NCBI GenBank assembly: GCA_937139405.1 | Contig: CAKZPV010000049.1 | Span: forward strand, 62,001 to 126,000 | DNA: 64,000 nucleotides | Reading direction: 5' to 3' | DNA from: an uncultured Nitrospirota bacterium | Lineage (GTDB): Bacteria; Nitrospirota; Nitrospiria; Nitrospirales; UBA8639 | Part shown: positions 1 through 64,000 of the stretch, one piece after another | Numbering within the stretch: position 1 is the stretch's first letter | Layout of the letters: every line of letters begins with the position of its first letter | Notes under the pieces: model-generated | Seen by the model: only the letters and a program-made list of their open reading frames with translations | Database searches by the model: none | Told to the model about the DNA's origin: nothing | Program-made: the position numbers and the translations under genes

Positions 1-386
1 GTGTCGGGAAACCGCCACACTCCCCATTTTGCATATATTTCGACGCTGCGAGGACCCAATTGGGGGAGTTCTGCTGATAACCATCTGTTTCCTTGCTTGT
101 TTACTTCAGCCAGCTGAATTCGTTGGGGACTCGTGGTCTTTAGCGTTCGAATCCAGGCTTGAGCTCCGTCGGCAAACGGTTGAAGATATTCACCGATACC
201 AGGCCTGGGCTTATCCTCAAAGTGTAAATTTGTGATCCCAAACTTTCCGGAATCATGGTCTATAGTTGCCCAAAGATAGTGAGATAAGGCAGGTGAACCC
301 TGAATAACGAGAAATACTATGACTAGTAGAAGGATTATTCGAAACACAGAAACTTTTCCCTTAGACAAAAGCATTGAAAATTTCAT
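1..386 (-). CDS. Exported DUF4198-like protein (partial, runs off left edge)
   Basis: Reading the reverse strand from the ATG at 386-384 gives 128 codons without a stop up to the window edge. The product has a basic start, a hydrophobic segment (about residues 14-28) ending in SPALS, then a mature start HYLWATID. The His-Tyr-Leu-Trp start after the signal peptide and the following beta-rich stretch (LHFEDKPRPG, later WGVW) resemble the exported DUF4198 family, whose members are often linked to metal uptake. The C-terminus lies outside the window. A second Met at codon 5 is possible, and no strong ribosome binding site is visible. The gene runs divergently from the NRPS genes. A short forward-strand ORF over the same bases is only its shadow. 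The family call is by eye and tentative; that it is a real exported protein is fairly secure. Confidence 0.62.
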   Translation of the reverse strand, partial: MKFSMLLSKGKVSVFRIILLLVIVFLVIQGSPALSHYLWATIDHDSGKFGITNLHFEDKPRPGIGEYLQPFADGAQAWIRTLKTTSPQRIQLAEVNKQGNRWLSAELPQLGPRSVEIYAKWGVWRFPD

Positions 387-725
387 TTACCCACTATATT
401 AGTAGAACTAGGCAATTTTACCAATAGGAAGAATTATTTCATGGAATTTGGTAAATATCTATTGCAGCGAGGGAACCCTTAATAGAACTCTTCTGAAAAC
501 ACTTGAGGGAAACGAAGGGCTCAATATATCATAAATTAAGGTTTAATGGCCTACTCGAAAGTTCTAAAGATTTCGAATAATTTTAATGACTTCTTCTTGA
601 GTCAGAGTCTAGAGGATTTCACGTGGGGATGACTGAAAGTCGTTTTAAAAACGTCCATTGCCAAATCATATCTACGTGGGGGCCTATCTACAAACGCAGG
701 GGTTAAGAGGATTTAGCACTTTTTT
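387..725. other. Divergent intergenic region before the NRPS genes
   Basis: This AT-rich stretch lies between the divergent exported-protein gene and the first NRPS gene. It should hold the promoters of both. I see no open frame with a convincing start, no tRNA and no clear repeat. An AAGAGGA stretch at about 706-712 is the only Shine-Dalgarno-like sequence before the first NRPS gene, and it sits rather far from the start codon. Confidence 0.4.
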
Positions 726-2678
726 GTGAGTTTAGTCATGCAGAAAACTGATACGAGTGACCGTTTCACCTATGTTCATGAATTATTTGAACAGCAAGCG
801 GAGCGCACTCCTCATAGAATTGCCCTGGTCCATAAGGACTGCCATGTCACCTACCAAGACTTAAACCAGCGCAGCAATCGACTTGCCTATTATCTCACCC
901 AAATAGGGGTTCGACCGGAAGCCATCGTTGGGATCTATGTGGGCAACCCCGTTCATTCTGTGATTGGAATCCTTGGAGTTTTGAAGGCAGGCGCCGCATA
1001 TACTCCGCTTAATATAGATGATCCTCTAAACCGGATTAATGCCCACCTAGGTAATGCCCACGTCCAACATGTAATTGTCGATAGTTATTCCCCTGCAGAT
1101 TTTGAATGGCCTGATGGACAAATTATTGATTTTGACGAGGATGTTTGGCAAATGGCCTCTGTTCCAAGAGAGGGTTTGGGGATAGGAATTCATCCCAAAA
1201 ATCTGGCCTATGTCATTCATACCTCTGGCACAACTGGTGACCCAAAGAGCGTTGCTATGGGGCATGAGGCCTTTTCTAACCTCATCTCGTGGCATACCAA
1301 GACGTTAGCTGGGGATAATGTAAGAACTTTGCTTTACACCCCTTTCAGTTTCGATGCGTCAAATCAGGAGTTGTTTTCCACAATCTGCGTGGGAGGAATA
1401 CTTTACCTGATTGACAATACGATTCGTCATGATCCGTTCGAACTCATTTCATTCATTCAAGAAAAAATGATCGGTCGCATCCTTTTATTTTTTGCGCCTT
1501 TGCAAAACTTTATGGTTATTGCCAATGACGAAGAACGCGTATTTGATCACCTTCATGAGATTATCACCGCAGGCGAACCGATTAAGATGACCTCGCAACT
1601 TCTCAAGTTTTTTCACAGGAACAACACCTGTCGATTTATCAATATGTATGGTCTTTCAGAAACTCATACCGTTACGTGTTTTCTCTTCCCCTCCGATCCT
1701 CATTCGTGGTCGACAACTGCATCCATCGGACTCCCGATCAGCCACACAAAAATTGACTTTTTTGAAGAAGAAGTCTTGGGAAAAGAGCAATCCGGGGAAA
1801 TCTATGTCAGTGGAGTTTCATTAGCAAGAGGATACTTGAATCGTCCCGACCTTACCGCGGAGAAGTATCTCCCTTGCCCTTTTGATGGTTCCATGGGGGA
1901 ACGAATGTGTCGCACCGGTGATCTTGGAAAAAGATTGCCTGATGGATCGTTAGAATGCTTGGGGCGCCGAGATTATCAAGTGAAAATTCGTGGGTACCGG
2001 ATAGAATTGAGCGAAGTGGAATCTGTCTTGACTCGACATACCTCTGTAAACGAGGCTGTTGTCATAGCTCGAACCCAGAAGTCGAACCAAGAAATCTCTT
2101 CTCAAATGAGGAGAGAAGACGCCAGCAGCCTACATCTTGTTGCCTATGTCGTCATACATCCTCATCGGGAAGTGACAATTCAAACTTTGCGAACCTATCT
2201 GCGAGAGCACGTCTCTTCCTATATGATTCCTTCATTTTTTGTTTTCTTGGAAAAACTCCCTCTTTCTACAAATGGCAAAGTTGACCGGAATTTACTTCCT
2301 AATCCAATAGGAAGAGATTTCGCGCATCAAGAACAAATTGATGCTCCTCGAAATCCGGTTGAAGAAGTAGTGCTAGGATTGTGGGGCAATGTCTTAGATC
2401 ATTCGAATGTCGGCATTCACGCAAATTTCTTCGAGTTGGGAGGCGATTCATTAGCTGCAACACGCTTTATCTCCGAAATGCGAAAGTTATTCCAATGCGA
2501 ACTTGGAGTCCGGTCGCTTTTCGAAAATCCTACAGTCGAAAAATTCGCACGAGTGTTGGGGAATCTATCAATGGGGGAACAGCATATTCACGATACAGCA
2601 ACATTAATTTTACAAGTTGCGGAACTCTCAGAAGAAGAGGTCGACAATAGCATTCTCCGTCAGATGCCCTCTTTCTAG
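726..2678 (+). CDS. NRPS loading module, A-T (possibly proline-like specificity)
   Basis: This is a 650-residue adenylation-thiolation didomain without a condensation domain, so it probably starts the peptide. The A domain begins near residue 17. Core motifs are A3 HTSGTTGDPKS at 165, A5 MYGLSETH at 307, A7 RTGD at 396-399, A8 around 420-435 and A10 NGKVDR at 516. The T domain carries FFELGGDSL with the phosphopantetheine serine at 575. Aligning A4-A5 by eye to GrsA gives the ten-residue code D-A-Q-F-I-A-M-T-V-K, which shares seven positions with the known proline code DVQFIAHVVK. Treat that as a weak prediction. A3 departs from the usual KPKGV. The tail after T (ELSEEEVD) is an acidic linker typical of protein-protein docking. 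The start could be this GTG or the ATG at 738. Confidence 0.88.
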   Translation: MSLVMQKTDTSDRFTYVHELFEQQAERTPHRIALVHKDCHVTYQDLNQRSNRLAYYLTQIGVRPEAIVGIYVGNPVHSVIGILGVLKAGAAYTPLNIDDPLNRINAHLGNAHVQHVIVDSYSPADFEWPDGQIIDFDEDVWQMASVPREGLGIGIHPKNLAYVIHTSGTTGDPKSVAMGHEAFSNLISWHTKTLAGDNVRTLLYTPFSFDASNQELFSTICVGGILYLIDNTIRHDPFELISFIQEKMIGRILLFFAPLQNFMVIANDEERVFDHLHEIITAGEPIKMTSQLLKFFHRNNTCRFINMYGLSETHTVTCFLFPSDPHSWSTTASIGLPISHTKIDFFEEEVLGKEQSGEIYVSGVSLARGYLNRPDLTAEKYLPCPFDGSMGERMCRTGDLGKRLPDGSLECLGRRDYQVKIRGYRIELSEVESVLTRHTSVNEAVVIARTQKSNQEISSQMRREDASSLHLVAYVVIHPHREVTIQTLRTYLREHVSSYMIPSFFVFLEKLPLSTNGKVDRNLLPNPIGRDFAHQEQIDAPRNPVEEVVLGLWGNVLDHSNVGIHANFFELGGDSLAATRFISEMRKLFQCELGVRSLFENPTVEKFARVLGNLSMGEQHIHDTATLILQVAELSEEEVDNSILRQMPSF

Positions 2679-2766
2679 TAGTTGGGGTATTGAATTTAGA
2701 GTCGTCGAGAATTTTATTGTTCCCTTTGTAGAAAGACAAGAAAAGCAATTTTCATTTTTTTAAACA

Positions 2767-5700
2767 ATGGTAAGAAACATGAAATTTTCTGCCAACTCTC
2801 TGAGCCACAAACTTAAGTTCACATCCAACAAATATGAATTGTTAGAAAGATTACGCCAAGATTCCGGTCTGGGCACCCCTTCGACTGAAAAAATCCCCAA
2901 AAGACATGACGCCAGTTCTTATCCTCTATCCTTTTCTCAGAAACGATTATGGTTTCTGCAGAGTTTGAATCCAGATAATTCTTTTTTTAATTCCACTGAA
3001 GCTCTTCGGATCAAAGGACAATTGAATATCGTGGCATTAGAACAGAGCCTTGCAAAGATTGAGCAAAGCCACGAAATCCTTCGGGCCTCATTTTCTACCG
3101 TAAATGGGCAACCTGTTCAAACCATTGGCCCGGGCACGGGCTTGAAGCCTCTTGTTGTTGATTTGCAAGACAAAATTGAGAAAGAACAAGAAGCAGCAAT
3201 TCAGAGCTTAATCGACAAGCACAATCTCGAGAACTTTATACTTAATAATGGGCCTTTAATACGAATCGGACTGGCTATTCTTAACCGTCATGAGCATGTC
3301 TTCATTATTACTATGCATCATATCATTTCAGATGGGTGGTCCTTTAACCTCTTTCTAAAAGCATTGAACCAATCGTATCTGGCATTTTCGAAGGATTACG
3401 TCATAGGATACCTTGAACCAGAAATTCAATACTCAGATTATGCGGAATGGCAATCACAATGCCTGCAAGGCGACGTATTGGAGGAAAAACTACGATATGC
3501 GAGAACCTTTTTAGCAAGCAATAGACCCACTCTGGAACTTCCCACCGATTATGTGCGACCGGCGAAACCCTCATTCAAGGGCAGAAGAGAGTCATTCTAT
3601 CTATCAAAAGATTTCGCGGACGCACTCCATGCATTTGCGCAAAAAAATGAGAGCACGTTCTTCATGGTGTTACTCGTCGCCTACGCTGTTTTGCTGAAAA
3701 CCTATACTGGTCAGGATGACATTTTAATTGGCGCTCCGGTCAGTGGCCGCGATCGGAAAGAAACAGAGAATTTGATGGGTTGCTTTGTCAACATGCTTGT
3801 CTTCCGGACCAATCTTGCAGGAAATCCTTCCATGCAAGATCTCATGACTCAGGTCAAAGCGACCACCGTGGATGCGTATGAGCATCAAGATTTACCATTC
3901 GAAAAATTGGTCGAGGTTCTCCAGCCTGAACGTCACATGAATCACAATCCGCTGTTCCAGGTAGCGCTTATCCTCGACATCGTTCCGGATCTCAATTTCT
4001 CGATGGGAGATCTAACAGTAGAAATCATTCCTTCTCAGCCCAAAACCACTTTATTTGATCTTATGCTTTTTATTACAGAGAGGGTTAACGGGTTGCAGGT
4101 TGATTTTCAATATAATACCGATCTGTTTGAAGCCCAAACTATGAAGAGACTCTTTCAACATTTTCGACGAATACTTGAATTACTCATCACCAAGCCATCG
4201 AAGAAAGTTTCCCAGTTACAGGTCCTGACAGACAGGGAATTAGAGCAAGTTCTTTATCAATGGAATATGACTCAATCTACACCTGCACCCAGGGTAGGAA
4301 TACATGAGCTTTTTTTAGAACAAGTCAAAAGCCGGCCAGATGCAATCGCAGTCATTGGCCGGTCATTCCCTTCAGCTCAGTTTGAAGAAGACACGACCAT
4401 GACCTATTTCTCTTTGAATAAAAACGCAACCCAAATAGCGGCTCTGTTAAGAGGAAAGGGAGTTAAACCAAATGACTTGGTTGGAATACTAGGGGAAAGA
4501 TCCATTGAAACATTAATTGGAATCTTGGGAATTTTAAAATCGGGAGCAGGGTTTGTGCCTATCGATCCAAAATACCCGAACAATCGAATCCATTACATTC
4601 TAGAAAATAGTGCAGTAAATATTGTGTTGGTCCCGAATGGAACGAGTAAAGATAACTGGGCCATTCATGACTATAATGGAGAAATACTCGAAATTAAGAA
4701 ACATACAGGATTCGTTGAATATGTTGACGATATCCAGACCAAAAGCGCTCTAGAAGAGGTTGCCTATGTGATGTATACCTCTGGAACCTCGGGCAATCCT
4801 AAAGGTGTCATCATTCCTCATGGAGCACTATCGAATTATGCTTCTTGGGCCAAAAACATTTATTTGAAAGGGAAAGTTCTTAATTTTTCATGGTTCACGT
4901 CCCTATCCTTTGATTTAACGATGACTTCTATTTTTGTCCCGTTGATTTCTGGCGCAAGTATAGTCATCCATAGGCAAGAAGAAGGCACTGAAATTGACTT
5001 AACGGTCGCACAAGTATTTCGGGACAACCGTGTTGATGTTGTGAAGCTCACTCCATCACATTTGGCCGTGGTTAGGGAATTAGATTTTCGAGGCGGTGCG
5101 ACAAAAAAATTGATCTTGGGTGGTGAAGACCTCAAATCAGAACTTGCTCGCGAGATATCCCAAATATTCAATGGCAAGGTTGAAATTCATAACGAGTACG
5201 GCCCGACTGAAACGACGGTGGGATGTATGATTTACCAGTTCAAAGATGAAAATGGCTTAGCTTCTTCGGTTCCTATTGGAAGACCAGCCGACAAGACACA
5301 GATTTACATTCTTGACCGATACTTAAATCCAGTTCCTGATGGTGTTATTGGCGAACTTTTTATTTCCGGTGAAGGATTGGCAGCGGGATATGTGACTCAA
5401 CCGGACCTGACCGCCGAAAAATTCCTACCAAACCCCTTTATTCCTGGAAAAAGAATGTATCGTACGGGGGATTTAGCTAAGCGCAGCATCACCGGTGACC
5501 TAAGCTATTTGGGTAGGGTAGATGAGCAGGTGAAAATTAAGGGAGTGCGGATAGAACCTGCAGAAATTGAAGCTGCCCTCATCGCTCATCCCGATGTTGA
5601 AGACTGTGTCTCAAAAATCCTGACAACCCAACAGCATTCTAACAATGGCACGAGTGACTGCGCAAAATGCGGTCTTACCTCGAGCTACCCTGATGTGCAG

Positions 5701-7146
5701 CTTGATGCAAAAGGGGTCTGCGATATTTGTTTTGAATATGAATCATATAAAACTATGGCAAATTCGTATTTTAAATCGATGAAAGAACTTCAAGAAATTT
5801 TCCAGACCGCCAAGAATTCTCGGAAGAATACCTATGATTGCCTGATGTTATTAAGTGGTGGAAAAGATAGTACGTACGTACTTTATCAACTTATCGAAAT
5901 GGGATTGAACGTTCTCGTGTTTTCCTTAGACAATGGCTTTATTTCAAAAGAAGCCAAGGCCAATATCCAGCGTGTAGTCGATGCGCTCAACGTCGAACAT
6001 GTTTTTGGTCAGACACCCGCGATGAATGCCATCTTTGTTGATAGTCTGAAACGATTTAGCAATGTCTGCAATGGTTGCTTCAAAACGATCTACACGATGA
6101 GCATGAATCTGGCCAGGGAAAAAGGCATTCGATATATCGTCACGGGTCTATCGAGAGGCCAAATTTTTGAAACACGGCTTGCTGGGTTTTTTCAGAATCG
6201 GGACTTCGATATCGATCACATTGATCGAGCCATCATAGAGGCAAGAAAAGCCTACCATAGAGTAGACGATGCTGTATCGCAATTGCTTGATGTCAAAATA
6301 TTTGAAGACGACAACGTCTTCCGCGACATAGAATTTATCGATTTCTACCGTTATTGTGATGTGTCGTTAGAAGACATGCTGGAATTTCTTCATACTCGGG
6401 CTCCTTGGATTCGCCCGAGCGATACTGGCAGATCGACGAATTGTCTGATCAATGAAGCCGGAATTTATGTCCACAAAAAGACACGTGGCTACCACAACTA
6501 TGCACTCCCCTATAGTTGGGACGTTCGGTTGGGGCACAAAGAACGGCATGCCGCCATGAAAGAACTTGATGATCAGATCGACGTAAATAACGTCAAAAAA
6601 ATCTTAGATGAAATTGGGTATCAGGAAAGCGAACGGTCCAGTACAAGTATGGAGAATCGGTTGATCCTGTACTATACCTCAAAGAAAGAAGCCAATCCGA
6701 AAGAGTTAAAACAGTTTCTCGCCAAACATCTTCCTGATTCGATGCTACCCTCTCACTTGATACGCATCCCTGAATTACCTCTCAACGTGAACGGTAAGCT
6801 GGATCGTGATCGCCTTCCTGACCCGGATGCACTATTGGACTGTACGACTACAGGATACACAGCTCCTCGAAATAGCATTGAATCTCACTTGACTACCATT
6901 TGGACGGAACTCTTAGGGCTCAAACACCTAGGGATAGAGGATAATTTTTTTGATCTTGGCGGACACTCCCTTTTGCTTACTCGTTTGATATCCCGAGTAG
7001 AGAAAGAGTGGAAGATCAATCTTCCCATTCGAGTTTTTTTCGAGGCACCAACCATAGCGGAATTAGGTGTAGAAATTGAACACGTGTTACTTTCCGAGAT
7101 TGAAGGATTAACTGAAGAGGAGGCTCAAGCCTCTACCCATTCTTGA
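2767..7146 (+). CDS. NRPS module C-A(PP-loop insert)-T, asparagine-like code
   Basis: A 1459-residue elongation module. The C domain (about 50-480) has the active-site motif HHIISDG at 184-190. The A domain starts near 510: A3 YTSGTSGNPKG at 670, A5 NEYGPTETT near 810, A8 around 915-935, A9/A10 at 1310-1345 with NGKLDR at 1342. The T serine is Ser1401 in DLGGHSL. Between A8 and A9 lies an in-frame foreign domain of about 330 residues (roughly 960-1290). It contains a CxxC...CxxC zinc-ribbon-like start (C965, C968, C985, C988), a PP-loop SGGKDS at 1030-1035, a further CNGC pair (C1101, C1104) and a C-terminal LPYSWDVRLG stretch. This matches the ATP-pyrophosphatase (AANH) fold, closest by eye to N-acetyl-sugar amidotransferases of the WbpG/PseA type. 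The A-domain code read by eye is D-L-T-K-I-G-E-V-G-K, one change from the known Asn code. I infer an Asn or Asp residue that is amidated, thiolated or otherwise ATP-activated on the line. Confidence 0.9.
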   Translation: MVRNMKFSANSLSHKLKFTSNKYELLERLRQDSGLGTPSTEKIPKRHDASSYPLSFSQKRLWFLQSLNPDNSFFNSTEALRIKGQLNIVALEQSLAKIEQSHEILRASFSTVNGQPVQTIGPGTGLKPLVVDLQDKIEKEQEAAIQSLIDKHNLENFILNNGPLIRIGLAILNRHEHVFIITMHHIISDGWSFNLFLKALNQSYLAFSKDYVIGYLEPEIQYSDYAEWQSQCLQGDVLEEKLRYARTFLASNRPTLELPTDYVRPAKPSFKGRRESFYLSKDFADALHAFAQKNESTFFMVLLVAYAVLLKTYTGQDDILIGAPVSGRDRKETENLMGCFVNMLVFRTNLAGNPSMQDLMTQVKATTVDAYEHQDLPFEKLVEVLQPERHMNHNPLFQVALILDIVPDLNFSMGDLTVEIIPSQPKTTLFDLMLFITERVNGLQVDFQYNTDLFEAQTMKRLFQHFRRILELLITKPSKKVSQLQVLTDRELEQVLYQWNMTQSTPAPRVGIHELFLEQVKSRPDAIAVIGRSFPSAQFEEDTTMTYFSLNKNATQIAALLRGKGVKPNDLVGILGERSIETLIGILGILKSGAGFVPIDPKYPNNRIHYILENSAVNIVLVPNGTSKDNWAIHDYNGEILEIKKHTGFVEYVDDIQTKSALEEVAYVMYTSGTSGNPKGVIIPHGALSNYASWAKNIYLKGKVLNFSWFTSLSFDLTMTSIFVPLISGASIVIHRQEEGTEIDLTVAQVFRDNRVDVVKLTPSHLAVVRELDFRGGATKKLILGGEDLKSELAREISQIFNGKVEIHNEYGPTETTVGCMIYQFKDENGLASSVPIGRPADKTQIYILDRYLNPVPDGVIGELFISGEGLAAGYVTQPDLTAEKFLPNPFIPGKRMYRTGDLAKRSITGDLSYLGRVDEQVKIKGVRIEPAEIEAALIAHPDVEDCVSKILTTQQHSNNGTSDCAKCGLTSSYPDVQLDAKGVCDICFEYESYKTMANSYFKSMKELQEIFQTAKNSRKNTYDCLMLLSGGKDSTYVLYQLIEMGLNVLVFSLDNGFISKEAKANIQRVVDALNVEHVFGQTPAMNAIFVDSLKRFSNVCNGCFKTIYTMSMNLAREKGIRYIVTGLSRGQIFETRLAGFFQNRDFDIDHIDRAIIEARKAYHRVDDAVSQLLDVKIFEDDNVFRDIEFIDFYRYCDVSLEDMLEFLHTRAPWIRPSDTGRSTNCLINEAGIYVHKKTRGYHNYALPYSWDVRLGHKERHAAMKELDDQIDVNNVKKILDEIGYQESERSSTSMENRLILYYTSKKEANPKELKQFLAKHLPDSMLPSHLIRIPELPLNVNGKLDRDRLPDPDALLDCTTTGYTAPRNSIESHLTTIWTELLGLKHLGIEDNFFDLGGHSLLLTRLISRVEKEWKINLPIRVFFEAPTIAELGVEIEHVLLSEIEGLTEEEAQASTHS

Positions 7147-7278
7147 CAGCATGGTGTGAATTGGAACGAGTGAAATTGATGAAGTATATAGAGAAATGCA
7201 CGAGGCCATCCTGGCAATGCCCAATGGCATGATCTAAGTTGATGTTCTGTGCCCCATCATTTTACGGATAAGAATCCC

Positions 7279-10263
7279 ATGTCGAGCAAAGATGACCTTT
7301 TAGCCCGACGCTCGAAGCTTTCCCCTGCGAAACTCGCATTATTGGAAAAACGCGCTACAGGAAAGTTACAGTCTACTCAACCTCTTAGGCGGATGACCCC
7401 TCGTCCTTCAGACGAACTCCCAGAGTTATCTTTTGCTCAGGACCGACTGTGGTTTCTAAATCAATTAGACCCCTCCAGTCCTTCGTACAACGTGTTCACC
7501 GTCATTCGCCTTGAAGGTGTGTTACATATCGGGGTATTCGAACAATCCATTAATGAGATTGTACGCCGCCATGAAGTCTTACAGACCATTTTCGTGCAGA
7601 CGGAAGGGGAGCCACTCCCAGTTATCATTCCGAATCTGAAGGTCAAGGTTTCCCTCATAAACTTGACCCATCATCCATCATCTCTCAGAGATCAGTTAGT
7701 GAAATCTCTGTCAATACAAGAAGCAAGACGACCTTTTGCGTTGCATCAGGGAGCTCTGATCCGAGCCGTACTTTTCAACCTAGATGTGAATCACCATGTT
7801 TTTCTACTGACCATGCATCACATTGTTTCGGATCAATGGTCTCTCGACATTTTTTTTCAGGAGTTAGGCACTATTTATGAAGCCTTTCTGAATAACAAAT
7901 CGTCCCCGTTACCGGAATTATCTTTTCAGTATGCCGACTATGCTTATTGGCAAAAACAATATCTTCAAGAGGAGGCCATGCAACAACAATTGGCATATTG
8001 GAAAACAAAATTGGAGCATATGCCAACTCCGATTCAATTACCCTTCAGTCGGGTCAAGAAACGATCGCAAGGTTCCTCTGGTGCATTACAGTCCCTTGAT
8101 ATACCTCCCTTGCTCAGCACAAAACTTCAGAATCTTAAGAAACAGCAGAAGACGACGCTTTTCAACTTGTTGTTGGCTACCTTTGTCACATTGCTCTATA
8201 GATATACCGGGCAAACGGCTATCGCGGTGGGTACTCCAATAGCCAATAGAAGCCAAGAAGATCTTCAAAGCCTGATTGGATTTTTTCTCAACACCCTAGT
8301 TTTACGATTTGATCTTTCAGAGAATCCGAATTTTCAGGAGTTCATCGGGTGTGTTCACGAAGAAGTCATGGAGACATTTGCCAACCAAGATTTTCCTTTT
8401 GAAAAGTTGGTAGCAGCACTAAAGCCGGACAGAGATCCCTGGAACAATCCATTTTTTGACATCATGTACGTCTTTGAGACCCACATAGAATCGATGAAGG
8501 GGCTACATGGAATCCAGATCTCTCCCATTGAAGTCGACATTGAAACGTCCAAGTTCGATCTCACCTTGTTCGTGAAAGAAAATCCGAAAAACATTTCACT
8601 CGCTCTTGAATACAATACAGATTTGTTTGACGACATCACCATCATTCAAATCCTAGGAAATCTCACAACCCTATTGGAAGGCATTACAGATCACCCTAAC
8701 CAAAAGCTATTAGAACTTCCTCTATTACGTGCTGAAGAACGAAAACAAGCCTTAGTCTATAAGAATCAGACCGTCTCCGAACGTTCTACGATTCAATGCT
8801 GGCTTGATTGGTTTGACCAACAAGTCACGCGAAACCCTCACAAGATGGCCGTTGCCAACGGTCCTTTCTCCCTTGATTATGAACAATTAAACACCAAAGC
8901 CAATCAACTCGCCCATTTCCTCATCGAACATGAGGTCGGCCCCGATGTTCTCGTGGCTATACTGGCTGATAGATCCGTGGAGATGATCGTCGGATTATTG
9001 GGGGTCTTAAAAGCAGGGGGAGCGTATGTGCCTCTTGATCCAGCGTATCCTCACGAAAGACTTGCACGTATTCTAGGAGACACTCAGGCGTCACTTGTCT
9101 TAACGCAACACAAACATGTGGAGAAGTTATCCGCAATCACAGCACGAAAAGTATGCCTGGATTCAGATTGGGAAGTGATAGCACAACATCCGGCCAATGA
9201 AAATACCAAGAATATCGTCTTGCCTCAACACCTTGCCTATGTCATTTACACTTCGGGATCTTCGGGTCAACCCAAAGGTGTGATGGTCACACACGGAAAT
9301 TTGGTGAGTTCTAATCAAGCCCGATTGGAATATTATACCCAGGAATTACAAAGTTTCTTGTTACTTTCCAGCCTTGCCTTTGATAGCTCTATCGCTGGAA
9401 TTTTTTGGACGTTGAGTTGTAGTGGCACCCTTTTTATTCCTGAAGAGGAATTGTACTTGGATCCTGCGTACCTGGTTAATTTGATTCAGGACCATCAGGT
9501 GTCCCATGTACTTTGCATTCCTTCATTGTACCAACTCTTGTTGTCCTTGGAGTCTCGCCTTCCCACAGCCCTAACCACCGCCATCCTGGCGGGAGAAACT
9601 TGTCCGTTAGATCTGGTTCACAAACATTTCCAGATGCTTCCTCAGACAGCACTCTTTAATGAATATGGACCCACAGAAGCCACGGTGTGGAGTACGGTCT
9701 TTGATTGTCGTACAGAAATCCGTAGTGAAACCGTCCCGATTGGACAACCTATTCCACATACTCAAGCATATGTTTTAGGAACAGATAAGCAGCCGGTGCC
9801 AGCAGGCATCTCTGGGGAATTGTATATCGGAGGAGAAGGTATTGCCCGAGGCTATCTGCATGACCCCGAGTTGACGCAAAGCCGGTTTCAACCCAATCTC
9901 TTTGTCGAGGACTCTGGAGAACTCATGTACAAAACAGGGGATCTTGTTCGCTGTCTTCCCGATGGAAACCTTGAATTTTTGGGGAGAAGCGATCGCCAAA
10001 CGAAAATTCGAGGGTATCGCGTAGACTTGGGGGACATTGAAAGTCAGCTGCGATGTTATCCAGGAGTTCAAGAAGCAGCTGTCATTGTGAAGGACAGTCT
10101 CAATGACAACTTAAATGCTCTACACAGAATAGAATCTGAAACAGACAGTGAGGTGATCATTAACCTATTATCTAAGTTACCTCTTGAAAAAACGGACCAA
10201 TTGATCTCAGAAATAGAGAGGCTTTCCCAAGAAGACGTTCATCAAATGATTCAAAAAGCTTAA
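7279..10263 (+). CDS. NRPS C-A(N-terminal part), A domain ends after A8
   Basis: With the ATG at 7279 this is a 994-residue condensation-adenylation protein; a GTG at 7249 would add ten residues. Neither start has a clear ribosome binding site. I prefer the ATG because it leads straight into the common NRPS linker LSPAKLALLEKR. The C domain has HHIVSDQ at 180-186, where the usual final Gly is Gln. The A domain has A3 YTSGSSGQPKG at 657, A5 NEYGPTEAT and A8 RSDRQTKIRGYR at 903, and then stops. A9, A10 and the catalytic lysine are missing, and the protein ends in a linker (IERLSQEDVHQMI). The missing A9-A10-T segment is encoded by the gene after the next one, with a methyltransferase in between. 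The code is D-S-S-L-I-A-E-V-W plus Lys from the detached part; I do not recognise its amino acid. Confidence 0.88.
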   Translation: MSSKDDLLARRSKLSPAKLALLEKRATGKLQSTQPLRRMTPRPSDELPELSFAQDRLWFLNQLDPSSPSYNVFTVIRLEGVLHIGVFEQSINEIVRRHEVLQTIFVQTEGEPLPVIIPNLKVKVSLINLTHHPSSLRDQLVKSLSIQEARRPFALHQGALIRAVLFNLDVNHHVFLLTMHHIVSDQWSLDIFFQELGTIYEAFLNNKSSPLPELSFQYADYAYWQKQYLQEEAMQQQLAYWKTKLEHMPTPIQLPFSRVKKRSQGSSGALQSLDIPPLLSTKLQNLKKQQKTTLFNLLLATFVTLLYRYTGQTAIAVGTPIANRSQEDLQSLIGFFLNTLVLRFDLSENPNFQEFIGCVHEEVMETFANQDFPFEKLVAALKPDRDPWNNPFFDIMYVFETHIESMKGLHGIQISPIEVDIETSKFDLTLFVKENPKNISLALEYNTDLFDDITIIQILGNLTTLLEGITDHPNQKLLELPLLRAEERKQALVYKNQTVSERSTIQCWLDWFDQQVTRNPHKMAVANGPFSLDYEQLNTKANQLAHFLIEHEVGPDVLVAILADRSVEMIVGLLGVLKAGGAYVPLDPAYPHERLARILGDTQASLVLTQHKHVEKLSAITARKVCLDSDWEVIAQHPANENTKNIVLPQHLAYVIYTSGSSGQPKGVMVTHGNLVSSNQARLEYYTQELQSFLLLSSLAFDSSIAGIFWTLSCSGTLFIPEEELYLDPAYLVNLIQDHQVSHVLCIPSLYQLLLSLESRLPTALTTAILAGETCPLDLVHKHFQMLPQTALFNEYGPTEATVWSTVFDCRTEIRSETVPIGQPIPHTQAYVLGTDKQPVPAGISGELYIGGEGIARGYLHDPELTQSRFQPNLFVEDSGELMYKTGDLVRCLPDGNLEFLGRSDRQTKIRGYRVDLGDIESQLRCYPGVQEAAVIVKDSLNDNLNALHRIESETDSEVIINLLSKLPLEKTDQLISEIERLSQEDVHQMIQKA

Positions 10264-10441
10264 AAAAACTCATTTAAGTAAAGACTTAGGATTAGAGAAA
10301 TATAAGAACAATATCATTAAAGATGGCACTAGAAATTTTGCTACTGAGAAAAGGCATCCATAATAAGACGATTAAATGATAATCTGATTTCATCCCGTCA
10401 ATGAAATTATTGCGTTTTTAAGAACTGCAAGAAAAACCGAT
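10264..10441. other. AT-rich spacer at the A8/A9 break
   Basis: This gap separates the truncated A domain from the methyltransferase. It begins with several stops in the upstream frame, so the break cannot be repaired by a single base change. An AT-rich hairpin (ATTTCAT at 10387-10393, ATGAAAT at 10401-10407) is followed by a T run near 10415. It could be a weak terminator or a relic of the rearrangement. Confidence 0.3.
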
Positions 10442-11182
10442 GTGGAATTTAGGCCAGAAGTTAACAGGAATATAATTTTTTATCCGTTATCAAAGAAAAT
10501 GGAAAAGAAGGCCAAACAATTTTTTGATAGTATGGTTGATGATTACAATCATGCTATTGACTTATGTGTTCCACGATACGATGAAATGTTGTGGGCAATC
10601 GTGTATTACCTACCATCAGGTTGGAAACCCCAAAACATCTTAGAACTAGGTTGTGGTTCTGGCAATTTGTCTAAACTTATTGTTAAGAATTTTCCTCTTT
10701 CCAATCTTTGCGTCATTGACCAGGCAGAGAAATTCTTGAGCAGTTGCCGATCGAGACTTCGGAGATACAAAACGATTCAATATGTCCATGGGGATTTTAG
10801 TGAGATAAAATTTGAACCCCAGTCATTTGATCTTGTGGTGTCCAGCATAGCTATTCACCATCTTGTTGATAAGGAGAAATCGGAACTTTTTAGAAACATT
10901 CACAAATGGCTCCGCCCTGGCGGTGTCTTAGCTTTTTCAGATCAATATAGAGGCGCCACGAATGACTTATATCAAAAACATTTAAAAAAATGGCAGCAAG
11001 ATGCTTATGTCCAAGGCCTAAACCAGAAAGATTGGGAACAGTGGATGGAACATCAAAGAGAACACGACTTCCATGTTCCCCTTAGCCTTCAGACTCAATG
11101 GCTTCAAGATATTGGGTATGAATCTGTGGATTGCACTTGGCGTTATCTGCTGTGGACGGTTCTTCACGCCCAAAAGCCTTGA
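10442..11182 (+). CDS. Class I SAM-dependent methyltransferase, free-standing, within split NRPS module
   Basis: A 246-residue class I methyltransferase. Motif I is LELGCGSGNLS near residue 64; an acidic motif II (VIDQAE) and a motif IV-like region (FDLVVSSIAIHHL) follow, then LRPGGVLAF. It lies exactly where methyltransferase domains are inserted into interrupted A domains, between core motifs A8 and A9, but as its own gene. Its reading frame is the same as that of the next gene (A9-A10-T), and only one TGA plus seven codons separate them. An ancestral methyltransferase-A9-A10-T polypeptide is therefore plausible. The start may be this GTG or the ATG at 10499 (Met20), which better matches the usual beginning of the fold. 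The likely role is N-, O- or C-methylation of the residue bound to this module; which one cannot be read from sequence. Confidence 0.82.
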   Translation: MEFRPEVNRNIIFYPLSKKMEKKAKQFFDSMVDDYNHAIDLCVPRYDEMLWAIVYYLPSGWKPQNILELGCGSGNLSKLIVKNFPLSNLCVIDQAEKFLSSCRSRLRRYKTIQYVHGDFSEIKFEPQSFDLVVSSIAIHHLVDKEKSELFRNIHKWLRPGGVLAFSDQYRGATNDLYQKHLKKWQQDAYVQGLNQKDWEQWMEHQREHDFHVPLSLQTQWLQDIGYESVDCTWRYLLWTVLHAQKP

Positions 11183-11203
11183 TGGGAAAGTCGAAAGTTT
11201 CTA

Positions 11204-11926
11204 ATGGACATCGCGACGCGAATTCAAAATTTAACGATTGAAAAACGCATTCTCCTTGCACGCCGACTTACCTTAGAGTTTGACAGACAACCAGAAACTA
11301 TCTCCAAGGTACCAACGGGGAATGAAAAACCACAACGCCTGATGGCCTATCTAGTGTTGTCCCACGATCATACACTTATGAGTCGCTCTACGGATTCCAC
11401 CTACTCATCACGATCCACTGGAGAAGATGATGTTCAGAACAAAGAACAAGAAAAAAAATTTTCCCTTTCTGATCTTCGGATCTTCTTAAAACAGAGGCTT
11501 ACTCATTTCATGATGCCTTCTGGGTTTATAATCATGGAAAAACTACCACGAACCAATAATGGAAAAGTTGATTACCGGGCCTTAACCGATTCCCCCGTTT
11601 CGGAAAACACTAAAGAAAGAGAATCTGATTCACCAACAACCAAAACACAAAAAAAACTACAGCTCATCTGGGCTGCTGCACTTGGTATTAAACGAGTCGG
11701 AGTGCGGGAAAACTTCTTTGAATTGGGAGGGCATTCTTTGCTCATTTCCCAAATCGTTTCCCAAATCCGTTCGACCATGGGAGTTGATATTGCCCTGAGA
11801 AATTTATTCGACTATCCGACTATTGAGTCTCTGGGTGAGGCCATCGACACAATAGTATGGGCAAGAAAAGAGAACCTGACCTCTTCGGATGATACTTCAT
11901 CTCACCGAGAGAAATTCGAAATATGA
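11204..11926 (+). CDS. Detached A-domain C-terminus (A9-A10) plus T domain
   Basis: This 240-residue protein starts with an NRPS linker (LTIEKRILLARRL). It resumes the A domain at RLMAYLVLS, carries A9 (LTHFMMPSGF) and A10 (NNGKVDYRAL, with the catalytic Lys of the C-terminal subdomain), and ends with a T domain (FFELGGHSL). No A1-A8 is present. It thus completes the A domain that stops after A8 in the C-A gene upstream, and should work in trans with it. The frame continues from the methyltransferase gene across a single TGA. Its stop overlaps the ATG of a degenerate docking-domain ORF (ATGA), the spacing expected of a co-translated next NRPS gene. Alternatively the module is dead, although both halves keep intact motifs. 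Confidence 0.85.
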   Translation: MDIATRIQNLTIEKRILLARRLTLEFDRQPETISKVPTGNEKPQRLMAYLVLSHDHTLMSRSTDSTYSSRSTGEDDVQNKEQEKKFSLSDLRIFLKQRLTHFMMPSGFIIMEKLPRTNNGKVDYRALTDSPVSENTKERESDSPTTKTQKKLQLIWAAALGIKRVGVRENFFELGGHSLLISQIVSQIRSTMGVDIALRNLFDYPTIESLGEAIDTIVWARKENLTSSDDTSSHREKFEI

Positions 11927-11944
11927 ACACAGTAGAATTTCTCG
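11907..11944 (+). repeat. Left copy of a degenerate direct repeat (docking-gene start)
   Basis: This copy contains a ribosome binding site region and the first codons of a docking-domain gene. It matches 15061-15098 at about 32 of 38 positions by eye, with weaker similarity continuing beyond. The two copies bracket the reverse-strand glycosyltransferase/methyltransferase/IS3 cassette. Confidence 0.7.
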
Positions 11945-12078
11945 TTTTCCTTGGAAAAGCTACCATTTGTGCATCCCTTGATATCGAAGTATTAGATTTA
12001 TATAAAACGAGAAGAGGCATTGAGCTCCTATCTAGTTTTACGTTCTTTACATACTCATGGAAACTGACTTTGAATTAG
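11923..12078 (+). pseudogene. Vestigial TubC-type docking-domain start
   Basis: This 51-codon ORF begins MNTVEFLVFLGKATI and parallels the start of the C-T-TE protein downstream (MNTLEFLTSLRKSGI), then decays and stops. Its ATG overlaps the TGA of the preceding A9-A10-T gene. It seems to be what remains of the original junction, or of a duplication, where the terminal NRPS gene directly followed the split module before the reverse-strand cassette arrived. A function as a small docking peptide is conceivable but less likely. Confidence 0.6.
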
Positions 12079-12089
12079 TCCGTGAGAAT

Positions 12090-12860
12090 TCATTTTCCCC
12101 ATTTGGTTCCTTCCATTATGATTGACTCTAATTCCATGAAACCGGCTGGCATTCTATTCTCATTTTCTAAGTTCCGAAAAGTCGCACTTTCACTTTCATT
12201 TAATTTGCATAGAGAAACGTTTACGAATCCTACAGTCTCTAAGGACAACTGCAATGTTTTTTCATCATAGATAAATTCATGGCCCCAATCGCGCACGAAA
12301 TTGTTGATCACAAAGGTATCTAGGTAATAGGGTGTAGTTTCCACGACATTGTCCGTCGCCTCTTTGCTATTGGCCCATAAGCAATAGTCTTTTTGTAATG
12401 TTGTTTTTTCATCTTGATACAGGGCAACTAAAAAAGCCAGGTTAGGTGTGGAAATCCGAATTTTGCCATTTTCTTTTAGGATTCGAAAACACTCTCCCAA
12501 CATTTTGCAACCATCGGAGAAGCGGATGTGCTCAATCATGTGCTCGCTGAATACATAGTCAAACTCACTATTAGCAAACGGAAATGGCTGGGTTGCATCC
12601 AAATGAATAATATCTTTAGACCGTGGGGAAAAATTGGCATTGAGCCAACCTTCGATAATATTGTTACCACAGCCGATATGAAGCTTTCTACTTTCATGAT
12701 TCTTGAAATAATCTGTATTAATTCGACGGTCTACGCGCCCAAATTTGCGCTGTTTTTGCCAAGAAATATATTTCCATGTTTTATATATATTCTGGAATAA
12801 ATCTCTGGCAAATTCTTCCAAATAGACTTTTTTCAAAACTTTTTTTGTAAATTCTAACAT
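12090..12860 (-). CDS. SAM-dependent methyltransferase (class I)
   Basis: A 256-residue cytosolic class I methyltransferase. Motif I is KLHIGCGNNIIEGW (about residues 60-73). It is followed by an acidic loop with HLDATQPFPF, the motif IV-like FDYVFSEHMIEHI and LKENGKIRIST. The LHIGCG...GW form is typical of predicted methyltransferases found in polysaccharide and natural-product loci. The gene overlaps the end of the upstream glycosyltransferase gene by a few bases, so the two are probably co-translated. It runs against the NRPS genes. A tailoring role on the peptide or its sugar is an inference from position; the substrate is unknown. Confidence 0.8.
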   Translation of the reverse strand: MLEFTKKVLKKVYLEEFARDLFQNIYKTWKYISWQKQRKFGRVDRRINTDYFKNHESRKLHIGCGNNIIEGWLNANFSPRSKDIIHLDATQPFPFANSEFDYVFSEHMIEHIRFSDGCKMLGECFRILKENGKIRISTPNLAFLVALYQDEKTTLQKDYCLWANSKEATDNVVETTPYYLDTFVINNFVRDWGHEFIYDEKTLQLSLETVGFVNVSLCKLNESESATFRNLENENRMPAGFMELESIIMEGTKWGK

Positions 12861-14239
12861 TGTTTGTTCCCGGAAACTTCCTTATGGAAATTTTCAACAA
12901 ACGAAACTGCACGATTTGACTTCTCATAGTTCAGATAAACCTCACGCATTTTCAATACACTTGTTTTAATATTCAAATCGGTTAGAACGAATTCAATATT
13001 GTGGATAATGTCCTCAACTTTGTCTTTATCTTTATCGGCCACAATCCCCAGTCTATGGTAAGCGACCCTCGCCGCATTCCCATTATGATCCATGGTCTTC
13101 GTTGAATAGACCACCATGGGAACGCCGAAATATATACATTCATTGATCGATGTGGTTCCGCCGTGGCTTATAGCACCATCGGCGTATTCCAATACTTTTG
13201 GTTGTGGTATCCAATCGAAGGCAAAAACATTTGAAGGAATCGGCCCCAAATCCTGGATCCTTACTTTTTTACTCAAGCTCAAGATCATATCCCAATCTTT
13301 TTTTATCTCAAAAACTTGAAGTACATTCCTAAGAAAATCCTTGTCCGCTTGAACGAAGGTACTTATGGAGCAATAGATTAACGGGCGAACAAGTCCTTTT
13401 TCCTCTCGTTGACTTATGAGACTGCAAAAAATTTCTTCAAAATTCTCATTGGCTCTGTGCTGATTATCTTTATGAGAAATCAAGGGGCCAACATAATGTA
13501 CATTCTTAGGAGGATTTGGCGAAAATTCCATTTCCAGGACATTGGTGGTAACCACGGGAATAGAACGAAAAACTAAAGGTGTCAGCCAATGGCTACAATC
13601 TGCTTCTTTGCGAAAGGGAAATTGCTTATACTGTGCGAGAACTTTTAAAACCGATACCCAATCGGTACCAAAGGTTAAGATTTTCCGACGGATAGCATCC
13701 CGAAACCTCTGCACATCCCAACAAAACCAAAGCCATTTTATAACTAACCAACGGAACCAGCTTTTATTAGGAACAAGGGTTGAATCCAATGGTGGTATGC
13801 CTGGGGTTTTCCAGACTGAGAACATGTCAAAAAACAGGATAGTGGGAATACCAAGATGGCTGGACGCAATTACATAGGGCTGCATTTCAAGATCGATGAT
13901 TAGTATATCCGGCTTGAGTTCTTTGAGAGCGTCCTCGAATTCCATATTGGTGACAAATCGTTGGATTATCTCATGCCTCAACTTCAGTAGATCAGGGAAT
14001 CTGGCTAATTTCTGCCATAATCGCATATTTCCATGAAATTGGTAGTTCGAATCGGTGACAACCGACCGTCCCCAATTAATTCCGACAAATTCAAATCCAT
14101 TCTCAGAAATCCGACTTTTTAAGCCGGTGTAAGTCACATATGTTATGCGATGTCCCCGTGATTTAAGCCTGCGAGCCAGTTCAAAACTAGTATTAAGCCG
14201 AGGATGAGTAGTCCATACACTTAAAACGATATGCGCCAT
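12854..14239 (-). CDS. GT1-family (UGT/MGT-like) glycosyltransferase
   Basis: With the ATG at 14239 this encodes 461 residues. That start is preceded by GGAGAAGTTCAT, a good ribosome binding site, and leads directly into the Rossmann strand MAHIVLSVWTTHPRLN. A 21-residue upstream extension in the same frame is less likely. The C-terminal half has the GT1 donor-site pattern: FDWIPQPKVLEYADGAISHG, then GGTTS and GVPMV. Family members move a sugar from a nucleotide donor to small hydrophobic acceptors such as macrolides, lipids or peptides. Together with the overlapping methyltransferase it forms a two-gene reverse-strand cassette inside the NRPS locus. Glycosylation of the peptide is possible but inferred. 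Confidence 0.84.
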   Translation of the reverse strand: MAHIVLSVWTTHPRLNTSFELARRLKSRGHRITYVTYTGLKSRISENGFEFVGINWGRSVVTDSNYQFHGNMRLWQKLARFPDLLKLRHEIIQRFVTNMEFEDALKELKPDILIIDLEMQPYVIASSHLGIPTILFFDMFSVWKTPGIPPLDSTLVPNKSWFRWLVIKWLWFCWDVQRFRDAIRRKILTFGTDWVSVLKVLAQYKQFPFRKEADCSHWLTPLVFRSIPVVTTNVLEMEFSPNPPKNVHYVGPLISHKDNQHRANENFEEIFCSLISQREEKGLVRPLIYCSISTFVQADKDFLRNVLQVFEIKKDWDMILSLSKKVRIQDLGPIPSNVFAFDWIPQPKVLEYADGAISHGGTTSINECIYFGVPMVVYSTKTMDHNGNAARVAYHRLGIVADKDKDKVEDIIHNIEFVLTDLNIKTSVLKMREVYLNYEKSNRAVSFVENFHKEVSGNKQC

Positions 14240-14394
14240 ATGAACTTCTCCTGAATTCGCGGACACCTTGTTAAGCTGCGGTCGCCTGTTGCTCAAACTC
14301 AACTCCAGTCTGGTAGCCGGGCCTGAATGGCAACGTGTCGGTCACAAAACTTCGATGCACTCAAAAAATTTCTCCTCGAGCCTTGCGTGTCACT

Positions 14395-14945
14395 GCTATA
14401 ATATAGGTGAGTTCCACCTCCAGGACGGGCAAGAAACCTTCGGTTACGGGATTACCCCAACAATTCCCCTTGCCGCGCATATTTGATTGGATGCCTGAGG
14501 CGATATCCATAGCCGGCATATTAGACGGCCTGGCCCAAATGATGAACCATGCCTTACTCTGTGTGGGCGTTCTTCATCGCCATGGTGAAGGTCTCGATAA
14601 CCGTTTGTTGGGTCACCCGTCGGTCCTGGACCAACCTATGACTTTCCGATGCCAGAAATCAGGGGCACCACCAGACACAACCAACTATCCCGTGGGGGAT
14701 AGGCGAATATCACAGACCCAGCAGTGCTTTGGTTCGGAAATCGCAGTCTGCACTTCTAACAGTTTTTCCACCGCTGGTTACGTATGTCGAGAACCTGTCC
14801 GGAGTAAGTCAGTTAACATATCCCGGCACACTCGCGCTCTTATTTTCGTTTTGGTAACCTTACCCATCATGGCTTCTATCCTTTCAGTGGTTGAAGTGTG
14901 CGGATCTCTTGCAACACCTAATGCAACCCTAAAGACGGCATGTTT
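14395..14945 (-). pseudogene. Decayed IS3-family transposase (orfB) remnant
   Basis: The reverse strand holds pieces of an IS3-type DDE transposase in several frames with stops between them. They include RIEAMMGKVTKTK, then PKHCWVCDIRLSPTG (the W-x-x-DI-T-Y-I region), GMVHHLGQAV (the HHSDRG region) and GNCWGNPVTEGF followed by LEVELTYI (the GNCWDNAPxESFF region). The order is right, but no frame is continuous and catalytic residues are altered, so the element is dead. I could not find clear terminal inverted repeats. The remnant sits between the glycosyltransferase gene and the terminal NRPS gene and may mark how the cassette entered. A forward-strand ORF over the same bases is spurious. Confidence 0.72.
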
Positions 14946-15060
14946 TCAACTCAACTTAGAAACTATTTCGAGTACAACTCAACGCTGAGTAAGGCCATTA
15001 AGGCCCACCTCTGGACCAAAAAAGAGAATATTGGCTCCTCTGAATGCCTCTCGTCTAGTC

Positions 15061-15098
15061 GGGAGTAATTTGAAATATGAACACATTAGAATTTCTTA
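15061..15098 (+). repeat. Right copy of the degenerate direct repeat
   Basis: This is the intact counterpart of 11907-11944. It contains the GGGAG ribosome binding site region and the first codons of the terminal NRPS gene. See the left copy for the comparison. Confidence 0.7.
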
Positions 15099-17809
15099 CT
15101 TCTCTTCGAAAATCCGGCATTACAATCACGTTAAATGATGATAGGTTAGAAATAAATGCCCCTTCTGGAGAAGTAACCGAATCTTTAAAGAATGAACTGA
15201 AACTTCGAAAAAAAGAAATAGTAAACTTTCTTAGAGAAACCAACAAGCCACGTGAAATAAAAGATGAGCCGATCACTCCGATTGCCCGCGATCAGGATCT
15301 CTTCCTTTCTCCTTCCCAAGAACGAGTATGGTCGCTCACCCAGCTCATGCCCCAAAATCCCTTTTTCAATATGTATAACGCTTTTACAATTGAGGGTCCA
15401 CTCGATGCCCTTGTCCTAGAAAACAGCTTACAAGAAATCATTCGGCGCCATGAAATCCTTAGAACGACATTTTCCAGTATTATTCCTCCCGTTCAGATTA
15501 TATCACCTGAAGTGATATTCACCCTGTCTCGAGTTGATCTGAGAAAACATGATCAACAAACAAAGATCTTAGAAATAGAAAGATTAGCGAATATTGAAGC
15601 GAGAGCGCTCTTTGATCTAACAAGTGGTCCGTTAATACGAGCTCAACTATTGGAAGTGGACAGTCACGTGCATGTCTTTATGGTCACCATGCACCACATC
15701 ATTTCTGATGGATGGTCTTTCTTTGTGTTTTTTAAGGAATTAACAACTCTCTATGAGACCTCTATCTCTCACCAAGAGAAATCGCTGCCAAATTTAACAA
15801 TTCAATACGCTGATTTTTCTAGCTGGCATCGTAAATGGTTGGAGAGTGAACAATGCGAGGTCCAGGTTAAATACTGGCGAAAAGAATTAGGGCGTGATTT
15901 AGTGCCACTAGTTTTGCCTTTAGATTGGTCTCGTCCGGCTCAACCGACAACAGAGGCAGCCTCACAAACGCGGGCATTAACTTCCGCAATTGTTAGGGAA
16001 TTTGCAACCGTAACAACGCATCATGGGATTTCTAGCCACATCCTATTTCTTGCAACCTTTCTTGTGATGCTCTTTAAGTATTCAGACCAGGAAGATCTTG
16101 TCATCTGTACTCCGGTCTCCGGACGCAATCGTCACGAGTTAAAATATCTTATTGGATTTTTTAATAACATAGTTCCTATTCGGATAATGCTTAAAAAAGA
16201 TTTGGTAATTTCTGAATTTTTGGAAAACGTTCGAATTAAGACCTTAGATGTCTTTGAACATCAAGACGTTCCTTTTCACCACATACTCAGCGAATCTAAC
16301 ATTGGTGGAGTCCCGCTGACTCGAGCTATGTTTGATTTTCAAAACAACCAAACTCAGTCTTTACGACTTCCAGGGACCACCATCGAGACACTTGACATCC
16401 ACAACGGCACCACAAACTTTGAATTGGCCCTCACTGTATTTGAGGAGGGAAACACTTATAAATTGGTCATGGAGTATAAAACATCGTTATTTGAAAATTT
16501 GTCGATACAAAAAATGTTGTCCTCTTTTGAAACAGTCCTGGAGAACATTGCACACAATCCGACCCGAAAGTTATCGGAAATTCCCAATACCATCGACAAG
16601 CTACAACAGGAAACCTACGTAAAACGTAATGAGCACAAACAAAGAAGATTTTCGAGCACTGAAGATGGAACGATAATCCCTCATACCCAAAGAAATTCTC
16701 CCTTCTCTACGAAAAATAATGAGCCTCTGGTCGAAGATTTGGAACGTCGAAACTCTTTAGAAAGCCAAATGACCAAAATATGGGAGAAATTGTTGGGGAA
16801 AGACTCGATAGACAAGGATGAGAATTTTTTTGAATTGGGAGGTGACTCCCTTCTTGTTCTTCGTTTATTTGTGGAAATTGAAAAAGTCATTGGAGAGTCT
16901 TTTTCTCCATCAACGATAGTACAAGCACCGACCATTAAACAATTGACTAATGTTATAGCAAAGGGGCAAAAGTTTGATTCGTCAGATTTAATTTTCCCCA
17001 TTCAAGTAAGAGGTTCAAAAACTCCCATCTTTGCAGTCCCTTTTATAGGAGATAACGGACGAGGTTTCGTGAGATTATCTCGACTTCTGGGTCCAGACCA
17101 ACCTTTCTACGGATTCAAATCTGTGGGACTAGACGGCAAGGAAAAACCTATTGAGCAGATCGAACTGTTGGCAGCCAATTACATTCGTGAAGTTGAATCC
17201 ATTCAACCACAGGGGCCTTATTTCTTAGTGGGCTTCTGCATGGGTGGTCTTGTTGCTTTCGAGATGGCCCAACAATTTCATTCAAAAGGAAAACACGTGG
17301 CCTTTTTGGGTATCATGGATGCTTGGTTACCCCATTCGAACCCAGATTCAGCTGGATTTAAAATTAAAAAGTATCCGAGGCTTGAAGTCTTACGAGAAGC
17401 ATTTCTTCGTTATCATAAGGAATTAAGAGGGAGCGGATTTCGAAATTGGATTCCCCATACCTTAAAAAAAATTCAGACAATTTCAGAAATGGTGAAACGG
17501 CATGATGTTTATAAAGAAGATGAGATAGAAAAAATTAGAAGATTGATTGCGGACGCGAATCGTCGAGCTTCAGAGGCTTACCTCCCGAAACCTTATCAGG
17601 GAAAGATGACGTATTTTTTGGCTTCAGGCAATAGAAATACTAGTACGCTTGACCCGAGATTTGAATGGGAAGATTTCGCACCTCAAGGGTTTGAAATGAT
17701 TCGGATCCCCGCTACCAGTGGTGCCAAAATGTTCGCGCAACCTTATGTACACGAGTTAAGTATTCATCTGAAGACCATTTTAGAAAGAGTTCAAAAAGAG
17801 AGGAACTAA
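15077..17809 (+). CDS. Terminal NRPS protein: TubC-like docking-C-T-TE (no A domain, Cys-type TE)
   Basis: A 910-residue protein. Residues 1-53 (LEFLTSLRKSGITITLNDD...) match the TubC-type N-terminal docking domain. The C domain (about 75-500) has HHIISDG at 206-212. No A domain follows: a linker leads to a T domain (FFELGGDSL, Ser591) and a thioesterase (about 650-905). The TE nucleophile motif is GFCMGG with Cys721 where Ser is usual; Asp748 (MDAW) and His892 (YVHEL) complete a plausible triad. The C-T pair may accept an amino acid loaded in trans, transfer the chain to an outside nucleophile, or simply relay it. Cys-type TEs are known from strained-ring or unusual releases (for example obafluorin and sulfazecin), so cyclisation is one option. 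GGGAG upstream is the likely ribosome binding site. Confidence 0.9.
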   Translation: MNTLEFLTSLRKSGITITLNDDRLEINAPSGEVTESLKNELKLRKKEIVNFLRETNKPREIKDEPITPIARDQDLFLSPSQERVWSLTQLMPQNPFFNMYNAFTIEGPLDALVLENSLQEIIRRHEILRTTFSSIIPPVQIISPEVIFTLSRVDLRKHDQQTKILEIERLANIEARALFDLTSGPLIRAQLLEVDSHVHVFMVTMHHIISDGWSFFVFFKELTTLYETSISHQEKSLPNLTIQYADFSSWHRKWLESEQCEVQVKYWRKELGRDLVPLVLPLDWSRPAQPTTEAASQTRALTSAIVREFATVTTHHGISSHILFLATFLVMLFKYSDQEDLVICTPVSGRNRHELKYLIGFFNNIVPIRIMLKKDLVISEFLENVRIKTLDVFEHQDVPFHHILSESNIGGVPLTRAMFDFQNNQTQSLRLPGTTIETLDIHNGTTNFELALTVFEEGNTYKLVMEYKTSLFENLSIQKMLSSFETVLENIAHNPTRKLSEIPNTIDKLQQETYVKRNEHKQRRFSSTEDGTIIPHTQRNSPFSTKNNEPLVEDLERRNSLESQMTKIWEKLLGKDSIDKDENFFELGGDSLLVLRLFVEIEKVIGESFSPSTIVQAPTIKQLTNVIAKGQKFDSSDLIFPIQVRGSKTPIFAVPFIGDNGRGFVRLSRLLGPDQPFYGFKSVGLDGKEKPIEQIELLAANYIREVESIQPQGPYFLVGFCMGGLVAFEMAQQFHSKGKHVAFLGIMDAWLPHSNPDSAGFKIKKYPRLEVLREAFLRYHKELRGSGFRNWIPHTLKKIQTISEMVKRHDVYKEDEIEKIRRLIADANRRASEAYLPKPYQGKMTYFLASGNRNTSTLDPRFEWEDFAPQGFEMIRIPATSGAKMFAQPYVHELSIHLKTILERVQKERN

Positions 17810-18127
17810 TTCCCCAATCAAGACAAGGCCAAACTAATAGAATCATCGAGCTGTTCGTCGCCTCTTGGAAATGCTACCTACTCATCATTTGTAGAAAGGA
17901 GCCAACACTTTTCAGTGTTGCGAATTCATCTTGTATTATATGGCCTTCATGCTGTATGACCTGTTTTTTGACTACTAGCTTTTGATTCACCATCTCGTCG
18001 TAACGAAAGTCAGTGTTACAGACAAATGTGGTCATAAGTCGATATGTATTATATTCATTCTATCAAAAAAATTGTAGATTCAGGCTTAAATGAAACTAAA
18101 TTTACTTTCGAGAAAGGTGATGCAGGT
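17810..18127. other. Intergenic region after the NRPS genes
   Basis: No gene is evident here. A perfect six-base-pair hairpin (AACACT at 17904-17909, AGTGTT at 17914-17919) lies 95 bases after the terminal NRPS stop and has no T run. An in-frame extension of the next gene starts at 18044, but the ribosome binding site points to 18128. Confidence 0.35.
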
Positions 18128-18913
18128 ATGATATCTTCTAGCAATGAAAAACGACATGTGTCTTTATCACCAATGACCACCACGAGTCTCATGCCTAATG
18201 TGCTCAAATCGATTGGCCTGCTCTTAGGACTTTTCTTGTTTCTATGCGATCCCTCCAACGCGCACGATTATTGGTTCGAATTCGAAAGCCAAGACTATGT
18301 ACTCTATCGAGGGCATCATCTGATCCAACACGAAGGAGAGAATATTGTTCCCTATGATCCAGCCATCATCAAAAAGGTCTACTGTGCTGATCAGAATGGA
18401 GTGGTTCGCACCATCGATCCTCCTCTGCACTACCCCGCACGGATACCTGGACCATGCACGGCTCTTACGGTGGAGATGGACACAGGCTATTGGTCGCAAA
18501 CGTGGACCGAGACTCTGAATCAACCTAAAGACGAAGTCTCTGACGCCCTATCGAGCTGGCGTGCCCTCGAGAGCACAAAACTGCTCAATGAGTGGATAGA
18601 CATACCCACTCCTAAGCCATTATCAGATGGCTTAGAAATTCTTCTAGAAAAGAACCCTTTTGGATTGGAAAATGGGCAGAAGCTTCGTCTACTAGTGATG
18701 CTGGAGGGCAAGCCTCTTGAAGGTGTAACAATGGCATATGATGGCAAACCACGCGGAGTGACGGGCAAGGATGGGAGGATGAACATTCGAGTCCGGCACG
18801 GTGGACTCCAAGTGATCACTGGAAGCATCAAAGAACCTCCACTTGATAGGACGAAAGCTGACAAACTCATACGCGCAACTGCCCTGTTTTTTGGGCTACC
18901 AGAAGAGCGTTAA
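18128..18913 (+). CDS. Periplasmic DUF4198 (COG5266-like) protein, possible metal-uptake component
   Basis: The ATG at 18128 is preceded by AAAGGTGAT at good spacing, giving 261 residues; an in-frame ATG at 18044 lacks such a site. A hydrophobic signal segment (SIGLLLGLFLFLCDP) ends at SNA, and the mature protein starts HDYWFEFES. The His-Asp-Tyr-Trp start and the C-terminal beta domain (LRLLVMLEGKPLEGV...GKPRGVTGKDG) fit DUF4198, a family annotated as periplasmic component of Co/Ni-type uptake. The next gene, an outer-membrane barrel, starts four bases after its stop, so they form a pair. It lies just after the NRPS genes and resembles the partial gene on their other side, which allows but does not prove a link to metal handling. 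Confidence 0.75.
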   Translation: MISSSNEKRHVSLSPMTTTSLMPNVLKSIGLLLGLFLFLCDPSNAHDYWFEFESQDYVLYRGHHLIQHEGENIVPYDPAIIKKVYCADQNGVVRTIDPPLHYPARIPGPCTALTVEMDTGYWSQTWTETLNQPKDEVSDALSSWRALESTKLLNEWIDIPTPKPLSDGLEILLEKNPFGLENGQKLRLLVMLEGKPLEGVTMAYDGKPRGVTGKDGRMNIRVRHGGLQVITGSIKEPPLDRTKADKLIRATALFFGLPEER

Positions 18914-18916
18914 GAA

Positions 18917-19939
18917 ATGTCAGCGCGCGCGTTTCCCCTCAAACATTTCTTGGTTCCCGCTCTGATCGGTGTGTGTGCTCTATTGGGTTGGTCCACAACA
19001 TCCTTTGCCCACCACGGTGTGGCGGGGATTGGGGTAGCCGGGCTCGAAGGGCCAGGGGCTCCTCTCGAGGCCGCCACTTCTGCAACCCTACCTGATGGAA
19101 AATTCCTTCTTTACCTCAAACTCGACCGTGCGGAGTACGACACGTTCGATTCCAATCCTTCAAACCCCGAGAGTGACTATGCCAACTTCTGGATTGGGGG
19201 AATCGGGTATGGCGTGACCCCCTGGTTTTCCGCGTATGTGTTTGTTCCCTATAATGAAAAGATCGACGAGCCAGGAGGCTTTGACACAAGGGGATTTGCA
19301 GATATCTCACTCTTCGGCCAGCTTGGCTTCAAATGGGATGAGGGGTTACAACTCACACCGGCCAATGAAAGCCTGGATGACCTGGAAGACTGGCGCTTCA
19401 CCGTGTTCGGCGGCGCCAGCATTCCGACAGGAGACGAGAACCGTCGTGATCACAATGGGAACATTGATCCCGGAAAATCCACTGGCTTCGGAGCCCCTTC
19501 ATATTTAACTGGGCTGACAGTGACCAAAACCCTGACTGACCGACTGACCTTTAACCTTGAATTGTCGCGCAACGCGTTTCTCAAGAACCGCTATGCGGAT
19601 GGCAATCGTACTCGCTTCGGAACGGAATATCGGATCAATCCGGCACTGATCGCCCGCACCTACACAAATCTGTCTCAGAAGTTACGGTTAGACTTCTCCC
19701 TGGAACCCCAGTACCTCAAGCTCGGAAGAGATCGAACGAATGGGGAGAATGAGCGGGCGACGGGGGGCGAGATGTTGTATCTTTTGCCAGGCATTCGCGC
19801 CTATTGGAGCAATGTCAGCCTGGCGACTGGGATCAAAGTCCCTGTATGGACCAATCTGAATGAGGAAAGCGAGCAGCAAGGCGGGGAAGGCACTGAAGAC
19901 TACCGCTTTATCTTCACCTTTTCAGTACTATTCCCTTAA
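18917..19939 (+). CDS. Outer-membrane beta-barrel transporter-like protein
   Basis: A 340-residue exported protein. The signal peptide ends at SFAHHGVAG, leaving a mature N-terminus with two histidines. The rest is a series of amphipathic beta strands with aromatic girdles (FTVFGGASIPTGDE, LTFNLELSRNAF, LRLDFSLEPQYL, YRFIFTFSVLFP) and a C-terminal aromatic-Pro end. This fits the MetA-pathway/transporter-like barrel group (PF13557-like). It is translated with the preceding DUF4198 gene. It has no plug domain or TonB box, so it is not a classic siderophore receptor. The substrate is unknown; metal passage is suggested only by its partner. Confidence 0.7.
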   Translation: MSARAFPLKHFLVPALIGVCALLGWSTTSFAHHGVAGIGVAGLEGPGAPLEAATSATLPDGKFLLYLKLDRAEYDTFDSNPSNPESDYANFWIGGIGYGVTPWFSAYVFVPYNEKIDEPGGFDTRGFADISLFGQLGFKWDEGLQLTPANESLDDLEDWRFTVFGGASIPTGDENRRDHNGNIDPGKSTGFGAPSYLTGLTVTKTLTDRLTFNLELSRNAFLKNRYADGNRTRFGTEYRINPALIARTYTNLSQKLRLDFSLEPQYLKLGRDRTNGENERATGGEMLYLLPGIRAYWSNVSLATGIKVPVWTNLNEESEQQGGEGTEDYRFIFTFSVLFP

Positions 19940-19975
19940 CAAAGGCTCAAATTATCGGTCACTCATCAGATCACT

Positions 19976-20584
19976 TTAAATAGGATCAAGATGGCCAGTT
20001 CCCGTTAAATCTTCTAGATTGATGTCCGCTGTGGCACGAACCCTGACGTCATTTAACACTAAAGTCCCCACGATCTGTATTCTGCCTGTCAGCTTATCGA
20101 GATTTTCATTACCTAAAACACAAAGTTTACGCTCAAGTCGAACTCCTAATTCTGTACTGCCTCTCGTATCGAGAAATCGAATCACGACATATCCTTGATC
20201 AATTGATTTTTTCATTCCAATTTCTTTTTTTTCAGATTTTATTGCTAGTTCAATTGGATGATCCCCTGTGGATAAAAAGTCGACGACATCGTATTGAGGA
20301 TTTCCTAATTCTTCTGTGTCATTCTCGGGACTTATTGATTCTTTTATTTTGGAGGTGGCACAGTTCTCCTCCAATTCCTCCATATGTTTACGCAGACTCA
20401 AGGGTCTTAAATCTTTCCAAACCTTTTTGATGTGTTCAAGACAATCTTCCTTTTCCCCTGTGAATCCTATCTCTTTCCATCCCGCGGGAATTTCGCGATC
20501 CATAGGCCAAATTGAATATTGTTCTTCCTCATTCACCACAACCCGAAGGTCTCCACCTAGAAAGTCTGCTTGCGTATCACTCAT
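19976..20584 (-). CDS. MbtH-like protein fused to an unknown C-terminal domain
   Basis: A 202-residue protein. Residues 8-67 are a clear MbtH-like domain: [25 protein letters not shown] and [11 protein letters not shown] hold the conserved tryptophans and the SLR end. MbtH proteins bind A domains of NRPSs and help them fold or work. Standard MbtH proteins are about 60-80 residues; here about 120 more follow. An acidic linker leads to a soluble, beta-rich region ([44 protein letters not shown]) that I cannot assign. The GGAGG ribosome binding site is well placed. The gene is the only MbtH homologue in the window, on the opposite strand about 2 kb past the NRPS genes, and very likely serves them. 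Confidence 0.85.
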
Positions 20585-20875
20585 TGCGCCGCCTCCAATC
20601 CCGCGATCAAATGATCTTTCACTCGCTCCTGTTCACCATTCATTCTGATGAACCATGGGGGCTGGATAGAAGTCACCCCGTCTCTCCTGAAATGCCTGTT
20701 GTGAAATGAAGAATGCAATCGAGAGAAGTTCTCAGATAGTTTCAACGCTCAATCCCCGATTTTTGGTAATTAATGGCCTATCTTGGGTCAAGCATTGGCA
20801 AGAGCTCTCGCGTATAAGGTTTCATTCATAGATAACTAAATTGGATCGATTGGCATTCGATGTGAGCCCAACGGA

Positions 20876-22072
20876 TCAAAGGTCACCGGGAGGAATGGAA
20901 ATATTTCCAATCATGCAATCGATGACCATATTTTGAAACCGATGAACGGGTTCTTCATACTGTGAGCTCATTCTCCCTCCCTGGTATACTTGAGCTGCCA
21001 TTCCTTTCTGCACGCGCTCCACTGCCTCTTGGTCTTCTAAGTTCACCTCATGCCAAAATTCATGAATCTTGCCGATTCTGTGTCTTGTATCCGGATCATT
21101 CATGGTCGAAGGAAGAACAAGCATATCTCCGGTTTCCTGCGTTTCGCCAGTCTCGCTTGGCTGATACAGCAATGCAAATATATGATCCGGGAGCACGAAT
21201 AAACACAGATTGGGAAAGACAAGAAAAAAATACGCGCTATTTTTTTCGGTTGCGTTTAATGTGTGATGCGGAACAAGCTGCATGTCCACTGTTGTAGGAT
21301 CTGGGGTTAATGGGGACGTACACCAGCCGTTGTACATCCCTGGCCCTTGGAATCGTGCCTTGTTTTCAAGCTTTGAGAATTGAGTAAGTCTAGGATGAAC
21401 CCACCGCAAATGATAGTTTTCAGTAAAATTCTCCGCCACGATTTTCCAATTAGCTTTTAAGGCGTAATGTTTCCGAGCGACCAATCCCAGATCCTTCAAG
21501 GGATAACGTCTCAAGCGATCGGGCAAATCACCTAACCATTCCTTCAGTGGAATCGGGTTAGGATTGAGATTGACAAATATAAAACAACCCCAGATATCCA
21601 CATGGACTGAGAATAAAGGGAAATCTTTTTTATTGAAATTATTTGCCTCGTCTGAATAGACTAGACTGTCGTCCTGTGAATTATTCTCTGCATGAAAAAA
21701 GGGAGTTGAGAGCAAACTGCCATCTAACGAGTATCTCCAGGAATGATAGGGACAACGGATCGACTCATAGTTTCCATCTTCATCAATCAATCGAGATCCT
21801 CTATGTCGACAGACATTATAGAATCCACGAATGTTATCTGTTTTGTCTCTCGTGATCATTAAGGGTTGGGCAGCTACAGTGGTGAGAAAAATATCTCCGG
21901 GTTGAGCTACTTGTGATACATACCCTACGCAAACCCAACTCCTTGAGAACACACGATCTTTTTCGAGCTCAAAAAACTTCCTGGACCTGTAAGCATCTGC
22001 CATCAATGTCATGGCACGATCAAAGGGAGGACGAGTGGCGAGATAGGTTTCTTCTTTTGTAAAGTCAATCAT
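20876..22072 (-). CDS. Rieske-type non-haem iron oxygenase, alpha subunit
   Basis: A 398-residue ring-hydroxylating-dioxygenase-type alpha subunit. The Rieske cluster ligands are Cys88-x-His90 and Cys107-x2-His110, and the catalytic iron motif is NFTENYHLRWVHP with His221 and His226. The family oxidises aromatics but also choline, carnitine and glycine betaine; members of the latter type are closest in layout. I use the ATG at 22072 because it begins a normal N-terminus. A GTG at 22117 with AAAGGATCA before it would add 15 unusual residues. It is divergent from ectB with a shared upstream region. It could act on a compatible solute or hydroxylate the peptide. No reductase partner is next to it. 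Confidence 0.82.
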   Translation of the reverse strand: MIDFTKEETYLATRPPFDRAMTLMADAYRSRKFFELEKDRVFSRSWVCVGYVSQVAQPGDIFLTTVAAQPLMITRDKTDNIRGFYNVCRHRGSRLIDEDGNYESIRCPYHSWRYSLDGSLLSTPFFHAENNSQDDSLVYSDEANNFNKKDFPLFSVHVDIWGCFIFVNLNPNPIPLKEWLGDLPDRLRRYPLKDLGLVARKHYALKANWKIVAENFTENYHLRWVHPRLTQFSKLENKARFQGPGMYNGWCTSPLTPDPTTVDMQLVPHHTLNATEKNSAYFFLVFPNLCLFVLPDHIFALLYQPSETGETQETGDMLVLPSTMNDPDTRHRIGKIHEFWHEVNLEDQEAVERVQKGMAAQVYQGGRMSSQYEEPVHRFQNMVIDCMIGNISIPPGDL

Positions 22073-22302
22073 CACGAAATAGTCTAGGTAAAATTTTATA
22101 ATTTTCCAATAATACACTGATCCTTTTGTGAATGTTTACCATAATTCGCTCTAATAAAGATGGGCGGCCTCTAAAAGGAATAAGAAAGTGAGCAAGATTT
22201 CCGTATCCTATTAACCGATGAAAATGGCATCTTAGCATTCCCCAAGCTGATTCACCCACAGATAAATCTGCAATGCTCTAATTGCGCCCGAATGGAGATC
22301 AT

Positions 22303-23631
22303 ATGGCCACTTATGAGAGAATCCCTAACTCAGTCATGCAAACGACTGAATACCCCGAAACAGGATATCAGGAAGTTTCAACAAATATGCAAATATTTCA
22401 TTCATTAGAATCTGAAGTGCGTTCTTATATCCGCTGTTTTCCTACAGTTTTCAAAAAATCCAAAGAAGCATATCTGTTTAATGAGGAAGGGAAGAGGTAT
22501 ATAGATTTTTTTGCTGGGGCAGGATCGCTTAACTATGGCCACAATAACGACCAGGTTAAACGAGCTATTTTAAAGTATGTCCAAGAAGATGGGATTCTTC
22601 TTAGCTTAGATAAAGCGACTACTGCAAAAAGACATTTTTTAAAACAAATTTCCTCGATTATATTTGAGCCGAGAGGGTTGCAGTACAAAATTCAATTCAC
22701 CGGCCCCACTGGTACGAATGCGATTGAAGCGGCATTGAAATTAGCTCGGCTGGTGAAAGGGCGTTCCAATATTATTGCATTTACAAATGCATTTCACGGA
22801 ATGACCTTGGGATCATTAACCCTTACCTCTAACGATCTGATTCGGAATAGGCCATATATGAATCGATCGAATGTGACGATCATGCCATACGATGGTTACC
22901 TGGGTGAGGGAATTGACACCATAGCGTATCTCCGGCGCTTTCTGGAGGATAATCATAGCGGTATTGATCTTCCTGCCGCCGTTATACTTGAAACTGTTCA
23001 GGCTGAAGGTGGAGTGCATCTAGCAACTGATCAATGGTTACGGGATCTTGAACAAGTTTGTCGTGATTTTGATCTCTTATTAATTGTCGACGACATTCAA
23101 GTTGGCAATGGGAGGACTGGAACGTTTTTTAGCTTTGAGAATGCAGGCATCCGTCCGGATATTGTGACATTAGGTAAATCTATCGGAGGAGGATTGCCAC
23201 TTTCTTTGGTACTAATAAGGCCTGCCATTGATCAATGGAAACCTGGTGAGCATTCTGGGACGTTTAGAGGCAATAATTTGGCATTTGTCGCGGGAGCAGA
23301 GGTTTTAGATTACTGGAAAGATGAGGCGTTTTCTCAATCTGTTATTCATAAATCGGATCTTGCTGCGGAAAGATTTCAGACTTTTCAAAAAAAGTATGAG
23401 GCTCTCAATATCAAAGTACGAGGAAAAGGTTTAATTTTTGGTCTAGAGTTTCCTTCGAATAATCTGGCTCCCAAGATTGCGGAGCACGCATTTAATTTGG
23501 GCTTAATCATCGAAGTAACGGGAGTGAAAAAAAATGTACTCAAGTTTCTCCCTCCATTAACGATTGAAGAAGAAGTTTTGCAAGATGGACTTGATATTAT
23601 TGATGCGGCAATTCAGGCAACTATCGCATAA
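22303..23631 (+). CDS. ectB: Diaminobutyrate--2-oxoglutarate aminotransferase
   Basis: A class III PLP aminotransferase that turns L-aspartate-beta-semialdehyde into L-2,4-diaminobutyrate using glutamate. The ATG at 22303 has GGAG just upstream; the longer TTG start does not. The protein is 442 residues. Visible features are GPTGTNAIEAALKLAR (cofactor phosphate contact), NAFHGMTLGSL, the acidic VDDIQVGNGRTG and the PLP lysine Lys292 in LGKSIGGGLP. Length and motifs fit EctB closely. It is followed after 11 bases by ectC. No ectA gene lies in this window, so either the acetyltransferase is elsewhere or diaminobutyrate is used otherwise, for example as an NRPS building block (inference). Confidence 0.9.
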   Translation: MATYERIPNSVMQTTEYPETGYQEVSTNMQIFHSLESEVRSYIRCFPTVFKKSKEAYLFNEEGKRYIDFFAGAGSLNYGHNNDQVKRAILKYVQEDGILLSLDKATTAKRHFLKQISSIIFEPRGLQYKIQFTGPTGTNAIEAALKLARLVKGRSNIIAFTNAFHGMTLGSLTLTSNDLIRNRPYMNRSNVTIMPYDGYLGEGIDTIAYLRRFLEDNHSGIDLPAAVILETVQAEGGVHLATDQWLRDLEQVCRDFDLLLIVDDIQVGNGRTGTFFSFENAGIRPDIVTLGKSIGGGLPLSLVLIRPAIDQWKPGEHSGTFRGNNLAFVAGAEVLDYWKDEAFSQSVIHKSDLAAERFQTFQKKYEALNIKVRGKGLIFGLEFPSNNLAPKIAEHAFNLGLIIEVTGVKKNVLKFLPPLTIEEEVLQDGLDIIDAAIQATIA

Positions 23632-23642
23632 GGATGCAGTAA

Positions 23643-24044
23643 ATGATTGTTAGAACATTGAAGGAAGTTTTAGGAACCCAGCACGACGTGACGGCTCCTG
23701 AAAAGCAATGGCAAAGTCGCCGATTGCTTTTAAAAAAAGACCATTTAGGATTTTCGCTCCATGATACTATTATATACCCTAATACCGAGACTCATATTTG
23801 GTACAAGAATCACCTAGAAGTGGTGTATTGTATTGAAGGTGAAGGAGAGGTGGAGGTGTTGTCTCCTGAACAAAAAACCTATCAAATTTCGCCAGGAACC
23901 GTTTATGTGCTCAATCAACACGAAAAGCATGTTCTCAGAGCCAAAACGCAAATGCGAATAATCTGTGTGTTTGATCCTGCCTGTACTGGGACTGAGGTGC
24001 ACGGAGAAGAAGGCGCCTATCCAGCAGACGATTCGAGAGACTAG
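23643..24044 (+). CDS. ectC: L-ectoine synthase
   Basis: A 133-residue cupin that closes N-gamma-acetyl-diaminobutyrate to ectoine by loss of water. MIVRTLKEVLGT at the start, the cupin motifs (HLEVVYCIEGEGEVEV, TVYVLNQHEKHVLRA) and the FDPACTGTEVH end are characteristic. AAGGA straddling the ectB stop acts as ribosome binding site. Its normal substrate needs EctA, which is not present here. EctC proteins without a full ectABC set are known and may act on imported or alternative substrates. Confidence 0.92.
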   Translation: MIVRTLKEVLGTQHDVTAPEKQWQSRRLLLKKDHLGFSLHDTIIYPNTETHIWYKNHLEVVYCIEGEGEVEVLSPEQKTYQISPGTVYVLNQHEKHVLRAKTQMRIICVFDPACTGTEVHGEEGAYPADDSRD

Positions 24045-24370
24045 CCGATTTCGATTTTAGTAGCGGATGAGTTTTAATCTAATCATGACCACTCATTCGT
24101 TTTCTTTAGACCCTCCATGGGGCCAAGTAAACATTGTCAATCTTTTCAGTTGCACTCTTCTTGAAAGAGAAACTTAAACCAACCCACACAAGTACTTCAA
24201 CAGCCGGCTTCCAAGCTGGCCTTCAAACGCGAGATTTTTCCTAAAATTAGTTATCACTGCATCACGACAAGTGGAATTTGCCCACAGTGGATGGCAAAAA
24301 CCGTTGTCACCTTACTCTGAAATAAGACACCAGAAAACGTGGGGATTAGGGGCTATGTGTTGAAAAAAAA
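24045..24370. other. Intergenic region between ectC and tRNA-Thr
   Basis: No gene is seen. A stem (GCCGGCTT at 24203-24210 and AAGCTGGC at 24213-24220, with one G-T pair) is followed some 14 bases later by a short T run. It may be a weak terminator for ectBC. No copy of the tRNA 3' end is visible here. Confidence 0.3.
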
Positions 24371-24445
24371 TGGAGCCGGCGAGTGGGATTGAACCACCGA
24401 CCAACGATTTACGAAACCGTTGCTCTACCACTGAGCTACGCCGGC
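24371..24445 (-). tRNA. tRNA-Thr (CGT)
   Basis: The reverse strand folds as a full tRNA: acceptor GCCGGCG/CGCCGGC, D arm GCTC...GAGC, anticodon stem ACGGT/ATCGT with loop TTCGTAA, and T arm with GGTTCAATCC. The anticodon is CGT, reading ACG (Thr). CCA is encoded at the 3' end. The 3' end faces the accessory region to its left. Confidence 0.95.
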
Positions 24446-24681
24446 TAAAAACAGGAAGTGAGAAGCAAGAAAATTTCAAACAATTGGGAACACAATGCTA
24501 AAACACTGCATTTGTGGTCATTTATACCTTTCGTCACTTGGCATCGTCAACTAAAGCTGCGGGCAATAAGGAGGCGCGTCACTATTCTTCCCCTGGTCTC
24601 ACTCCTTCTCCTTACATTGACATGCGTGGAAAGATCGCCTAATTTCCTATGAGGAATTTTAGTAAAAGATTTGGGGAAATT

Positions 24682-25161
24682 ATGAAGAATGTGGGTAAAT
24701 CTATTGCTAAAAGTAGCTTGGTAGTACTGGGAATACTATTGCTCATGATTCCTGTGTATGCCGGATCAGACTTTCAGGTTGAAAAAGTTGTTATTTCCAG
24801 GGATATCTCCAATCGAAACCCTGTAGGCATATTCTCTCCTTTCGCTTATTGCGAAAAGGACAAAAATGGCCAAGCCGCCATTCCTATGGTCAAAACCAGT
24901 CAAACATCTCAAGTGGTTTTTTGGACGAAAGTCGTCGCAGCAACCCAGGGGACATTACGGCATAGCTGGCATCATCAGATAGAAGGAACCTGGACCAAAG
25001 TCTCGGAAGTGAATCTTTCCATCCGCCCCTCATCAGGGTATCGGATGTGGAGCTTGAAATCTCTAAAACCTGAAATCCATTCAGGCGAATGGATGATCGT
25101 GGTGGCCCCCTCGAATACCCCTGAAGACATTCTTTGTATCACCCGATTCACGGTACAATAA
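24682..25161 (+). CDS. Exported DUF2914 protein
   Basis: A 159-residue protein starting at the ATG that follows GGGGAAATT; an ATG 33 bases earlier has no ribosome binding site. A signal peptide (SSLVVLGILLLMIPVYAG) is followed by a small beta domain. Its pattern of FWTKVVAATQGTLRHSW, a Ser-Gly-Tyr-Arg-Met-Trp-Ser-like strand and SGEWMIVV is that of DUF2914. The function is unknown; family members are exported and often found near lipid or respiratory genes. It stands alone between the tRNA and the prenyltransferase gene. Confidence 0.68.
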   Translation: MKNVGKSIAKSSLVVLGILLLMIPVYAGSDFQVEKVVISRDISNRNPVGIFSPFAYCEKDKNGQAAIPMVKTSQTSQVVFWTKVVAATQGTLRHSWHHQIEGTWTKVSEVNLSIRPSSGYRMWSLKSLKPEIHSGEWMIVVAPSNTPEDILCITRFTVQ

Positions 25162-25256
25162 AGAAACCAACGTTACGAGATTAATTTTCTTACTTCTCAA
25201 CTGAGGGTTCTCTCGTTTCTGTCTGATTTCAAACAAAACTATTTTCTAATCTATTA

Positions 25257-26141
25257 ATGACAGCCTTCTCGCCTTCTGAATCTTCTGAGTCCACACCTCG
25301 GCTCCTAGCCTTTGCTAATCTTATTCGGCTATTTAACCAGACGGGGACTCTCTTGTTACTCTTTCCTACTTTGTGGTCCCTCGTCCTTGCTTCACAAGGG
25401 TTGCCATCGCTAAAGCTACTTATCATTTTTGTCATAGGATCTTTTCTTATGCGCAGCGCTGGAGTGATTATGAATGACCTTGCAGATCGCTCCTATGACG
25501 GACGAGTGGAACGAACCCGCCACCGCCCATTAGTATCAGGACAGTTACGCCCAAAGCATGCGATGGGGTTTTTACTCATATTACTTTTTAGCGCAACTGG
25601 ACTCCTGTGGTTTCTGAACCCTCTCACCTGGGCCCTAAGCCCAATCGCATTGTTCCTCGCCGGGTTATATCCCTTCTGTAAGCGATTCCTTCATATTCCG
25701 CAATTAATACTTGGGGTAGCCTTTGGCTGGGGGGGGGTCATGGCTTGGGCTGCTGTTCGTAATGAATTAGAGCCAGGAACCTGGCTGCTGTTCGCAGCTA
25801 CGATTTGTTGGGCTATTGTCTACGATACAATTTATGCCGTTCAGGATAGAGAAGATGATAAAAAAATCGGTGTCAAATCCTCCGCCATCTTATTTGGCTC
25901 CTACACCTGGCTTGGTGTGGGCTTTGCCACCTGTTCCATGCTATTTTTTCTATCGGTAGCCGGCAAGATCAGTAATCTTGGAGCCGAATACTCTGTGGGG
26001 TTAATCTTGATAGCCCTTCTCATGGCCTATCAGATCGTCCTTCTTCGCTCAGAGATTACCTCTCAACGGGCTTTCATGCTATTCAAACAACATTGCTGGA
26101 TAGGAGCGATTGTCCTCGTTGGAATATTCCTAGGCACTTAG
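25257..26141 (+). CDS. UbiA-family aromatic prenyltransferase (UbiA/MqnP type)
   Basis: A 294-residue integral membrane protein with about eight hydrophobic helices. The first Asp-rich motif NDLADRSYD lies at 73-81 and the second, YAVQDREDDKKIGVKS, near 195. Both coordinate magnesium and the prenyl diphosphate. RTRHRPLVSGQ after the first motif is typical of the 4-hydroxybenzoate prenyltransferase branch, which also includes MqnP of the futalosine menaquinone route. In a Nitrospira-like organism that uses menaquinone, MqnP is the more likely role, but sequence alone does not settle it. It lies tail-to-tail with the respiratory operon. Confidence 0.82.
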   Translation: MTAFSPSESSESTPRLLAFANLIRLFNQTGTLLLLFPTLWSLVLASQGLPSLKLLIIFVIGSFLMRSAGVIMNDLADRSYDGRVERTRHRPLVSGQLRPKHAMGFLLILLFSATGLLWFLNPLTWALSPIALFLAGLYPFCKRFLHIPQLILGVAFGWGGVMAWAAVRNELEPGTWLLFAATICWAIVYDTIYAVQDREDDKKIGVKSSAILFGSYTWLGVGFATCSMLFFLSVAGKISNLGAEYSVGLILIALLMAYQIVLLRSEITSQRAFMLFKQHCWIGAIVLVGIFLGT

Positions 26142-26238
26142 TAATTCTCCAATGAATGAACACGACAAGGCACAATTAAGAAATAAGGAAATGGGCGTGG
26201 CAATGCCTAATAGAGGAAAGAGGAAACTAAATTAAAAA

Positions 26239-27273
26239 TTATTCCGCTTCAGGAACAGGCGCCTCAGGTATGGGAGCCCGCAACGTCCCAAGGTAATAAG
26301 TTAAGGCCCTGGCATCTGCATCCGAAGCACCTAAGTTAGGCATCCGTGTATGTTTTTTCATCGCTTGAGGATTGCGGATCCATCGATAAATCCATGTTGG
26401 ATTCAATCGAAACCCGGCACGGTCTAATGTTGGACCGACCAACCCACCAACATCATTAATACTATGACAGCCATTACAGCCATAGGTGTCAGTATACAGC
26501 TTTTTTCCCAAATCAACTTGTTGAGCCAAATCAGCCTCAGAAATAGTCAGGTCCGGGCGTTCAATGCGAGTTTTTTTCGGACGCTTAGAAAAATACTCAA
26601 ATGCAGCTTTGGCTTTTTCAAATTTTCCGTTGGCTGTTAGAAATGCCGCCTCTTCTGGAAGCGTGATGTCTTCAGGTTCGTAGTCCTCAAGTTGCTCATC
26701 GGTCAAGGTCTCCTCATACGCCTCTTGAGCCGCTTCGGCTTTTTCAGTGGCAGCCTCATAAGCTGCTTGGGCCGCTTCCATTTCTGGTTTTGCGGCTTGG
26801 TAAGCCTCTTCTAATTCTTTTTTGCGGCCAACCATATCAAAGGTCAAAGACATGCCATGGAGGGTCCGAACATGAGCAACAATCCCCCAAATTTCTTCTT
26901 CAGATAGCGTATACTTAAATGTCGGCATGGTAGAAACAGCAAAATAATTGTCATCATCTAAGACGACTGGATCTTCCGTATCACGCATGTCTCGATAGAC
27001 GGTATCAAATATTTCTTTGTCGCTGAAAGTTGACATCTCTGCATTCGAAGCCAAGTTTTTTGGACGTGGGTCAGGCATCCGGTCCCAATTAAACCCTTCA
27101 CCCTGCTGTCCTGAATCTCCATGACAATGGCTACAATAATGGTGGTATAGTTTTTTGCCTTTGGCCGTTTTTTCATCACCTGCGCAGCCATAAAAGACAA
27201 AACTGGCGATCAGGCCTATTCCGAAAAATTTCAAAAAGGTATTCGTAATCATACCCTTGGCCATCCGTTTCAT
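26239..27273 (-). CDS. Dihaem c-type cytochrome lipoprotein
   Basis: A 344-residue exported protein with a lipobox-like FYGC at residue 30 and two haem c sites: CSHCH at 47-51 and CNGCH at 266-270. Likely distal methionines lie in MPTFKYTL and RMPNLG. Between the haem domains is a long Ala/Glu/Lys-rich stretch (about 135-215) expected to form a coiled coil. The ATG overlaps the stop of the upstream gene (ATGA), so it is the last gene of the respiratory operon and is translationally coupled. It is probably an electron carrier docked on the membrane complex. Confidence 0.85.
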   Translation of the reverse strand: MKRMAKGMITNTFLKFFGIGLIASFVFYGCAGDEKTAKGKKLYHHYCSHCHGDSGQQGEGFNWDRMPDPRPKNLASNAEMSTFSDKEIFDTVYRDMRDTEDPVVLDDDNYFAVSTMPTFKYTLSEEEIWGIVAHVRTLHGMSLTFDMVGRKKELEEAYQAAKPEMEAAQAAYEAATEKAEAAQEAYEETLTDEQLEDYEPEDITLPEEAAFLTANGKFEKAKAAFEYFSKRPKKTRIERPDLTISEADLAQQVDLGKKLYTDTYGCNGCHSINDVGGLVGPTLDRAGFRLNPTWIYRWIRNPQAMKKHTRMPNLGASDADARALTYYLGTLRAPIPEAPVPEAE

Positions 27274-28109
27274 GCTGATTGGCCCTTTCTCAGTTTCCGT
27301 ACCACAACAAATTCAAATGCGGCGGCCAGAGCCAGCCCAAAAATCACCCAACCGTAAATAGAGTTATCAGCACTAGGTTCAGCTCGAATCGACCACCAAG
27401 ATGATACTGCCTTTTGGCTACCTTTTTCTTTGACCAGGCCATCCACCACAGCCCCGTCCCAAAAAGCAAAAGCGACACTCCTCCACTCGCCAGGCTCTAT
27501 TTGGACGTCTTGTTCATCTTCTGTTTGGAGCGCCCGCGTAAATACCACTTTCCAAGAACCACCTTCCCATGCTCCCGTGGCTTGGACATCTTGCTTCTCT
27601 TGAGCGGCCAAAGTTTTAAATCCCTGGGCACTCATATCAAGCGCTTTCCCATTTTCTTTTTTCCAAAACCAAATATTGACCGGGCCACCTTCAACCTGAA
27701 GCATTGGCTGGCCATGCGCAAAGTGAGCCTTTTTGTCTCCCACCATAAATTCTATTGCAGCAGCATCTTTAGCGTCATCGGTGGGATCTTCATATTCAAC
27801 CAAAATTGCAAGATTTTGCCCATCATGTAAACCTTTGACCTTCACTGATTGAACCGTCACTTCCTGAATACGTTCAGGCCAATGCACTTGTGGGGCTAAT
27901 TTAAAAATAGATTCCGGGACGGCCGACCATTGCGGAGAGTTTGGATCATCTGCCGGAAGGCTGCCTTCAACTTGATACATTCGGATGGAAACACTTCCAG
28001 CGGCTTCATCAGCAGGTGGAGGATCACTGGCAAATCCCACAGTAGAACCGAGTATTCCAGATATTCCTACAAGGGTAACTGTTGCAAGGAATCTCAGTTT
28101 GTTCAGCAT
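27270..28109 (-). CDS. EB_dh-type haem-binding subunit with C-terminal membrane anchor
   Basis: A 279-residue exported protein: signal peptide ending VGFA, a beta-sandwich region (residues 45-245) and a single C-terminal helix (YGWVIFGLALAAAFEFVVV). The middle part (VKGLHDGQNLAILVEYEDPT, GQPMLQVEGGPVNIWFW, GEWRSVAFAFWDGA) resembles the ethylbenzene-dehydrogenase haem b domain, as in gamma subunits of type II DMSO-reductase enzymes and proposed NxrC proteins. There is no catalytic molybdenum subunit next to it. In this operon it probably serves as an extra b-haem electron-transfer subunit. Confidence 0.75.
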   Translation of the reverse strand: MLNKLRFLATVTLVGISGILGSTVGFASDPPPADEAAGSVSIRMYQVEGSLPADDPNSPQWSAVPESIFKLAPQVHWPERIQEVTVQSVKVKGLHDGQNLAILVEYEDPTDDAKDAAAIEFMVGDKKAHFAHGQPMLQVEGGPVNIWFWKKENGKALDMSAQGFKTLAAQEKQDVQATGAWEGGSWKVVFTRALQTEDEQDVQIEPGEWRSVAFAFWDGAVVDGLVKEKGSQKAVSSWWSIRAEPSADNSIYGWVIFGLALAAAFEFVVVRKLRKGQSA

Positions 28110-28157
28110 GTCATATTCTCCACAAAGACACCGTTCTCAAGTAATGGATGAGGTCCC

Positions 28158-28883
28158 TTAATCGTCTTCTTCCCAAGTCCGGGGAGATTGATGGGCACCA
28201 TCATACTCCCCCATAATAATTTTCCAGATAAACTCATCCGGTAATTCAACTTCCCAGCGAGGCATAGCGGACTTCCACGGCATAGCTTCTACTGGTAAAC
28301 CTACCCCGCCTTTTTTTATCCTCCAGAAAAGATATGATTCTTGTAGTTGGGCGATAGTGCCAGGATCAGCAAAGTTCGCAGGTGGAGGATTAAAGCCTTT
28401 CGCTGCTGGGCCTTTCCCATCATAGTTCGCTCCATGACAAGGCGAGCAATAGGCCGCATACAGCCCTTTCCCCATATTAATGTTGGCTTCATTATTCTGA
28501 TACGGATTGGCCAACCCTACAAACTCCCCAGGTGGGGCAGGGTGAATCGTCCGATTTTCCCCAGGAGGAAGATCGCTAGGAGCTAAACTCGTATAGGTTT
28601 GCCACCCGACTAATAAGGGAAATAATACCAAGACCGCGAGCCGTGCCAATTTTCCGGTTCCCGACTGGCCCTCACCCGATAAGAATCGAAAAACAGGACC
28701 CATGAGAGACTCCAGCGAGGAGGCGCTCATCGTTCCATAAAGCATGATTCCGCTAAAAGCTAGGGTCATATAGAGATAAATTAAACTTGCTGGAAGAGGC
28801 GCCGTAAATAAGGGAAGAATGAATTTCAAAAACACAAACACCCCTGCGAGAAGGATTGCACCGCTCGTGATTGGACCTCTCAT
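28158..28883 (-). CDS. Membrane-bound cytochrome c
   Basis: A 241-residue protein with about three N-terminal membrane helices (residues 5-60 and 85-105) and a periplasmic cytochrome c domain with one CSPCH motif. The tail region (ESYLFWRIKKGG, AMPWKSAMPRW) resembles cytochrome c subunits that dock on quinol-oxidising complexes. It follows the preceding cytochrome c gene after about 30 bases. The exact partner is inferred from gene order. Confidence 0.83.
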   Translation of the reverse strand: MRGPITSGAILLAGVFVFLKFILPLFTAPLPASLIYLYMTLAFSGIMLYGTMSASSLESLMGPVFRFLSGEGQSGTGKLARLAVLVLFPLLVGWQTYTSLAPSDLPPGENRTIHPAPPGEFVGLANPYQNNEANINMGKGLYAAYCSPCHGANYDGKGPAAKGFNPPPANFADPGTIAQLQESYLFWRIKKGGVGLPVEAMPWKSAMPRWEVELPDEFIWKIIMGEYDGAHQSPRTWEEDD

Positions 28884-28913
28884 CTCGTTCCTCCAGTTTT
28901 CCGATGTTCCATC

Positions 28914-29561
28914 TTACGGAGCCACGCCACTTTCTACTAGTACAGAACTCGTAGAACCAGAATTGGCATTCAAGGCAACTTCTACCGTTTCAGTCTGGTC
29001 TTCCTCCGAATCCATAACATCTTCAACCTTTATACTAATAGGCTCTCCACTCATCTTTTGAAGAAAGGCAATCACAGAAAAAATTTCAGGCTTCGTAAGT
29101 CCAATGGGATCTTTATTGATATGGGGCATACGTGCAGGATATTCCTCAGGCTTCGTAGCATGACGGAAATCTAAATAAATGTAAGCTTGCGGTTGGGTGA
29201 GACTCTCATAGAGAAACTCTGGAGCCAACTTAGCTCCAATCCCGTTCAAATCCGGGCATCGAGCTGAGTGACTCGGTCCGATCGAGTGACACAACGCACA
29301 TTGTCCTTTACTAAAGAATATTTTTTGCCCAATGGCCGCTAAATCGTCAGGGCTTTTCACCTTTGCGAGATCGAATTTTTCGATAGCTGGAGGTAAAGAG
29401 GCCACTTGCGGAACACCCAAAGCTATGAGGCTAAAAGAACCCAAAACCATGGCCACAAAACCGACGACCCTGAGAAACATCCCCTTGATAAACAACAGAA
29501 TGAAAATCCCAGCTCCAACAACGCACAGACCAATTATTTGGAGTAACGCAACTTCACTCAT
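28914..29561 (-). CDS. Membrane-bound cytochrome c
   Basis: A 215-residue protein with two N-terminal hydrophobic helices and a monohaem domain (CALCHSIG). A probable distal Met lies in YPARMPHI. The C-terminus is acidic and low in complexity. It starts only a few bases after the end of the upstream bd-like gene, so it should be co-translated with it and may pass electrons to or from it. Confidence 0.83.
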   Translation of the reverse strand: MSEVALLQIIGLCVVGAGIFILLFIKGMFLRVVGFVAMVLGSFSLIALGVPQVASLPPAIEKFDLAKVKSPDDLAAIGQKIFFSKGQCALCHSIGPSHSARCPDLNGIGAKLAPEFLYESLTQPQAYIYLDFRHATKPEEYPARMPHINKDPIGLTKPEIFSVIAFLQKMSGEPISIKVEDVMDSEEDQTETVEVALNANSGSTSSVLVESGVAP

Positions 29562-29567
29562 GATGCC

Positions 29568-31451
29568 TCACTTGTGGTTTTCGAGGATCCCAGATTCAAA
29601 ATTTTCTCCAGAACTTGGTGCCCCGCCAGCCATAGCTGGCGCCCCTCCTGGAGCATCAGCTACCGCGGCTTGAGCCTGCTGAGCCTTTGCCTTATCTCCT
29701 AACGTCGCCACCCAAAAGATAAAGGCGACGAGCAAACAATAGACAAACGTATTCAACGACATAAAAGCAGCCGCATAGCCAAGTGCTGGGGAAAATGCAT
29801 ATTCCGACGTATCTCGCATCACTCCATAAATATGCCAATGGACTCGTGAAGAGGACCGTGCATAACCCATGAGAGACATCAACAGAATCACCATCACGGC
29901 ATTCAGCACCAAACAATACCCGGCTCGTATGGGCATTTTCCCCCAGACCATTTCTGTTGTCGTCTTCGCACTTTTCAACAACAAAGCGGTCAAAGGCGTA
30001 AAGGTCACCATGATAAAACCTACTATGAGGACTTGGGCCACAGAGAAATAATTAATCCGAATAATAGCCGGGACAAAATAACCCCATACCCCTAGAACAA
30101 TCACCGCGATAGCAGCAATAGCCAACAATCCATTCATGATAGCTTTTGCCGCTTTTGCCCACCCAGCAGTTTCTTGTTTCCCCGCGCGCCAATACATAAT
30201 AAAACTCATAAACGTCACGAGGATCATGATATTAGCCACCGTCATTTTGGCAGACATGACGCCGAACACTCCTAGCAACGGATGGTGAGTCCCCCCCATT
30301 TTTTGGGCTTCTGCCAAGCTCGCCACCAATGTATGAGGAGTCATCCACACGCCCAGACATAATAATAAGACGACCAACATCGCCATTATCGGTTTTTTAT
30401 AGGAGTTTTCAGACCCAGGTATCCTATACGTAATACCCATCCAAAAATAATAATTGGCTCCTAGGAAGAGCACACCAATAAGCATCGCTTGGAGAATAAA
30501 CAACCAGGCAAGGAATCCACCCATCAGGGTAATCCCCATCTGCTGGTTATATTGATACACTTCCCGCATTAACCAATAACCGGCGAATGGGAGGGGCAAC
30601 ATCCCAAACACCCCAATAAAGTTTCCGACATAGCCCATCCAATCGTAATGTTCCCGTTCCTCACGGGATACCGCCAAAAGGTATCTGATTCCAGCATAAG
30701 CGCCGACAATAAACCCACCAAGCACCACATTTGCGATGAGTCGGTGAATATTGACTGGCCACCATGTTGGGTTCTGCATCGCCATCCAAGCTCTCGTCCA
30801 TGCGTCACCATCTGCCACGACCACAGGACTTGCCTGGAATGTGGCCCAAGAGTTGGGAACGATCATAATTCCGATGGCAAACAAATTCAGGAGAAACCCT
30901 AGAAAGAGATGAAAGGCTTTTTTATTCCCTTGCATGTAATCCCAGCCATACCAATACATATACAAGGTTGCGGTCTCAGCCAGAAATAACAAGCAATAGA
31001 CGAGGAAAGAAGGGAAAAACATATCGGTGAGATATGCCATCAATTTTGGATACAAACCAATAAGCAAGAAGAGAAGTATGCCACCAAAAAGGGCTGTGGT
31101 GGCATAGGCAGAAGTCAGAAGCTTGGTAAACTCCTTGGCCAACTTGTCATATCGCGCTTCCTTGGTCTTCCAGCCGACAATCTCACACACCCAACCAAAA
31201 ATCGGCACACCCAATACGAACCCCGCCAGCAACAGATGTTGTTGGGCGACAATCCAAACTAAATTTCTACTTCCAATTCCTGGAACATCACGATACTCTA
31301 CAGACATGGCTTTGGTATCAGCCCCAGCCGCCAAGGCTATGACCGGAAGCAACAAGACAGAGAGGAAACTCACCCACTTAAAGATCGTTGGCATCTTTTC
31401 CAGCAAAGTCTTGACGTTTGATTCCTGTATGTAGTTGGCCGATTTCATCAC
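29568..31451 (-). CDS. Cytochrome bd-like oxidase subunit I (copy 2 of the operon)
   Basis: A 627-residue polytopic protein with about fourteen hydrophobic segments, related to CydA but longer. The N-terminal pattern VWIVAQQHLLLAGFVLG and NIHRLIANVVLGGFIVG match the region of CydA that binds haem b. The GRQPW quinol-loop motif of classical CydA is not visible, so a role as a plain quinol oxidase is doubtful. Proteins of this type are known in Nitrospira, where they are discussed as unusual terminal oxidases or complex III-associated subunits. The C-terminus is Ala/Gly-rich. A shorter relative lies earlier in the same operon. Confidence 0.82.
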   Translation of the reverse strand: MMKSANYIQESNVKTLLEKMPTIFKWVSFLSVLLLPVIALAAGADTKAMSVEYRDVPGIGSRNLVWIVAQQHLLLAGFVLGVPIFGWVCEIVGWKTKEARYDKLAKEFTKLLTSAYATTALFGGILLFLLIGLYPKLMAYLTDMFFPSFLVYCLLFLAETATLYMYWYGWDYMQGNKKAFHLFLGFLLNLFAIGIMIVPNSWATFQASPVVVADGDAWTRAWMAMQNPTWWPVNIHRLIANVVLGGFIVGAYAGIRYLLAVSREEREHYDWMGYVGNFIGVFGMLPLPFAGYWLMREVYQYNQQMGITLMGGFLAWLFILQAMLIGVLFLGANYYFWMGITYRIPGSENSYKKPIMAMLVVLLLCLGVWMTPHTLVASLAEAQKMGGTHHPLLGVFGVMSAKMTVANIMILVTFMSFIMYWRAGKQETAGWAKAAKAIMNGLLAIAAIAVIVLGVWGYFVPAIIRINYFSVAQVLIVGFIMVTFTPLTALLLKSAKTTTEMVWGKMPIRAGYCLVLNAVMVILLMSLMGYARSSSRVHWHIYGVMRDTSEYAFSPALGYAAAFMSLNTFVYCLLVAFIFWVATLGDKAKAQQAQAAVADAPGGAPAMAGGAPSSGENFESGILENHK

Positions 31452-31560
31452 AAGGCCCCCTTCACTCGTTCATTTTTACGCATCGGAAAAGATTTCGCAT
31501 ACTTATAACGCATGCGGCATTCCTGTTACTAGTTCAGAAAACATTCAATTCCAATTTTCT

Positions 31561-32436
31561 TTATTTTTTTTGTTCTGGTTGCGTCTCTTCGGCAGCAGGC
31601 TCATTTGCCTTTGGATCTTTAGCATCACTTGAGGCACCGCCTTGTTCTTCTTCAAGTTTTTTCACAACTAATTCTGCTTTAGCCAAAACCTTTTCGGTTT
31701 CTTTTAAGACTTTTTTGGGTTCAACCTTTACCTCTTTTTTGCCACTGTTGATAAACTCATATTCTTCATGTGGGTGAGGCGTCGATGCCGGCAACAGAGC
31801 CCAAAAAACAAAGACCAGAACCACTCCTGCCCCGGTAAAAGCGGTCAACAAAAGTGGCTGGTCAGCAGGGATTCGAAGACCATCCCAAAAGTTCGCTCTT
31901 TCCTCTTCTGTTCCATCTAAAGGCTTCGCATCTTTCACAAATGATTGAGTCAGCCAACCAAGTCCGTACAGCCACCCCAAGATACAGAGAATGAGGACTC
32001 CTGATGCCACACTTCCCCACATGACAAGCTCTAAACTAATTTGTTCTGCAAGTGGGATTTCATAGATGCCTTCTTTAATCGAATGGACAATACTTGATGT
32101 CACAGATTTTGCGACTCCTGTTGTCGCTGAAACAATGATTTTGATCAAAGGCAGCACTATGGCTGAAAACACCGCCCATCTAATCCAAAGACCCACGCCG
32201 ATACCTGGTGGCGAGTCAACTTTGAGACGATCAATGAAGACCGTTCTTGCACATAGCCCTAAAGACCAAATATCAATAGGGATAGACACCAATAACAGAA
32301 GAAATAGCCCAGCTCCTCCCCAGGGATGCATATGAGCTGCCAACAGCAACAGGCAGAACACCATTTTAATGGGGAACCCTGTCCAAAAGGTTGGCCAGAA
32401 AATTAGGAGACCCAATTTTATGTTTGACATTGGCAT
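31561..32436 (-). CDS. Membrane protein of the respiratory operon, unknown role
   Basis: A 291-residue protein with about five membrane helices in the first 230 residues and a soluble Lys/Glu-rich tail (VKVEPKKVLKETEKVL) that should be a charged helix. I do not recognise the family. It lies between cytochrome b and the second bd-like gene with eight bases to the former, so it is probably a structural subunit of the same complex. No haem c motif is present. Confidence 0.7.
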   Translation of the reverse strand: MPMSNIKLGLLIFWPTFWTGFPIKMVFCLLLLAAHMHPWGGAGLFLLLLVSIPIDIWSLGLCARTVFIDRLKVDSPPGIGVGLWIRWAVFSAIVLPLIKIIVSATTGVAKSVTSSIVHSIKEGIYEIPLAEQISLELVMWGSVASGVLILCILGWLYGLGWLTQSFVKDAKPLDGTEEERANFWDGLRIPADQPLLLTAFTGAGVVLVFVFWALLPASTPHPHEEYEFINSGKKEVKVEPKKVLKETEKVLAKAELVVKKLEEEQGGASSDAKDPKANEPAAEETQPEQKK

Positions 32437-32443
32437 CAGAAAC

Positions 32444-33556
32444 TTAATGCAAGAAGTCCCGATTGATAATTGCCGAAACCGTAAAGATAAGAATAAAAAC
32501 CATAATCACAGTCCAACCGACTAGGGCTATCGGCCTTTTAAAAAGGTTACGCTCGGGATTGGTATCAATAAATGGCAGGGCAGCAAGGAAAGCCATAAAA
32601 GCCCCCGGAATGGCAATAGCGCCAAGAAATTGACCAAACTCTCCTCCAAACATCTTGAGACGCAACAATTGGAAGAGAAAAAGAAAGTACCATTCCGGTT
32701 CAGGATGATAATCACCAGGATCAGGTGTGGCTTGCTCCAACAAGACAACTGGCTCAATAAACGCTAATGAGCAAATGATCAGGAACACACTGGCCATAGC
32801 CACGATATCTTTCCAGATTTGCCGAGGAAAGAAATAATCCGTCTTGGCCTTAATTTCATCAGGAGTTCCCCTGAATGGTCCAGCAGGACCGGCTTTTCTA
32901 AACAAGAATATGTGAAGACCAGCTAATCCAGCTAACGCGGCAGGCAACACCATCACATGGATGACAAAAAATCGACTCAACGTCATTTGACCGGGAGTGG
33001 GTCCACCCTTGAGGAATCTTGCCATGAAATCCCCAACAATCGGAGTCTTATCCATGATTTCTACGCCCACAACTGTAGCCCAATAGGCCCGCTGGTCCCA
33101 GGGAAGAAGATATCCCGTAAAGCCAAATCCCATCACAATCCCAAAGAGGGCCAATCCAACCAACCAGATGAGTTCTCTAGGTTTTTTATAGGCACCCCAT
33201 AAAAAAACCTGAGACATATGGGCAAACACCATGACCACCATGGCCGATGAGCCCCAAAAATGGTAACTCAGGAGAAACCATCCGTAGTCGACTTCATGAA
33301 TGATGTACTGCGTACTGTCGTAGGCATGGTCGGTACTGGGGACGTAATAAAACATCAGCAAAATCCCAGTGACCACTTGAAGGATAAAGATAAAAAGGAG
33401 AACCGACCCGAAAGCATAGGCCCACCTGGACCCACCAGGAATTGGCTCATTGAGCATTTTAGCCTGAATGGTTTTTAGACCTACCCGTTCATCAACGAAC
33501 TCAATAACCTTTTCAAATGGATTGGGTTGATTGACGGGCTGGGGATCCTGCTGCAT
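32444..33556 (-). CDS. Cytochrome b (bc/b6f-type), fused b6 plus subunit IV form
   Basis: A 370-residue cytochrome b with eight helices. Haem ligands appear as the His pair in LSYHFWGSSAMVV...FAHMS and in FVIHVMVLP...LAGLHIFLF. The quinol-oxidation motif PEWYFLFLFQLLR is intact. It holds both the N-terminal four-helix part and the C-terminal part in one chain. With the Rieske protein upstream and the cytochromes c it makes the core of a quinol:cytochrome c oxidoreductase (complex III), located in the cytoplasmic membrane. Confidence 0.92.
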   Translation of the reverse strand: MQQDPQPVNQPNPFEKVIEFVDERVGLKTIQAKMLNEPIPGGSRWAYAFGSVLLFIFILQVVTGILLMFYYVPSTDHAYDSTQYIIHEVDYGWFLLSYHFWGSSAMVVMVFAHMSQVFLWGAYKKPRELIWLVGLALFGIVMGFGFTGYLLPWDQRAYWATVVGVEIMDKTPIVGDFMARFLKGGPTPGQMTLSRFFVIHVMVLPAALAGLAGLHIFLFRKAGPAGPFRGTPDEIKAKTDYFFPRQIWKDIVAMASVFLIICSLAFIEPVVLLEQATPDPGDYHPEPEWYFLFLFQLLRLKMFGGEFGQFLGAIAIPGAFMAFLAALPFIDTNPERNLFKRPIALVGWTVIMVFILIFTVSAIINRDFLH

Positions 33557-33588
33557 GAAGGAAATTTCCTCGAATTAAAAAACGATTC

Positions 33589-34533
33589 TTACAAGAGACG
33601 AATTTGATTTTTCACGCCGGCCTTGTATTCGATATCAATAATTTTTACTTCCCCTGCAGCGTCAACTTGCATAGGCAGGACATCCAGACCGCGTGGGGCC
33701 GGGCCATCAATGACTTTCCCTGCTTCATCATAAAGACTCAAATGACAAGGGCAGAGAAACACACCCTCAGGATTACTCTTCGTTTTTCGCCACTTGTATC
33801 CACAACCTAAATGGGGACATTTCCCTGAAAATCCAATGTACGGAGAATTGGCTTTATTTACGTGAAGTAACTCGCCTTTATTGTCAAAAAACTTTGCGTC
33901 TTTCCCCCCATACACAGCCTTTTGTACTTCAGGCGTTGCATTGACGATCCAGATATTTTTTTCAATTTGCTGTTCTGGCATAAAGGCTTCTTTGAAACCT
34001 CGAGTAAACTTAAATTGGAAGCCAATATTTTCCTTCTTAATTTTCTTGATATTTCCCACAGAGAACCAGGCATTATCAAAAGGCTTAAACATAGGCTTCA
34101 TCAAGTATTTCAAGACAGGATAGGCGAGAGGCAGGGCAATAAGCGTTCCGATCGCATGAGTCATATTATTAAAAAAGGTTCTTCGGGGCACGCCCTGCTC
34201 GAGACAAGGAAGAGGCACTAAGACTTCACCAGGCTCTACGTGAAGATGATCTTCCAGATGGGCGATTTCTACATCATGAATCGTGACATATTGATCACGA
34301 TCAATAGCCGGAAATTGCCCAAATTCTTCGGGCGAGCACCGAAGAATAATTTCCTCTTCACTTACGACCTGCTGAATTTGCCCTATGGGAATCTGTCGAT
34401 CGACACCCGGAGATCCGCTTTCCTTGACCACCACATGACTAATTTCATGTGACAGGGGGTCAACTATGACCTTTGAAATCTTTCCGACTTCGTGGTCACC
34501 ACATAGGGTTTTTGCCGCGAGCTTAGGTTGCAT
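33589..34533 (-). CDS. Rieske iron-sulfur protein with N-terminal PRC-barrel-like domain
   Basis: A 314-residue protein. Residues 5-85 look like a PRC-barrel-type domain (KISKVIVDPLSHEISHVVVK, RQIPIGQIQQV). A hydrophobic segment (THAIGTLIALPLAYPVLKYL) follows at about 125-145, then a Rieske domain with CPHLGC (Cys239, His241) and CPCH (Cys261, His264), the [2Fe-2S] ligands. Rieske proteins of bc complexes normally have only a short stretch before the anchor, so the N-terminal domain is unusual; it would lie on the cytoplasmic side. It is followed by cytochrome b after 33 bases. Confidence 0.88.
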   Translation of the reverse strand: MQPKLAAKTLCGDHEVGKISKVIVDPLSHEISHVVVKESGSPGVDRQIPIGQIQQVVSEEEIILRCSPEEFGQFPAIDRDQYVTIHDVEIAHLEDHLHVEPGEVLVPLPCLEQGVPRRTFFNNMTHAIGTLIALPLAYPVLKYLMKPMFKPFDNAWFSVGNIKKIKKENIGFQFKFTRGFKEAFMPEQQIEKNIWIVNATPEVQKAVYGGKDAKFFDNKGELLHVNKANSPYIGFSGKCPHLGCGYKWRKTKSNPEGVFLCPCHLSLYDEAGKVIDGPAPRGLDVLPMQVDAAGEVKIIDIEYKAGVKNQIRLL

Positions 34534-34565
34534 GCCTTACACGAATCCTCGTAAATTCAAATGGA

Positions 34566-35375
34566 TTAATACATTTTAATCGGTTTTGGAGTGGTCACTG
34601 ATGTATCTTTTAAAGATGCGAGAAAGGCAACAAGAGCATCAATTTCCTCATCAAACATCAGATCTCGATACTTATCTGGCATTTTCCCCTTCTTGTATTG
34701 CTTATCAAATCCTTCTGCCTTCCATTTCTTGGGATATAATATTTTCTCTTTAAGTTGTTCAGGGGTCATGAGATTGCCAATGTTATCCATTACAGGACCT
34801 CGCTTTTTCCCGCCTGACCCAAATAACTTATGGCAGTTGTAACACTCCTGAAGCTCCCATTGTTCTTTGCCGAGGGCCACAATATCACCAGAGGCAGCAC
34901 CACTTGCTGCGCCCGCCCCTTCAACCACTTCCACCTTTGCCGCACCGCCAAACGAGGCCAACTGCTTAGAAATGGCCTTAGCCCGTTCATTCAAATCTTT
35001 TGCGCGAGCAATAAGCTCATCAGCTTTACCCTGCTCAGTCGCTGCCTTTCGCCTTTTCAGGACTTTCTCAATTTTGCCTGCTTCAATGGTAGGATCGAAC
35101 TGGGGAAGAATAGAGGCTCCGGCTATATACAATCCAGACAGTAGGATATAAAACACCAGTAAGGCTCCGACTGCCTTTACACCCTCCAGCCGCTTCATTG
35201 GAGGAGCATCCAAAAGGATAAACACAAATGTCCCCAACATGGCATAAATAAAAAACATGATCTGGAAAATTTGAGGGAAATGCGTCTGCTGCGCGACCAC
35301 AACCAAGATCACCCCAGTGATGATTCCGATGGTCGTTTTCTTTAGGACATTTTTCGTGAAGCTTTGATTAGCCAT
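34566..35375 (-). CDS. Membrane-bound cytochrome c with coiled-coil linker
   Basis: A 269-residue protein: three hydrophobic helices at the N-terminus, then a charged helical linker (about 95-150, IEKVLKRRKAATEQGKADEL) and a monohaem domain with CYNCH, and Met candidates in KKGKMPDKYRD. It stands between the first bd-like gene and the Rieske gene, which suggests it links quinol oxidation to downstream carriers. Confidence 0.85.
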   Translation of the reverse strand: MANQSFTKNVLKKTTIGIITGVILVVVAQQTHFPQIFQIMFFIYAMLGTFVFILLDAPPMKRLEGVKAVGALLVFYILLSGLYIAGASILPQFDPTIEAGKIEKVLKRRKAATEQGKADELIARAKDLNERAKAISKQLASFGGAAKVEVVEGAGAASGAASGDIVALGKEQWELQECYNCHKLFGSGGKKRGPVMDNIGNLMTPEQLKEKILYPKKWKAEGFDKQYKKGKMPDKYRDLMFDEEIDALVAFLASLKDTSVTTPKPIKMY

Positions 35376-35432
35376 ACGATTCCTTTTCTTCCTATTTACG
35401 CTCTATTTGGCTTCAGCCAGAATAGGCAAATC

Positions 35433-37118
35433 CTAATGTGCTTCAGCCTTTGGACTTGCCGGCTTCAGCGTAACCAGAATAGCAAAACTGACTACAGCGT
35501 AGAACACAACCGTCACTCCGGTAATCCACCAAGCCGAGTAGGACAATGTTGGCGTAAAGGCTTCGGGCGTGAAATCGGGAACCAGATTATAGACATGGAA
35601 ATATTTTCTTGTGAGAGACCGAACCGTTCCCATCAAACCCATCGTCCAAATCGCGCTAAATGCAAGGAAAATTAAGACGAACTGTGAGGCAAAGTCTATT
35701 TTCCCCCAAATGATTGTTCCTTGCTTAATAGCTCGGTTGTACATGATGTAATTGACGATCGTGAGGAACACAAGCGTAAAAGCCGCCGCATTTTTGGCTG
35801 GCATCAAAGCCAATTCTTCGGCCCATTCTGGCAACTCAAGGTCATGTGTCGCCAACCCTTGAGTGGCGACAAATCCATGAGGCGTCATCCAAATGGCATC
35901 AGCCACCACAATCATCAAGAACCCGACTTTGATCATCGTGAAGGCAGAAATTGTAAAGTTTTTGAGACCAGGTACTCGTCCAAGGATTATTGGAGCAAAA
36001 ACAATGGCTGCCAAGTAAATCAATGATTGCCACTCGGGGGGAGGAAACATCTTCCAGGCCACACCCATGACAGCCGGCATAACCAATACTGCCAAGGCTA
36101 CAAACCCTGATATGCGGATTTGCTCCACGCCCTCAATACGCTTGAGACTGAGCCAAATATAATAATTGCTAGCTAAAAAAATCAGACCAATCATCGCACC
36201 CTGCATTTCAAAGAACATCGACAATTGGTCAGCCATCATATAAGGGCAAATCGAGGCATCATAATCACAAAGTTCATAAGCCAGGAGATATCCCATGAAC
36301 GGAAGCAAGAGCAGCGCTCCTACTCCAATCATATTGCCCACGAATCCCATCCAATCATAGTAGGATCGCTCTTCATCGGTTTTCGATCTCATAAACATAT
36401 AGGCCGCGATCAACCCTGCGATGAAACCTCCAAACGTGACATTCCCTACAAGTCTATGAAGATTCAGCGGCATCCAACTAAAATTGGCCATTTTATCCCA
36501 GAGACTAGCCGTTTGAATAAATTCGAGCAACGACACCCCTTCCGCCGCTTTTGCGGGAGTATTCATAAAGGACGTTGGCCCATCAATTACAAAGAGCGTG
36601 ACAGTTCCTACAATATTCAAGAGAATTCCTAAAGCAATATGACGCCCTTTTAAGGGTCCTTTCATAGAATCCCAAGAATAGAAATACGTATAAAGTATGA
36701 TGGTTTCCAGGATAAATAAGAGCGGATAGATGACCGCGAACACAAGGAAAAAATGTTGAATCAACCAAGTTGAAAAGCCTGGATAGGTTCCCAGGAGCAC
36801 GAAGAGGAAAAGGCCACCCGTCAACGCCGTCATACTGTAAAGAATGACCGTGACTTTAATGACTTCCTTTGCCAGTCGATCATACTTTGGGTCGTTATTT
36901 TTATACCCCAACCATTCCGCGACCACTGCAAAGATTGGCGCCCCCAAGATAAACGCGGCAAATAAGATGTGGAGATTGGCAACGACCCAAACTGCCGTAC
37001 GATTTCCTGTATAAGGGAAATCTACTTCAGGAGCAGGAACCTCCTGTCCATACGCTAGGGCTACCCCTCCGATGAGCAAGCCTAAGAGCATCCATATACT
37101 TCTATGTAAGGTTTTCAA
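35433..37118 (-). CDS. Cytochrome bd-like oxidase subunit I (copy 1 of the operon)
   Basis: A 561-residue polytopic protein starting with a cleavable-looking signal (LLGLLIGGVALAYG). It is the paralogue of the 627-residue protein in the same operon: VWVVANLHILFAAFILGAPIF and NLHRLVGNVTFGGFIAGL align with VWIVAQQHLLLAGFVLG and NIHRLIANVVLGGF. No GRQPW motif is seen. A good ribosome binding region lies before the ATG. The presence of two such subunits flanking the bc-type core suggests a composite complex rather than two separate oxidases (inference). Confidence 0.83.
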   Translation of the reverse strand: MKTLHRSIWMLLGLLIGGVALAYGQEVPAPEVDFPYTGNRTAVWVVANLHILFAAFILGAPIFAVVAEWLGYKNNDPKYDRLAKEVIKVTVILYSMTALTGGLFLFVLLGTYPGFSTWLIQHFFLVFAVIYPLLFILETIILYTYFYSWDSMKGPLKGRHIALGILLNIVGTVTLFVIDGPTSFMNTPAKAAEGVSLLEFIQTASLWDKMANFSWMPLNLHRLVGNVTFGGFIAGLIAAYMFMRSKTDEERSYYDWMGFVGNMIGVGALLLLPFMGYLLAYELCDYDASICPYMMADQLSMFFEMQGAMIGLIFLASNYYIWLSLKRIEGVEQIRISGFVALAVLVMPAVMGVAWKMFPPPEWQSLIYLAAIVFAPIILGRVPGLKNFTISAFTMIKVGFLMIVVADAIWMTPHGFVATQGLATHDLELPEWAEELALMPAKNAAAFTLVFLTIVNYIMYNRAIKQGTIIWGKIDFASQFVLIFLAFSAIWTMGLMGTVRSLTRKYFHVYNLVPDFTPEAFTPTLSYSAWWITGVTVVFYAVVSFAILVTLKPASPKAEAH

Positions 37119-37172
37119 GGGTCGTCCCCCTCCTTTATCTTTCTTCTCGTTCCTGGGATAACGTTTTGAGTT

Positions 37173-37733
37173 TTAGTGAGCCGCATCCCCTGCTGGCGCT
37201 TCAGTCGCAGGCGCTTCAGCTGCTGGTGCTTCAGCTGGAGCTGATCCGGCCGTTCCGGCTGCCACCCATTTTTTTGCTGCCACATCATATTCCTTGCCAT
37301 TGAGACCAAACGTTGATTCAAAGGCAATCACCTTCCAAATTTCGTCTTCCGAAAGCTTGCTCTTCCAGGCTTTCATTTTGGTACCTTTAACACCCTCATT
37401 GACCCGCCAAAACCACACGGAATCAGAGTAGAGTTCCATTTGTTCTGCTCGTCGAAAATCCCTCGCACCGGCCTTGACAGGTTTGCCATTTTTACCATGG
37501 CAACTCGCACAATTCACATCAATGTTGTGTTGGCCTGTGTAAATGGCCTTGCCCTCGGCGAGAATATCAGGGTTATTCCAATAACCATCAGGCATATGCT
37601 TATCAGCGTATTCAGCTGGAGCTGGTGGCGGCGGCTTTGGTGGACCTTCTCCCCCACCACATGCAGATAATGACATCCCTATTACTGCTAGCCCAAGCAC
37701 AGTCAAACTTCGAAGATTTCGGTATTCGCTCAT
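37173..37733 (-). CDS. Cytochrome c lipoprotein, first gene of the respiratory operon
   Basis: A 186-residue exported protein with lipobox LSAC, a Pro-rich spacer, one haem c motif (CASCH) and Met candidates in GTKMKAWKS. The C-terminus is a short Ala/Pro/Glu repeat (APAAEAPATEAPAG), also visible as imperfect 15-base repeats in DNA. GAGGGGGGACA just before the ATG is a strong ribosome binding site. It should carry electrons at the outer face of the membrane. Confidence 0.87.
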   Translation of the reverse strand: MSEYRNLRSLTVLGLAVIGMSLSACGGGEGPPKPPPPAPAEYADKHMPDGYWNNPDILAEGKAIYTGQHNIDVNCASCHGKNGKPVKAGARDFRRAEQMELYSDSVWFWRVNEGVKGTKMKAWKSKLSEDEIWKVIAFESTFGLNGKEYDVAAKKWVAAGTAGSAPAEAPAAEAPATEAPAGDAAH

Positions 37734-38060
37734 TGTCCCCCCTCGCGTACGTGATTTCTTGTGTTCTTAATTTTCACCTAATTATTTGATTACTCATTTT
37801 CGAAAAAATTCTCTCACAACTACCAGATTTTCATTGCGAAGCTGGAAAAATCTCCAAACGAAAAAAGACCTGGTTTTCTATCACAGACTTGCAGTAAGCG
37901 TCAATAAAATCTTCCCTTTAATGGACGATCCGGTTCCTCCATAAACGGTCATACTTTTACTAGCCACCTTGTCGAGATGGACCTTGCTTTTTTGATCTTA
38001 GGGGTATTGAAAGAAAGACGAGGCAGAAAAAAGAATTCTGCTGGATGAACCTAACTTAAA
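37734..38060. other. Upstream region of the respiratory operon
   Basis: No gene is seen. The reverse-strand promoter of the eleven-gene operon should lie here, and transcription of the small gene to the right must end here or read through. I find no pair of convincing -35/-10 boxes and no strong hairpin. Confidence 0.35.
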
Positions 38061-38396
38061 TTATGGCTTTTGCCACTTTTTTGCCCAATCTTCCCAGGAA
38101 CGACCAAAAGCCGTATCTTCTCCACTGAATTCTACTTCAGCAATATCCTGGTACAGCACAATAGATGGCTCTGGTTGATTGGCGAGAAACATTTTTATAT
38201 GAGGCTGACGAGCTCCTTCTTGACGATCAAACACATAGCCACTAACTTGCGCTCCTGTTTTGAGATGAATGGTGACATCACCGCGATAATCACAGGCATG
38301 TGCGAGCGCCGCGCACAGGGCAGCCTCAGAATCAGCCTGCAATCGATATCCTTCCCAGGATGACGGATGGCTATTTAAAAGTTTCTGTTCACTCAT
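38061..38396 (-). CDS. Small conserved-looking protein of unknown function
   Basis: A 111-residue soluble protein without signal peptide or membrane segment. It has a central beta-rich part (VTIHLKTGAQVSGYVFDRQ, IVLYQDIAEVEF) that could be a small Sm-like or SH3-like barrel, and a Trp-rich end (SWEDWAKKW). I do not recognise the family. It is downstream of hpnH on the same strand, about 75 bases away, so it may be part of the hopanoid unit. Confidence 0.55.
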   Translation of the reverse strand: MSEQKLLNSHPSSWEGYRLQADSEAALCAALAHACDYRGDVTIHLKTGAQVSGYVFDRQEGARQPHIKMFLANQPEPSIVLYQDIAEVEFSGEDTAFGRSWEDWAKKWQKP

Positions 38397-38470
38397 GACG
38401 CAAGATTTTTCTCGAGTGACTTGTCGAGAATTATTAAACGTGGAATTTTGGCATATTAACTAAGTAAGCT

Positions 38471-39487
38471 CTACACGGCGTTAGGAAAGAGCGTGGCCCT
38501 CACCGTTCCGAAAAATCCACCCCAGGAACCGAACGTATCTTTGACTGCCGAAGCTTCATAGCCACAATGCACCATGCAATCCCTGCATTGCTCATGTCGC
38601 CCAGTACCATAGCGCTCCCATTCCGTCTCTTCCATTAATTCTCTAAAGGTTGGAACGTAGCCTTCCTGCAATAAATAACAAGGACGTTGCCAGCCGAAAA
38701 TATTATAGGTGGGATTCCCCCAGGGCGTACATTCATAGTCCCGTTTTCCCATGAGAAATTCTAAAAACAACGGCGACTGATTGAATTGCCATTTCCGCTT
38801 ACGCTGTGTCAGTAATTGGGAAAACAAGGACCGCGTCCGATCCCGCTTGAGAAAACTTTGCTGATCAGGAGCTTTATCATAACTATAACCCGGTGAAATC
38901 ATCATCCCTTCAACACCCAGCTCCATCATTTCATCAAAAAATCGGCGAACTCGAGCAGGCTCAGCATCGTCAAAAAGGGTCGTATTCGTCGTGACCCGAA
39001 ACCCTTTCGCCAATGCTATTCGAATCGCTTTGACTGCCACATCATAGACTCCGTCACGACACACTGCATGGTCATGCTCTTCTTTGAGACCATCCATGTG
39101 AATGCTGAATGTCAGATATTTTGATGGAACATAATCTTGAATTTTCCGCTCGAGGAGAATGGCATTAGTACACAAATAGACGTATTTTTTTCGCTTCACC
39201 AGACCCTCAACAATCGCTGGCATTTCGGGGTGAATGAGTGGCTCCCCACCTGGGATACTCACAATAGGAGCCCCGCATTCATCGGTAGCCGCCCAACATT
39301 GTTCCGGCGTCAAGCGTCGGTTCAAAATATGGTCTGGATATTGGATTTTCCCACAACCCGCGCATTCCAAGTTACAGCGGAATAGGGGTTCTAGCATCAG
39401 CACCAATGGATAGCGCTTGATGCCTCGAAAGTGTTTCGACAACGCATATTGCGATACCGTATACATTTGTGAAATAGGTACAGCCAT
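38471..39487 (-). CDS. hpnH: Radical SAM adenosylhopane synthase HpnH
   Basis: A 338-residue radical SAM enzyme joining the 5'-deoxyadenosyl group to diploptene, the first step of extended hopanoid side-chain synthesis. The cluster motif is CNLECAGC (residues about 38-45), followed by GGEPL and the SPASM-like end region CRDCMVHCGYEAS. The start region MAVPISQMYTVSQYALSK and the length match HpnH. GGGGGTG upstream is the ribosome binding site. HpnG, which acts on its product, lies in the same cluster. Confidence 0.93.
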   Translation of the reverse strand: MAVPISQMYTVSQYALSKHFRGIKRYPLVLMLEPLFRCNLECAGCGKIQYPDHILNRRLTPEQCWAATDECGAPIVSIPGGEPLIHPEMPAIVEGLVKRKKYVYLCTNAILLERKIQDYVPSKYLTFSIHMDGLKEEHDHAVCRDGVYDVAVKAIRIALAKGFRVTTNTTLFDDAEPARVRRFFDEMMELGVEGMMISPGYSYDKAPDQQSFLKRDRTRSLFSQLLTQRKRKWQFNQSPLFLEFLMGKRDYECTPWGNPTYNIFGWQRPCYLLQEGYVPTFRELMEETEWERYGTGRHEQCRDCMVHCGYEASAVKDTFGSWGGFFGTVRATLFPNAV

Positions 39488-39620
39488 TTCTCATTCACCC
39501 CCAAAAATCAAGTCCAACGCTCTTCTTTCAATGCAGGAAACTCTATGCTTTATGATACCACACCTTCTGAAACCATTTAGAAATTTCATGGGGATTTTCA
39601 ATCTAACGAAAGTACTGGCT

Positions 39621-39696
39621 GGAGGCGCCGAGCGGGGTCGAACCGCTGAATCGCAGTTTTGCAGACTGCTCCCTTAACCACTTGGGTACGGCGCCT
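39621..39696 (-). tRNA. tRNA-Cys (GCA)
   Basis: The reverse strand gives acceptor GGCGCCG/CGGCGCC, anticodon stem GCAGT/ACTGC with loop CTGCAAA (anticodon GCA, Cys), a T arm with GGTTCGACCC, and encoded CCA. It lies between ispG and hpnH. Confidence 0.95.
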
Positions 39697-39779
39697 TCAT
39701 TATCCATTATACGGAGTTGTTTTTCTTCTACACAACCAGGGTCAACTTAAATCTGATACCTAAAGAAACGCAAGAACAA

Positions 39780-40964
39780 TTACTTGAGAGGCAACACGGG
39801 GATTTCACGTGAGGAAGACCCTGTGGAGGCTAACGATAAATCTTTAAGCGGGAGTGTTGGGGAAAGCGACGGCGCAACCGAATCACCTGAACTTTCGGCA
39901 TCTTGCTCTTTGGCTAGGGCTTCTACTTCTTCGATTAACGTGTCCATCAGTTCCTCTGAAGGCACACGCTTATAAAGCTTACCCTTTTTAAAGACAATGC
40001 CTACTCCTTCACCACCGGCAATGCCAATATCCGCTTCCTTGCCTTCGCCAATACCATTGACCACGCAACCTAAGACCGAAACGGTGATGGGATTTTTAAT
40101 GTGGCTCAGACGATGCTCTAATTCATTCGCCATCTTCACGACATCGATTTCTACCCGGCCACAGGTTGGACAAGCAATTACATTCACTCCACGGTGACGA
40201 AGCTCAAGTGATTTCAATATCTCAAATCCCACTTTGACTTCTTCTACGGGATCAGCTGCCAACGACACACGTAAGGTGTCACCTATACCCTGGGATAGCA
40301 ACCACCCCAATCCTATCGCAGATTTGACGGCACCGGTCGCCGCCGTTCCTGCCTCTGTAATACCAATATGCAAGGGAGCATTGGATTGCTGGGCAAAGAG
40401 CCAATAGGCATCAATGGCCATATGCACATCGGATGCTTTCAACGACACTTTCATGTTCATAAATCCCACGTCTTCTAAGGCATGAACGGCATTTAGGGCA
40501 GACTCGGCGAGGGCTTCAGCTGTGGGATATCCATATTTATCTAACAACGGCTTTTCAAGGGAACCACCATTCACCCCTACTCTGAGAGGAATACCATAGT
40601 CATTGACCGCTTTAATCACCTCTTCCGTCTTCCACCAAGGCCCAATATTTCCTGGATTAATGCGGACACAGTCCACCACCTCAGCTGCCTTAAGAGCTAA
40701 ACGATGATCAAAATGAATATCAGCGATGAGCGGCACAGTCATCTGGGATTTAATTTTCGGAAGCGCATTCACTGCCTCCATATCGGGAACGGCCACTCGA
40801 ATAAGCTCACACCCTGCCTCTTCCAGTCGATGAATCTGCTCCAAGGACCCTACGACATCACTGGGGTGTGGAATGGTCATAGATTGGACGGAAATTGGCG
40901 CGTCTCCGCCAAGTTTGACCCGCCCCACCTGAATTTGGCGAGTTTTTCGTCGAGTGATATGCAT
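39780..40964 (-). CDS. ispG: 4-hydroxy-3-methylbut-2-enyl diphosphate synthase (flavodoxin/ferredoxin)
   Basis: A 394-residue enzyme of the MEP isoprenoid pathway that converts MEcPP to HMBPP with a [4Fe-4S] cluster. The TIM-barrel half has PISVQSMT and PLIADIHFDHRLAL; the cluster half has CPTCGR and VLGCVVNGIGEG, which supply the cysteine ligands. The last 30 residues (Ser/Pro-rich) are an extension beyond the E. coli form. It starts ten bases after dxs, so the two MEP genes form one unit feeding hopanoid synthesis. Confidence 0.95.
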   Translation of the reverse strand: MHITRRKTRQIQVGRVKLGGDAPISVQSMTIPHPSDVVGSLEQIHRLEEAGCELIRVAVPDMEAVNALPKIKSQMTVPLIADIHFDHRLALKAAEVVDCVRINPGNIGPWWKTEEVIKAVNDYGIPLRVGVNGGSLEKPLLDKYGYPTAEALAESALNAVHALEDVGFMNMKVSLKASDVHMAIDAYWLFAQQSNAPLHIGITEAGTAATGAVKSAIGLGWLLSQGIGDTLRVSLAADPVEEVKVGFEILKSLELRHRGVNVIACPTCGRVEIDVVKMANELEHRLSHIKNPITVSVLGCVVNGIGEGKEADIGIAGGEGVGIVFKKGKLYKRVPSEELMDTLIEEVEALAKEQDAESSGDSVAPSLSPTLPLKDLSLASTGSSSREIPVLPLK

Positions 40965-40973
40965 AGGACAATA

Positions 40974-42869
40974 CTAACGTAGAATGGCTTGGAACGAAAC
41001 CCGATCATATAGGGCTTTAGTCTGATCGTAAATACCATCAGCCGTCAGCCCATATTTTTCGCGGAGCAAATCTTGTGGACCTTGTTCAATGTACCAATCG
41101 GGTAATCCTATAACCTTGGTGGGAAGATCCCAACATTCTTCTTCGGAGAGAAATTCCAAAACCGCTGAACCAAAACCGCCCATTCGGCAACCTTCTTCCA
41201 CCGTTACCAAACATTTTACCTTCTTGGCCACGTCACGAATAAGCATTTTATCAAGGGGTTTCACAAAACGTGCATTCACTACAGCCACAGAAACACCCTC
41301 TTCTTGCAGGAGCGCTGCGGCTTTCATCGCTTCCGATACGGTGACTCCAATAGCCAGAATCGCCACATCCGTTCCTTCAGACAACAACTCCCCTTCCCCG
41401 ATTTCTAGGGGAATAGGCTCCTGATCTAGTGGGACCCCTAAGCTACTTGCTCGTGGATAGCGTACGGCGCTCGGCCCATCATGGACTAAGCCGGTCTGTA
41501 CCATGTGCTGACATTCATTCTCATCTTTCGGTGCCATAATCACTATATTTGGCACATGACGAAGATACGCAAAGTCAAAGGCGCCATGATGAGTGGTTCC
41601 ATCTTCTGCTACCAACCCACCTCGATCTATACAAAACAATACGGGAAGATTTTGAGTCGCCACATCATGGACAACTTGATCGTATGCCCGTTGAAGAAAC
41701 GTCGAATACATGCAAATCACCGGCCTCATGTTTTCTGCTGCAAGACCGGCTGCATATGTCACAGCATGCTGTTCAGCGATACCCACATCAATCAATCGAG
41801 TGGGAAATTCTTTTTGAAAGTTTGATAATCCTGTCCCTTCGCACATAGCGGCGGTGATAGCAACCACGCGCTTATCTTTTCTAGCTTGCCGACTCAGAGT
41901 ATTCGCAGCGATGGAACTGTAAGAAGGAAGTCCAGCTTTTTTCGCTGCCTCTCCTGTTTTGCTGTCAAAAGGCGAACAGGCATGAAACCACACCGGGTTG
42001 CTCATAGCAGGTTCGAAGCCCAGCCCTTTCTTCGTAATAACATGTAGGAGCGTTGGGCCTTTGAGTTTCAACACATTATCCAATGTTGGTAATAAATGTT
42101 CAAAATTATGCCCGTCAATCGGGCCGACATACCGAAAACCCAATTCTTCAAATAACAGCCCTGGAAGAAGAAAGCCTTTCGCTAATTCCTCCGCTCGCAT
42201 TGCCATTCGCTTCACATTCTCACCAATTTGCGGAATCGTGTTTAACAACTGAGAGGTTTCCTCGCGAAACCTGGTATAAAACTCGCCCGTAAAGGTCCGA
42301 TTCAGATAAGCCGAGATAGCTCCAACATTTCTGGAAATGGACATTTGATTATCATTCAAAATCACCACAAAGTCGCGACCCATATCCCCGGCATGTTGCA
42401 ATCCTTCCAATGTCATCCCAGAGGTCAACGCCCCATCACCCAACACACACACAACCTTTTGAGATCCTTGCAATTGTTCTCGGGCCTCAACAAATCCCAC
42501 CGCTGCAGAAACTCCTGTCCCGGCATGTCCGGCATTGAAGGTGTCATACAGACTTTCTTCCCGCTTACAAAATCCACTCATTCCCCCAAACTGCCGAAGG
42601 GTATGAAATTGTTCGCGTCGCCCCGTTAGCAATTTGTGAGTATAAGCCTGGTTACTCGTGTCCCAAATGATTTTATCCTGAGGGGTATTCAACAAATAAT
42701 GTAAGGCGACCGTAAGTTCGACAACCCCAAGATTTGACGCTAAATGCCCGCCCACGCCGGAGATAACCTCAATAATTAGTTCGCGTATTTCTTGACAGAG
42801 CTCAGGAAATTGTTCAGGAGAAAGCTTCTTTAAATCCGTGGGATTTTCAATCCTTTTCAATAAGGACAT
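40974..42869 (-). CDS. dxs: 1-deoxy-D-xylulose-5-phosphate synthase
   Basis: A 631-residue thiamine-diphosphate transketolase-type enzyme, the first step of the MEP pathway (pyruvate + glyceraldehyde 3-phosphate). The ThDP motif GDGALTSGMTLEGL...ILNDNQMSIS and the central GIAEQHAVTYAAGLA are visible, as is DRGGLVAEDGTTHHG. Length fits the family. It is immediately upstream of ispG. A possible promoter is noted separately. Confidence 0.96.
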   Translation of the reverse strand: MSLLKRIENPTDLKKLSPEQFPELCQEIRELIIEVISGVGGHLASNLGVVELTVALHYLLNTPQDKIIWDTSNQAYTHKLLTGRREQFHTLRQFGGMSGFCKREESLYDTFNAGHAGTGVSAAVGFVEAREQLQGSQKVVCVLGDGALTSGMTLEGLQHAGDMGRDFVVILNDNQMSISRNVGAISAYLNRTFTGEFYTRFREETSQLLNTIPQIGENVKRMAMRAEELAKGFLLPGLLFEELGFRYVGPIDGHNFEHLLPTLDNVLKLKGPTLLHVITKKGLGFEPAMSNPVWFHACSPFDSKTGEAAKKAGLPSYSSIAANTLSRQARKDKRVVAITAAMCEGTGLSNFQKEFPTRLIDVGIAEQHAVTYAAGLAAENMRPVICMYSTFLQRAYDQVVHDVATQNLPVLFCIDRGGLVAEDGTTHHGAFDFAYLRHVPNIVIMAPKDENECQHMVQTGLVHDGPSAVRYPRASSLGVPLDQEPIPLEIGEGELLSEGTDVAILAIGVTVSEAMKAAALLQEEGVSVAVVNARFVKPLDKMLIRDVAKKVKCLVTVEEGCRMGGFGSAVLEFLSEEECWDLPTKVIGLPDWYIEQGPQDLLREKYGLTADGIYDQTKALYDRVSFQAILR

Positions 42870-42947
42870 AGGACAACCTTTCTAAAAATATTCAGAACTT
42901 TTTCGGGGAAAAATAGAGAGAACTCGTACGCCTACACACTTCCAAAA

Positions 42948-42976
42948 ATTTTCCCATAGCTACTGTACACTGTCAA
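42948..42976 (-). promoter_or_regulatory. Possible sigma-70-type promoter before dxs
   Basis: The reverse strand shows TTGACA (42976-42971), a perfect -35 match. After 17 bases comes GAAAAT, a four-of-six match to the -10 box. The rightmost base is about 107 bases before the dxs start. This is only a sequence match. Confidence 0.3.
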
Positions 42977-43071
42977 GCTGCAGTCTTTTCTATTCCAAAG
43001 TAAGTCTGAACCAAAGTTCATGAATATCTATGCGCACATAACTCTTGACCGTCTGGGAAAACACCCAATGA

Positions 43072-45732
43072 CTAGGTTTGAGTTTCTGACAACCTAATAT
43101 GTCCACGATACAAGAATGCCGGCAAGACCACCAAACAACCTATCAATGTCAACAAAACTCCCAGGGTTAACAGTTGCCCCATACTGGCAATACCAACATG
43201 TGAAGTATAGGCCAGGTTACTGAAACTTAACATGGTCGTCAGACCGCTGAAAAATACGCCTCGTATTGTCCCTGATCTCAGAAACGCTTCGCATTGCGCC
43301 GGTCTTCTGCGCATTCGTTCAACAATATGAATACCGCTGTCCGCACCAAGACCAAAAATTAATGGAAGAGCAATGACATTGGCATAATTGAACGACAAAC
43401 CAAAGATGACTGTATATCCTACGAGGCATATGGCTGCCAAAACCAACGGAAGAATCACCAAAAGGATATCCCACATATTTCGAAGCACAATAGCCAAGAT
43501 AACAACAATCACGAGCAACGCCGAGGCAAACGCCTGCTTGAACGCTCCAGTCACCTCATTGCCACCATCCATATAGGTCACAGGTAAACCGGTCACCTCC
43601 GGTGTAATGCTTCGAACTTCATTAACAAATTGCTCCAACGCAATAGTATTTCTTAGGTCATTTTTCGGATACACTTCCAACCGGTATGTTCCATCCTTGC
43701 CCACCCATCGCTCAAGCAATTCCTGCGGCAAATCCTCCTTGGTGATGAGACCTTTCTTCTTGATGACAGAGAGCGTTAAAGGCTCAGTCGGCATAGATCC
43801 CAACAAACTTTTTTCCAATTGATCAAGAAGATCCCTTTGCGAATCCTGGTCACGATTATCCAACCTCACGACCAGGTCTTTCATCACAGCTCTCAGTTGG
43901 ACAGCCGGATGATCATCATGACTCAACGCTGCCTTTTGAATATGACCTTCTAAGAGAGTCAGAAAAGATCGCATTGCTGTTATGGCGGAATCCTGGGCTC
44001 GCGAAGAAGGCTGGATTCCAGCCTCGGATCTGCGAGGAAACACCACATCCACAATCTTGCCAAGCAGTGTCAACTTTTCGATTCCCTGCTGGGGAATGAA
44101 ATCATGAATCGTGACAACCTTATCAACCGATTTTAATGCTCCAAGACGAGATCTATAATCAGATACTTTGTCCTCAGAAGACAAAAGGGTAAGAGGCCAG
44201 GTCGCTCCCGTTTTGTCTCCGAGAAGATCATCCAACGTTTGCACTGATTCAACATTGGGATCCCGTAAATTGTGAGGATTTCGATCAAAGGATGCTAGTG
44301 GTAGTAAGAAGATAGAGCCAAGCAACACCACGACCGTCACCCACCGAATGGTCCGTCCATGATAGATAGGAAATTGATAGACAGCCTTCAAGCTCTGGCC
44401 TGAAGGAGGGAGCCGACAATCCTTTTTCGAAGGTGGGAATACTAATAAAATTGCAGGAAGCACAGTGAGTGACACCACAAGCCCGATGAACATACTTGTC
44501 CCCGAGATCAAACCCAACTCGGACATTCCAGCATAATTTGTTGGAACGAAGGTATAGAAACCAAGCCCAGTCGTCACGGCACACAACAGTAAGGCAGGGC
44601 CGACTTCCTGCAGGCTCGTTCTCATTGCATAAAAAGACTCGTTCCCTAATCCAAGAAGTTCCTGATACCGTAGACACAGATGGATCGCATAATCTACCGC
44701 AAGTCCGATAAAGAGCACCGCAAACGCTAAAGACAGAATATTGAGTTTCCCCACCGCTACCGCGGCAAAACCTGCACTCATAGAAAGCCCTACAAGTAAG
44801 GTGAGTAATGTCACGACCATCAGACGCCATGACTTGAAAGCTAGAGTCAGAATGAAACAAACCATGACAAGCGCCAGAACCGCGGCATTACCTGCACGCC
44901 GACTGACAACTTGGAGCTCTTCATGTGCCAAGGCCACTTCTCCCGTGACACGGACCCGAACTCCAGGAATACCGCTCACGCCCGACTCTTGAATGATATC
45001 GTGAAGGAATTGAAGTGCGGTTTCAGCAGGAAGTAATTTTTGATAGTCCAGATAGGGTTGAACGAAAATGAATCTCTGTGTCCGGGAATCCTTGAGGTCC
45101 TGTTTCAATAAAACGGAATGCCAAGCCAGGACATAATCCAGGCCAGCCAACCTGGACTGAATACCCTCGGCCATCCTTCTAAAAAGAGAGTCAAGAAGAT
45201 GTTCGTTCACCCAATGGGTTTGCTGGTAACTGTCACTCAACATGGCAAACAGCCCATGGAGATTTCGATCTCCCATCAATTTTTTAATAAATGACTTCGA
45301 TTCATCTACTGATTCTGCCAGCTGTTCTAGTTCCAGATGATCAAGGTACAGAAGAGCATTTTTTTTAAAAAATGATCCCGTGAGCGGCGTATAAACAGAC
45401 TTGAGGTGCTCTGACTTCTTTCTTAATCTGACATCGAGCGTTTTGGCAGCGGCATAGGCCATTTCTGGCGTATTGGCCTCGACGACAAGAATAATCGAAT
45501 CTGTGTTATTCGGAAAAATCTTTTTATACTGCTCACGCACCTTTTGAAAAGGAACATCAGCTGCAAGCATCTTGGTAGTGTCAGTATTGATCCCCAAAAA
45601 CATGAAGGCATAGGAAAAAGAAATACCGGCAACAAAAGTCGCTAATGCCAAAACCCACCATGCCCTATGTTTGACAAAATCGGCGACCATACCAAGAGCC
45701 TGGGATAACCAATCGGATGATGAAGATGCCAT
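43072..45732 (-). CDS. hpnN: Hopanoid transporter HpnN (RND/MMPL family)
   Basis: An 886-residue RND-type membrane protein with twelve helices in two halves and two large periplasmic loops. The N-terminal helix (AWWVLALATFVAGISFSYAFM) is followed by a loop, then the helix set with LAFAVLFIGLAVDYAIHL. The second half has LPLIFGLGADSGIHIVERM, the duplicated RND motif with the transmembrane acidic residues. HpnN moves hopanoids to the outer membrane. Its place next to a squalene-hopene cyclase gene and the MEP genes supports this over a general MMPL exporter. Confidence 0.9.
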   Translation of the reverse strand: MASSSSDWLSQALGMVADFVKHRAWWVLALATFVAGISFSYAFMFLGINTDTTKMLAADVPFQKVREQYKKIFPNNTDSIILVVEANTPEMAYAAAKTLDVRLRKKSEHLKSVYTPLTGSFFKKNALLYLDHLELEQLAESVDESKSFIKKLMGDRNLHGLFAMLSDSYQQTHWVNEHLLDSLFRRMAEGIQSRLAGLDYVLAWHSVLLKQDLKDSRTQRFIFVQPYLDYQKLLPAETALQFLHDIIQESGVSGIPGVRVRVTGEVALAHEELQVVSRRAGNAAVLALVMVCFILTLAFKSWRLMVVTLLTLLVGLSMSAGFAAVAVGKLNILSLAFAVLFIGLAVDYAIHLCLRYQELLGLGNESFYAMRTSLQEVGPALLLCAVTTGLGFYTFVPTNYAGMSELGLISGTSMFIGLVVSLTVLPAILLVFPPSKKDCRLPPSGQSLKAVYQFPIYHGRTIRWVTVVVLLGSIFLLPLASFDRNPHNLRDPNVESVQTLDDLLGDKTGATWPLTLLSSEDKVSDYRSRLGALKSVDKVVTIHDFIPQQGIEKLTLLGKIVDVVFPRRSEAGIQPSSRAQDSAITAMRSFLTLLEGHIQKAALSHDDHPAVQLRAVMKDLVVRLDNRDQDSQRDLLDQLEKSLLGSMPTEPLTLSVIKKKGLITKEDLPQELLERWVGKDGTYRLEVYPKNDLRNTIALEQFVNEVRSITPEVTGLPVTYMDGGNEVTGAFKQAFASALLVIVVILAIVLRNMWDILLVILPLVLAAICLVGYTVIFGLSFNYANVIALPLIFGLGADSGIHIVERMRRRPAQCEAFLRSGTIRGVFFSGLTTMLSFSNLAYTSHVGIASMGQLLTLGVLLTLIGCLVVLPAFLYRGHIRLSETQT

Positions 45733-46010
45733 GGGTATATTCGGGTTAAGACTTAAAAGCTCAGAGAACAGTCAACATCGTCCCTGACCTACACAGCAAG
45801 CTTTCTTCCTCAGCAGCTTATTCCGCTATGCGAAAGAAAACGTCCAGGAGTACACAAGGAGTAAAACTGGAATTTCATAACTTATTTCATTCGTCGTTCT
45901 CGCTCAAATCCCTTGGAGAAGAAACAGACCAATCCTCACAGCCTGTAGAGGATTTACCAGCAACTCGCTAAGATACAAATTGAGAGGGACCGTGATGGAA
46001 ACGAGGTGGG

Positions 46011-47960
46011 CTAATGGGATTGGAAACAAAGATTACGATACCGAGCCAATGCCCACAGAGGAAAGTATTTATCATACCCACCATATTTGAGGTACAAAAC
46101 TCGCGGAAAGCCGGGTGCAGAAAAACAGTCGTCCTTCCACAAGCCATTTCCCTTCTGTGTGCGAAGGAGATAATTGATGCCTTTACGTACCTCTGGACTC
46201 TGCACTTCCCCAGCTGACATGAGACCTAGAAGAGCCCATGCAGTTTGATACGAAGTGCTAGCATTACTCTGTCCTTGACGCTTGGCATCCCAATAGGAAT
46301 CATTATCCTCTCCCCAACCCCCATCCTTCCTCTGAACTTGCTTGAGCCAACGTACGGCACGCTGAACATGAGGAGTCTCAGGGGATTCTCCAGCGCTTTC
46401 AAGAGCTATAAGAACCGACCATGTCCCATAAATATAGTTGGTCCCCCATCGTCCCCACCAGGAACCTTCAGGCATCTGTTTTTGTAAGAGGTAAGCCAGA
46501 CATTTCTTCCGAGCTTTCCAATATTGTGGAAATTCACATCCTAACGCACTCAAGAGCAGTAAACACCGAGCGCTCACATCACTTGTTGGAGGATCCAAAA
46601 GCGCCCCATGATCAGCAAAGGGTATTTCGTTCAGGTAATAATAGGTGTTATCTGCATCGTAGGAAGCAAAGCCCCCATTTTGAGATTGCATGCCTGCAAT
46701 CCAGTCTGCGGCACGTTGAATTGAATGCTGAAAGCCGTGATCCCCTGCCTGATACATGGCATATGCAACTGCTGCGGTATCATCCAGGTCAGGGTAATAA
46801 TTGTTTTGAAATTCAAAAGCCCACCCACCACCTTTCAATTGAGGGCGATACTCGCGCCAATCGCCAGGGTCATCAAGAAGCTGCTTATGTTGCAACCAGC
46901 GCAGTGCGACTGTCACCTCGGGAAAATCTTTTTGGCTATTTACTTCTTGCAGAGCGAGGCAGGCTAAGCCAGTATCCCAGACAGGCGAAAGACATGTCTG
47001 GCACCAAGCCGACTGATCACCAACAACCAACAGGCCCTCCAAAGCTAGTTTCGCTGTTCTTCGAAGAGGATGGTCCGTTGGATACCCTAAACAATCCAAC
47101 ACCTCATAGGCACCAATCATTGCAGGAATAATTGCGCCTAATCCTCCCGTTCCATTTAACCGTTCGACGATCCAACCTTCGGCCTTCTTCAGCGCGCGCT
47201 CCCGGATCCACCTGGGGACAACATATTCCAACCGCTTTCCAACCCAATCCAACCCCAGAAACAATCGGTTCAACGGTGAGCGAACATTCTGAGACGCCTT
47301 GCCCTGATCAGATGGGTTCACAAACAGTTCGGTAATTCCTACTTCACCAGGATTTTTTGCCTGCGGTTTCAACGTACACAGGATACAAAGCGGCACCATG
47401 ACCGTGCGCGACCAATAAGAAACCTTTTGAATATGGAAAGGAAACCAACGTGGCAGCAACATAATTTCGACGGGAAGGAAAGGAACCGCTTCCCATGAAA
47501 TTTGCCGAAATAAGGCAAGCGTAATCTTGACAAACACGCTTGAAGAGGCAGCTCCACCTTTGGAAAGAATCATCTCCCGTGCTTTTCTCATATGGAGAAG
47601 ATCGGGATGATCACCGGCAAGTTTAAGGGCAAAATACGTTTTTACTCCACAACTGAGATCAGAAGGTCCCCCAAAGTAGAGCGGCCAACCTCCATCTAAA
47701 GACTGATGTTCACGAAGGTACCGCGCAATTTTTCCCTGTAGTTCCGCATCAATCTCATTCATATAATGCATCATGAGAATATAGTCGGCGGACATTCCTG
47801 GATCTGATTCCAAATCAAATCGCCAATATCCTTCTTCATCCTGAAAATTCAAGAGAGCCTGCGTAGCCAAACGTATAGCTAAATCCTCTGTTGGCAATGT
47901 GGAATGAACTGTAGTGGGGAGAATTTGACGGGATTCGGTCGGATTTCTGCTTATCTTCAT
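46011..47960 (-). CDS. shc: Squalene-hopene cyclase (copy 1)
   Basis: A 649-residue class II terpene cyclase from the ATG at 47960; a TTG eight codons earlier is less likely. The DxDD catalytic acid motif DLDDTA is near residue 391, and several QW repeats are visible (for example QSLDGGWPLYFGG, GGGWAFEFQNN, QRKDGGWGED, QKGNGLWKDDCF). It cyclises squalene to hopene/hopanol at the membrane. Its paralogue lies eight kb upstream in the same cluster. The two differ by a shorter N-terminus here and by DLDD instead of DVDD, so division of labour is possible. Confidence 0.94.
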   Translation of the reverse strand: MKISRNPTESRQILPTTVHSTLPTEDLAIRLATQALLNFQDEEGYWRFDLESDPGMSADYILMMHYMNEIDAELQGKIARYLREHQSLDGGWPLYFGGPSDLSCGVKTYFALKLAGDHPDLLHMRKAREMILSKGGAASSSVFVKITLALFRQISWEAVPFLPVEIMLLPRWFPFHIQKVSYWSRTVMVPLCILCTLKPQAKNPGEVGITELFVNPSDQGKASQNVRSPLNRLFLGLDWVGKRLEYVVPRWIRERALKKAEGWIVERLNGTGGLGAIIPAMIGAYEVLDCLGYPTDHPLRRTAKLALEGLLVVGDQSAWCQTCLSPVWDTGLACLALQEVNSQKDFPEVTVALRWLQHKQLLDDPGDWREYRPQLKGGGWAFEFQNNYYPDLDDTAAVAYAMYQAGDHGFQHSIQRAADWIAGMQSQNGGFASYDADNTYYYLNEIPFADHGALLDPPTSDVSARCLLLLSALGCEFPQYWKARKKCLAYLLQKQMPEGSWWGRWGTNYIYGTWSVLIALESAGESPETPHVQRAVRWLKQVQRKDGGWGEDNDSYWDAKRQGQSNASTSYQTAWALLGLMSAGEVQSPEVRKGINYLLRTQKGNGLWKDDCFSAPGFPRVLYLKYGGYDKYFPLWALARYRNLCFQSH

Positions 47961-48336
47961 CTGTTGATCTTTAGGAATAAGCAATCAAAAAAATTAAGGA
48001 CCTTTTGAGACAAACAAAAACTCACGAAAATACCGAAGGAACAGCGAGGTGTCAATCACACAAATCCACAATCCAGCAATGAGGGGCATTAAGCCTTAAA
48101 GGAAGACTTCACTGATCGCTACAACCCAGACCTTGCAATGACTTCAATGCATGCCCTGGCTTGGGAAGAGGGTTCGGAAAATTAGGGAATCAGGGAAGGA
48201 ACCTAAGTTCATCAGATAGTAACGGAAGATCGTGCTGAATGTCATCAAACTGTGCTTGCGGATTTCCCTAAGATCTGCATCGTACAAACTAATGGAGCAA
48301 GAGACATGGTAGTAGGATTATCACCTGGCTTTTTCT
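47961..48336. other. Intergenic region between cyclase 1 and the TPR gene
   Basis: Nothing definite is seen. A forward-strand ORF reaching into the TPR gene has no ribosome binding site and no recognisable product. The reverse-strand promoter for the cyclase would be expected here. Confidence 0.35.
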
Positions 48337-49089
48337 TCACCCTGGCGAAGGAGAGGATTCAAAAACACGTATCTGTCGCAATAACTTGTGCGCTTGTGGC
48401 CGATGAATACGTTCCCAAATCCATCGCTTTTCGAGGGGAGGAGTTTGAATGACTTTCATGAATTCTTTTTCCGCCTCCTCAGAACGCCCATGTTTCACAT
48501 ACCACTTTCCAAGATCTAATCGAGCAGGAGCATAGAGAACATCAAGAGAGATGGCTTTTTTGAGATACTCACCTGCAACTTCTGGATCCCCTCCTAAAAA
48601 CCACGGTAATTCTTCATACATTCGCCCTAACATATGATGAGCCGGAGCATGCTCCTCATCGAGTTCTAAGATTCGATTGACATGTTTTTTCAAGGTCTGT
48701 AAGTTCAAGGCTGCCGCCACCAAGCCTTGCAACTGAAGGGCCTTACCAAGATTGGCAGCATACAGAAAATGGGCATCCACCGAAAATTCTTCATACTCCA
48801 AAGCTTTTTTCGCCAAGCGAGCGCCCTCTTGAAAAGAGACCAATTTTTTCGCATGATCAACATATAACCCATACCCTAAATCCAAATACAAACTAGCCAA
48901 ACACCTCAATACTGCCGGATCTTGGGATTGGGCCATACCCGTGGATAATAGATGCTGGAGTTCTTGTTCGAAATCCTCAGGAGTTTCAGATTCAATAAAT
49001 GACGCTTCACCGCTCCAGGCAGACGAAGCAATGACGCCAAAACTTAGCCCAAGAAACAGAATCAAATATACTTTCTTATTTGATTTCAA
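48337..49089 (-). CDS. Exported TPR protein
   Basis: A 250-residue protein with a signal peptide (ILFLGLSFGVIASSAWSG) and several helix pairs of TPR type (AVLRCLASLYLDLGYGLY, APAHHMLGRMYEELPWFLGG, APARLDLGKWYVKHGRSEEA). The layout resembles periplasmic TPR proteins that accompany transporters (T-component style). It lies 24 bases after the surface-antigen barrel gene. A helper role in lipid or hopanoid transfer across the periplasm is inferred from position. Confidence 0.72.
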   Translation of the reverse strand: MKSNKKVYLILFLGLSFGVIASSAWSGEASFIESETPEDFEQELQHLLSTGMAQSQDPAVLRCLASLYLDLGYGLYVDHAKKLVSFQEGARLAKKALEYEEFSVDAHFLYAANLGKALQLQGLVAAALNLQTLKKHVNRILELDEEHAPAHHMLGRMYEELPWFLGGDPEVAGEYLKKAISLDVLYAPARLDLGKWYVKHGRSEEAEKEFMKVIQTPPLEKRWIWERIHRPQAHKLLRQIRVFESSPSPG

Positions 49090-49113
49090 TAAATCTCCTA
49101 GATGTAAGAATCA

Positions 49114-50325
49114 TTAAAACGGGTAATCCAAACCAGCAAAGACAGCACCACCTTCTCTACTATATCCCCAATCTACGCGACTCACGACATTAGGACGCAC
49201 AATCCCTCGAAATCCCACGCCTGGCGTCACTTCCCACTCATTAAATTGCCGAAAGGCAAAGTCTCGATACGTCCGACCCATGTCCACAAAAGGGGTGACT
49301 TCAAACTCCACATTGACGTTAAACATCTTAATCTGAAACATATGAATCCGCTCTTCAACATTGACCGCTACCATATGCTTATCAATGAATCGATCTCGCC
49401 CATATCCTCGAAGATTATTTTCACCCCCTAACGCACTTTGTTCAAAAAATGGGATCCCATCTCCAAAACTTAATTGCAACTGACCTCGAATGAGGAAGAT
49501 ATACCGTTTCGATGGACTAGGGAAAAACTGTCGTGCATCCAAGCCGTATCGAAAATAGAGTTGATCGTCAATCTGTCGTCGATCAAAATTTTGTGCCAGC
49601 TCCCCAAACGCTTCAAATCGGGTTCCTGCTGTCGGCGAGGTTAGGTTGTCACGAGAATCATATTGAAAAACCAACCGGTGTGCCAACACAGTAGCCCCGT
49701 TTATCCCAGAAGCATTGGGAAACTGGTCTTTAGCAAAAGGTTCATCATCCACTCCACCAGGCTGAATTTCGACATCACGAAATCGCTGATTAACCGATAA
49801 GCGCGTGACATCATTGAGATGAATGCCAAAGTTCCAATGGACCTGAATTTCACGCCCTGTATAATTACTTTCATTTGATTCTGGCGTGACTTGTCCGAGA
49901 CCAAAAAAACGCTTCGTAGCATTTTTAAAAAATTGCGCGCCAATATCCACAAAAAACAACCCCTCAATGAACCCCGGGTCTTGGTAACGAAGCTTGAATT
50001 TTCGTTCAATCTCTTCTGTATACGACCCCATCGTCTCCATCTGCCTTCCCCCAGACCAATATCGGAAATAGTTAAGCGTCCCCCTGACACCTAAAAACGA
50101 ATTATGAATGAGCATAGGAGCAAAGACGGAGCGAAGGTTACCCTCTTCATCCGTATCTAACACGGGAACAATAATTCCCAAATCTCGCCCGTCGTTTTTG
50201 GAAGTCGAAATGGCAGGGACCGCAAAAAATGATGTTTCAGCAGACACAGAGGAGGGAATGGCGCATACTGCACATGGCAGGAAGACCGTCGCCACCAACC
50301 ACGACACACGAAAAAGCATCATCAA
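49114..50325 (-). CDS. Outer-membrane surface-antigen barrel (Bac_surface_Ag, BamA-like C-terminal part)
   Basis: A 403-residue exported barrel without obvious POTRA repeats. The signal region ends near AIPSSVSA; barrel strands include VFQYDSRDNLTSPTAGTRFE, GGENNLRGYGRDRF, VEFEVTPFVDMGRTY and the final GYSREGGAVFAGLDYPF with a C-terminal Phe. GxxNLRGY...RF is the conserved Omp85-family signature. The start is TTG or the overlapping ATG codons. Next to MlaC/HpnM and MlaD it may be the outer-membrane partner of the lipid transporter, which would be unusual. Confidence 0.8.
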   Translation of the reverse strand: MMMLFRVSWLVATVFLPCAVCAIPSSVSAETSFFAVPAISTSKNDGRDLGIIVPVLDTDEEGNLRSVFAPMLIHNSFLGVRGTLNYFRYWSGGRQMETMGSYTEEIERKFKLRYQDPGFIEGLFFVDIGAQFFKNATKRFFGLGQVTPESNESNYTGREIQVHWNFGIHLNDVTRLSVNQRFRDVEIQPGGVDDEPFAKDQFPNASGINGATVLAHRLVFQYDSRDNLTSPTAGTRFEAFGELAQNFDRRQIDDQLYFRYGLDARQFFPSPSKRYIFLIRGQLQLSFGDGIPFFEQSALGGENNLRGYGRDRFIDKHMVAVNVEERIHMFQIKMFNVNVEFEVTPFVDMGRTYRDFAFRQFNEWEVTPGVGFRGIVRPNVVSRVDWGYSREGGAVFAGLDYPF

Positions 50326-50334
50326 ACTGGAGAC

Positions 50335-51021
50335 CTAAGACGAGGCCGCTAGATCAGTTTTTGAACGAAGTTTGTCGAGTAAGGCATCAAATGAGGCAGA
50401 TTTGATAATTCGAGCAAATTGACCGCGATAATTTTTCGTCAAACTAACGCCATCAATAATCACGTCATACACTCCCCACTTGTCATGTTTTTTAAGAAGA
50501 CGATAATCCAAGGGAATTTGTACTTTCGTCGATACCACCTTTGTCTGGACTTCGGCAAAGTCACCCTTTAATCGCTCTTTCAGATACTCTACCTGCTCTC
50601 CGGAATATCCATCAATATTCCCTGCATACGATTGAGTGAGAAACTGCTGAAACAATCCGATAAATTCCTGTTGTTTCTCAGGACTAAGCGTCTTCCAGTT
50701 GGATGCAAGTGTACGCTTGGCCATTTCTTCATAATCAAATCGCTTCCCAATAATCACTTCTAATTTTTCCCGCCGCACAACATCCTGAGCAGGCCCCTTC
50801 AACGCTTCATCCCCAAGGACTGCTAAGACCTCATCTATCGTTTCTTTAACAGCTTGCGTCGGCGTACTCGCCCCCCATGCCACGGAAAAGCACATGAGGG
50901 AAATTAGGATGAATCCCGCCCCCGTCAAGCATCGATTAATTGTAATCGCTGGGCTAATTGGGCATTTGCAAATACGAATCCCTTTGATCAAGACAGACAA
51001 TACAACCCAGATCCTTGGCAT
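50335..51021 (-). CDS. hpnM: Hopanoid-associated MlaC/Ttg2D-type periplasmic protein
   Basis: A 228-residue MlaC-type protein starting at the ATG after GGAGGAGTT. A hydrophobic export segment ends at VAWGA. The mature region shows the family pattern: AVKETIDEVLAVL, then FDYEEMAKRTLASNW near 95-110, EKQQEFIGLFQQFL and VYDVIIDGVSLTKNYRGQF. MlaC carries phospholipids between inner and outer membrane; the hopanoid-cluster form is called HpnM. It is downstream of MlaE-MlaF-MlaD genes, completing a transporter. Confidence 0.88.
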   Translation of the reverse strand: MPRIWVVLSVLIKGIRICKCPISPAITINRCLTGAGFILISLMCFSVAWGASTPTQAVKETIDEVLAVLGDEALKGPAQDVVRREKLEVIIGKRFDYEEMAKRTLASNWKTLSPEKQQEFIGLFQQFLTQSYAGNIDGYSGEQVEYLKERLKGDFAEVQTKVVSTKVQIPLDYRLLKKHDKWGVYDVIIDGVSLTKNYRGQFARIIKSASFDALLDKLRSKTDLAASS

Positions 51022-51051
51022 AACTCCTCCACTTTCCATTAATAAAAATAG

Positions 51052-51495
51052 TTATTCTACATTGCCATGGATAAATTGACTAATCACTTGTTCCAAATCT
51101 ATACCGGACTCCGTATCAATAATTGTCCCTCCCTCGGATAAAAGATCTCCAGCCCCACCAGGAGAAAGTCCCATAAACTTTTCACCAATAATCCCACGAG
51201 TTTTAATAGAGGCAATCGCATCATTGTATACCGCAATCTCATCTTTGATCGCCAAAACCACTTGCGCTTGGTCCTCTTTCAGGACAATCGACCTTACCCG
51301 TCCTACCTCGACACCAGCAATTTCGACGGAGGCCCCTTTCTTTAAACCCGAACTTGACGAAAAGTCAGCCGTGAGTTCGTAATAATTTCCTCTCACTAGC
51401 TCTAGTTTTCCTAGCTTAATCGCGAGATACCCCAAACAGAAAATGCCGATGAGCACAAACAACCCAACCACAAACTCTAATTTCCCGCGTTCCAT
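51052..51495 (-). CDS. mlaD: MlaD-type lipid-transport substrate-binding protein
   Basis: A 147-residue MCE-domain protein with one N-terminal membrane anchor (VVGLFVLIGIFCLGYLAI). The MCE core shows LKKGASVEIAGVEVGRV and TRGIIGEKFMGLSPGG. It hexamerises on MlaE-MlaF complexes and passes lipids through its pore. It is followed after 30 bases by hpnM. Confidence 0.92.
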   Translation of the reverse strand: MERGKLEFVVGLFVLIGIFCLGYLAIKLGKLELVRGNYYELTADFSSSSGLKKGASVEIAGVEVGRVRSIVLKEDQAQVVLAIKDEIAVYNDAIASIKTRGIIGEKFMGLSPGGAGDLLSEGGTIIDTESGIDLEQVISQFIHGNVE

Positions 51496-51588
51496 TATAC
51501 CATCACCCGCTTAACACATGACTTGACCATTCACACGTCCTCGAAAAAATCAGCACTAGCTCGCAGCGTATAACGTGAAAAATTCACC

Positions 51589-52347
51589 TTATGATGATGG
51601 GGCCATGGAATCTGGAACAGAAATAAATTCATGAACCAACGGGTCTGAAAGACGTTGAAAATCAGCTGAACGCTCCATTGCCAGAATTTTACCATTCTTA
51701 AGCATGGCGACCCAATCAGAGATGAGGAAAATTTTGGGAATTTCATGACTGACCATAATTCCTGTGAATTCAAACGTTTTATGCATCGTGAGAATCAGAT
51801 CATGAATGGCATAAGTCATCAACGGATCCAAACCGGTCGTGGGCTCATCGAATAAAATAATTTCTGGCCTCGTCACAAGAGCTCTAGCCAAGCCGACACG
51901 CTTTTTCATTCCACCACTCAGCTCTACAGGGAATTTGTGCCCCATTGCTCCTAACCCAACCCGCTCTAACATGTTCGGTACGTAGCGCTGAACATCAGAC
52001 TCGGGAACTAACCGTTTTTCCCTTAAAGGAAAGGCAACATTTTCAAAGACACTCATGGAATCAAAAAGGGCGGCTGACTGGAATAACATCGCAAATTTTT
52101 TGCGAATCTCATTTAATTCCTGATCATGGGTTTTAGAGAGATCGATACCATCTACCAATACCTGCCCTTGATCAGGTCTCATCAAGCCAATCATATGTTT
52201 TAACAACACGCTTTTCCCCTCACCACTAGGACCAATTATCGTCGTAATAGCACCCTTAGGGATGTCCAAATCCACGCCTCGGAGAACAAGCTGGCCTCCA
52301 AGCATTTTTTTAACCCCTTTTAACTGAATACTAATCGATGATCCCAT
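51589..52347 (-). CDS. mlaF: MlaF-type ABC transporter ATPase
   Basis: A 252-residue ABC ATPase with Walker A GPSGEGKS, Q-loop MLFQSAALFDSMSV, signature LSGGMKKRVGLARAL and Walker B IILFDEPTTGLDP. LSGGM and the downstream ITxVSHE-like switch fit the MlaF group. It powers lipid transfer with MlaE and MlaD, which flank it. Confidence 0.94.
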   Translation of the reverse strand: MGSSISIQLKGVKKMLGGQLVLRGVDLDIPKGAITTIIGPSGEGKSVLLKHMIGLMRPDQGQVLVDGIDLSKTHDQELNEIRKKFAMLFQSAALFDSMSVFENVAFPLREKRLVPESDVQRYVPNMLERVGLGAMGHKFPVELSGGMKKRVGLARALVTRPEIILFDEPTTGLDPLMTYAIHDLILTMHKTFEFTGIMVSHEIPKIFLISDWVAMLKNGKILAMERSADFQRLSDPLVHEFISVPDSMAPSS

Positions 52348-52363
52348 ATCGAAACGATGCTCT

Positions 52364-53131
52364 CTAGAGGAGAACTGAGGTTAAAAAGTAATCCCACATC
52401 AAAATAAGCACCGAGGCCAACACAACAGATTCCGTCGTAGCTTTCCCCAAGCCTTCAGCACTCATTTTCGTAAAATACCCTTTATAACAACAGACCCAAC
52501 TGATGATAAGGCCAAAGCTAATGGACTTTAATATTCCACCATACACATCTTTCCATTCCACAGCAGATTCAATGGAACTCCAATACGACCCTCCATTGAT
52601 ACCCAATAACTTCACCCCAACGATATACCCACCACCAATTCCAACAACATCAAAGATGGCGACCAGGAGGGGGACAGAAATAAGCGAGGCGACTATTTTA
52701 GGTGTAATTAAATACTGGAGGGAATTGATCGCCATCGTTTCCAGAGCGTCAATTTGTTCCGTAATCCGCATAATGCCAATTTCCGCGGTCATTGCGGATC
52801 CCGCACGAGCGGTCACCATCAACGCAGCCAGCACAGGACCCAATTCACGGATCATACTCAGTGCCACAGCAGATCCCAGCAGTCCTTCCGAACCAAATTT
52901 CCTCAAAGAATAATACCCTTGAAGAGCCAGCACCATTCCGGTAAAGAGCGCTGTCAGGATAACAACAAACGTTGATTTAAAGCCCACACAATACATCTGC
53001 TTCGTGATTTGATATAACCGAAGTGGCGGGCGAAACAACCACCCAAATGACCGTAACAAGAACGCAAGCATCGCACCCATTTCTTCGATTTGTGCAATGA
53101 CTCGAGCTCCGAGGCCTTGAATCAGATTCAT
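52364..53131 (-). CDS. mlaE: MlaE-type ABC transporter permease
   Basis: A 255-residue permease with five to six helices. The conserved part reads RELGPVLAALMVTARAGSAMTAEIG near residue 95, then VTEQIDAL-like sequence (MRITEQIDALETMAI). It is four bases downstream of hpnG, which ties the lipid transporter directly to hopanoid genes. Confidence 0.93.
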   Translation of the reverse strand: MNLIQGLGARVIAQIEEMGAMLAFLLRSFGWLFRPPLRLYQITKQMYCVGFKSTFVVILTALFTGMVLALQGYYSLRKFGSEGLLGSAVALSMIRELGPVLAALMVTARAGSAMTAEIGIMRITEQIDALETMAINSLQYLITPKIVASLISVPLLVAIFDVVGIGGGYIVGVKLLGINGGSYWSSIESAVEWKDVYGGILKSISFGLIISWVCCYKGYFTKMSAEGLGKATTESVVLASVLILMWDYFLTSVLL

Positions 53132-53134
53132 AGG

Positions 53135-53911
53135 TTAAAACTTGCGGCTTAAAGAAGTTGATGATATTCGCATTTTCGATACTGATGAGAAAAATTCCTC
53201 GAAAAAATTCGTGAGTTGTCGCGACGCTTGCTTCGAATGCCGATACAAATCAAAAAAACCTTTCCAAGATTTCGGTGTTGTCATAATGTGCAGAACTCCA
53301 GATACCCATCCGGATGGTGTGAGAAAAAGATTAAAATCGACGGGTAGATTCTCATTGGCACCATCAGAAATGGCCCGAACAATCAAAAACGGGAAGCCAT
53401 TTTCCTGAGCAATTTCTCCAATAGCTGCACTTTCCATATCAACTCCCACGGCTCCTGATTCAGCATGTAGTAGATGCTTGTCCTCTGAATTGGTGAGCAC
53501 ATGATCTACGCTCACGAATCTTCCAGTTTTTAGAGGTTCTCTGCGCGTCCCACTCATGGCTAATGCAACATTGATCCAATCCGGATGACAGGCAATAATT
53601 TGTGAAGTGGAAGAGAGAGGAGATATCGCTGTTTGGCCAAAGACAACCTCATGCCCAATAAGAACCGACCCAATGGAGTCGGCCTTGAGATCACCGGCAA
53701 AACCAGTAGAAATTATGAGGTTCCATGGGCCGTCAGCAAGAAGTTGCTGTGTAGTTTTTCGAGCTTTGTCCGGGCCAATACCCGACTGAATCAGTAGCAC
53801 GTGTAGTCCGTGCGCAGTACTGGCAAGCGCCCGGTAACCGAACTGTGAGACTGGATGCGTGAATTGAAGGGCGCGGGCAACGGTATGAAACTCAATTCTG
53901 GTTGCCGTCAC
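53135..53911 (-). CDS. hpnG: Hopanoid-associated nucleoside phosphorylase
   Basis: A 258-residue protein with a GTG start and the nucleoside-phosphorylase fold: VLLIQSGIGPDKA, LIISTGFAGDL, VDMESAAIGEIA (purine/ribose site) and FLIVRAISDGANE. In hopanoid clusters this enzyme (HpnG) removes adenine from adenosylhopane made by HpnH, giving ribosylhopane. Its place between cyclase 2 and mlaE fits that role. Confidence 0.88.
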   Translation of the reverse strand: MTATRIEFHTVARALQFTHPVSQFGYRALASTAHGLHVLLIQSGIGPDKARKTTQQLLADGPWNLIISTGFAGDLKADSIGSVLIGHEVVFGQTAISPLSSTSQIIACHPDWINVALAMSGTRREPLKTGRFVSVDHVLTNSEDKHLLHAESGAVGVDMESAAIGEIAQENGFPFLIVRAISDGANENLPVDFNLFLTPSGWVSGVLHIMTTPKSWKGFFDLYRHSKQASRQLTNFFEEFFSSVSKMRISSTSLSRKF

Positions 53912-53983
53912 TATCGCGATTCTGACCAGAATCGACTCCTGACGTCATTTCTTAAGAAGAAGGTAAGTGTAGTTGGGTAAGAC

Positions 53984-56152
53984 TTATCTCAACCCCCGTT
54001 GCCGTCGACCGGCTTGAGCCTTTTTACGTAACTGATCGGCTCTAGCTTCTCCAGTCATTTTGACATTCCGATACATACCCAACGCCCAAACCGGGAAGTA
54101 TTTGAAATACCCATGATACCGTAAATAAAAAACACGAGGAAATCCTGTTCCCGTATGGAACGACTCATCCCATACTCCATCATCACGCTGATGACGAATC
54201 AGCCAATTGACACCGCGAATGACACTTAAGGAATCTGATTCACCAGCCTGCAGTAGAGCCATAAGTGCCCATGCCGTTTGAGAGGCAGCACTTTCCCCCT
54301 GTCCAGCAGTCTCAACATCTGCATACGAATTGCAGGATTCCCCCCAACCTCCGTCTGAATTTTGCACAGATTCTAACCAAATAACGGCTTTTTGAACCCA
54401 TGGTGCGGTCATATCCACCCCAATAGCCCGTAACCCCGAAAGGACACACCATGTCCCATAAATATAATTGACCCCCCACCGCCCATACCAACTACCATCA
54501 GGCTCTTGTTCAGTTCGTAAAAATTCTAGGGCTGGACCGACAGCCTGATGTGATTGGTCATAGCCCAAAGCTCCTAACATTTCCAAACATCGTCCCGTTA
54601 AATCAGCAGTACTAGGATCTAAGAGGGCCTGATGGTCTGCAAATGGAATTTTATTAAAAATGAGCTTATTATTATCTTTATCATACGCACTCCAACCACC
54701 ATCAGACCCTTGCATTGCCATCACCCAATGAAACCCTCTCTGGAGTACCTCATCGAAATCTGAAGTTTCCGCTTGATGAATTTTGGCCATGGCTGAGATG
54801 ACAGCTGCCGTATCATCCACATCTGGATACCAATCATTTTCATATTGAAAACTCCATCCCCCAGGCCTTGCATGCGGAGACGATACGATCCAATCACCAA
54901 TCTTTTGTGATTGCCGAGTTCGCAACCAAACATCAGCCTGGCATAAGGAAGGATGATTCAGCTCCAGTCCACTTTCAATAAGAGCATTCATGGTTAACGC
55001 TGTATCCCAAACCGGTGAATGACATGGCTGCATATGTAACATGCTTGGAATTGCGGAATTTCCAGAATTAGAATAGATTTCAAGTTGCTCAATTTCAGCT
55101 AACGCTTTTTGAATTAACGGATGGTCAGTCGCATATCCCAACGCCCTAAGCGCAAAGATCGAGTTCGCCATCGCTGGATAAATGGCTCCTAACCCTCCTT
55201 CCCCATCCATATGTTCAATCATCCAACATTCTGCCTGTTTCAAAGCTTTCTTTCTCAAGGATTTAATAGGATAAGATTCATAGAGCCGAAGAAAACCATC
55301 TACCCATACGAAAAAATTCCGCCAACTGAGTAACATTTCGTCACGGTGCAACGGCGGTACTTTTGCAAAATCCACTGCTTCCAGGGAGTTCAAAAAAAGT
55401 TCTTCAATACCTTGTTCTTTGGTAAGAACACAAAGAGGCCGATGCGCAAAAATGATCAAGAGAGGAATAATGACAGCACGAGACCAATACGATACAGCAT
55501 ACAAATTAAAGTAAAACCATTGAGGGGCAAGAAAGATCTCGGGAGGCATACAGGGAATCCCGCGCCAATCATATTGCCCAAACAACGCCAATGTAATTTT
55601 CGTAAAGACATTGGCTTGAACCACCCCTCCCTGCTGGAGTATCAGATCTTTAGCCCGCTGCATCACGAGTTCATCCGATGAGACTCCTGCCAATTTCAAA
55701 GCAAAATAGGCCTTCACCGTCGCACTAATGTCAGCGGGTCCACCAGAAAAAATTGGCCACCCACCATCTTCAAGCTGAGTATGAAGGAGATAACAGGCAG
55801 CTTTTCGTTCTCGCTCAGAATCCACCACGTTCAAAAACCGACGTAACATGACGTATTCGGATGTGAGAGTTGTATCCGCTTCTAATTCCTCAACCCAGAA
55901 CCCCTGTTCCTGATCCTGCTTGCTCAATAACCATTGCTCTCCTTTTTGAAGGGCAGATTCCAAGCCCTCCATATGACCAAGATGGGCAGTCCGTTGAGCA
56001 GAAGAATCCGGAGACACCACAGGGTGTCGATTATGAGAAACAAGTTTCAAAGAAGGTGAAACCTTCTTTACTCCCTGCTTACGAAACTTAGGAGCAACAG
56101 TTTCAAAAAAGTTCTCAGTTGCCCGAACAATGAACTGCTTCAGCAACTTCAT
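53984..56152 (-). CDS. shc: Squalene-hopene cyclase (copy 2)
   Basis: A 722-residue cyclase with the catalytic DVDDTA at 444-449 and repeated QW motifs (LEDGGWPIFSGG, PGGWSFQYEN, GSDGGWSAYDKDN, NSDGGWGESCNSY). It has an N-terminal extension of about 70 residues compared with copy 1, including a basic stretch. The C-terminus is Arg/Lys-rich (RKKAQAGRRQRG). It starts the run of hpnG, mla and hpnM genes. Both copies keep the catalytic motif, so both should be active; they may prefer different substrates or conditions. Confidence 0.94.
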   Translation of the reverse strand: MKLLKQFIVRATENFFETVAPKFRKQGVKKVSPSLKLVSHNRHPVVSPDSSAQRTAHLGHMEGLESALQKGEQWLLSKQDQEQGFWVEELEADTTLTSEYVMLRRFLNVVDSERERKAACYLLHTQLEDGGWPIFSGGPADISATVKAYFALKLAGVSSDELVMQRAKDLILQQGGVVQANVFTKITLALFGQYDWRGIPCMPPEIFLAPQWFYFNLYAVSYWSRAVIIPLLIIFAHRPLCVLTKEQGIEELFLNSLEAVDFAKVPPLHRDEMLLSWRNFFVWVDGFLRLYESYPIKSLRKKALKQAECWMIEHMDGEGGLGAIYPAMANSIFALRALGYATDHPLIQKALAEIEQLEIYSNSGNSAIPSMLHMQPCHSPVWDTALTMNALIESGLELNHPSLCQADVWLRTRQSQKIGDWIVSSPHARPGGWSFQYENDWYPDVDDTAAVISAMAKIHQAETSDFDEVLQRGFHWVMAMQGSDGGWSAYDKDNNKLIFNKIPFADHQALLDPSTADLTGRCLEMLGALGYDQSHQAVGPALEFLRTEQEPDGSWYGRWGVNYIYGTWCVLSGLRAIGVDMTAPWVQKAVIWLESVQNSDGGWGESCNSYADVETAGQGESAASQTAWALMALLQAGESDSLSVIRGVNWLIRHQRDDGVWDESFHTGTGFPRVFYLRYHGYFKYFPVWALGMYRNVKMTGEARADQLRKKAQAGRRQRGLR

Positions 56153-56329
56153 AGCGTACCGTTAGCCCTTTAATTACTTATTGATTCAAATGTTGGAGGG
56201 AATACGAACGAAACAGAAGCCTGCACAGGATATAAAACCCCAGTCTAAAACTGGCCTTATACCGAATAGGACGAAGGCTGTCAAGGAATAAAACTTACTG
56301 CCACATTCTTTTGTATCACAAGCTACAGA

Positions 56330-57637
56330 TTATGTCGAAAGCAACACAATCTTCTCGCGATGTTCTTGGACCTGACGAGTTCCATTTCTTGTATCAAACA
56401 CTACCGGTGCATGATCTACAATCATTTGGTAATCAAATGCCGAATGTGCTGTCAAGATTAATGTGCAAGCGCTCTGCTCCAATAGGTCCTTCGAAAGAGA
56501 ATAGGATTTATACTGCTGGTCCTTAATGGTCAAAGAAGGGGTGTACGGATCAACATATTGTAAATCGGCTCCTTCTCTCTGAAGCAATTCCATCACCTTC
56601 GTGGCTGGGGATTCCCGAGGATCTTCAATGTCTGCCTTATACGTCACACCCAGTACTAAAATAGTAGAGCCTTTTAAGCATTTCCCCATTTGGTTCAACA
56701 GTCGCTGAAGTTTCGTTGCCACAAAATATGGCATGTTTTCATTAATCTCTCCCGCTAACTCAATGAACCTCGTGTGCACATCATATTCTTTTGATTTCCA
56801 TGCTAAATAATACGGGTCTAAAGGAATACAATGACCGCCTACGCCTGGACCAGGATAAAACGGCATAAAGCCAAAATTTTTCGTGGCCGCCGCGTCAATG
56901 ACTTCGTAGACATTAATGTCCATCCGCTCGCATAACATAGTCAGTTCATTCACTAGCGCAATATTGACTGACCTGAAAACATTCTCAAATACTTTGGCCA
57001 TTTCTGCAACTCGAGGAGAGCTGAGAGGAAAAACTTTTACAATAGATTGTTCGTAGAATATTTTAGAAACTTCTTGGCAAGCTTCCGTCACACCCCCAAC
57101 CAACTTGAATGTATTGTGCGTTTTAAAATCCGCATTTCCCGGATCAACCCGTTCCGGCGAAAACGCGACAAATAAATCTTTGCCCACCGTGAGGCCCGTC
57201 GCCGTCAACTTAGGCAAAATAACTTCTTCCGTGGTCCCGGGGTACGTCGTACTTTCCAACACCACCAGCATGTTAGGATGGGCATAGTTGGCAAGGTGCC
57301 CAAGCACTTTCACAATGGCAGAAATATCTGGTTCTTTATTAGGAGTCAGAGGTGTTGGCACACAAATGAGGATAATATCGCATTGCTGCAATACCGAAAA
57401 ATCAGTTGTGGCTTCTAAACGCTTTTGCTCCACAACCTCACGTAATTCCTCATCGGCCACATCTAAAATGTAATTATTAGCTTGGTTAACCATTTCAACT
57501 TTGGCAGCCACTGAATCAACCCCAAAGACATGAAAACCAGTTTTGGCTTGAAGAACGGCCAACGGCAACCCCACATAGCCTAATCCGATGACTCCAACTT
57601 TTGCTGACCGATTTTTAATTTTTTCTCGTATATCCAC
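56330..57637 (-). CDS. UDP-N-acetylglucosamine/UDP-sugar 6-dehydrogenase (WbpA/WecC type)
   Basis: A 435-residue nucleotide-sugar dehydrogenase. It has the NAD fold start (VGVIGLGYVGLPLAV), ICVPTPL, the catalytic cysteine in GPGVGGHCIPLDP and the C-terminal VLGVTYKADIEDPRESPA. The subgroup oxidises UDP-GlcNAc or UDP-ManNAc to uronic acids for surface polysaccharide. No glycan cluster lies next to it here; it stands between the pilin gene and the hopanoid block. Confidence 0.9.
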   Translation of the reverse strand: MDIREKIKNRSAKVGVIGLGYVGLPLAVLQAKTGFHVFGVDSVAAKVEMVNQANNYILDVADEELREVVEQKRLEATTDFSVLQQCDIILICVPTPLTPNKEPDISAIVKVLGHLANYAHPNMLVVLESTTYPGTTEEVILPKLTATGLTVGKDLFVAFSPERVDPGNADFKTHNTFKLVGGVTEACQEVSKIFYEQSIVKVFPLSSPRVAEMAKVFENVFRSVNIALVNELTMLCERMDINVYEVIDAAATKNFGFMPFYPGPGVGGHCIPLDPYYLAWKSKEYDVHTRFIELAGEINENMPYFVATKLQRLLNQMGKCLKGSTILVLGVTYKADIEDPRESPATKVMELLQREGADLQYVDPYTPSLTIKDQQYKSYSLSKDLLEQSACTLILTAHSAFDYQMIVDHAPVVFDTRNGTRQVQEHREKIVLLST

Positions 57638-57745
57638 GTATTCTCTCCTCTTGAGGTCTAGCCCCTAATCATCACTCGCCATACTTATTCGGGGAACACT
57701 CAAATCTTCTTGAGTGGCTTCTTAGGAATGATCGCTCTGCAAATT

Positions 57746-58198
57746 TCACGACGACACATCATTCGTGACGTTTGTCAAAACTTTTTGATCGTTTATGGTC
57801 CAGACATCACACGTCGCATCTCCATCAATATTACCAATGGCCACTGCAGTAAACGCCGTCGCACTCACAGCATCCAAGGTCGAGGCAGTGCATCCTGCAG
57901 GCAAGACTCCTAAACTCGCACCCGCCAATTCATAATAGTAGCGTTGCGAAGTTCCACTGACACCAAAACCAACTGCATTAAAATCATCAATAAACCCATT
58001 GTTTTCAGCAAAGTATGCAATTTCTGAAGTATGAAGTGCCACTAAATTACTTTTCGCTTCAGTTTGTTTTGCCTTAGCCTGATACTGTAAAAAATTCGGG
58101 ATAGCGATTGTGGCCAAAATCCCAATAATCGCCACAACGATCATGAGCTCCGTCAAACTGAATCCTCTTTGATTATTTACTGTATAGCGACGGTACAT
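57746..58198 (-). CDS. Type IV pilin-like protein
   Basis: A 150-residue prepilin. The class III signal is RG|FSLTELMIVVAIIGIL with Glu at +5, followed by the long hydrophobic helix and AKQTEAKSNL. The globular part has two cysteines (CTAS and CDVW), a typical disulfide-loop pair. GGAGGT is well placed before the ATG. The main pilin versus a minor pilin cannot be told apart. No pilus assembly genes are adjacent. Confidence 0.88.
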   Translation of the reverse strand: MYRRYTVNNQRGFSLTELMIVVAIIGILATIAIPNFLQYQAKAKQTEAKSNLVALHTSEIAYFAENNGFIDDFNAVGFGVSGTSQRYYYELAGASLGVLPAGCTASTLDAVSATAFTAVAIGNIDGDATCDVWTINDQKVLTNVTNDVSS

Positions 58199-58555
58199 AA
58201 TGTGACCTCCAACGAGGGGTATCCCCCAAAAATATGGTGTTGCCTAACGTCCATCATCTGGTCATCATACAGTTGGTATTTCCAAGAGACCAGGGAATTA
58301 TCCTACACCAACGATCAGGTAATCTCACAAATCTATGAGAACATCCATTATTCTGAAAAAACGACATTATAAATAATGAAAATTTACATAGTTTTCATTC
58401 ATCATACTCATTTCTTCTCATCGCCAGAATATGCACAAATCTTAAGACACATTCATCCATGCAACTTTAGAAACACCTTTCTTCTGCCATCAAACCAAAG
58501 TCAAATATTAGAAGAATGTTATGATGCCCGGATGCCGAACGATAAAAGAGTTAGA
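58199..58555. other. Intergenic region upstream of the pilin gene
   Basis: This region holds the pilin leader on the reverse strand, with a short hairpin (GGGGTATCCCC) close to the ribosome binding site. No clear sigma-54 -24/-12 pair (TGGC-N8-TTGC) was found by eye. No gene is supported. Confidence 0.35.
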
Positions 58556-60349
58556 TTACGGAGTGTAAGTAGACTGCTGAGAAAAAGTCGAGACAGGCTC
58601 TCCAAATCCTCTATCACGAAATCGTTGCTTAAGTGCATCGTTCGTGGAGTCCAATTGCAGAGAATGCACCCAAGCCGCCCGAGCTTTTTCATGTTCTTCT
58701 CGGAGCAGAAATATTTCGCCGAGATGTTCGTAAATCACGGGATCATCTGAGACTAATGCCACAGCGCGCTGCATCATTTCTAATGCTTCTTCGATTCGTC
58801 CCGCCTTATAGAGAGCCCAGCCTAAACTATCAACATAGTAGCCATTATGTGGCTTTATGGCCACTGCGCGCTGAGTCAAGGACACCGCTTCTTCCACATT
58901 GATTCCTCGATCAGCATAACTATAGCCCAAATAATTCAGAGCATCGCCATGTTTAGGATCTAACTCTAAGGCTTGTTCCATCGCTCTCACTACTCCATCA
59001 AAACGATCCAGCTTGTCATAGGCTGTGCCTAAATTAAAATGCAACTCGGCATTCGAGGGATCTTGATGAACGCCATTTTCTAGACTATCCTTAGCCTTCT
59101 GATATTCTTCCATTTGAAAATACGTCAACCCCAACAACAAATAGGGTTCTGGACGTTTAGGGCTGAGTTTGACGGCTTGATCTAAATAAGACAGCGCTTC
59201 TTCGTTTCGTTTCAGCCGATAGGACACAAACCCCAGATGCAAAATGCTATCGAAGAAAGTGGGGTCAATCTGCACATTCGCCTGATAGGTTTGAATTGCC
59301 CGGTCATAGTCTTTCATTTCTTCATATAGCAGCCCAAGAAAATCTCGCACGCGTAATTCATGTGGCCGATTTTGTAGTACGGCATTTAATTCGTCAATCG
59401 CAGCCGCAAAATCGCCCTGCTCTCCAAATATCTGGGCCTTCCTGACTTGGGCATGAAGATCGCCTGGGTTTTGCTCAAGCAAGTGGTCGAGATGCTCGAG
59501 GGCTTGATCCGTATCTTTTTGGGCAATATACAAAGCAATTAAACGCAAGCGAAATGCCCGATGATGAGGATTCACTTCCTTTAAATACATGTCTATCGAT
59601 TGAATAGCTTGCTGAGACTCACCGGCCTCTTCTAAAAGTGTTACCAATTTGACATAGGCACGTTCAAAGGACTTATTTAGAGTAATAGCCTCTTCAAAAT
59701 GCCCGAGAGCTTCCAATTTCATATTCTTTTTTATCGCCACCATTCCCAAATAATAATGGGCCTCTGCCGAGTCAGGGACGTGTTGCAAGAGATCTCGGAA
59801 CACACCTTCTGCCTGTTGATAGCTCTCCTGAGTCAGCAATAAATTTCCATGAGAAAGATAAAGCCGCCGCTCTAGAGGAAACCTCCTTTCGCTTTCAACA
59901 AATATTCGAAGTGCATCGGTATGTTCGCCAGCGCCTGAGAAAATTTTTGCCATATCCAAAAACATGGGCACATTGATGATGTCCTCAACAGGAATTTGTT
60001 TTGCCATGTTCACGGCAGCGTTCATTTGAGCCAAAGCAAAATGAAGCTTGGCAATTCGGAATTTCAAAAAAATCGAATCCGGGTCGAACGTCAATCCCAT
60101 CTGATAGGCTTCTAGCGCTTCAGAGCCATCACTATTCAGCTCAGCCAGGGAACCGCGAAGAAAATGAAAATACGCCTGTGGATGAACTATTTCTTCAACT
60201 ATGAGAGGAGGATCTTGCTTGTTGAAAGCGGACTGAGGCGCGGTACCACAAGATACAACTAAAAGGAGAAGACTGAAGACACAGCACCGAATGCAACTCA
60301 AGCCAAATGGAAATATTTTCAGGGGCTTCATCAAACTGACTTGGTGCAT
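58556..60349 (-). CDS. TPR-repeat lipoprotein
   Basis: From the ATG at 60349 (preceded by GAGGTG at good spacing) this is 597 residues; an in-frame ATG ten codons earlier is possible. A hydrophobic segment ends in a lipobox (LVVSCG). The rest is a run of about fifteen TPR helix pairs, for example AEAHYYLGMVAIKKNMKLEA, PEPYLLLGLTYFQMEEYQKA and YVDSLGWALYKAGRIEEALE. It is probably an outer-membrane or periplasmic scaffold; the partner is unknown. Confidence 0.83.
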   Translation of the reverse strand: MHQVSLMKPLKIFPFGLSCIRCCVFSLLLLVVSCGTAPQSAFNKQDPPLIVEEIVHPQAYFHFLRGSLAELNSDGSEALEAYQMGLTFDPDSIFLKFRIAKLHFALAQMNAAVNMAKQIPVEDIINVPMFLDMAKIFSGAGEHTDALRIFVESERRFPLERRLYLSHGNLLLTQESYQQAEGVFRDLLQHVPDSAEAHYYLGMVAIKKNMKLEALGHFEEAITLNKSFERAYVKLVTLLEEAGESQQAIQSIDMYLKEVNPHHRAFRLRLIALYIAQKDTDQALEHLDHLLEQNPGDLHAQVRKAQIFGEQGDFAAAIDELNAVLQNRPHELRVRDFLGLLYEEMKDYDRAIQTYQANVQIDPTFFDSILHLGFVSYRLKRNEEALSYLDQAVKLSPKRPEPYLLLGLTYFQMEEYQKAKDSLENGVHQDPSNAELHFNLGTAYDKLDRFDGVVRAMEQALELDPKHGDALNYLGYSYADRGINVEEAVSLTQRAVAIKPHNGYYVDSLGWALYKAGRIEEALEMMQRAVALVSDDPVIYEHLGEIFLLREEHEKARAAWVHSLQLDSTNDALKQRFRDRGFGEPVSTFSQQSTYTP

Positions 60350-60393
60350 GGAAAGATCCACCTCTTTAGACCAATTCAAGCAAACAGCATTCC

Positions 60394-61746
60394 TTATACT
60401 ATACCAGATCGTGTTTTATCTAAATCATTAAATTTGGCATACCGATCGTGAAACTGCAAGTCAACCTCTCCAATAGGTCCATTTCTGTGCTTACGAACAA
60501 GAATATTAGCAATTCCCTTGTCATCGGAATCAGGGTTATACACCTCATCACGATAAATAAACATCACCACATCCGCATCCTGTTCAATCGCCCCCGATTC
60601 CCGCAGATCTGCCAGCATCGGCCTTTTGTCTGTTCGATTTTCTACAGCACGGCTTAACTGAGAAAGTGCAACGACTGGAATATCTAATTCTTTAGCAAGC
60701 GCTTTTAAAGCTCGTGAAATCTCAGAGATTTCCTGTTGCCGCGATTCAGAAGAACCCTTTCCATCCATCAATTGCAAATAATCAATGATCAGAAGATCAA
60801 GCCCATGTTCAGCCTTGAGACGTCGAGCTTTTCCCCGCATTTGCTGAACACTCAAATTCCCCGAATCATCGATAAAGATTTTCGTTTGTTCAAGCTTGCC
60901 CGCTGCCTCAGTCAACGCTACCCAATCAGGCCCTTTTAATTGCCCCGTCCTGACCGCATGAGAATCCAGATGGGCTTGGGAGCTAAGCATGCGCAGAACC
61001 AATTGAGCACGGGACATTTCCAAACTAAAAATACCAACAACTGCGTTCCCTTTTAACGCTGCCTGTTCGGCCATACCCAAGGCCAAACTCGTCTTTCCCA
61101 TACTCGGCCTGCCTGCCACAATAATTAAGTCCGAAGCCTGGAGTCCGGCAAGCAAGTTATCTAAATCTGTAAATCCGGTAGGCACTCCAGTTATTTTTTC
61201 TTGACGGCTATAGAGTCGGTCAACAATTTCAACACTGTCTTGAATGATACTACTGACCGGCGTGAAGGTACCGCCTAAATGCCCCTGTGCAAGACGAAAA
61301 ATTTCTCGCTCGGCGAATTCAAGTAGCTCATCTGTTTGAGTAGTGCCTTCGTACCCTTTCATCACGACATCGGTCGCTGTCCGAACCAATCCTCGCAATA
61401 ATGATTTATCCCGAACAATTTGGCAGTGATATCGAATATTCGCTGCACTGGGTACAAGCTGTACTAATTCAGCAATATACGAAGCTCCCCCTACTTGCTC
61501 TAATTCTGCTGTGCCTCGCAAATAATCAGTGAGTGTAATTTGATCAACCGGCTGGTTTCGTTCAGACAAGGCCACCATGCTGCGATAGAGCATCTGATTC
61601 GCAGTCCGATAAAAATCGTCTTCTGTCACGATTTCCATGGAACGACTAATGGCTGCATTATCTAACAGAATCGCGCCGAGGACCGATTGCTCCGCCTCGA
61701 TGTTCTGTGGAGGGACTCGAACACCTGTTATTTCAGATATAGCCAT
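60394..61746 (-). CDS. dnaB: Replicative DNA helicase
   Basis: A 450-residue DnaB. The start is set at the ATG at 61746 (MAISEITGVRVPPQN), since the usual N-terminal domain begins there (AEQSVLGAILLD); a longer frame to 61878 overlaps hisZ deeply. The RecA-like domain shows Walker A AGRPSMGKTSLA, Walker B LLIIDYLQLM and LADLRESGAIEQDADVV. No intein interrupts it. Its start overlaps the end of hisZ by 14 bases. Confidence 0.95.
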   Translation of the reverse strand: MAISEITGVRVPPQNIEAEQSVLGAILLDNAAISRSMEIVTEDDFYRTANQMLYRSMVALSERNQPVDQITLTDYLRGTAELEQVGGASYIAELVQLVPSAANIRYHCQIVRDKSLLRGLVRTATDVVMKGYEGTTQTDELLEFAEREIFRLAQGHLGGTFTPVSSIIQDSVEIVDRLYSRQEKITGVPTGFTDLDNLLAGLQASDLIIVAGRPSMGKTSLALGMAEQAALKGNAVVGIFSLEMSRAQLVLRMLSSQAHLDSHAVRTGQLKGPDWVALTEAAGKLEQTKIFIDDSGNLSVQQMRGKARRLKAEHGLDLLIIDYLQLMDGKGSSESRQQEISEISRALKALAKELDIPVVALSQLSRAVENRTDKRPMLADLRESGAIEQDADVVMFIYRDEVYNPDSDDKGIANILVRKHRNGPIGEVDLQFHDRYAKFNDLDKTRSGIV

Positions 61747-63055
61747 GAATATCTGCTCGCAACCGTTGAGGAAGTTCTTTAATCGTGATTCGAGATTGTC
61801 GAGGCTGTGAAGAATCTGTACATTCCAATAAGAGAACCGAGTCAGAGGCGGGTTTTTTACCTTCATAGAGAATAACACGAGAAATATTTTGCCGCAGTGC
61901 TTCTCGAGCAGACCAAGCGATGGAAGACATATGCTGTTGTTTTATCGTTTGCTCTATCACACTAATACCTGCTACCCGTAATGTCTGAGCTAACGCAAAC
62001 GCTTCATCGGTTTGACGCCCAGAAGTAAAGAATAACACTGGAGCAAACCCATTATTTTCAACTTGCCCATCACGCTCTAAGGCCGAAAACAATCGATCCA
62101 AATCTAATCCAAACCCGATGGCTGGTAAATCTCTCCCAAATTGGCCAACCAAATGATTGTATCGTCCTCCTCCACCAATTTCACAGCCTACAGCCGAAGT
62201 AAAAACATCAAAGACTACACCATCATAATAATCAAACCCACGAAATTCTCCTAAATCCAACAAAACATGCTGTTGAACACGAGTATGCTCCAATTGCTGA
62301 AATACTTGCTCTAAGCGGCGCAAAGGCTTCAGCAATTGTGTATCTTTTCCAGCGATACGCTTTCCCCATTCCAACACTTCATGCTGCCCACAGCGTTCAG
62401 GAACCTGAAGGATATTTCTCACCATCGTTCGAGGCAACCGCTCGATCGTTAAAATCTGTTCCAATCGAGGCAAGTCTTTATGGGCTGCGGCCAACTCAGC
62501 CTGTTTTCTCCCGGCAATGGACAATCCAGACCGAGATAACAATGCCTTGAAAAACCCCACATGTCCTAAGGAAATTTTCCAATCCGGCAGACCCACTTGC
62601 TCTAATAGTCCTGCCAGCATCGTCACCATTTCAGCGTCGCTTTGGTAGGTATCATCTCCGACTAACTCAATTCCTACTTGAAAGACTTCGCGATCCCGGC
62701 CTCGATGTTCTAATTCATAACGAAAGACGGTGGTCCGATAGGAAAAACGAAGGGGGATCGATTCGCCTCCTACGCCCATGGCAACCATTCTCGCAATCTG
62801 AGCGGTCGCATCGGGACGTAACACAAGCATGCGTCCTGAAGTCCGATCGGCAAATTTATAGCACTTGTCTAACACTTCTGGGGCAAGTCCAACGGATAAC
62901 ACATCTAGATATTCAAAAGTCGGAAGAATAATTTCCTGGTAGCCCCATCTGGCCAAATAGGCCAACAATTGGTCCTCTAGCTTTCGGACACGCTGAGCCG
63001 TATGAGGCAATACAGTGGCAGTACCGATGGGGATAAGGGAACGAAGCGGTTTCAT
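61733..63055 (-). CDS. hisZ: ATP phosphoribosyltransferase regulatory subunit
   Basis: A 440-residue HisS-like protein. The N-terminal PIGTATVLPHTAQRVRKLE, then RPDATAQIARMVA and the motif GCEIGGGGRYNHLVGQFG match HisZ, the HisG partner in histidine synthesis, rather than true HisRS, where RPEGTA is usual. It keeps a C-terminal region of anticodon-domain type (FFTSGRQTDEAFALAQTLR), which is variable in HisZ. No hisG is adjacent in this window. Confidence 0.8.
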   Translation of the reverse strand: MKPLRSLIPIGTATVLPHTAQRVRKLEDQLLAYLARWGYQEIILPTFEYLDVLSVGLAPEVLDKCYKFADRTSGRMLVLRPDATAQIARMVAMGVGGESIPLRFSYRTTVFRYELEHRGRDREVFQVGIELVGDDTYQSDAEMVTMLAGLLEQVGLPDWKISLGHVGFFKALLSRSGLSIAGRKQAELAAAHKDLPRLEQILTIERLPRTMVRNILQVPERCGQHEVLEWGKRIAGKDTQLLKPLRRLEQVFQQLEHTRVQQHVLLDLGEFRGFDYYDGVVFDVFTSAVGCEIGGGGRYNHLVGQFGRDLPAIGFGLDLDRLFSALERDGQVENNGFAPVLFFTSGRQTDEAFALAQTLRVAGISVIEQTIKQQHMSSIAWSAREALRQNISRVILYEGKKPASDSVLLLECTDSSQPRQSRITIKELPQRLRADIHGYI

Positions 63056-63074
63056 GGGAACGTTGAAAACGAGC

Positions 63075-63103
63075 CTACCAAGAAGCCATCCGGCTAAGGG
63101 TAG
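63075..63103 (-). terminator. Possible hairpin terminator after serA
   Basis: The reverse-strand RNA can pair CTACC with GGTAG and AGCC with GGCT around a short loop, followed by a broken T-rich run. It lies between the serA stop and the hisZ start. The stem is interrupted, so it is a weak candidate. Confidence 0.3.
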
Positions 63104-63132
63104 TTAATGGAGAAGAGACGTTACTTTACCTG

Positions 63133-64000
63133 CTAGCCAAGATCGACCATGCGAACCGATAGGATATCTTGCTCTTGCTTCAGGAGATCTATAACTGGAG
63201 AAGCAAGCGGACTATCCAGCCCAATAATGAGCAGCGCCGATTCTCCCCGTTCGATGCGCGAACATTGCATTCGGGCGATATTCACTTCGTGCTTACCTAA
63301 GATTTGACCTACCATACCAATGACACCAGGACGATCAACGTTATCAATCAAGATCATCTGCCCTTCTGAGACAACCTCGACTTGAAACTGATTGATTTCC
63401 ACAATACGAGGCTCCTGACGGTGGAAGAGCGTACCCGCCAAATTATACGTCTTTTGCTCAGTTTCAACTTTAATGCGAATTAAACTCGTAAAATCACCGG
63501 CATCGCTACTTTTCACTTCTTTCACTTCAATGCCACGTTCTTTTGCCACAATGGGAGCATTCACAAAGTTAATTACATCTTCCAAAATAGGAGACAGCAA
63601 TCCTTTTAATATAGCGACCGTAATGGGAGCTACTCCTAATTGTGACACCTCGCCAACATACTCGACCGTGACAGACTTTAGGCCTCCGTCTAATAATTGC
63701 GCTTGAAAGCGACCCATCCGCTCGGCCAACAATAAGTAGGGCTGAAGTTGTGGTAAAACTTCGGGCGCTACCGATGGAACATTCACGGCACCGCGAGCAA
63801 TACCTCGTTTGAAGTAATCCACGAATTGTTCGGCAATCCCAATCGCCACGTTCTCTTGGGCTTCTTCAGTAGAGGCGCCAATATGGGGAGTGCAAGTAAA
63901 GTTTTCCAAGCCAAGAAGCGGGTGTTTAGGATCAACCGGCTCTTTTTCAAAGACATCAAATGCCGCCGCCGCCACTTTTCCAGATTGTAAGGCCTCACAT
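63133..64000 (-). CDS. serA: D-3-phosphoglycerate dehydrogenase, C-terminal part (gene runs off right edge)
   Basis: The frame is open to the window end, beginning with EALQSGKVAAAAFDVFEKEP, the usual helix before the substrate-domain end. It continues through LGLENFTCTPHIGASTEEAQENV with the catalytic histidine in TPHIG, then a long intervening domain (about 150 residues) and a C-terminal ACT domain (MILIDNVDRPGVIGMVGQILG). This is the long-form SerA with the extra domain that regulates serine synthesis. The N-terminal part is outside the window. Confidence 0.93.
   Translation of the reverse strand, partial: CEALQSGKVAAAAFDVFEKEPVDPKHPLLGLENFTCTPHIGASTEEAQENVAIGIAEQFVDYFKRGIARGAVNVPSVAPEVLPQLQPYLLLAERMGRFQAQLLDGGLKSVTVEYVGEVSQLGVAPITVAILKGLLSPILEDVINFVNAPIVAKERGIEVKEVKSSDAGDFTSLIRIKVETEQKTYNLAGTLFHRQEPRIVEINQFQVEVVSEGQMILIDNVDRPGVIGMVGQILGKHEVNIARMQCSRIERGESALLIIGLDSPLASPVIDLLKQEQDILSVRMVDLG

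Follow-up and report, generated by a model that had tools for sequence, protein, structure and literature searches.

What is an ATP-using PP-loop enzyme doing inside the adenylation (A) domain of a nonribosomal peptide synthetase (NRPS), and which reaction might it carry out there? The question is raised by a 64,000-nucleotide stretch of DNA from an uncultured Nitrospirota bacterium (the window), in which an open reading frame without internal stops (2767..7146, + strand) encodes a 1459-aa protein, P0001, with the architecture C-A[PP-loop]-T. Pfam placed a condensation (C) domain at aa 51-495 (2917..4251, +), AMP-binding at aa 518-875, the AMP-binding C-terminal part at aa 1298-1344, and PP-binding at aa 1375-1433, with PP-loop matches to QueC and ThiI falling between the two A-domain parts. 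With alignment, the A core extends over aa 518-948 (4318..5610, +). It is followed by the inserted PP-loop (AANH) domain of ~330 residues, delimited by profile, motifs, and fold (aa 959-1289; 5641..6634, +), and then by the A-domain C-terminal subdomain A9-A10 (6652..6816, +) and the thiolation (T, carrier) domain (6889..7065, +), both found by Pfam and motif check. The core motifs were all intact: HHIISDG in the C domain, A3 YTSGTSGNPKG, A5 NEYGPTE, A7 YRTGDL, A8 GRVDEQVKIKGVRIE (aa 916), A10 NGKLD (aa 1342), and DLGGHS in the T domain. The insert thus lies in frame between A8 and A10 of a complete C-A-T module.

An AlphaFold model of 841 residues (A core, insert, and A subdomain) had a mean pLDDT of 84.1 and matched 5wmm, the TioS A domain interrupted by a methyltransferase, with a Z score of 49.1 over 469 residues, spanning model residues 1-841. 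The A domain is predicted by this model to retain its own fold around the insert. At the level of sequence and predicted model, the protein is an interrupted A domain, that is, one in which a second enzyme lies between A motifs while the fold and core motifs are kept; that both enzymes are active is an inference. By alignment, the specificity residues are D, L, T, K, I, G, E, V, and G plus the A10 lysine. The Asn code used for comparison is DLTKLGEVGK, and the A domain is accordingly inferred, from the code only, to activate Asn and load it on the adjacent T domain.

Profile matches, fold, and motifs all place the insert among the AANH/PP-loop enzymes, an assignment that is shown for the sequence and predicted for the fold. 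The NCBIfam model TIGR03573 (WbuX, N-acetyl sugar amidotransferase, NASAT) covers aa 965-1283 at about 113-116 bits, below its cut-off of 203.2, and matches all 72 aligned copies of the domain. The LarE family model TIGR00268 matched 20 of the 72 copies at E 1e-5, and the window copy was not among the listed matches. When the family profile was compared with PDB sequences, the top match was the [4Fe-4S] LarE 8cnz (E 5.8e-10), with CNGC aligned to the LarE CYNC. The insert alone was modeled by AlphaFold with a mean pLDDT of 91.7. VIA-align gave NASAT 8wex as the best match to this model (Z 21.0 over 301 residues), followed by LarE (13.7), NcsA 6scy (13.7), the nitrile synthetase ArtA 9lei (13.3), and TtuA (12.6); Foldseek matches included NASAT 8wex, TtuA 5b4f, LarE, and the 6-thioguanine enzyme YcfA.

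Two sets of cysteines flank the catalytic signature. The N-terminal tetracysteine CAKC...CDIC (aa 965-988; 5659..5730, +; CAKC at 965 and CDIC at 985) has three cysteines invariant and the fourth nearly so across the 72 aligned copies, and the same tetracysteine binds zinc in NASAT (PMC10607449). The ATP-binding signature SGGKDS (aa 1030-1035; 5854..5871, +) is invariant in 72/72 copies, as is a CXXC-C triad made up of CNGC (aa 1101-1104; 6067..6078, +; supported by motif, alignment, and profile) and Cys1226 in STNCLIN (6442..6444, +; motif and alignment); the three cysteines, C1101, C1104, and C1226, are insert positions C143, C146, and C268. In LarE, CXXC-C marks the tri-cysteine [4Fe-4S] site; the TtuA cluster is also held by three cysteines (PMC9283937). 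In the fold comparison, LarE chain alignments end at model residues 272-273, equivalent to LarE 180-181, so that C1226 (model 268) would match LarE Cys176 if the alignment is ungapped; this is inferred from range ends rather than coordinates. Likewise, [4Fe-4S] binding and sulfur transfer by C1101/C1104/C1226 are inferences without binding or activity data. A preliminary description, made from sequence alone, had claimed an intact in-frame PP-loop domain of the AANH superfamily between A8 and A9, with SGGKDS, three CxxC pairs, and LPYSWDVRLG (here confirmed at aa 1247), and an Asn-type code read by eye as DLTKIGEVGK; all of this held, and in the structure prediction that it proposed as a check both folds are predicted to stay intact. 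It did not mention C1226 or the CXXC-C triad.

Is the insertion an isolated event? A genome contig scan covering 84,980 species, with four inserts as queries, returned 163 relatives, and 80 loci were kept. At every one of these 80 loci the PP-loop domain lies inside an NRPS module, as C-A[PP-loop]-T wherever contig extent lets the architecture be seen, and the insert recurs at 55-65% identity, its first Cys lying a nearly constant 46-61 residues after A8 in 78 copies. This recurrence at a near-constant position excludes chance and rules out a one-off fusion, and the identical architecture in 80 independent loci rules out a frameshift or assembly artifact. The A code was DLTKIGEVG or a variant differing by one or two residues in every readable copy. 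At least 13 phyla, as named in the genome records, are represented: Cyanobacteria, Chloroflexota, Verrucomicrobiota, Bacteroidota, Pseudomonadota, Nitrospirota, Gemmatimonadota, Actinomycetota, Planctomycetota, Acidobacteriota, Hydrogenedentota, Myxococcota, and Eremiobacterota. On plasmids, tblastn also located the insert in NRPSs of Roseovarius and Pseudohalocynthiibacter (54-55%) and, in Streptomyces NBC_01216, a relative at 40% that is fused to a C-like domain, is not within an A domain, and is adjoined by asnB. A search of a phage collection gave no match. The proposal in the preliminary description of a new type of auxiliary enzyme in an interrupted A domain is supported by profile, fold, and motifs and by the conserved Asn-like code; the widespread conservation of the module, within a recognizable biosynthetic cluster, had gone unnoticed. 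It had also stated that no described example was known; we found no PP-loop-interrupted A domain in the open literature, but recent subscription papers and preprints were outside our reach, and a prior description is not excluded.

The genes around the module indicate what kind of product it may serve. Upstream lies an A-T starter protein (726..2678, +) whose code, DAQLIAMVT, is unlike that of the proline-type loader of most relatives. Downstream is a C-A protein with only an A core, stopping before A9 (7249..10263, +; code DSALIAEVW, which is strongly conserved and the commonest next-module code in the family). A separate methyltransferase gene (10442..11182, +) comes between this core and the rest of the split A domain, an A9-A10 subdomain and T domain encoded as their own protein (11204..11926, +); in relatives, too, this next-module A domain is often split around a methyltransferase gene. 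Beyond these are genes for another methyltransferase (12090..12860, -), a glycosyltransferase (12854..14302, -) with a homolog in 15 related loci, a docking-C-T-TE terminal NRPS protein (15077..17809, +), and a DUF4198 exported protein with a possible metal-handling role (18044..18913, +). HupE is encoded just upstream of the window (C49:60786-61526 in contig coordinates).

Recurrent neighbors among the related loci were a stand-alone A domain (53 loci), HupE/UreJ_2 (49), a PigA-like prolyl-carrier dehydrogenase (37), a carrier protein (34), ornithine cyclodeaminase (23), a TonB-dependent receptor (18), and a PPTase (17), and 16 clusters held a guanidinoacetate-methyltransferase homolog (match to 3orh, E 1.4e-27); a glycosyltransferase recurred in 13 loci. 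None of the annotated recurrent neighbor families was recognized as a cysteine desulfurase or sulfur carrier. The product of most relatives is predicted to be pyrrole-2-carbonyl-Asn*-X, an inference that rests on their proline dehydrogenase and loader of prodigiosin type. A pyrrole starter is unsupported for the window cluster itself, in which the first A code differs; a search of the window's genome for a PigA-type prolyl dehydrogenase, run without a positive control, found none. The prolyl-carrier dehydrogenase, the HupE-type permease, and the TonB receptor encoded in the clusters make it possible that the product is a metallophore, with the metal role inferred from transport genes.

What, then, does the inserted domain do? 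The preliminary description had left amidation, thiolation, and cyclization unranked. The evidence leans toward thiolation, with amidination next, and we favor as the likeliest explanation, with somewhat less than even confidence, an on-line sulfur insertase that makes thio-Asn, a thioamide. The A domain would activate Asn and load it on the adjacent T domain. Using ATP, the inserted domain would then adenylate one of the carbonyls of the residue on the carrier, with the Asn side-chain carboxamide the likeliest target, and sulfide on a [4Fe-4S] cluster held by C1101, C1104, and C1226 would replace the oxygen to give the thioamide. The modified residue would enter a short peptide, in most relatives the predicted pyrrole-2-carbonyl-Asn*-X, probably a metallophore. 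Cluster binding, the sulfur nucleophile, and the modified atom are all inferred. In support of sulfur insertion are the invariant CXXC-C and SGGKDS, the LarE profile match, the LarE, TtuA, NcsA, and YcfA fold matches, the lack of a dedicated glutaminase pair in the window's genome and of NASAT-type partners in all but two related loci, the Asn code, and the prolyl-carrier dehydrogenase, HupE, and TonB-receptor neighbors, although the chemistry drawn from them remains inference. Against it, the closest whole-domain relative is NASAT (Z 21.0 versus 13.7 for LarE), which makes amidines from ammonia, and the annotated recurrent neighbors include no recognized cysteine desulfurase or sulfur carrier.

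Amidination is a serious rival and remains possible: ATP would activate the Asn amide carbonyl, and ammonia would replace the oxygen to give an amidine of the 3-amidinoalanine type. NASAT 8wex is the top overall fold match, the insert shares the NASAT zinc tetracysteine, and an amidine or guanidine could be the substrate of the guanidinoacetate-methyltransferase-like enzyme encoded in 16 clusters. CXXC-C was absent from the 8wex sequence. As a control, 10 true NASATs in one clade were found also to carry CXXC together with a further cysteine that aligns to C268; HisF/HisH homologs are encoded nearby for 8 of the 10. Because a NASAT clade linked to HisF/HisH shares the triad, the triad alone is no proof of sulfur chemistry; we dropped the argument that CXXC-C proves a sulfur transferase and kept amidination as a rival. 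Arguing against amidination, a NASAT-type HisF/HisH glutaminase pair was sought in the NRPS loci and was absent except on two Rhodobacterales plasmids; there it is part of a distinct NASAT trio (sugar cluster) ~13 kb away. The window's genome holds a single hisH-hisA-hisF set, and a search of it for another NASAT found none. In a tree with NASATs, moreover, the PP-loop inserts are united in one separate group with 100/100 support and a long stem.

Two further alternatives appear unlikely. Without any transfer of sulfur or nitrogen, the adenylated Asn amide could be dehydrated to a nitrile (QueC/ArtA-like, giving beta-cyanoalanine), or the side-chain nitrogen could close a ring on the upstream acyl carbonyl. 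The match to ArtA (Z 13.3) and a Pfam QueC match barely above cut-off (23.6 bits versus 22) speak for this, but the latter spans only profile positions 2-72 of 210, some 70 residues surrounding the PP-loop, and the invariant CXXC-C and the tetracysteine are left unexplained. Sulfur or nitrogen might instead be transferred after condensation to another carbonyl (the starter-Asn amide or the carrier thioester), as methanobactin thioamides are embedded in the peptide backbone (PMC3621798) and the Streptomyces form is fused to a C-like domain, but methyltransferases inserted in A domains modify the carrier-loaded residue (PMC11355689), and both the strict Asn code, which suggests the side chain, and the asnB gene next to the Streptomyces copy weigh against it.

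Returning to the favored sulfur insertase, a bolder reading is possible, in which NRPS modules that contain their own [4Fe-4S] sulfur insertase are widespread across at least 13 phyla, form thio-asparagine while the peptide is being assembled, and make thioamide metallophores, perhaps for copper, as a nonribosomal counterpart of methanobactin. If sulfur transfer is true, it would represent on-line thioamide installation in an NRPS and an insertable part for engineering. The PP-loop insert is a usable gene marker in searches for thioamide or amidine peptides, and for possible metallophores, in a large and apparently uncharacterized cluster family spread across many phyla.

Published A-domain inserts comprise methyltransferase, ketoreductase, oxidase, and monooxygenase enzymes (PMC8097286, PMC11355689), a short list that a carbonyl-activating ATP enzyme now joins. 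As in the methyltransferase-interrupted A domains of TioS and KtzH, the enzyme in the window protein is inserted after A8 and before A9, and neither A subdomain is disrupted; unlike theirs, it is an ATP pyrophosphatase of the PP-loop type whose cysteine motifs are of the metal type, and it belongs to none of the published kinds. With the NASATs (WbuX/WbpG/LpNASAT, TIGR03573, 8wex) it shares the whole-domain fold, the zinc tetracysteine, and SGGXDS, but it scores below the family cut-off, carries an invariant CXXC-C that 8wex lacks, is fused into an NRPS, and has neither a sugar cluster nor a glutaminase pair that belongs to it. The [4Fe-4S] sulfur insertases LarE, TtuA, and NcsA share its PP-loop and CXXC-C, LarE being the best profile sequence match, but their substrates are nucleotide or tRNA and they are not NRPS domains. 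YcfA (6-thioguanine) and CtaC (closthioamide) are likewise PP-loop enzymes and have links to natural products of the thioamide type; YcfA is a fold match to the insert, but neither it nor CtaC, unlike the window PP-loop domain, is inserted in an A domain.

The A domain of the NRPS module following the PP-loop module is shared by three ORFs (window 7249-11926), which encode a C-A core, a methyltransferase, and an A subdomain-T protein, the last with an apparent docking-type segment at its N terminus. The 178 bases separating the C-A core ORF from the methyltransferase ORF contain stops in all frames. An A domain split in the same way, with a guanidinoacetate methyltransferase (GAMT)-like gene, was found in loci L034, L035, L036, L083, and L084. 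An EctB-like diaminobutyrate transaminase (window 22282-23631, 629 bits) lies outside the cluster.

In the Flavobacteriaceae-type loci (L081-L110), a family of small proteins with His-rich motifs (c10; about 150-190 aa, at about 11400-12000) is encoded between the NRPS and a TonB receptor; the one member tested had no Pfam match. In a Streptomyces locus (L031:17932-20112), which represents a variant, a PP-loop domain lies on the N-terminal side of a C-like domain; asnB and an amino acid racemase gene are found alongside, as is a gene for an A-T protein. The CXXC-C cysteine triad is also present in one clade of N-acetyl sugar amidotransferases (L120-L132), with HisF/HisH adjacent, and it could mark an iron-sulfur site in sugar amidotransferases, an idea that is apparently untested.

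Upstream of the window (locus L112), divergent minus-strand genes for a Cys/Met-metabolism PLP enzyme, a formyltransferase, and a methyltransferase (13948-16688) adjoin a HupE-like gene; none of the three was found in related loci. In relatives, HupE bears its own N-terminal extension. The HupE-like gene here adjoins a separate ORF in another frame, with a weak DUF4198-like match (region 16786-17957, minus strand).
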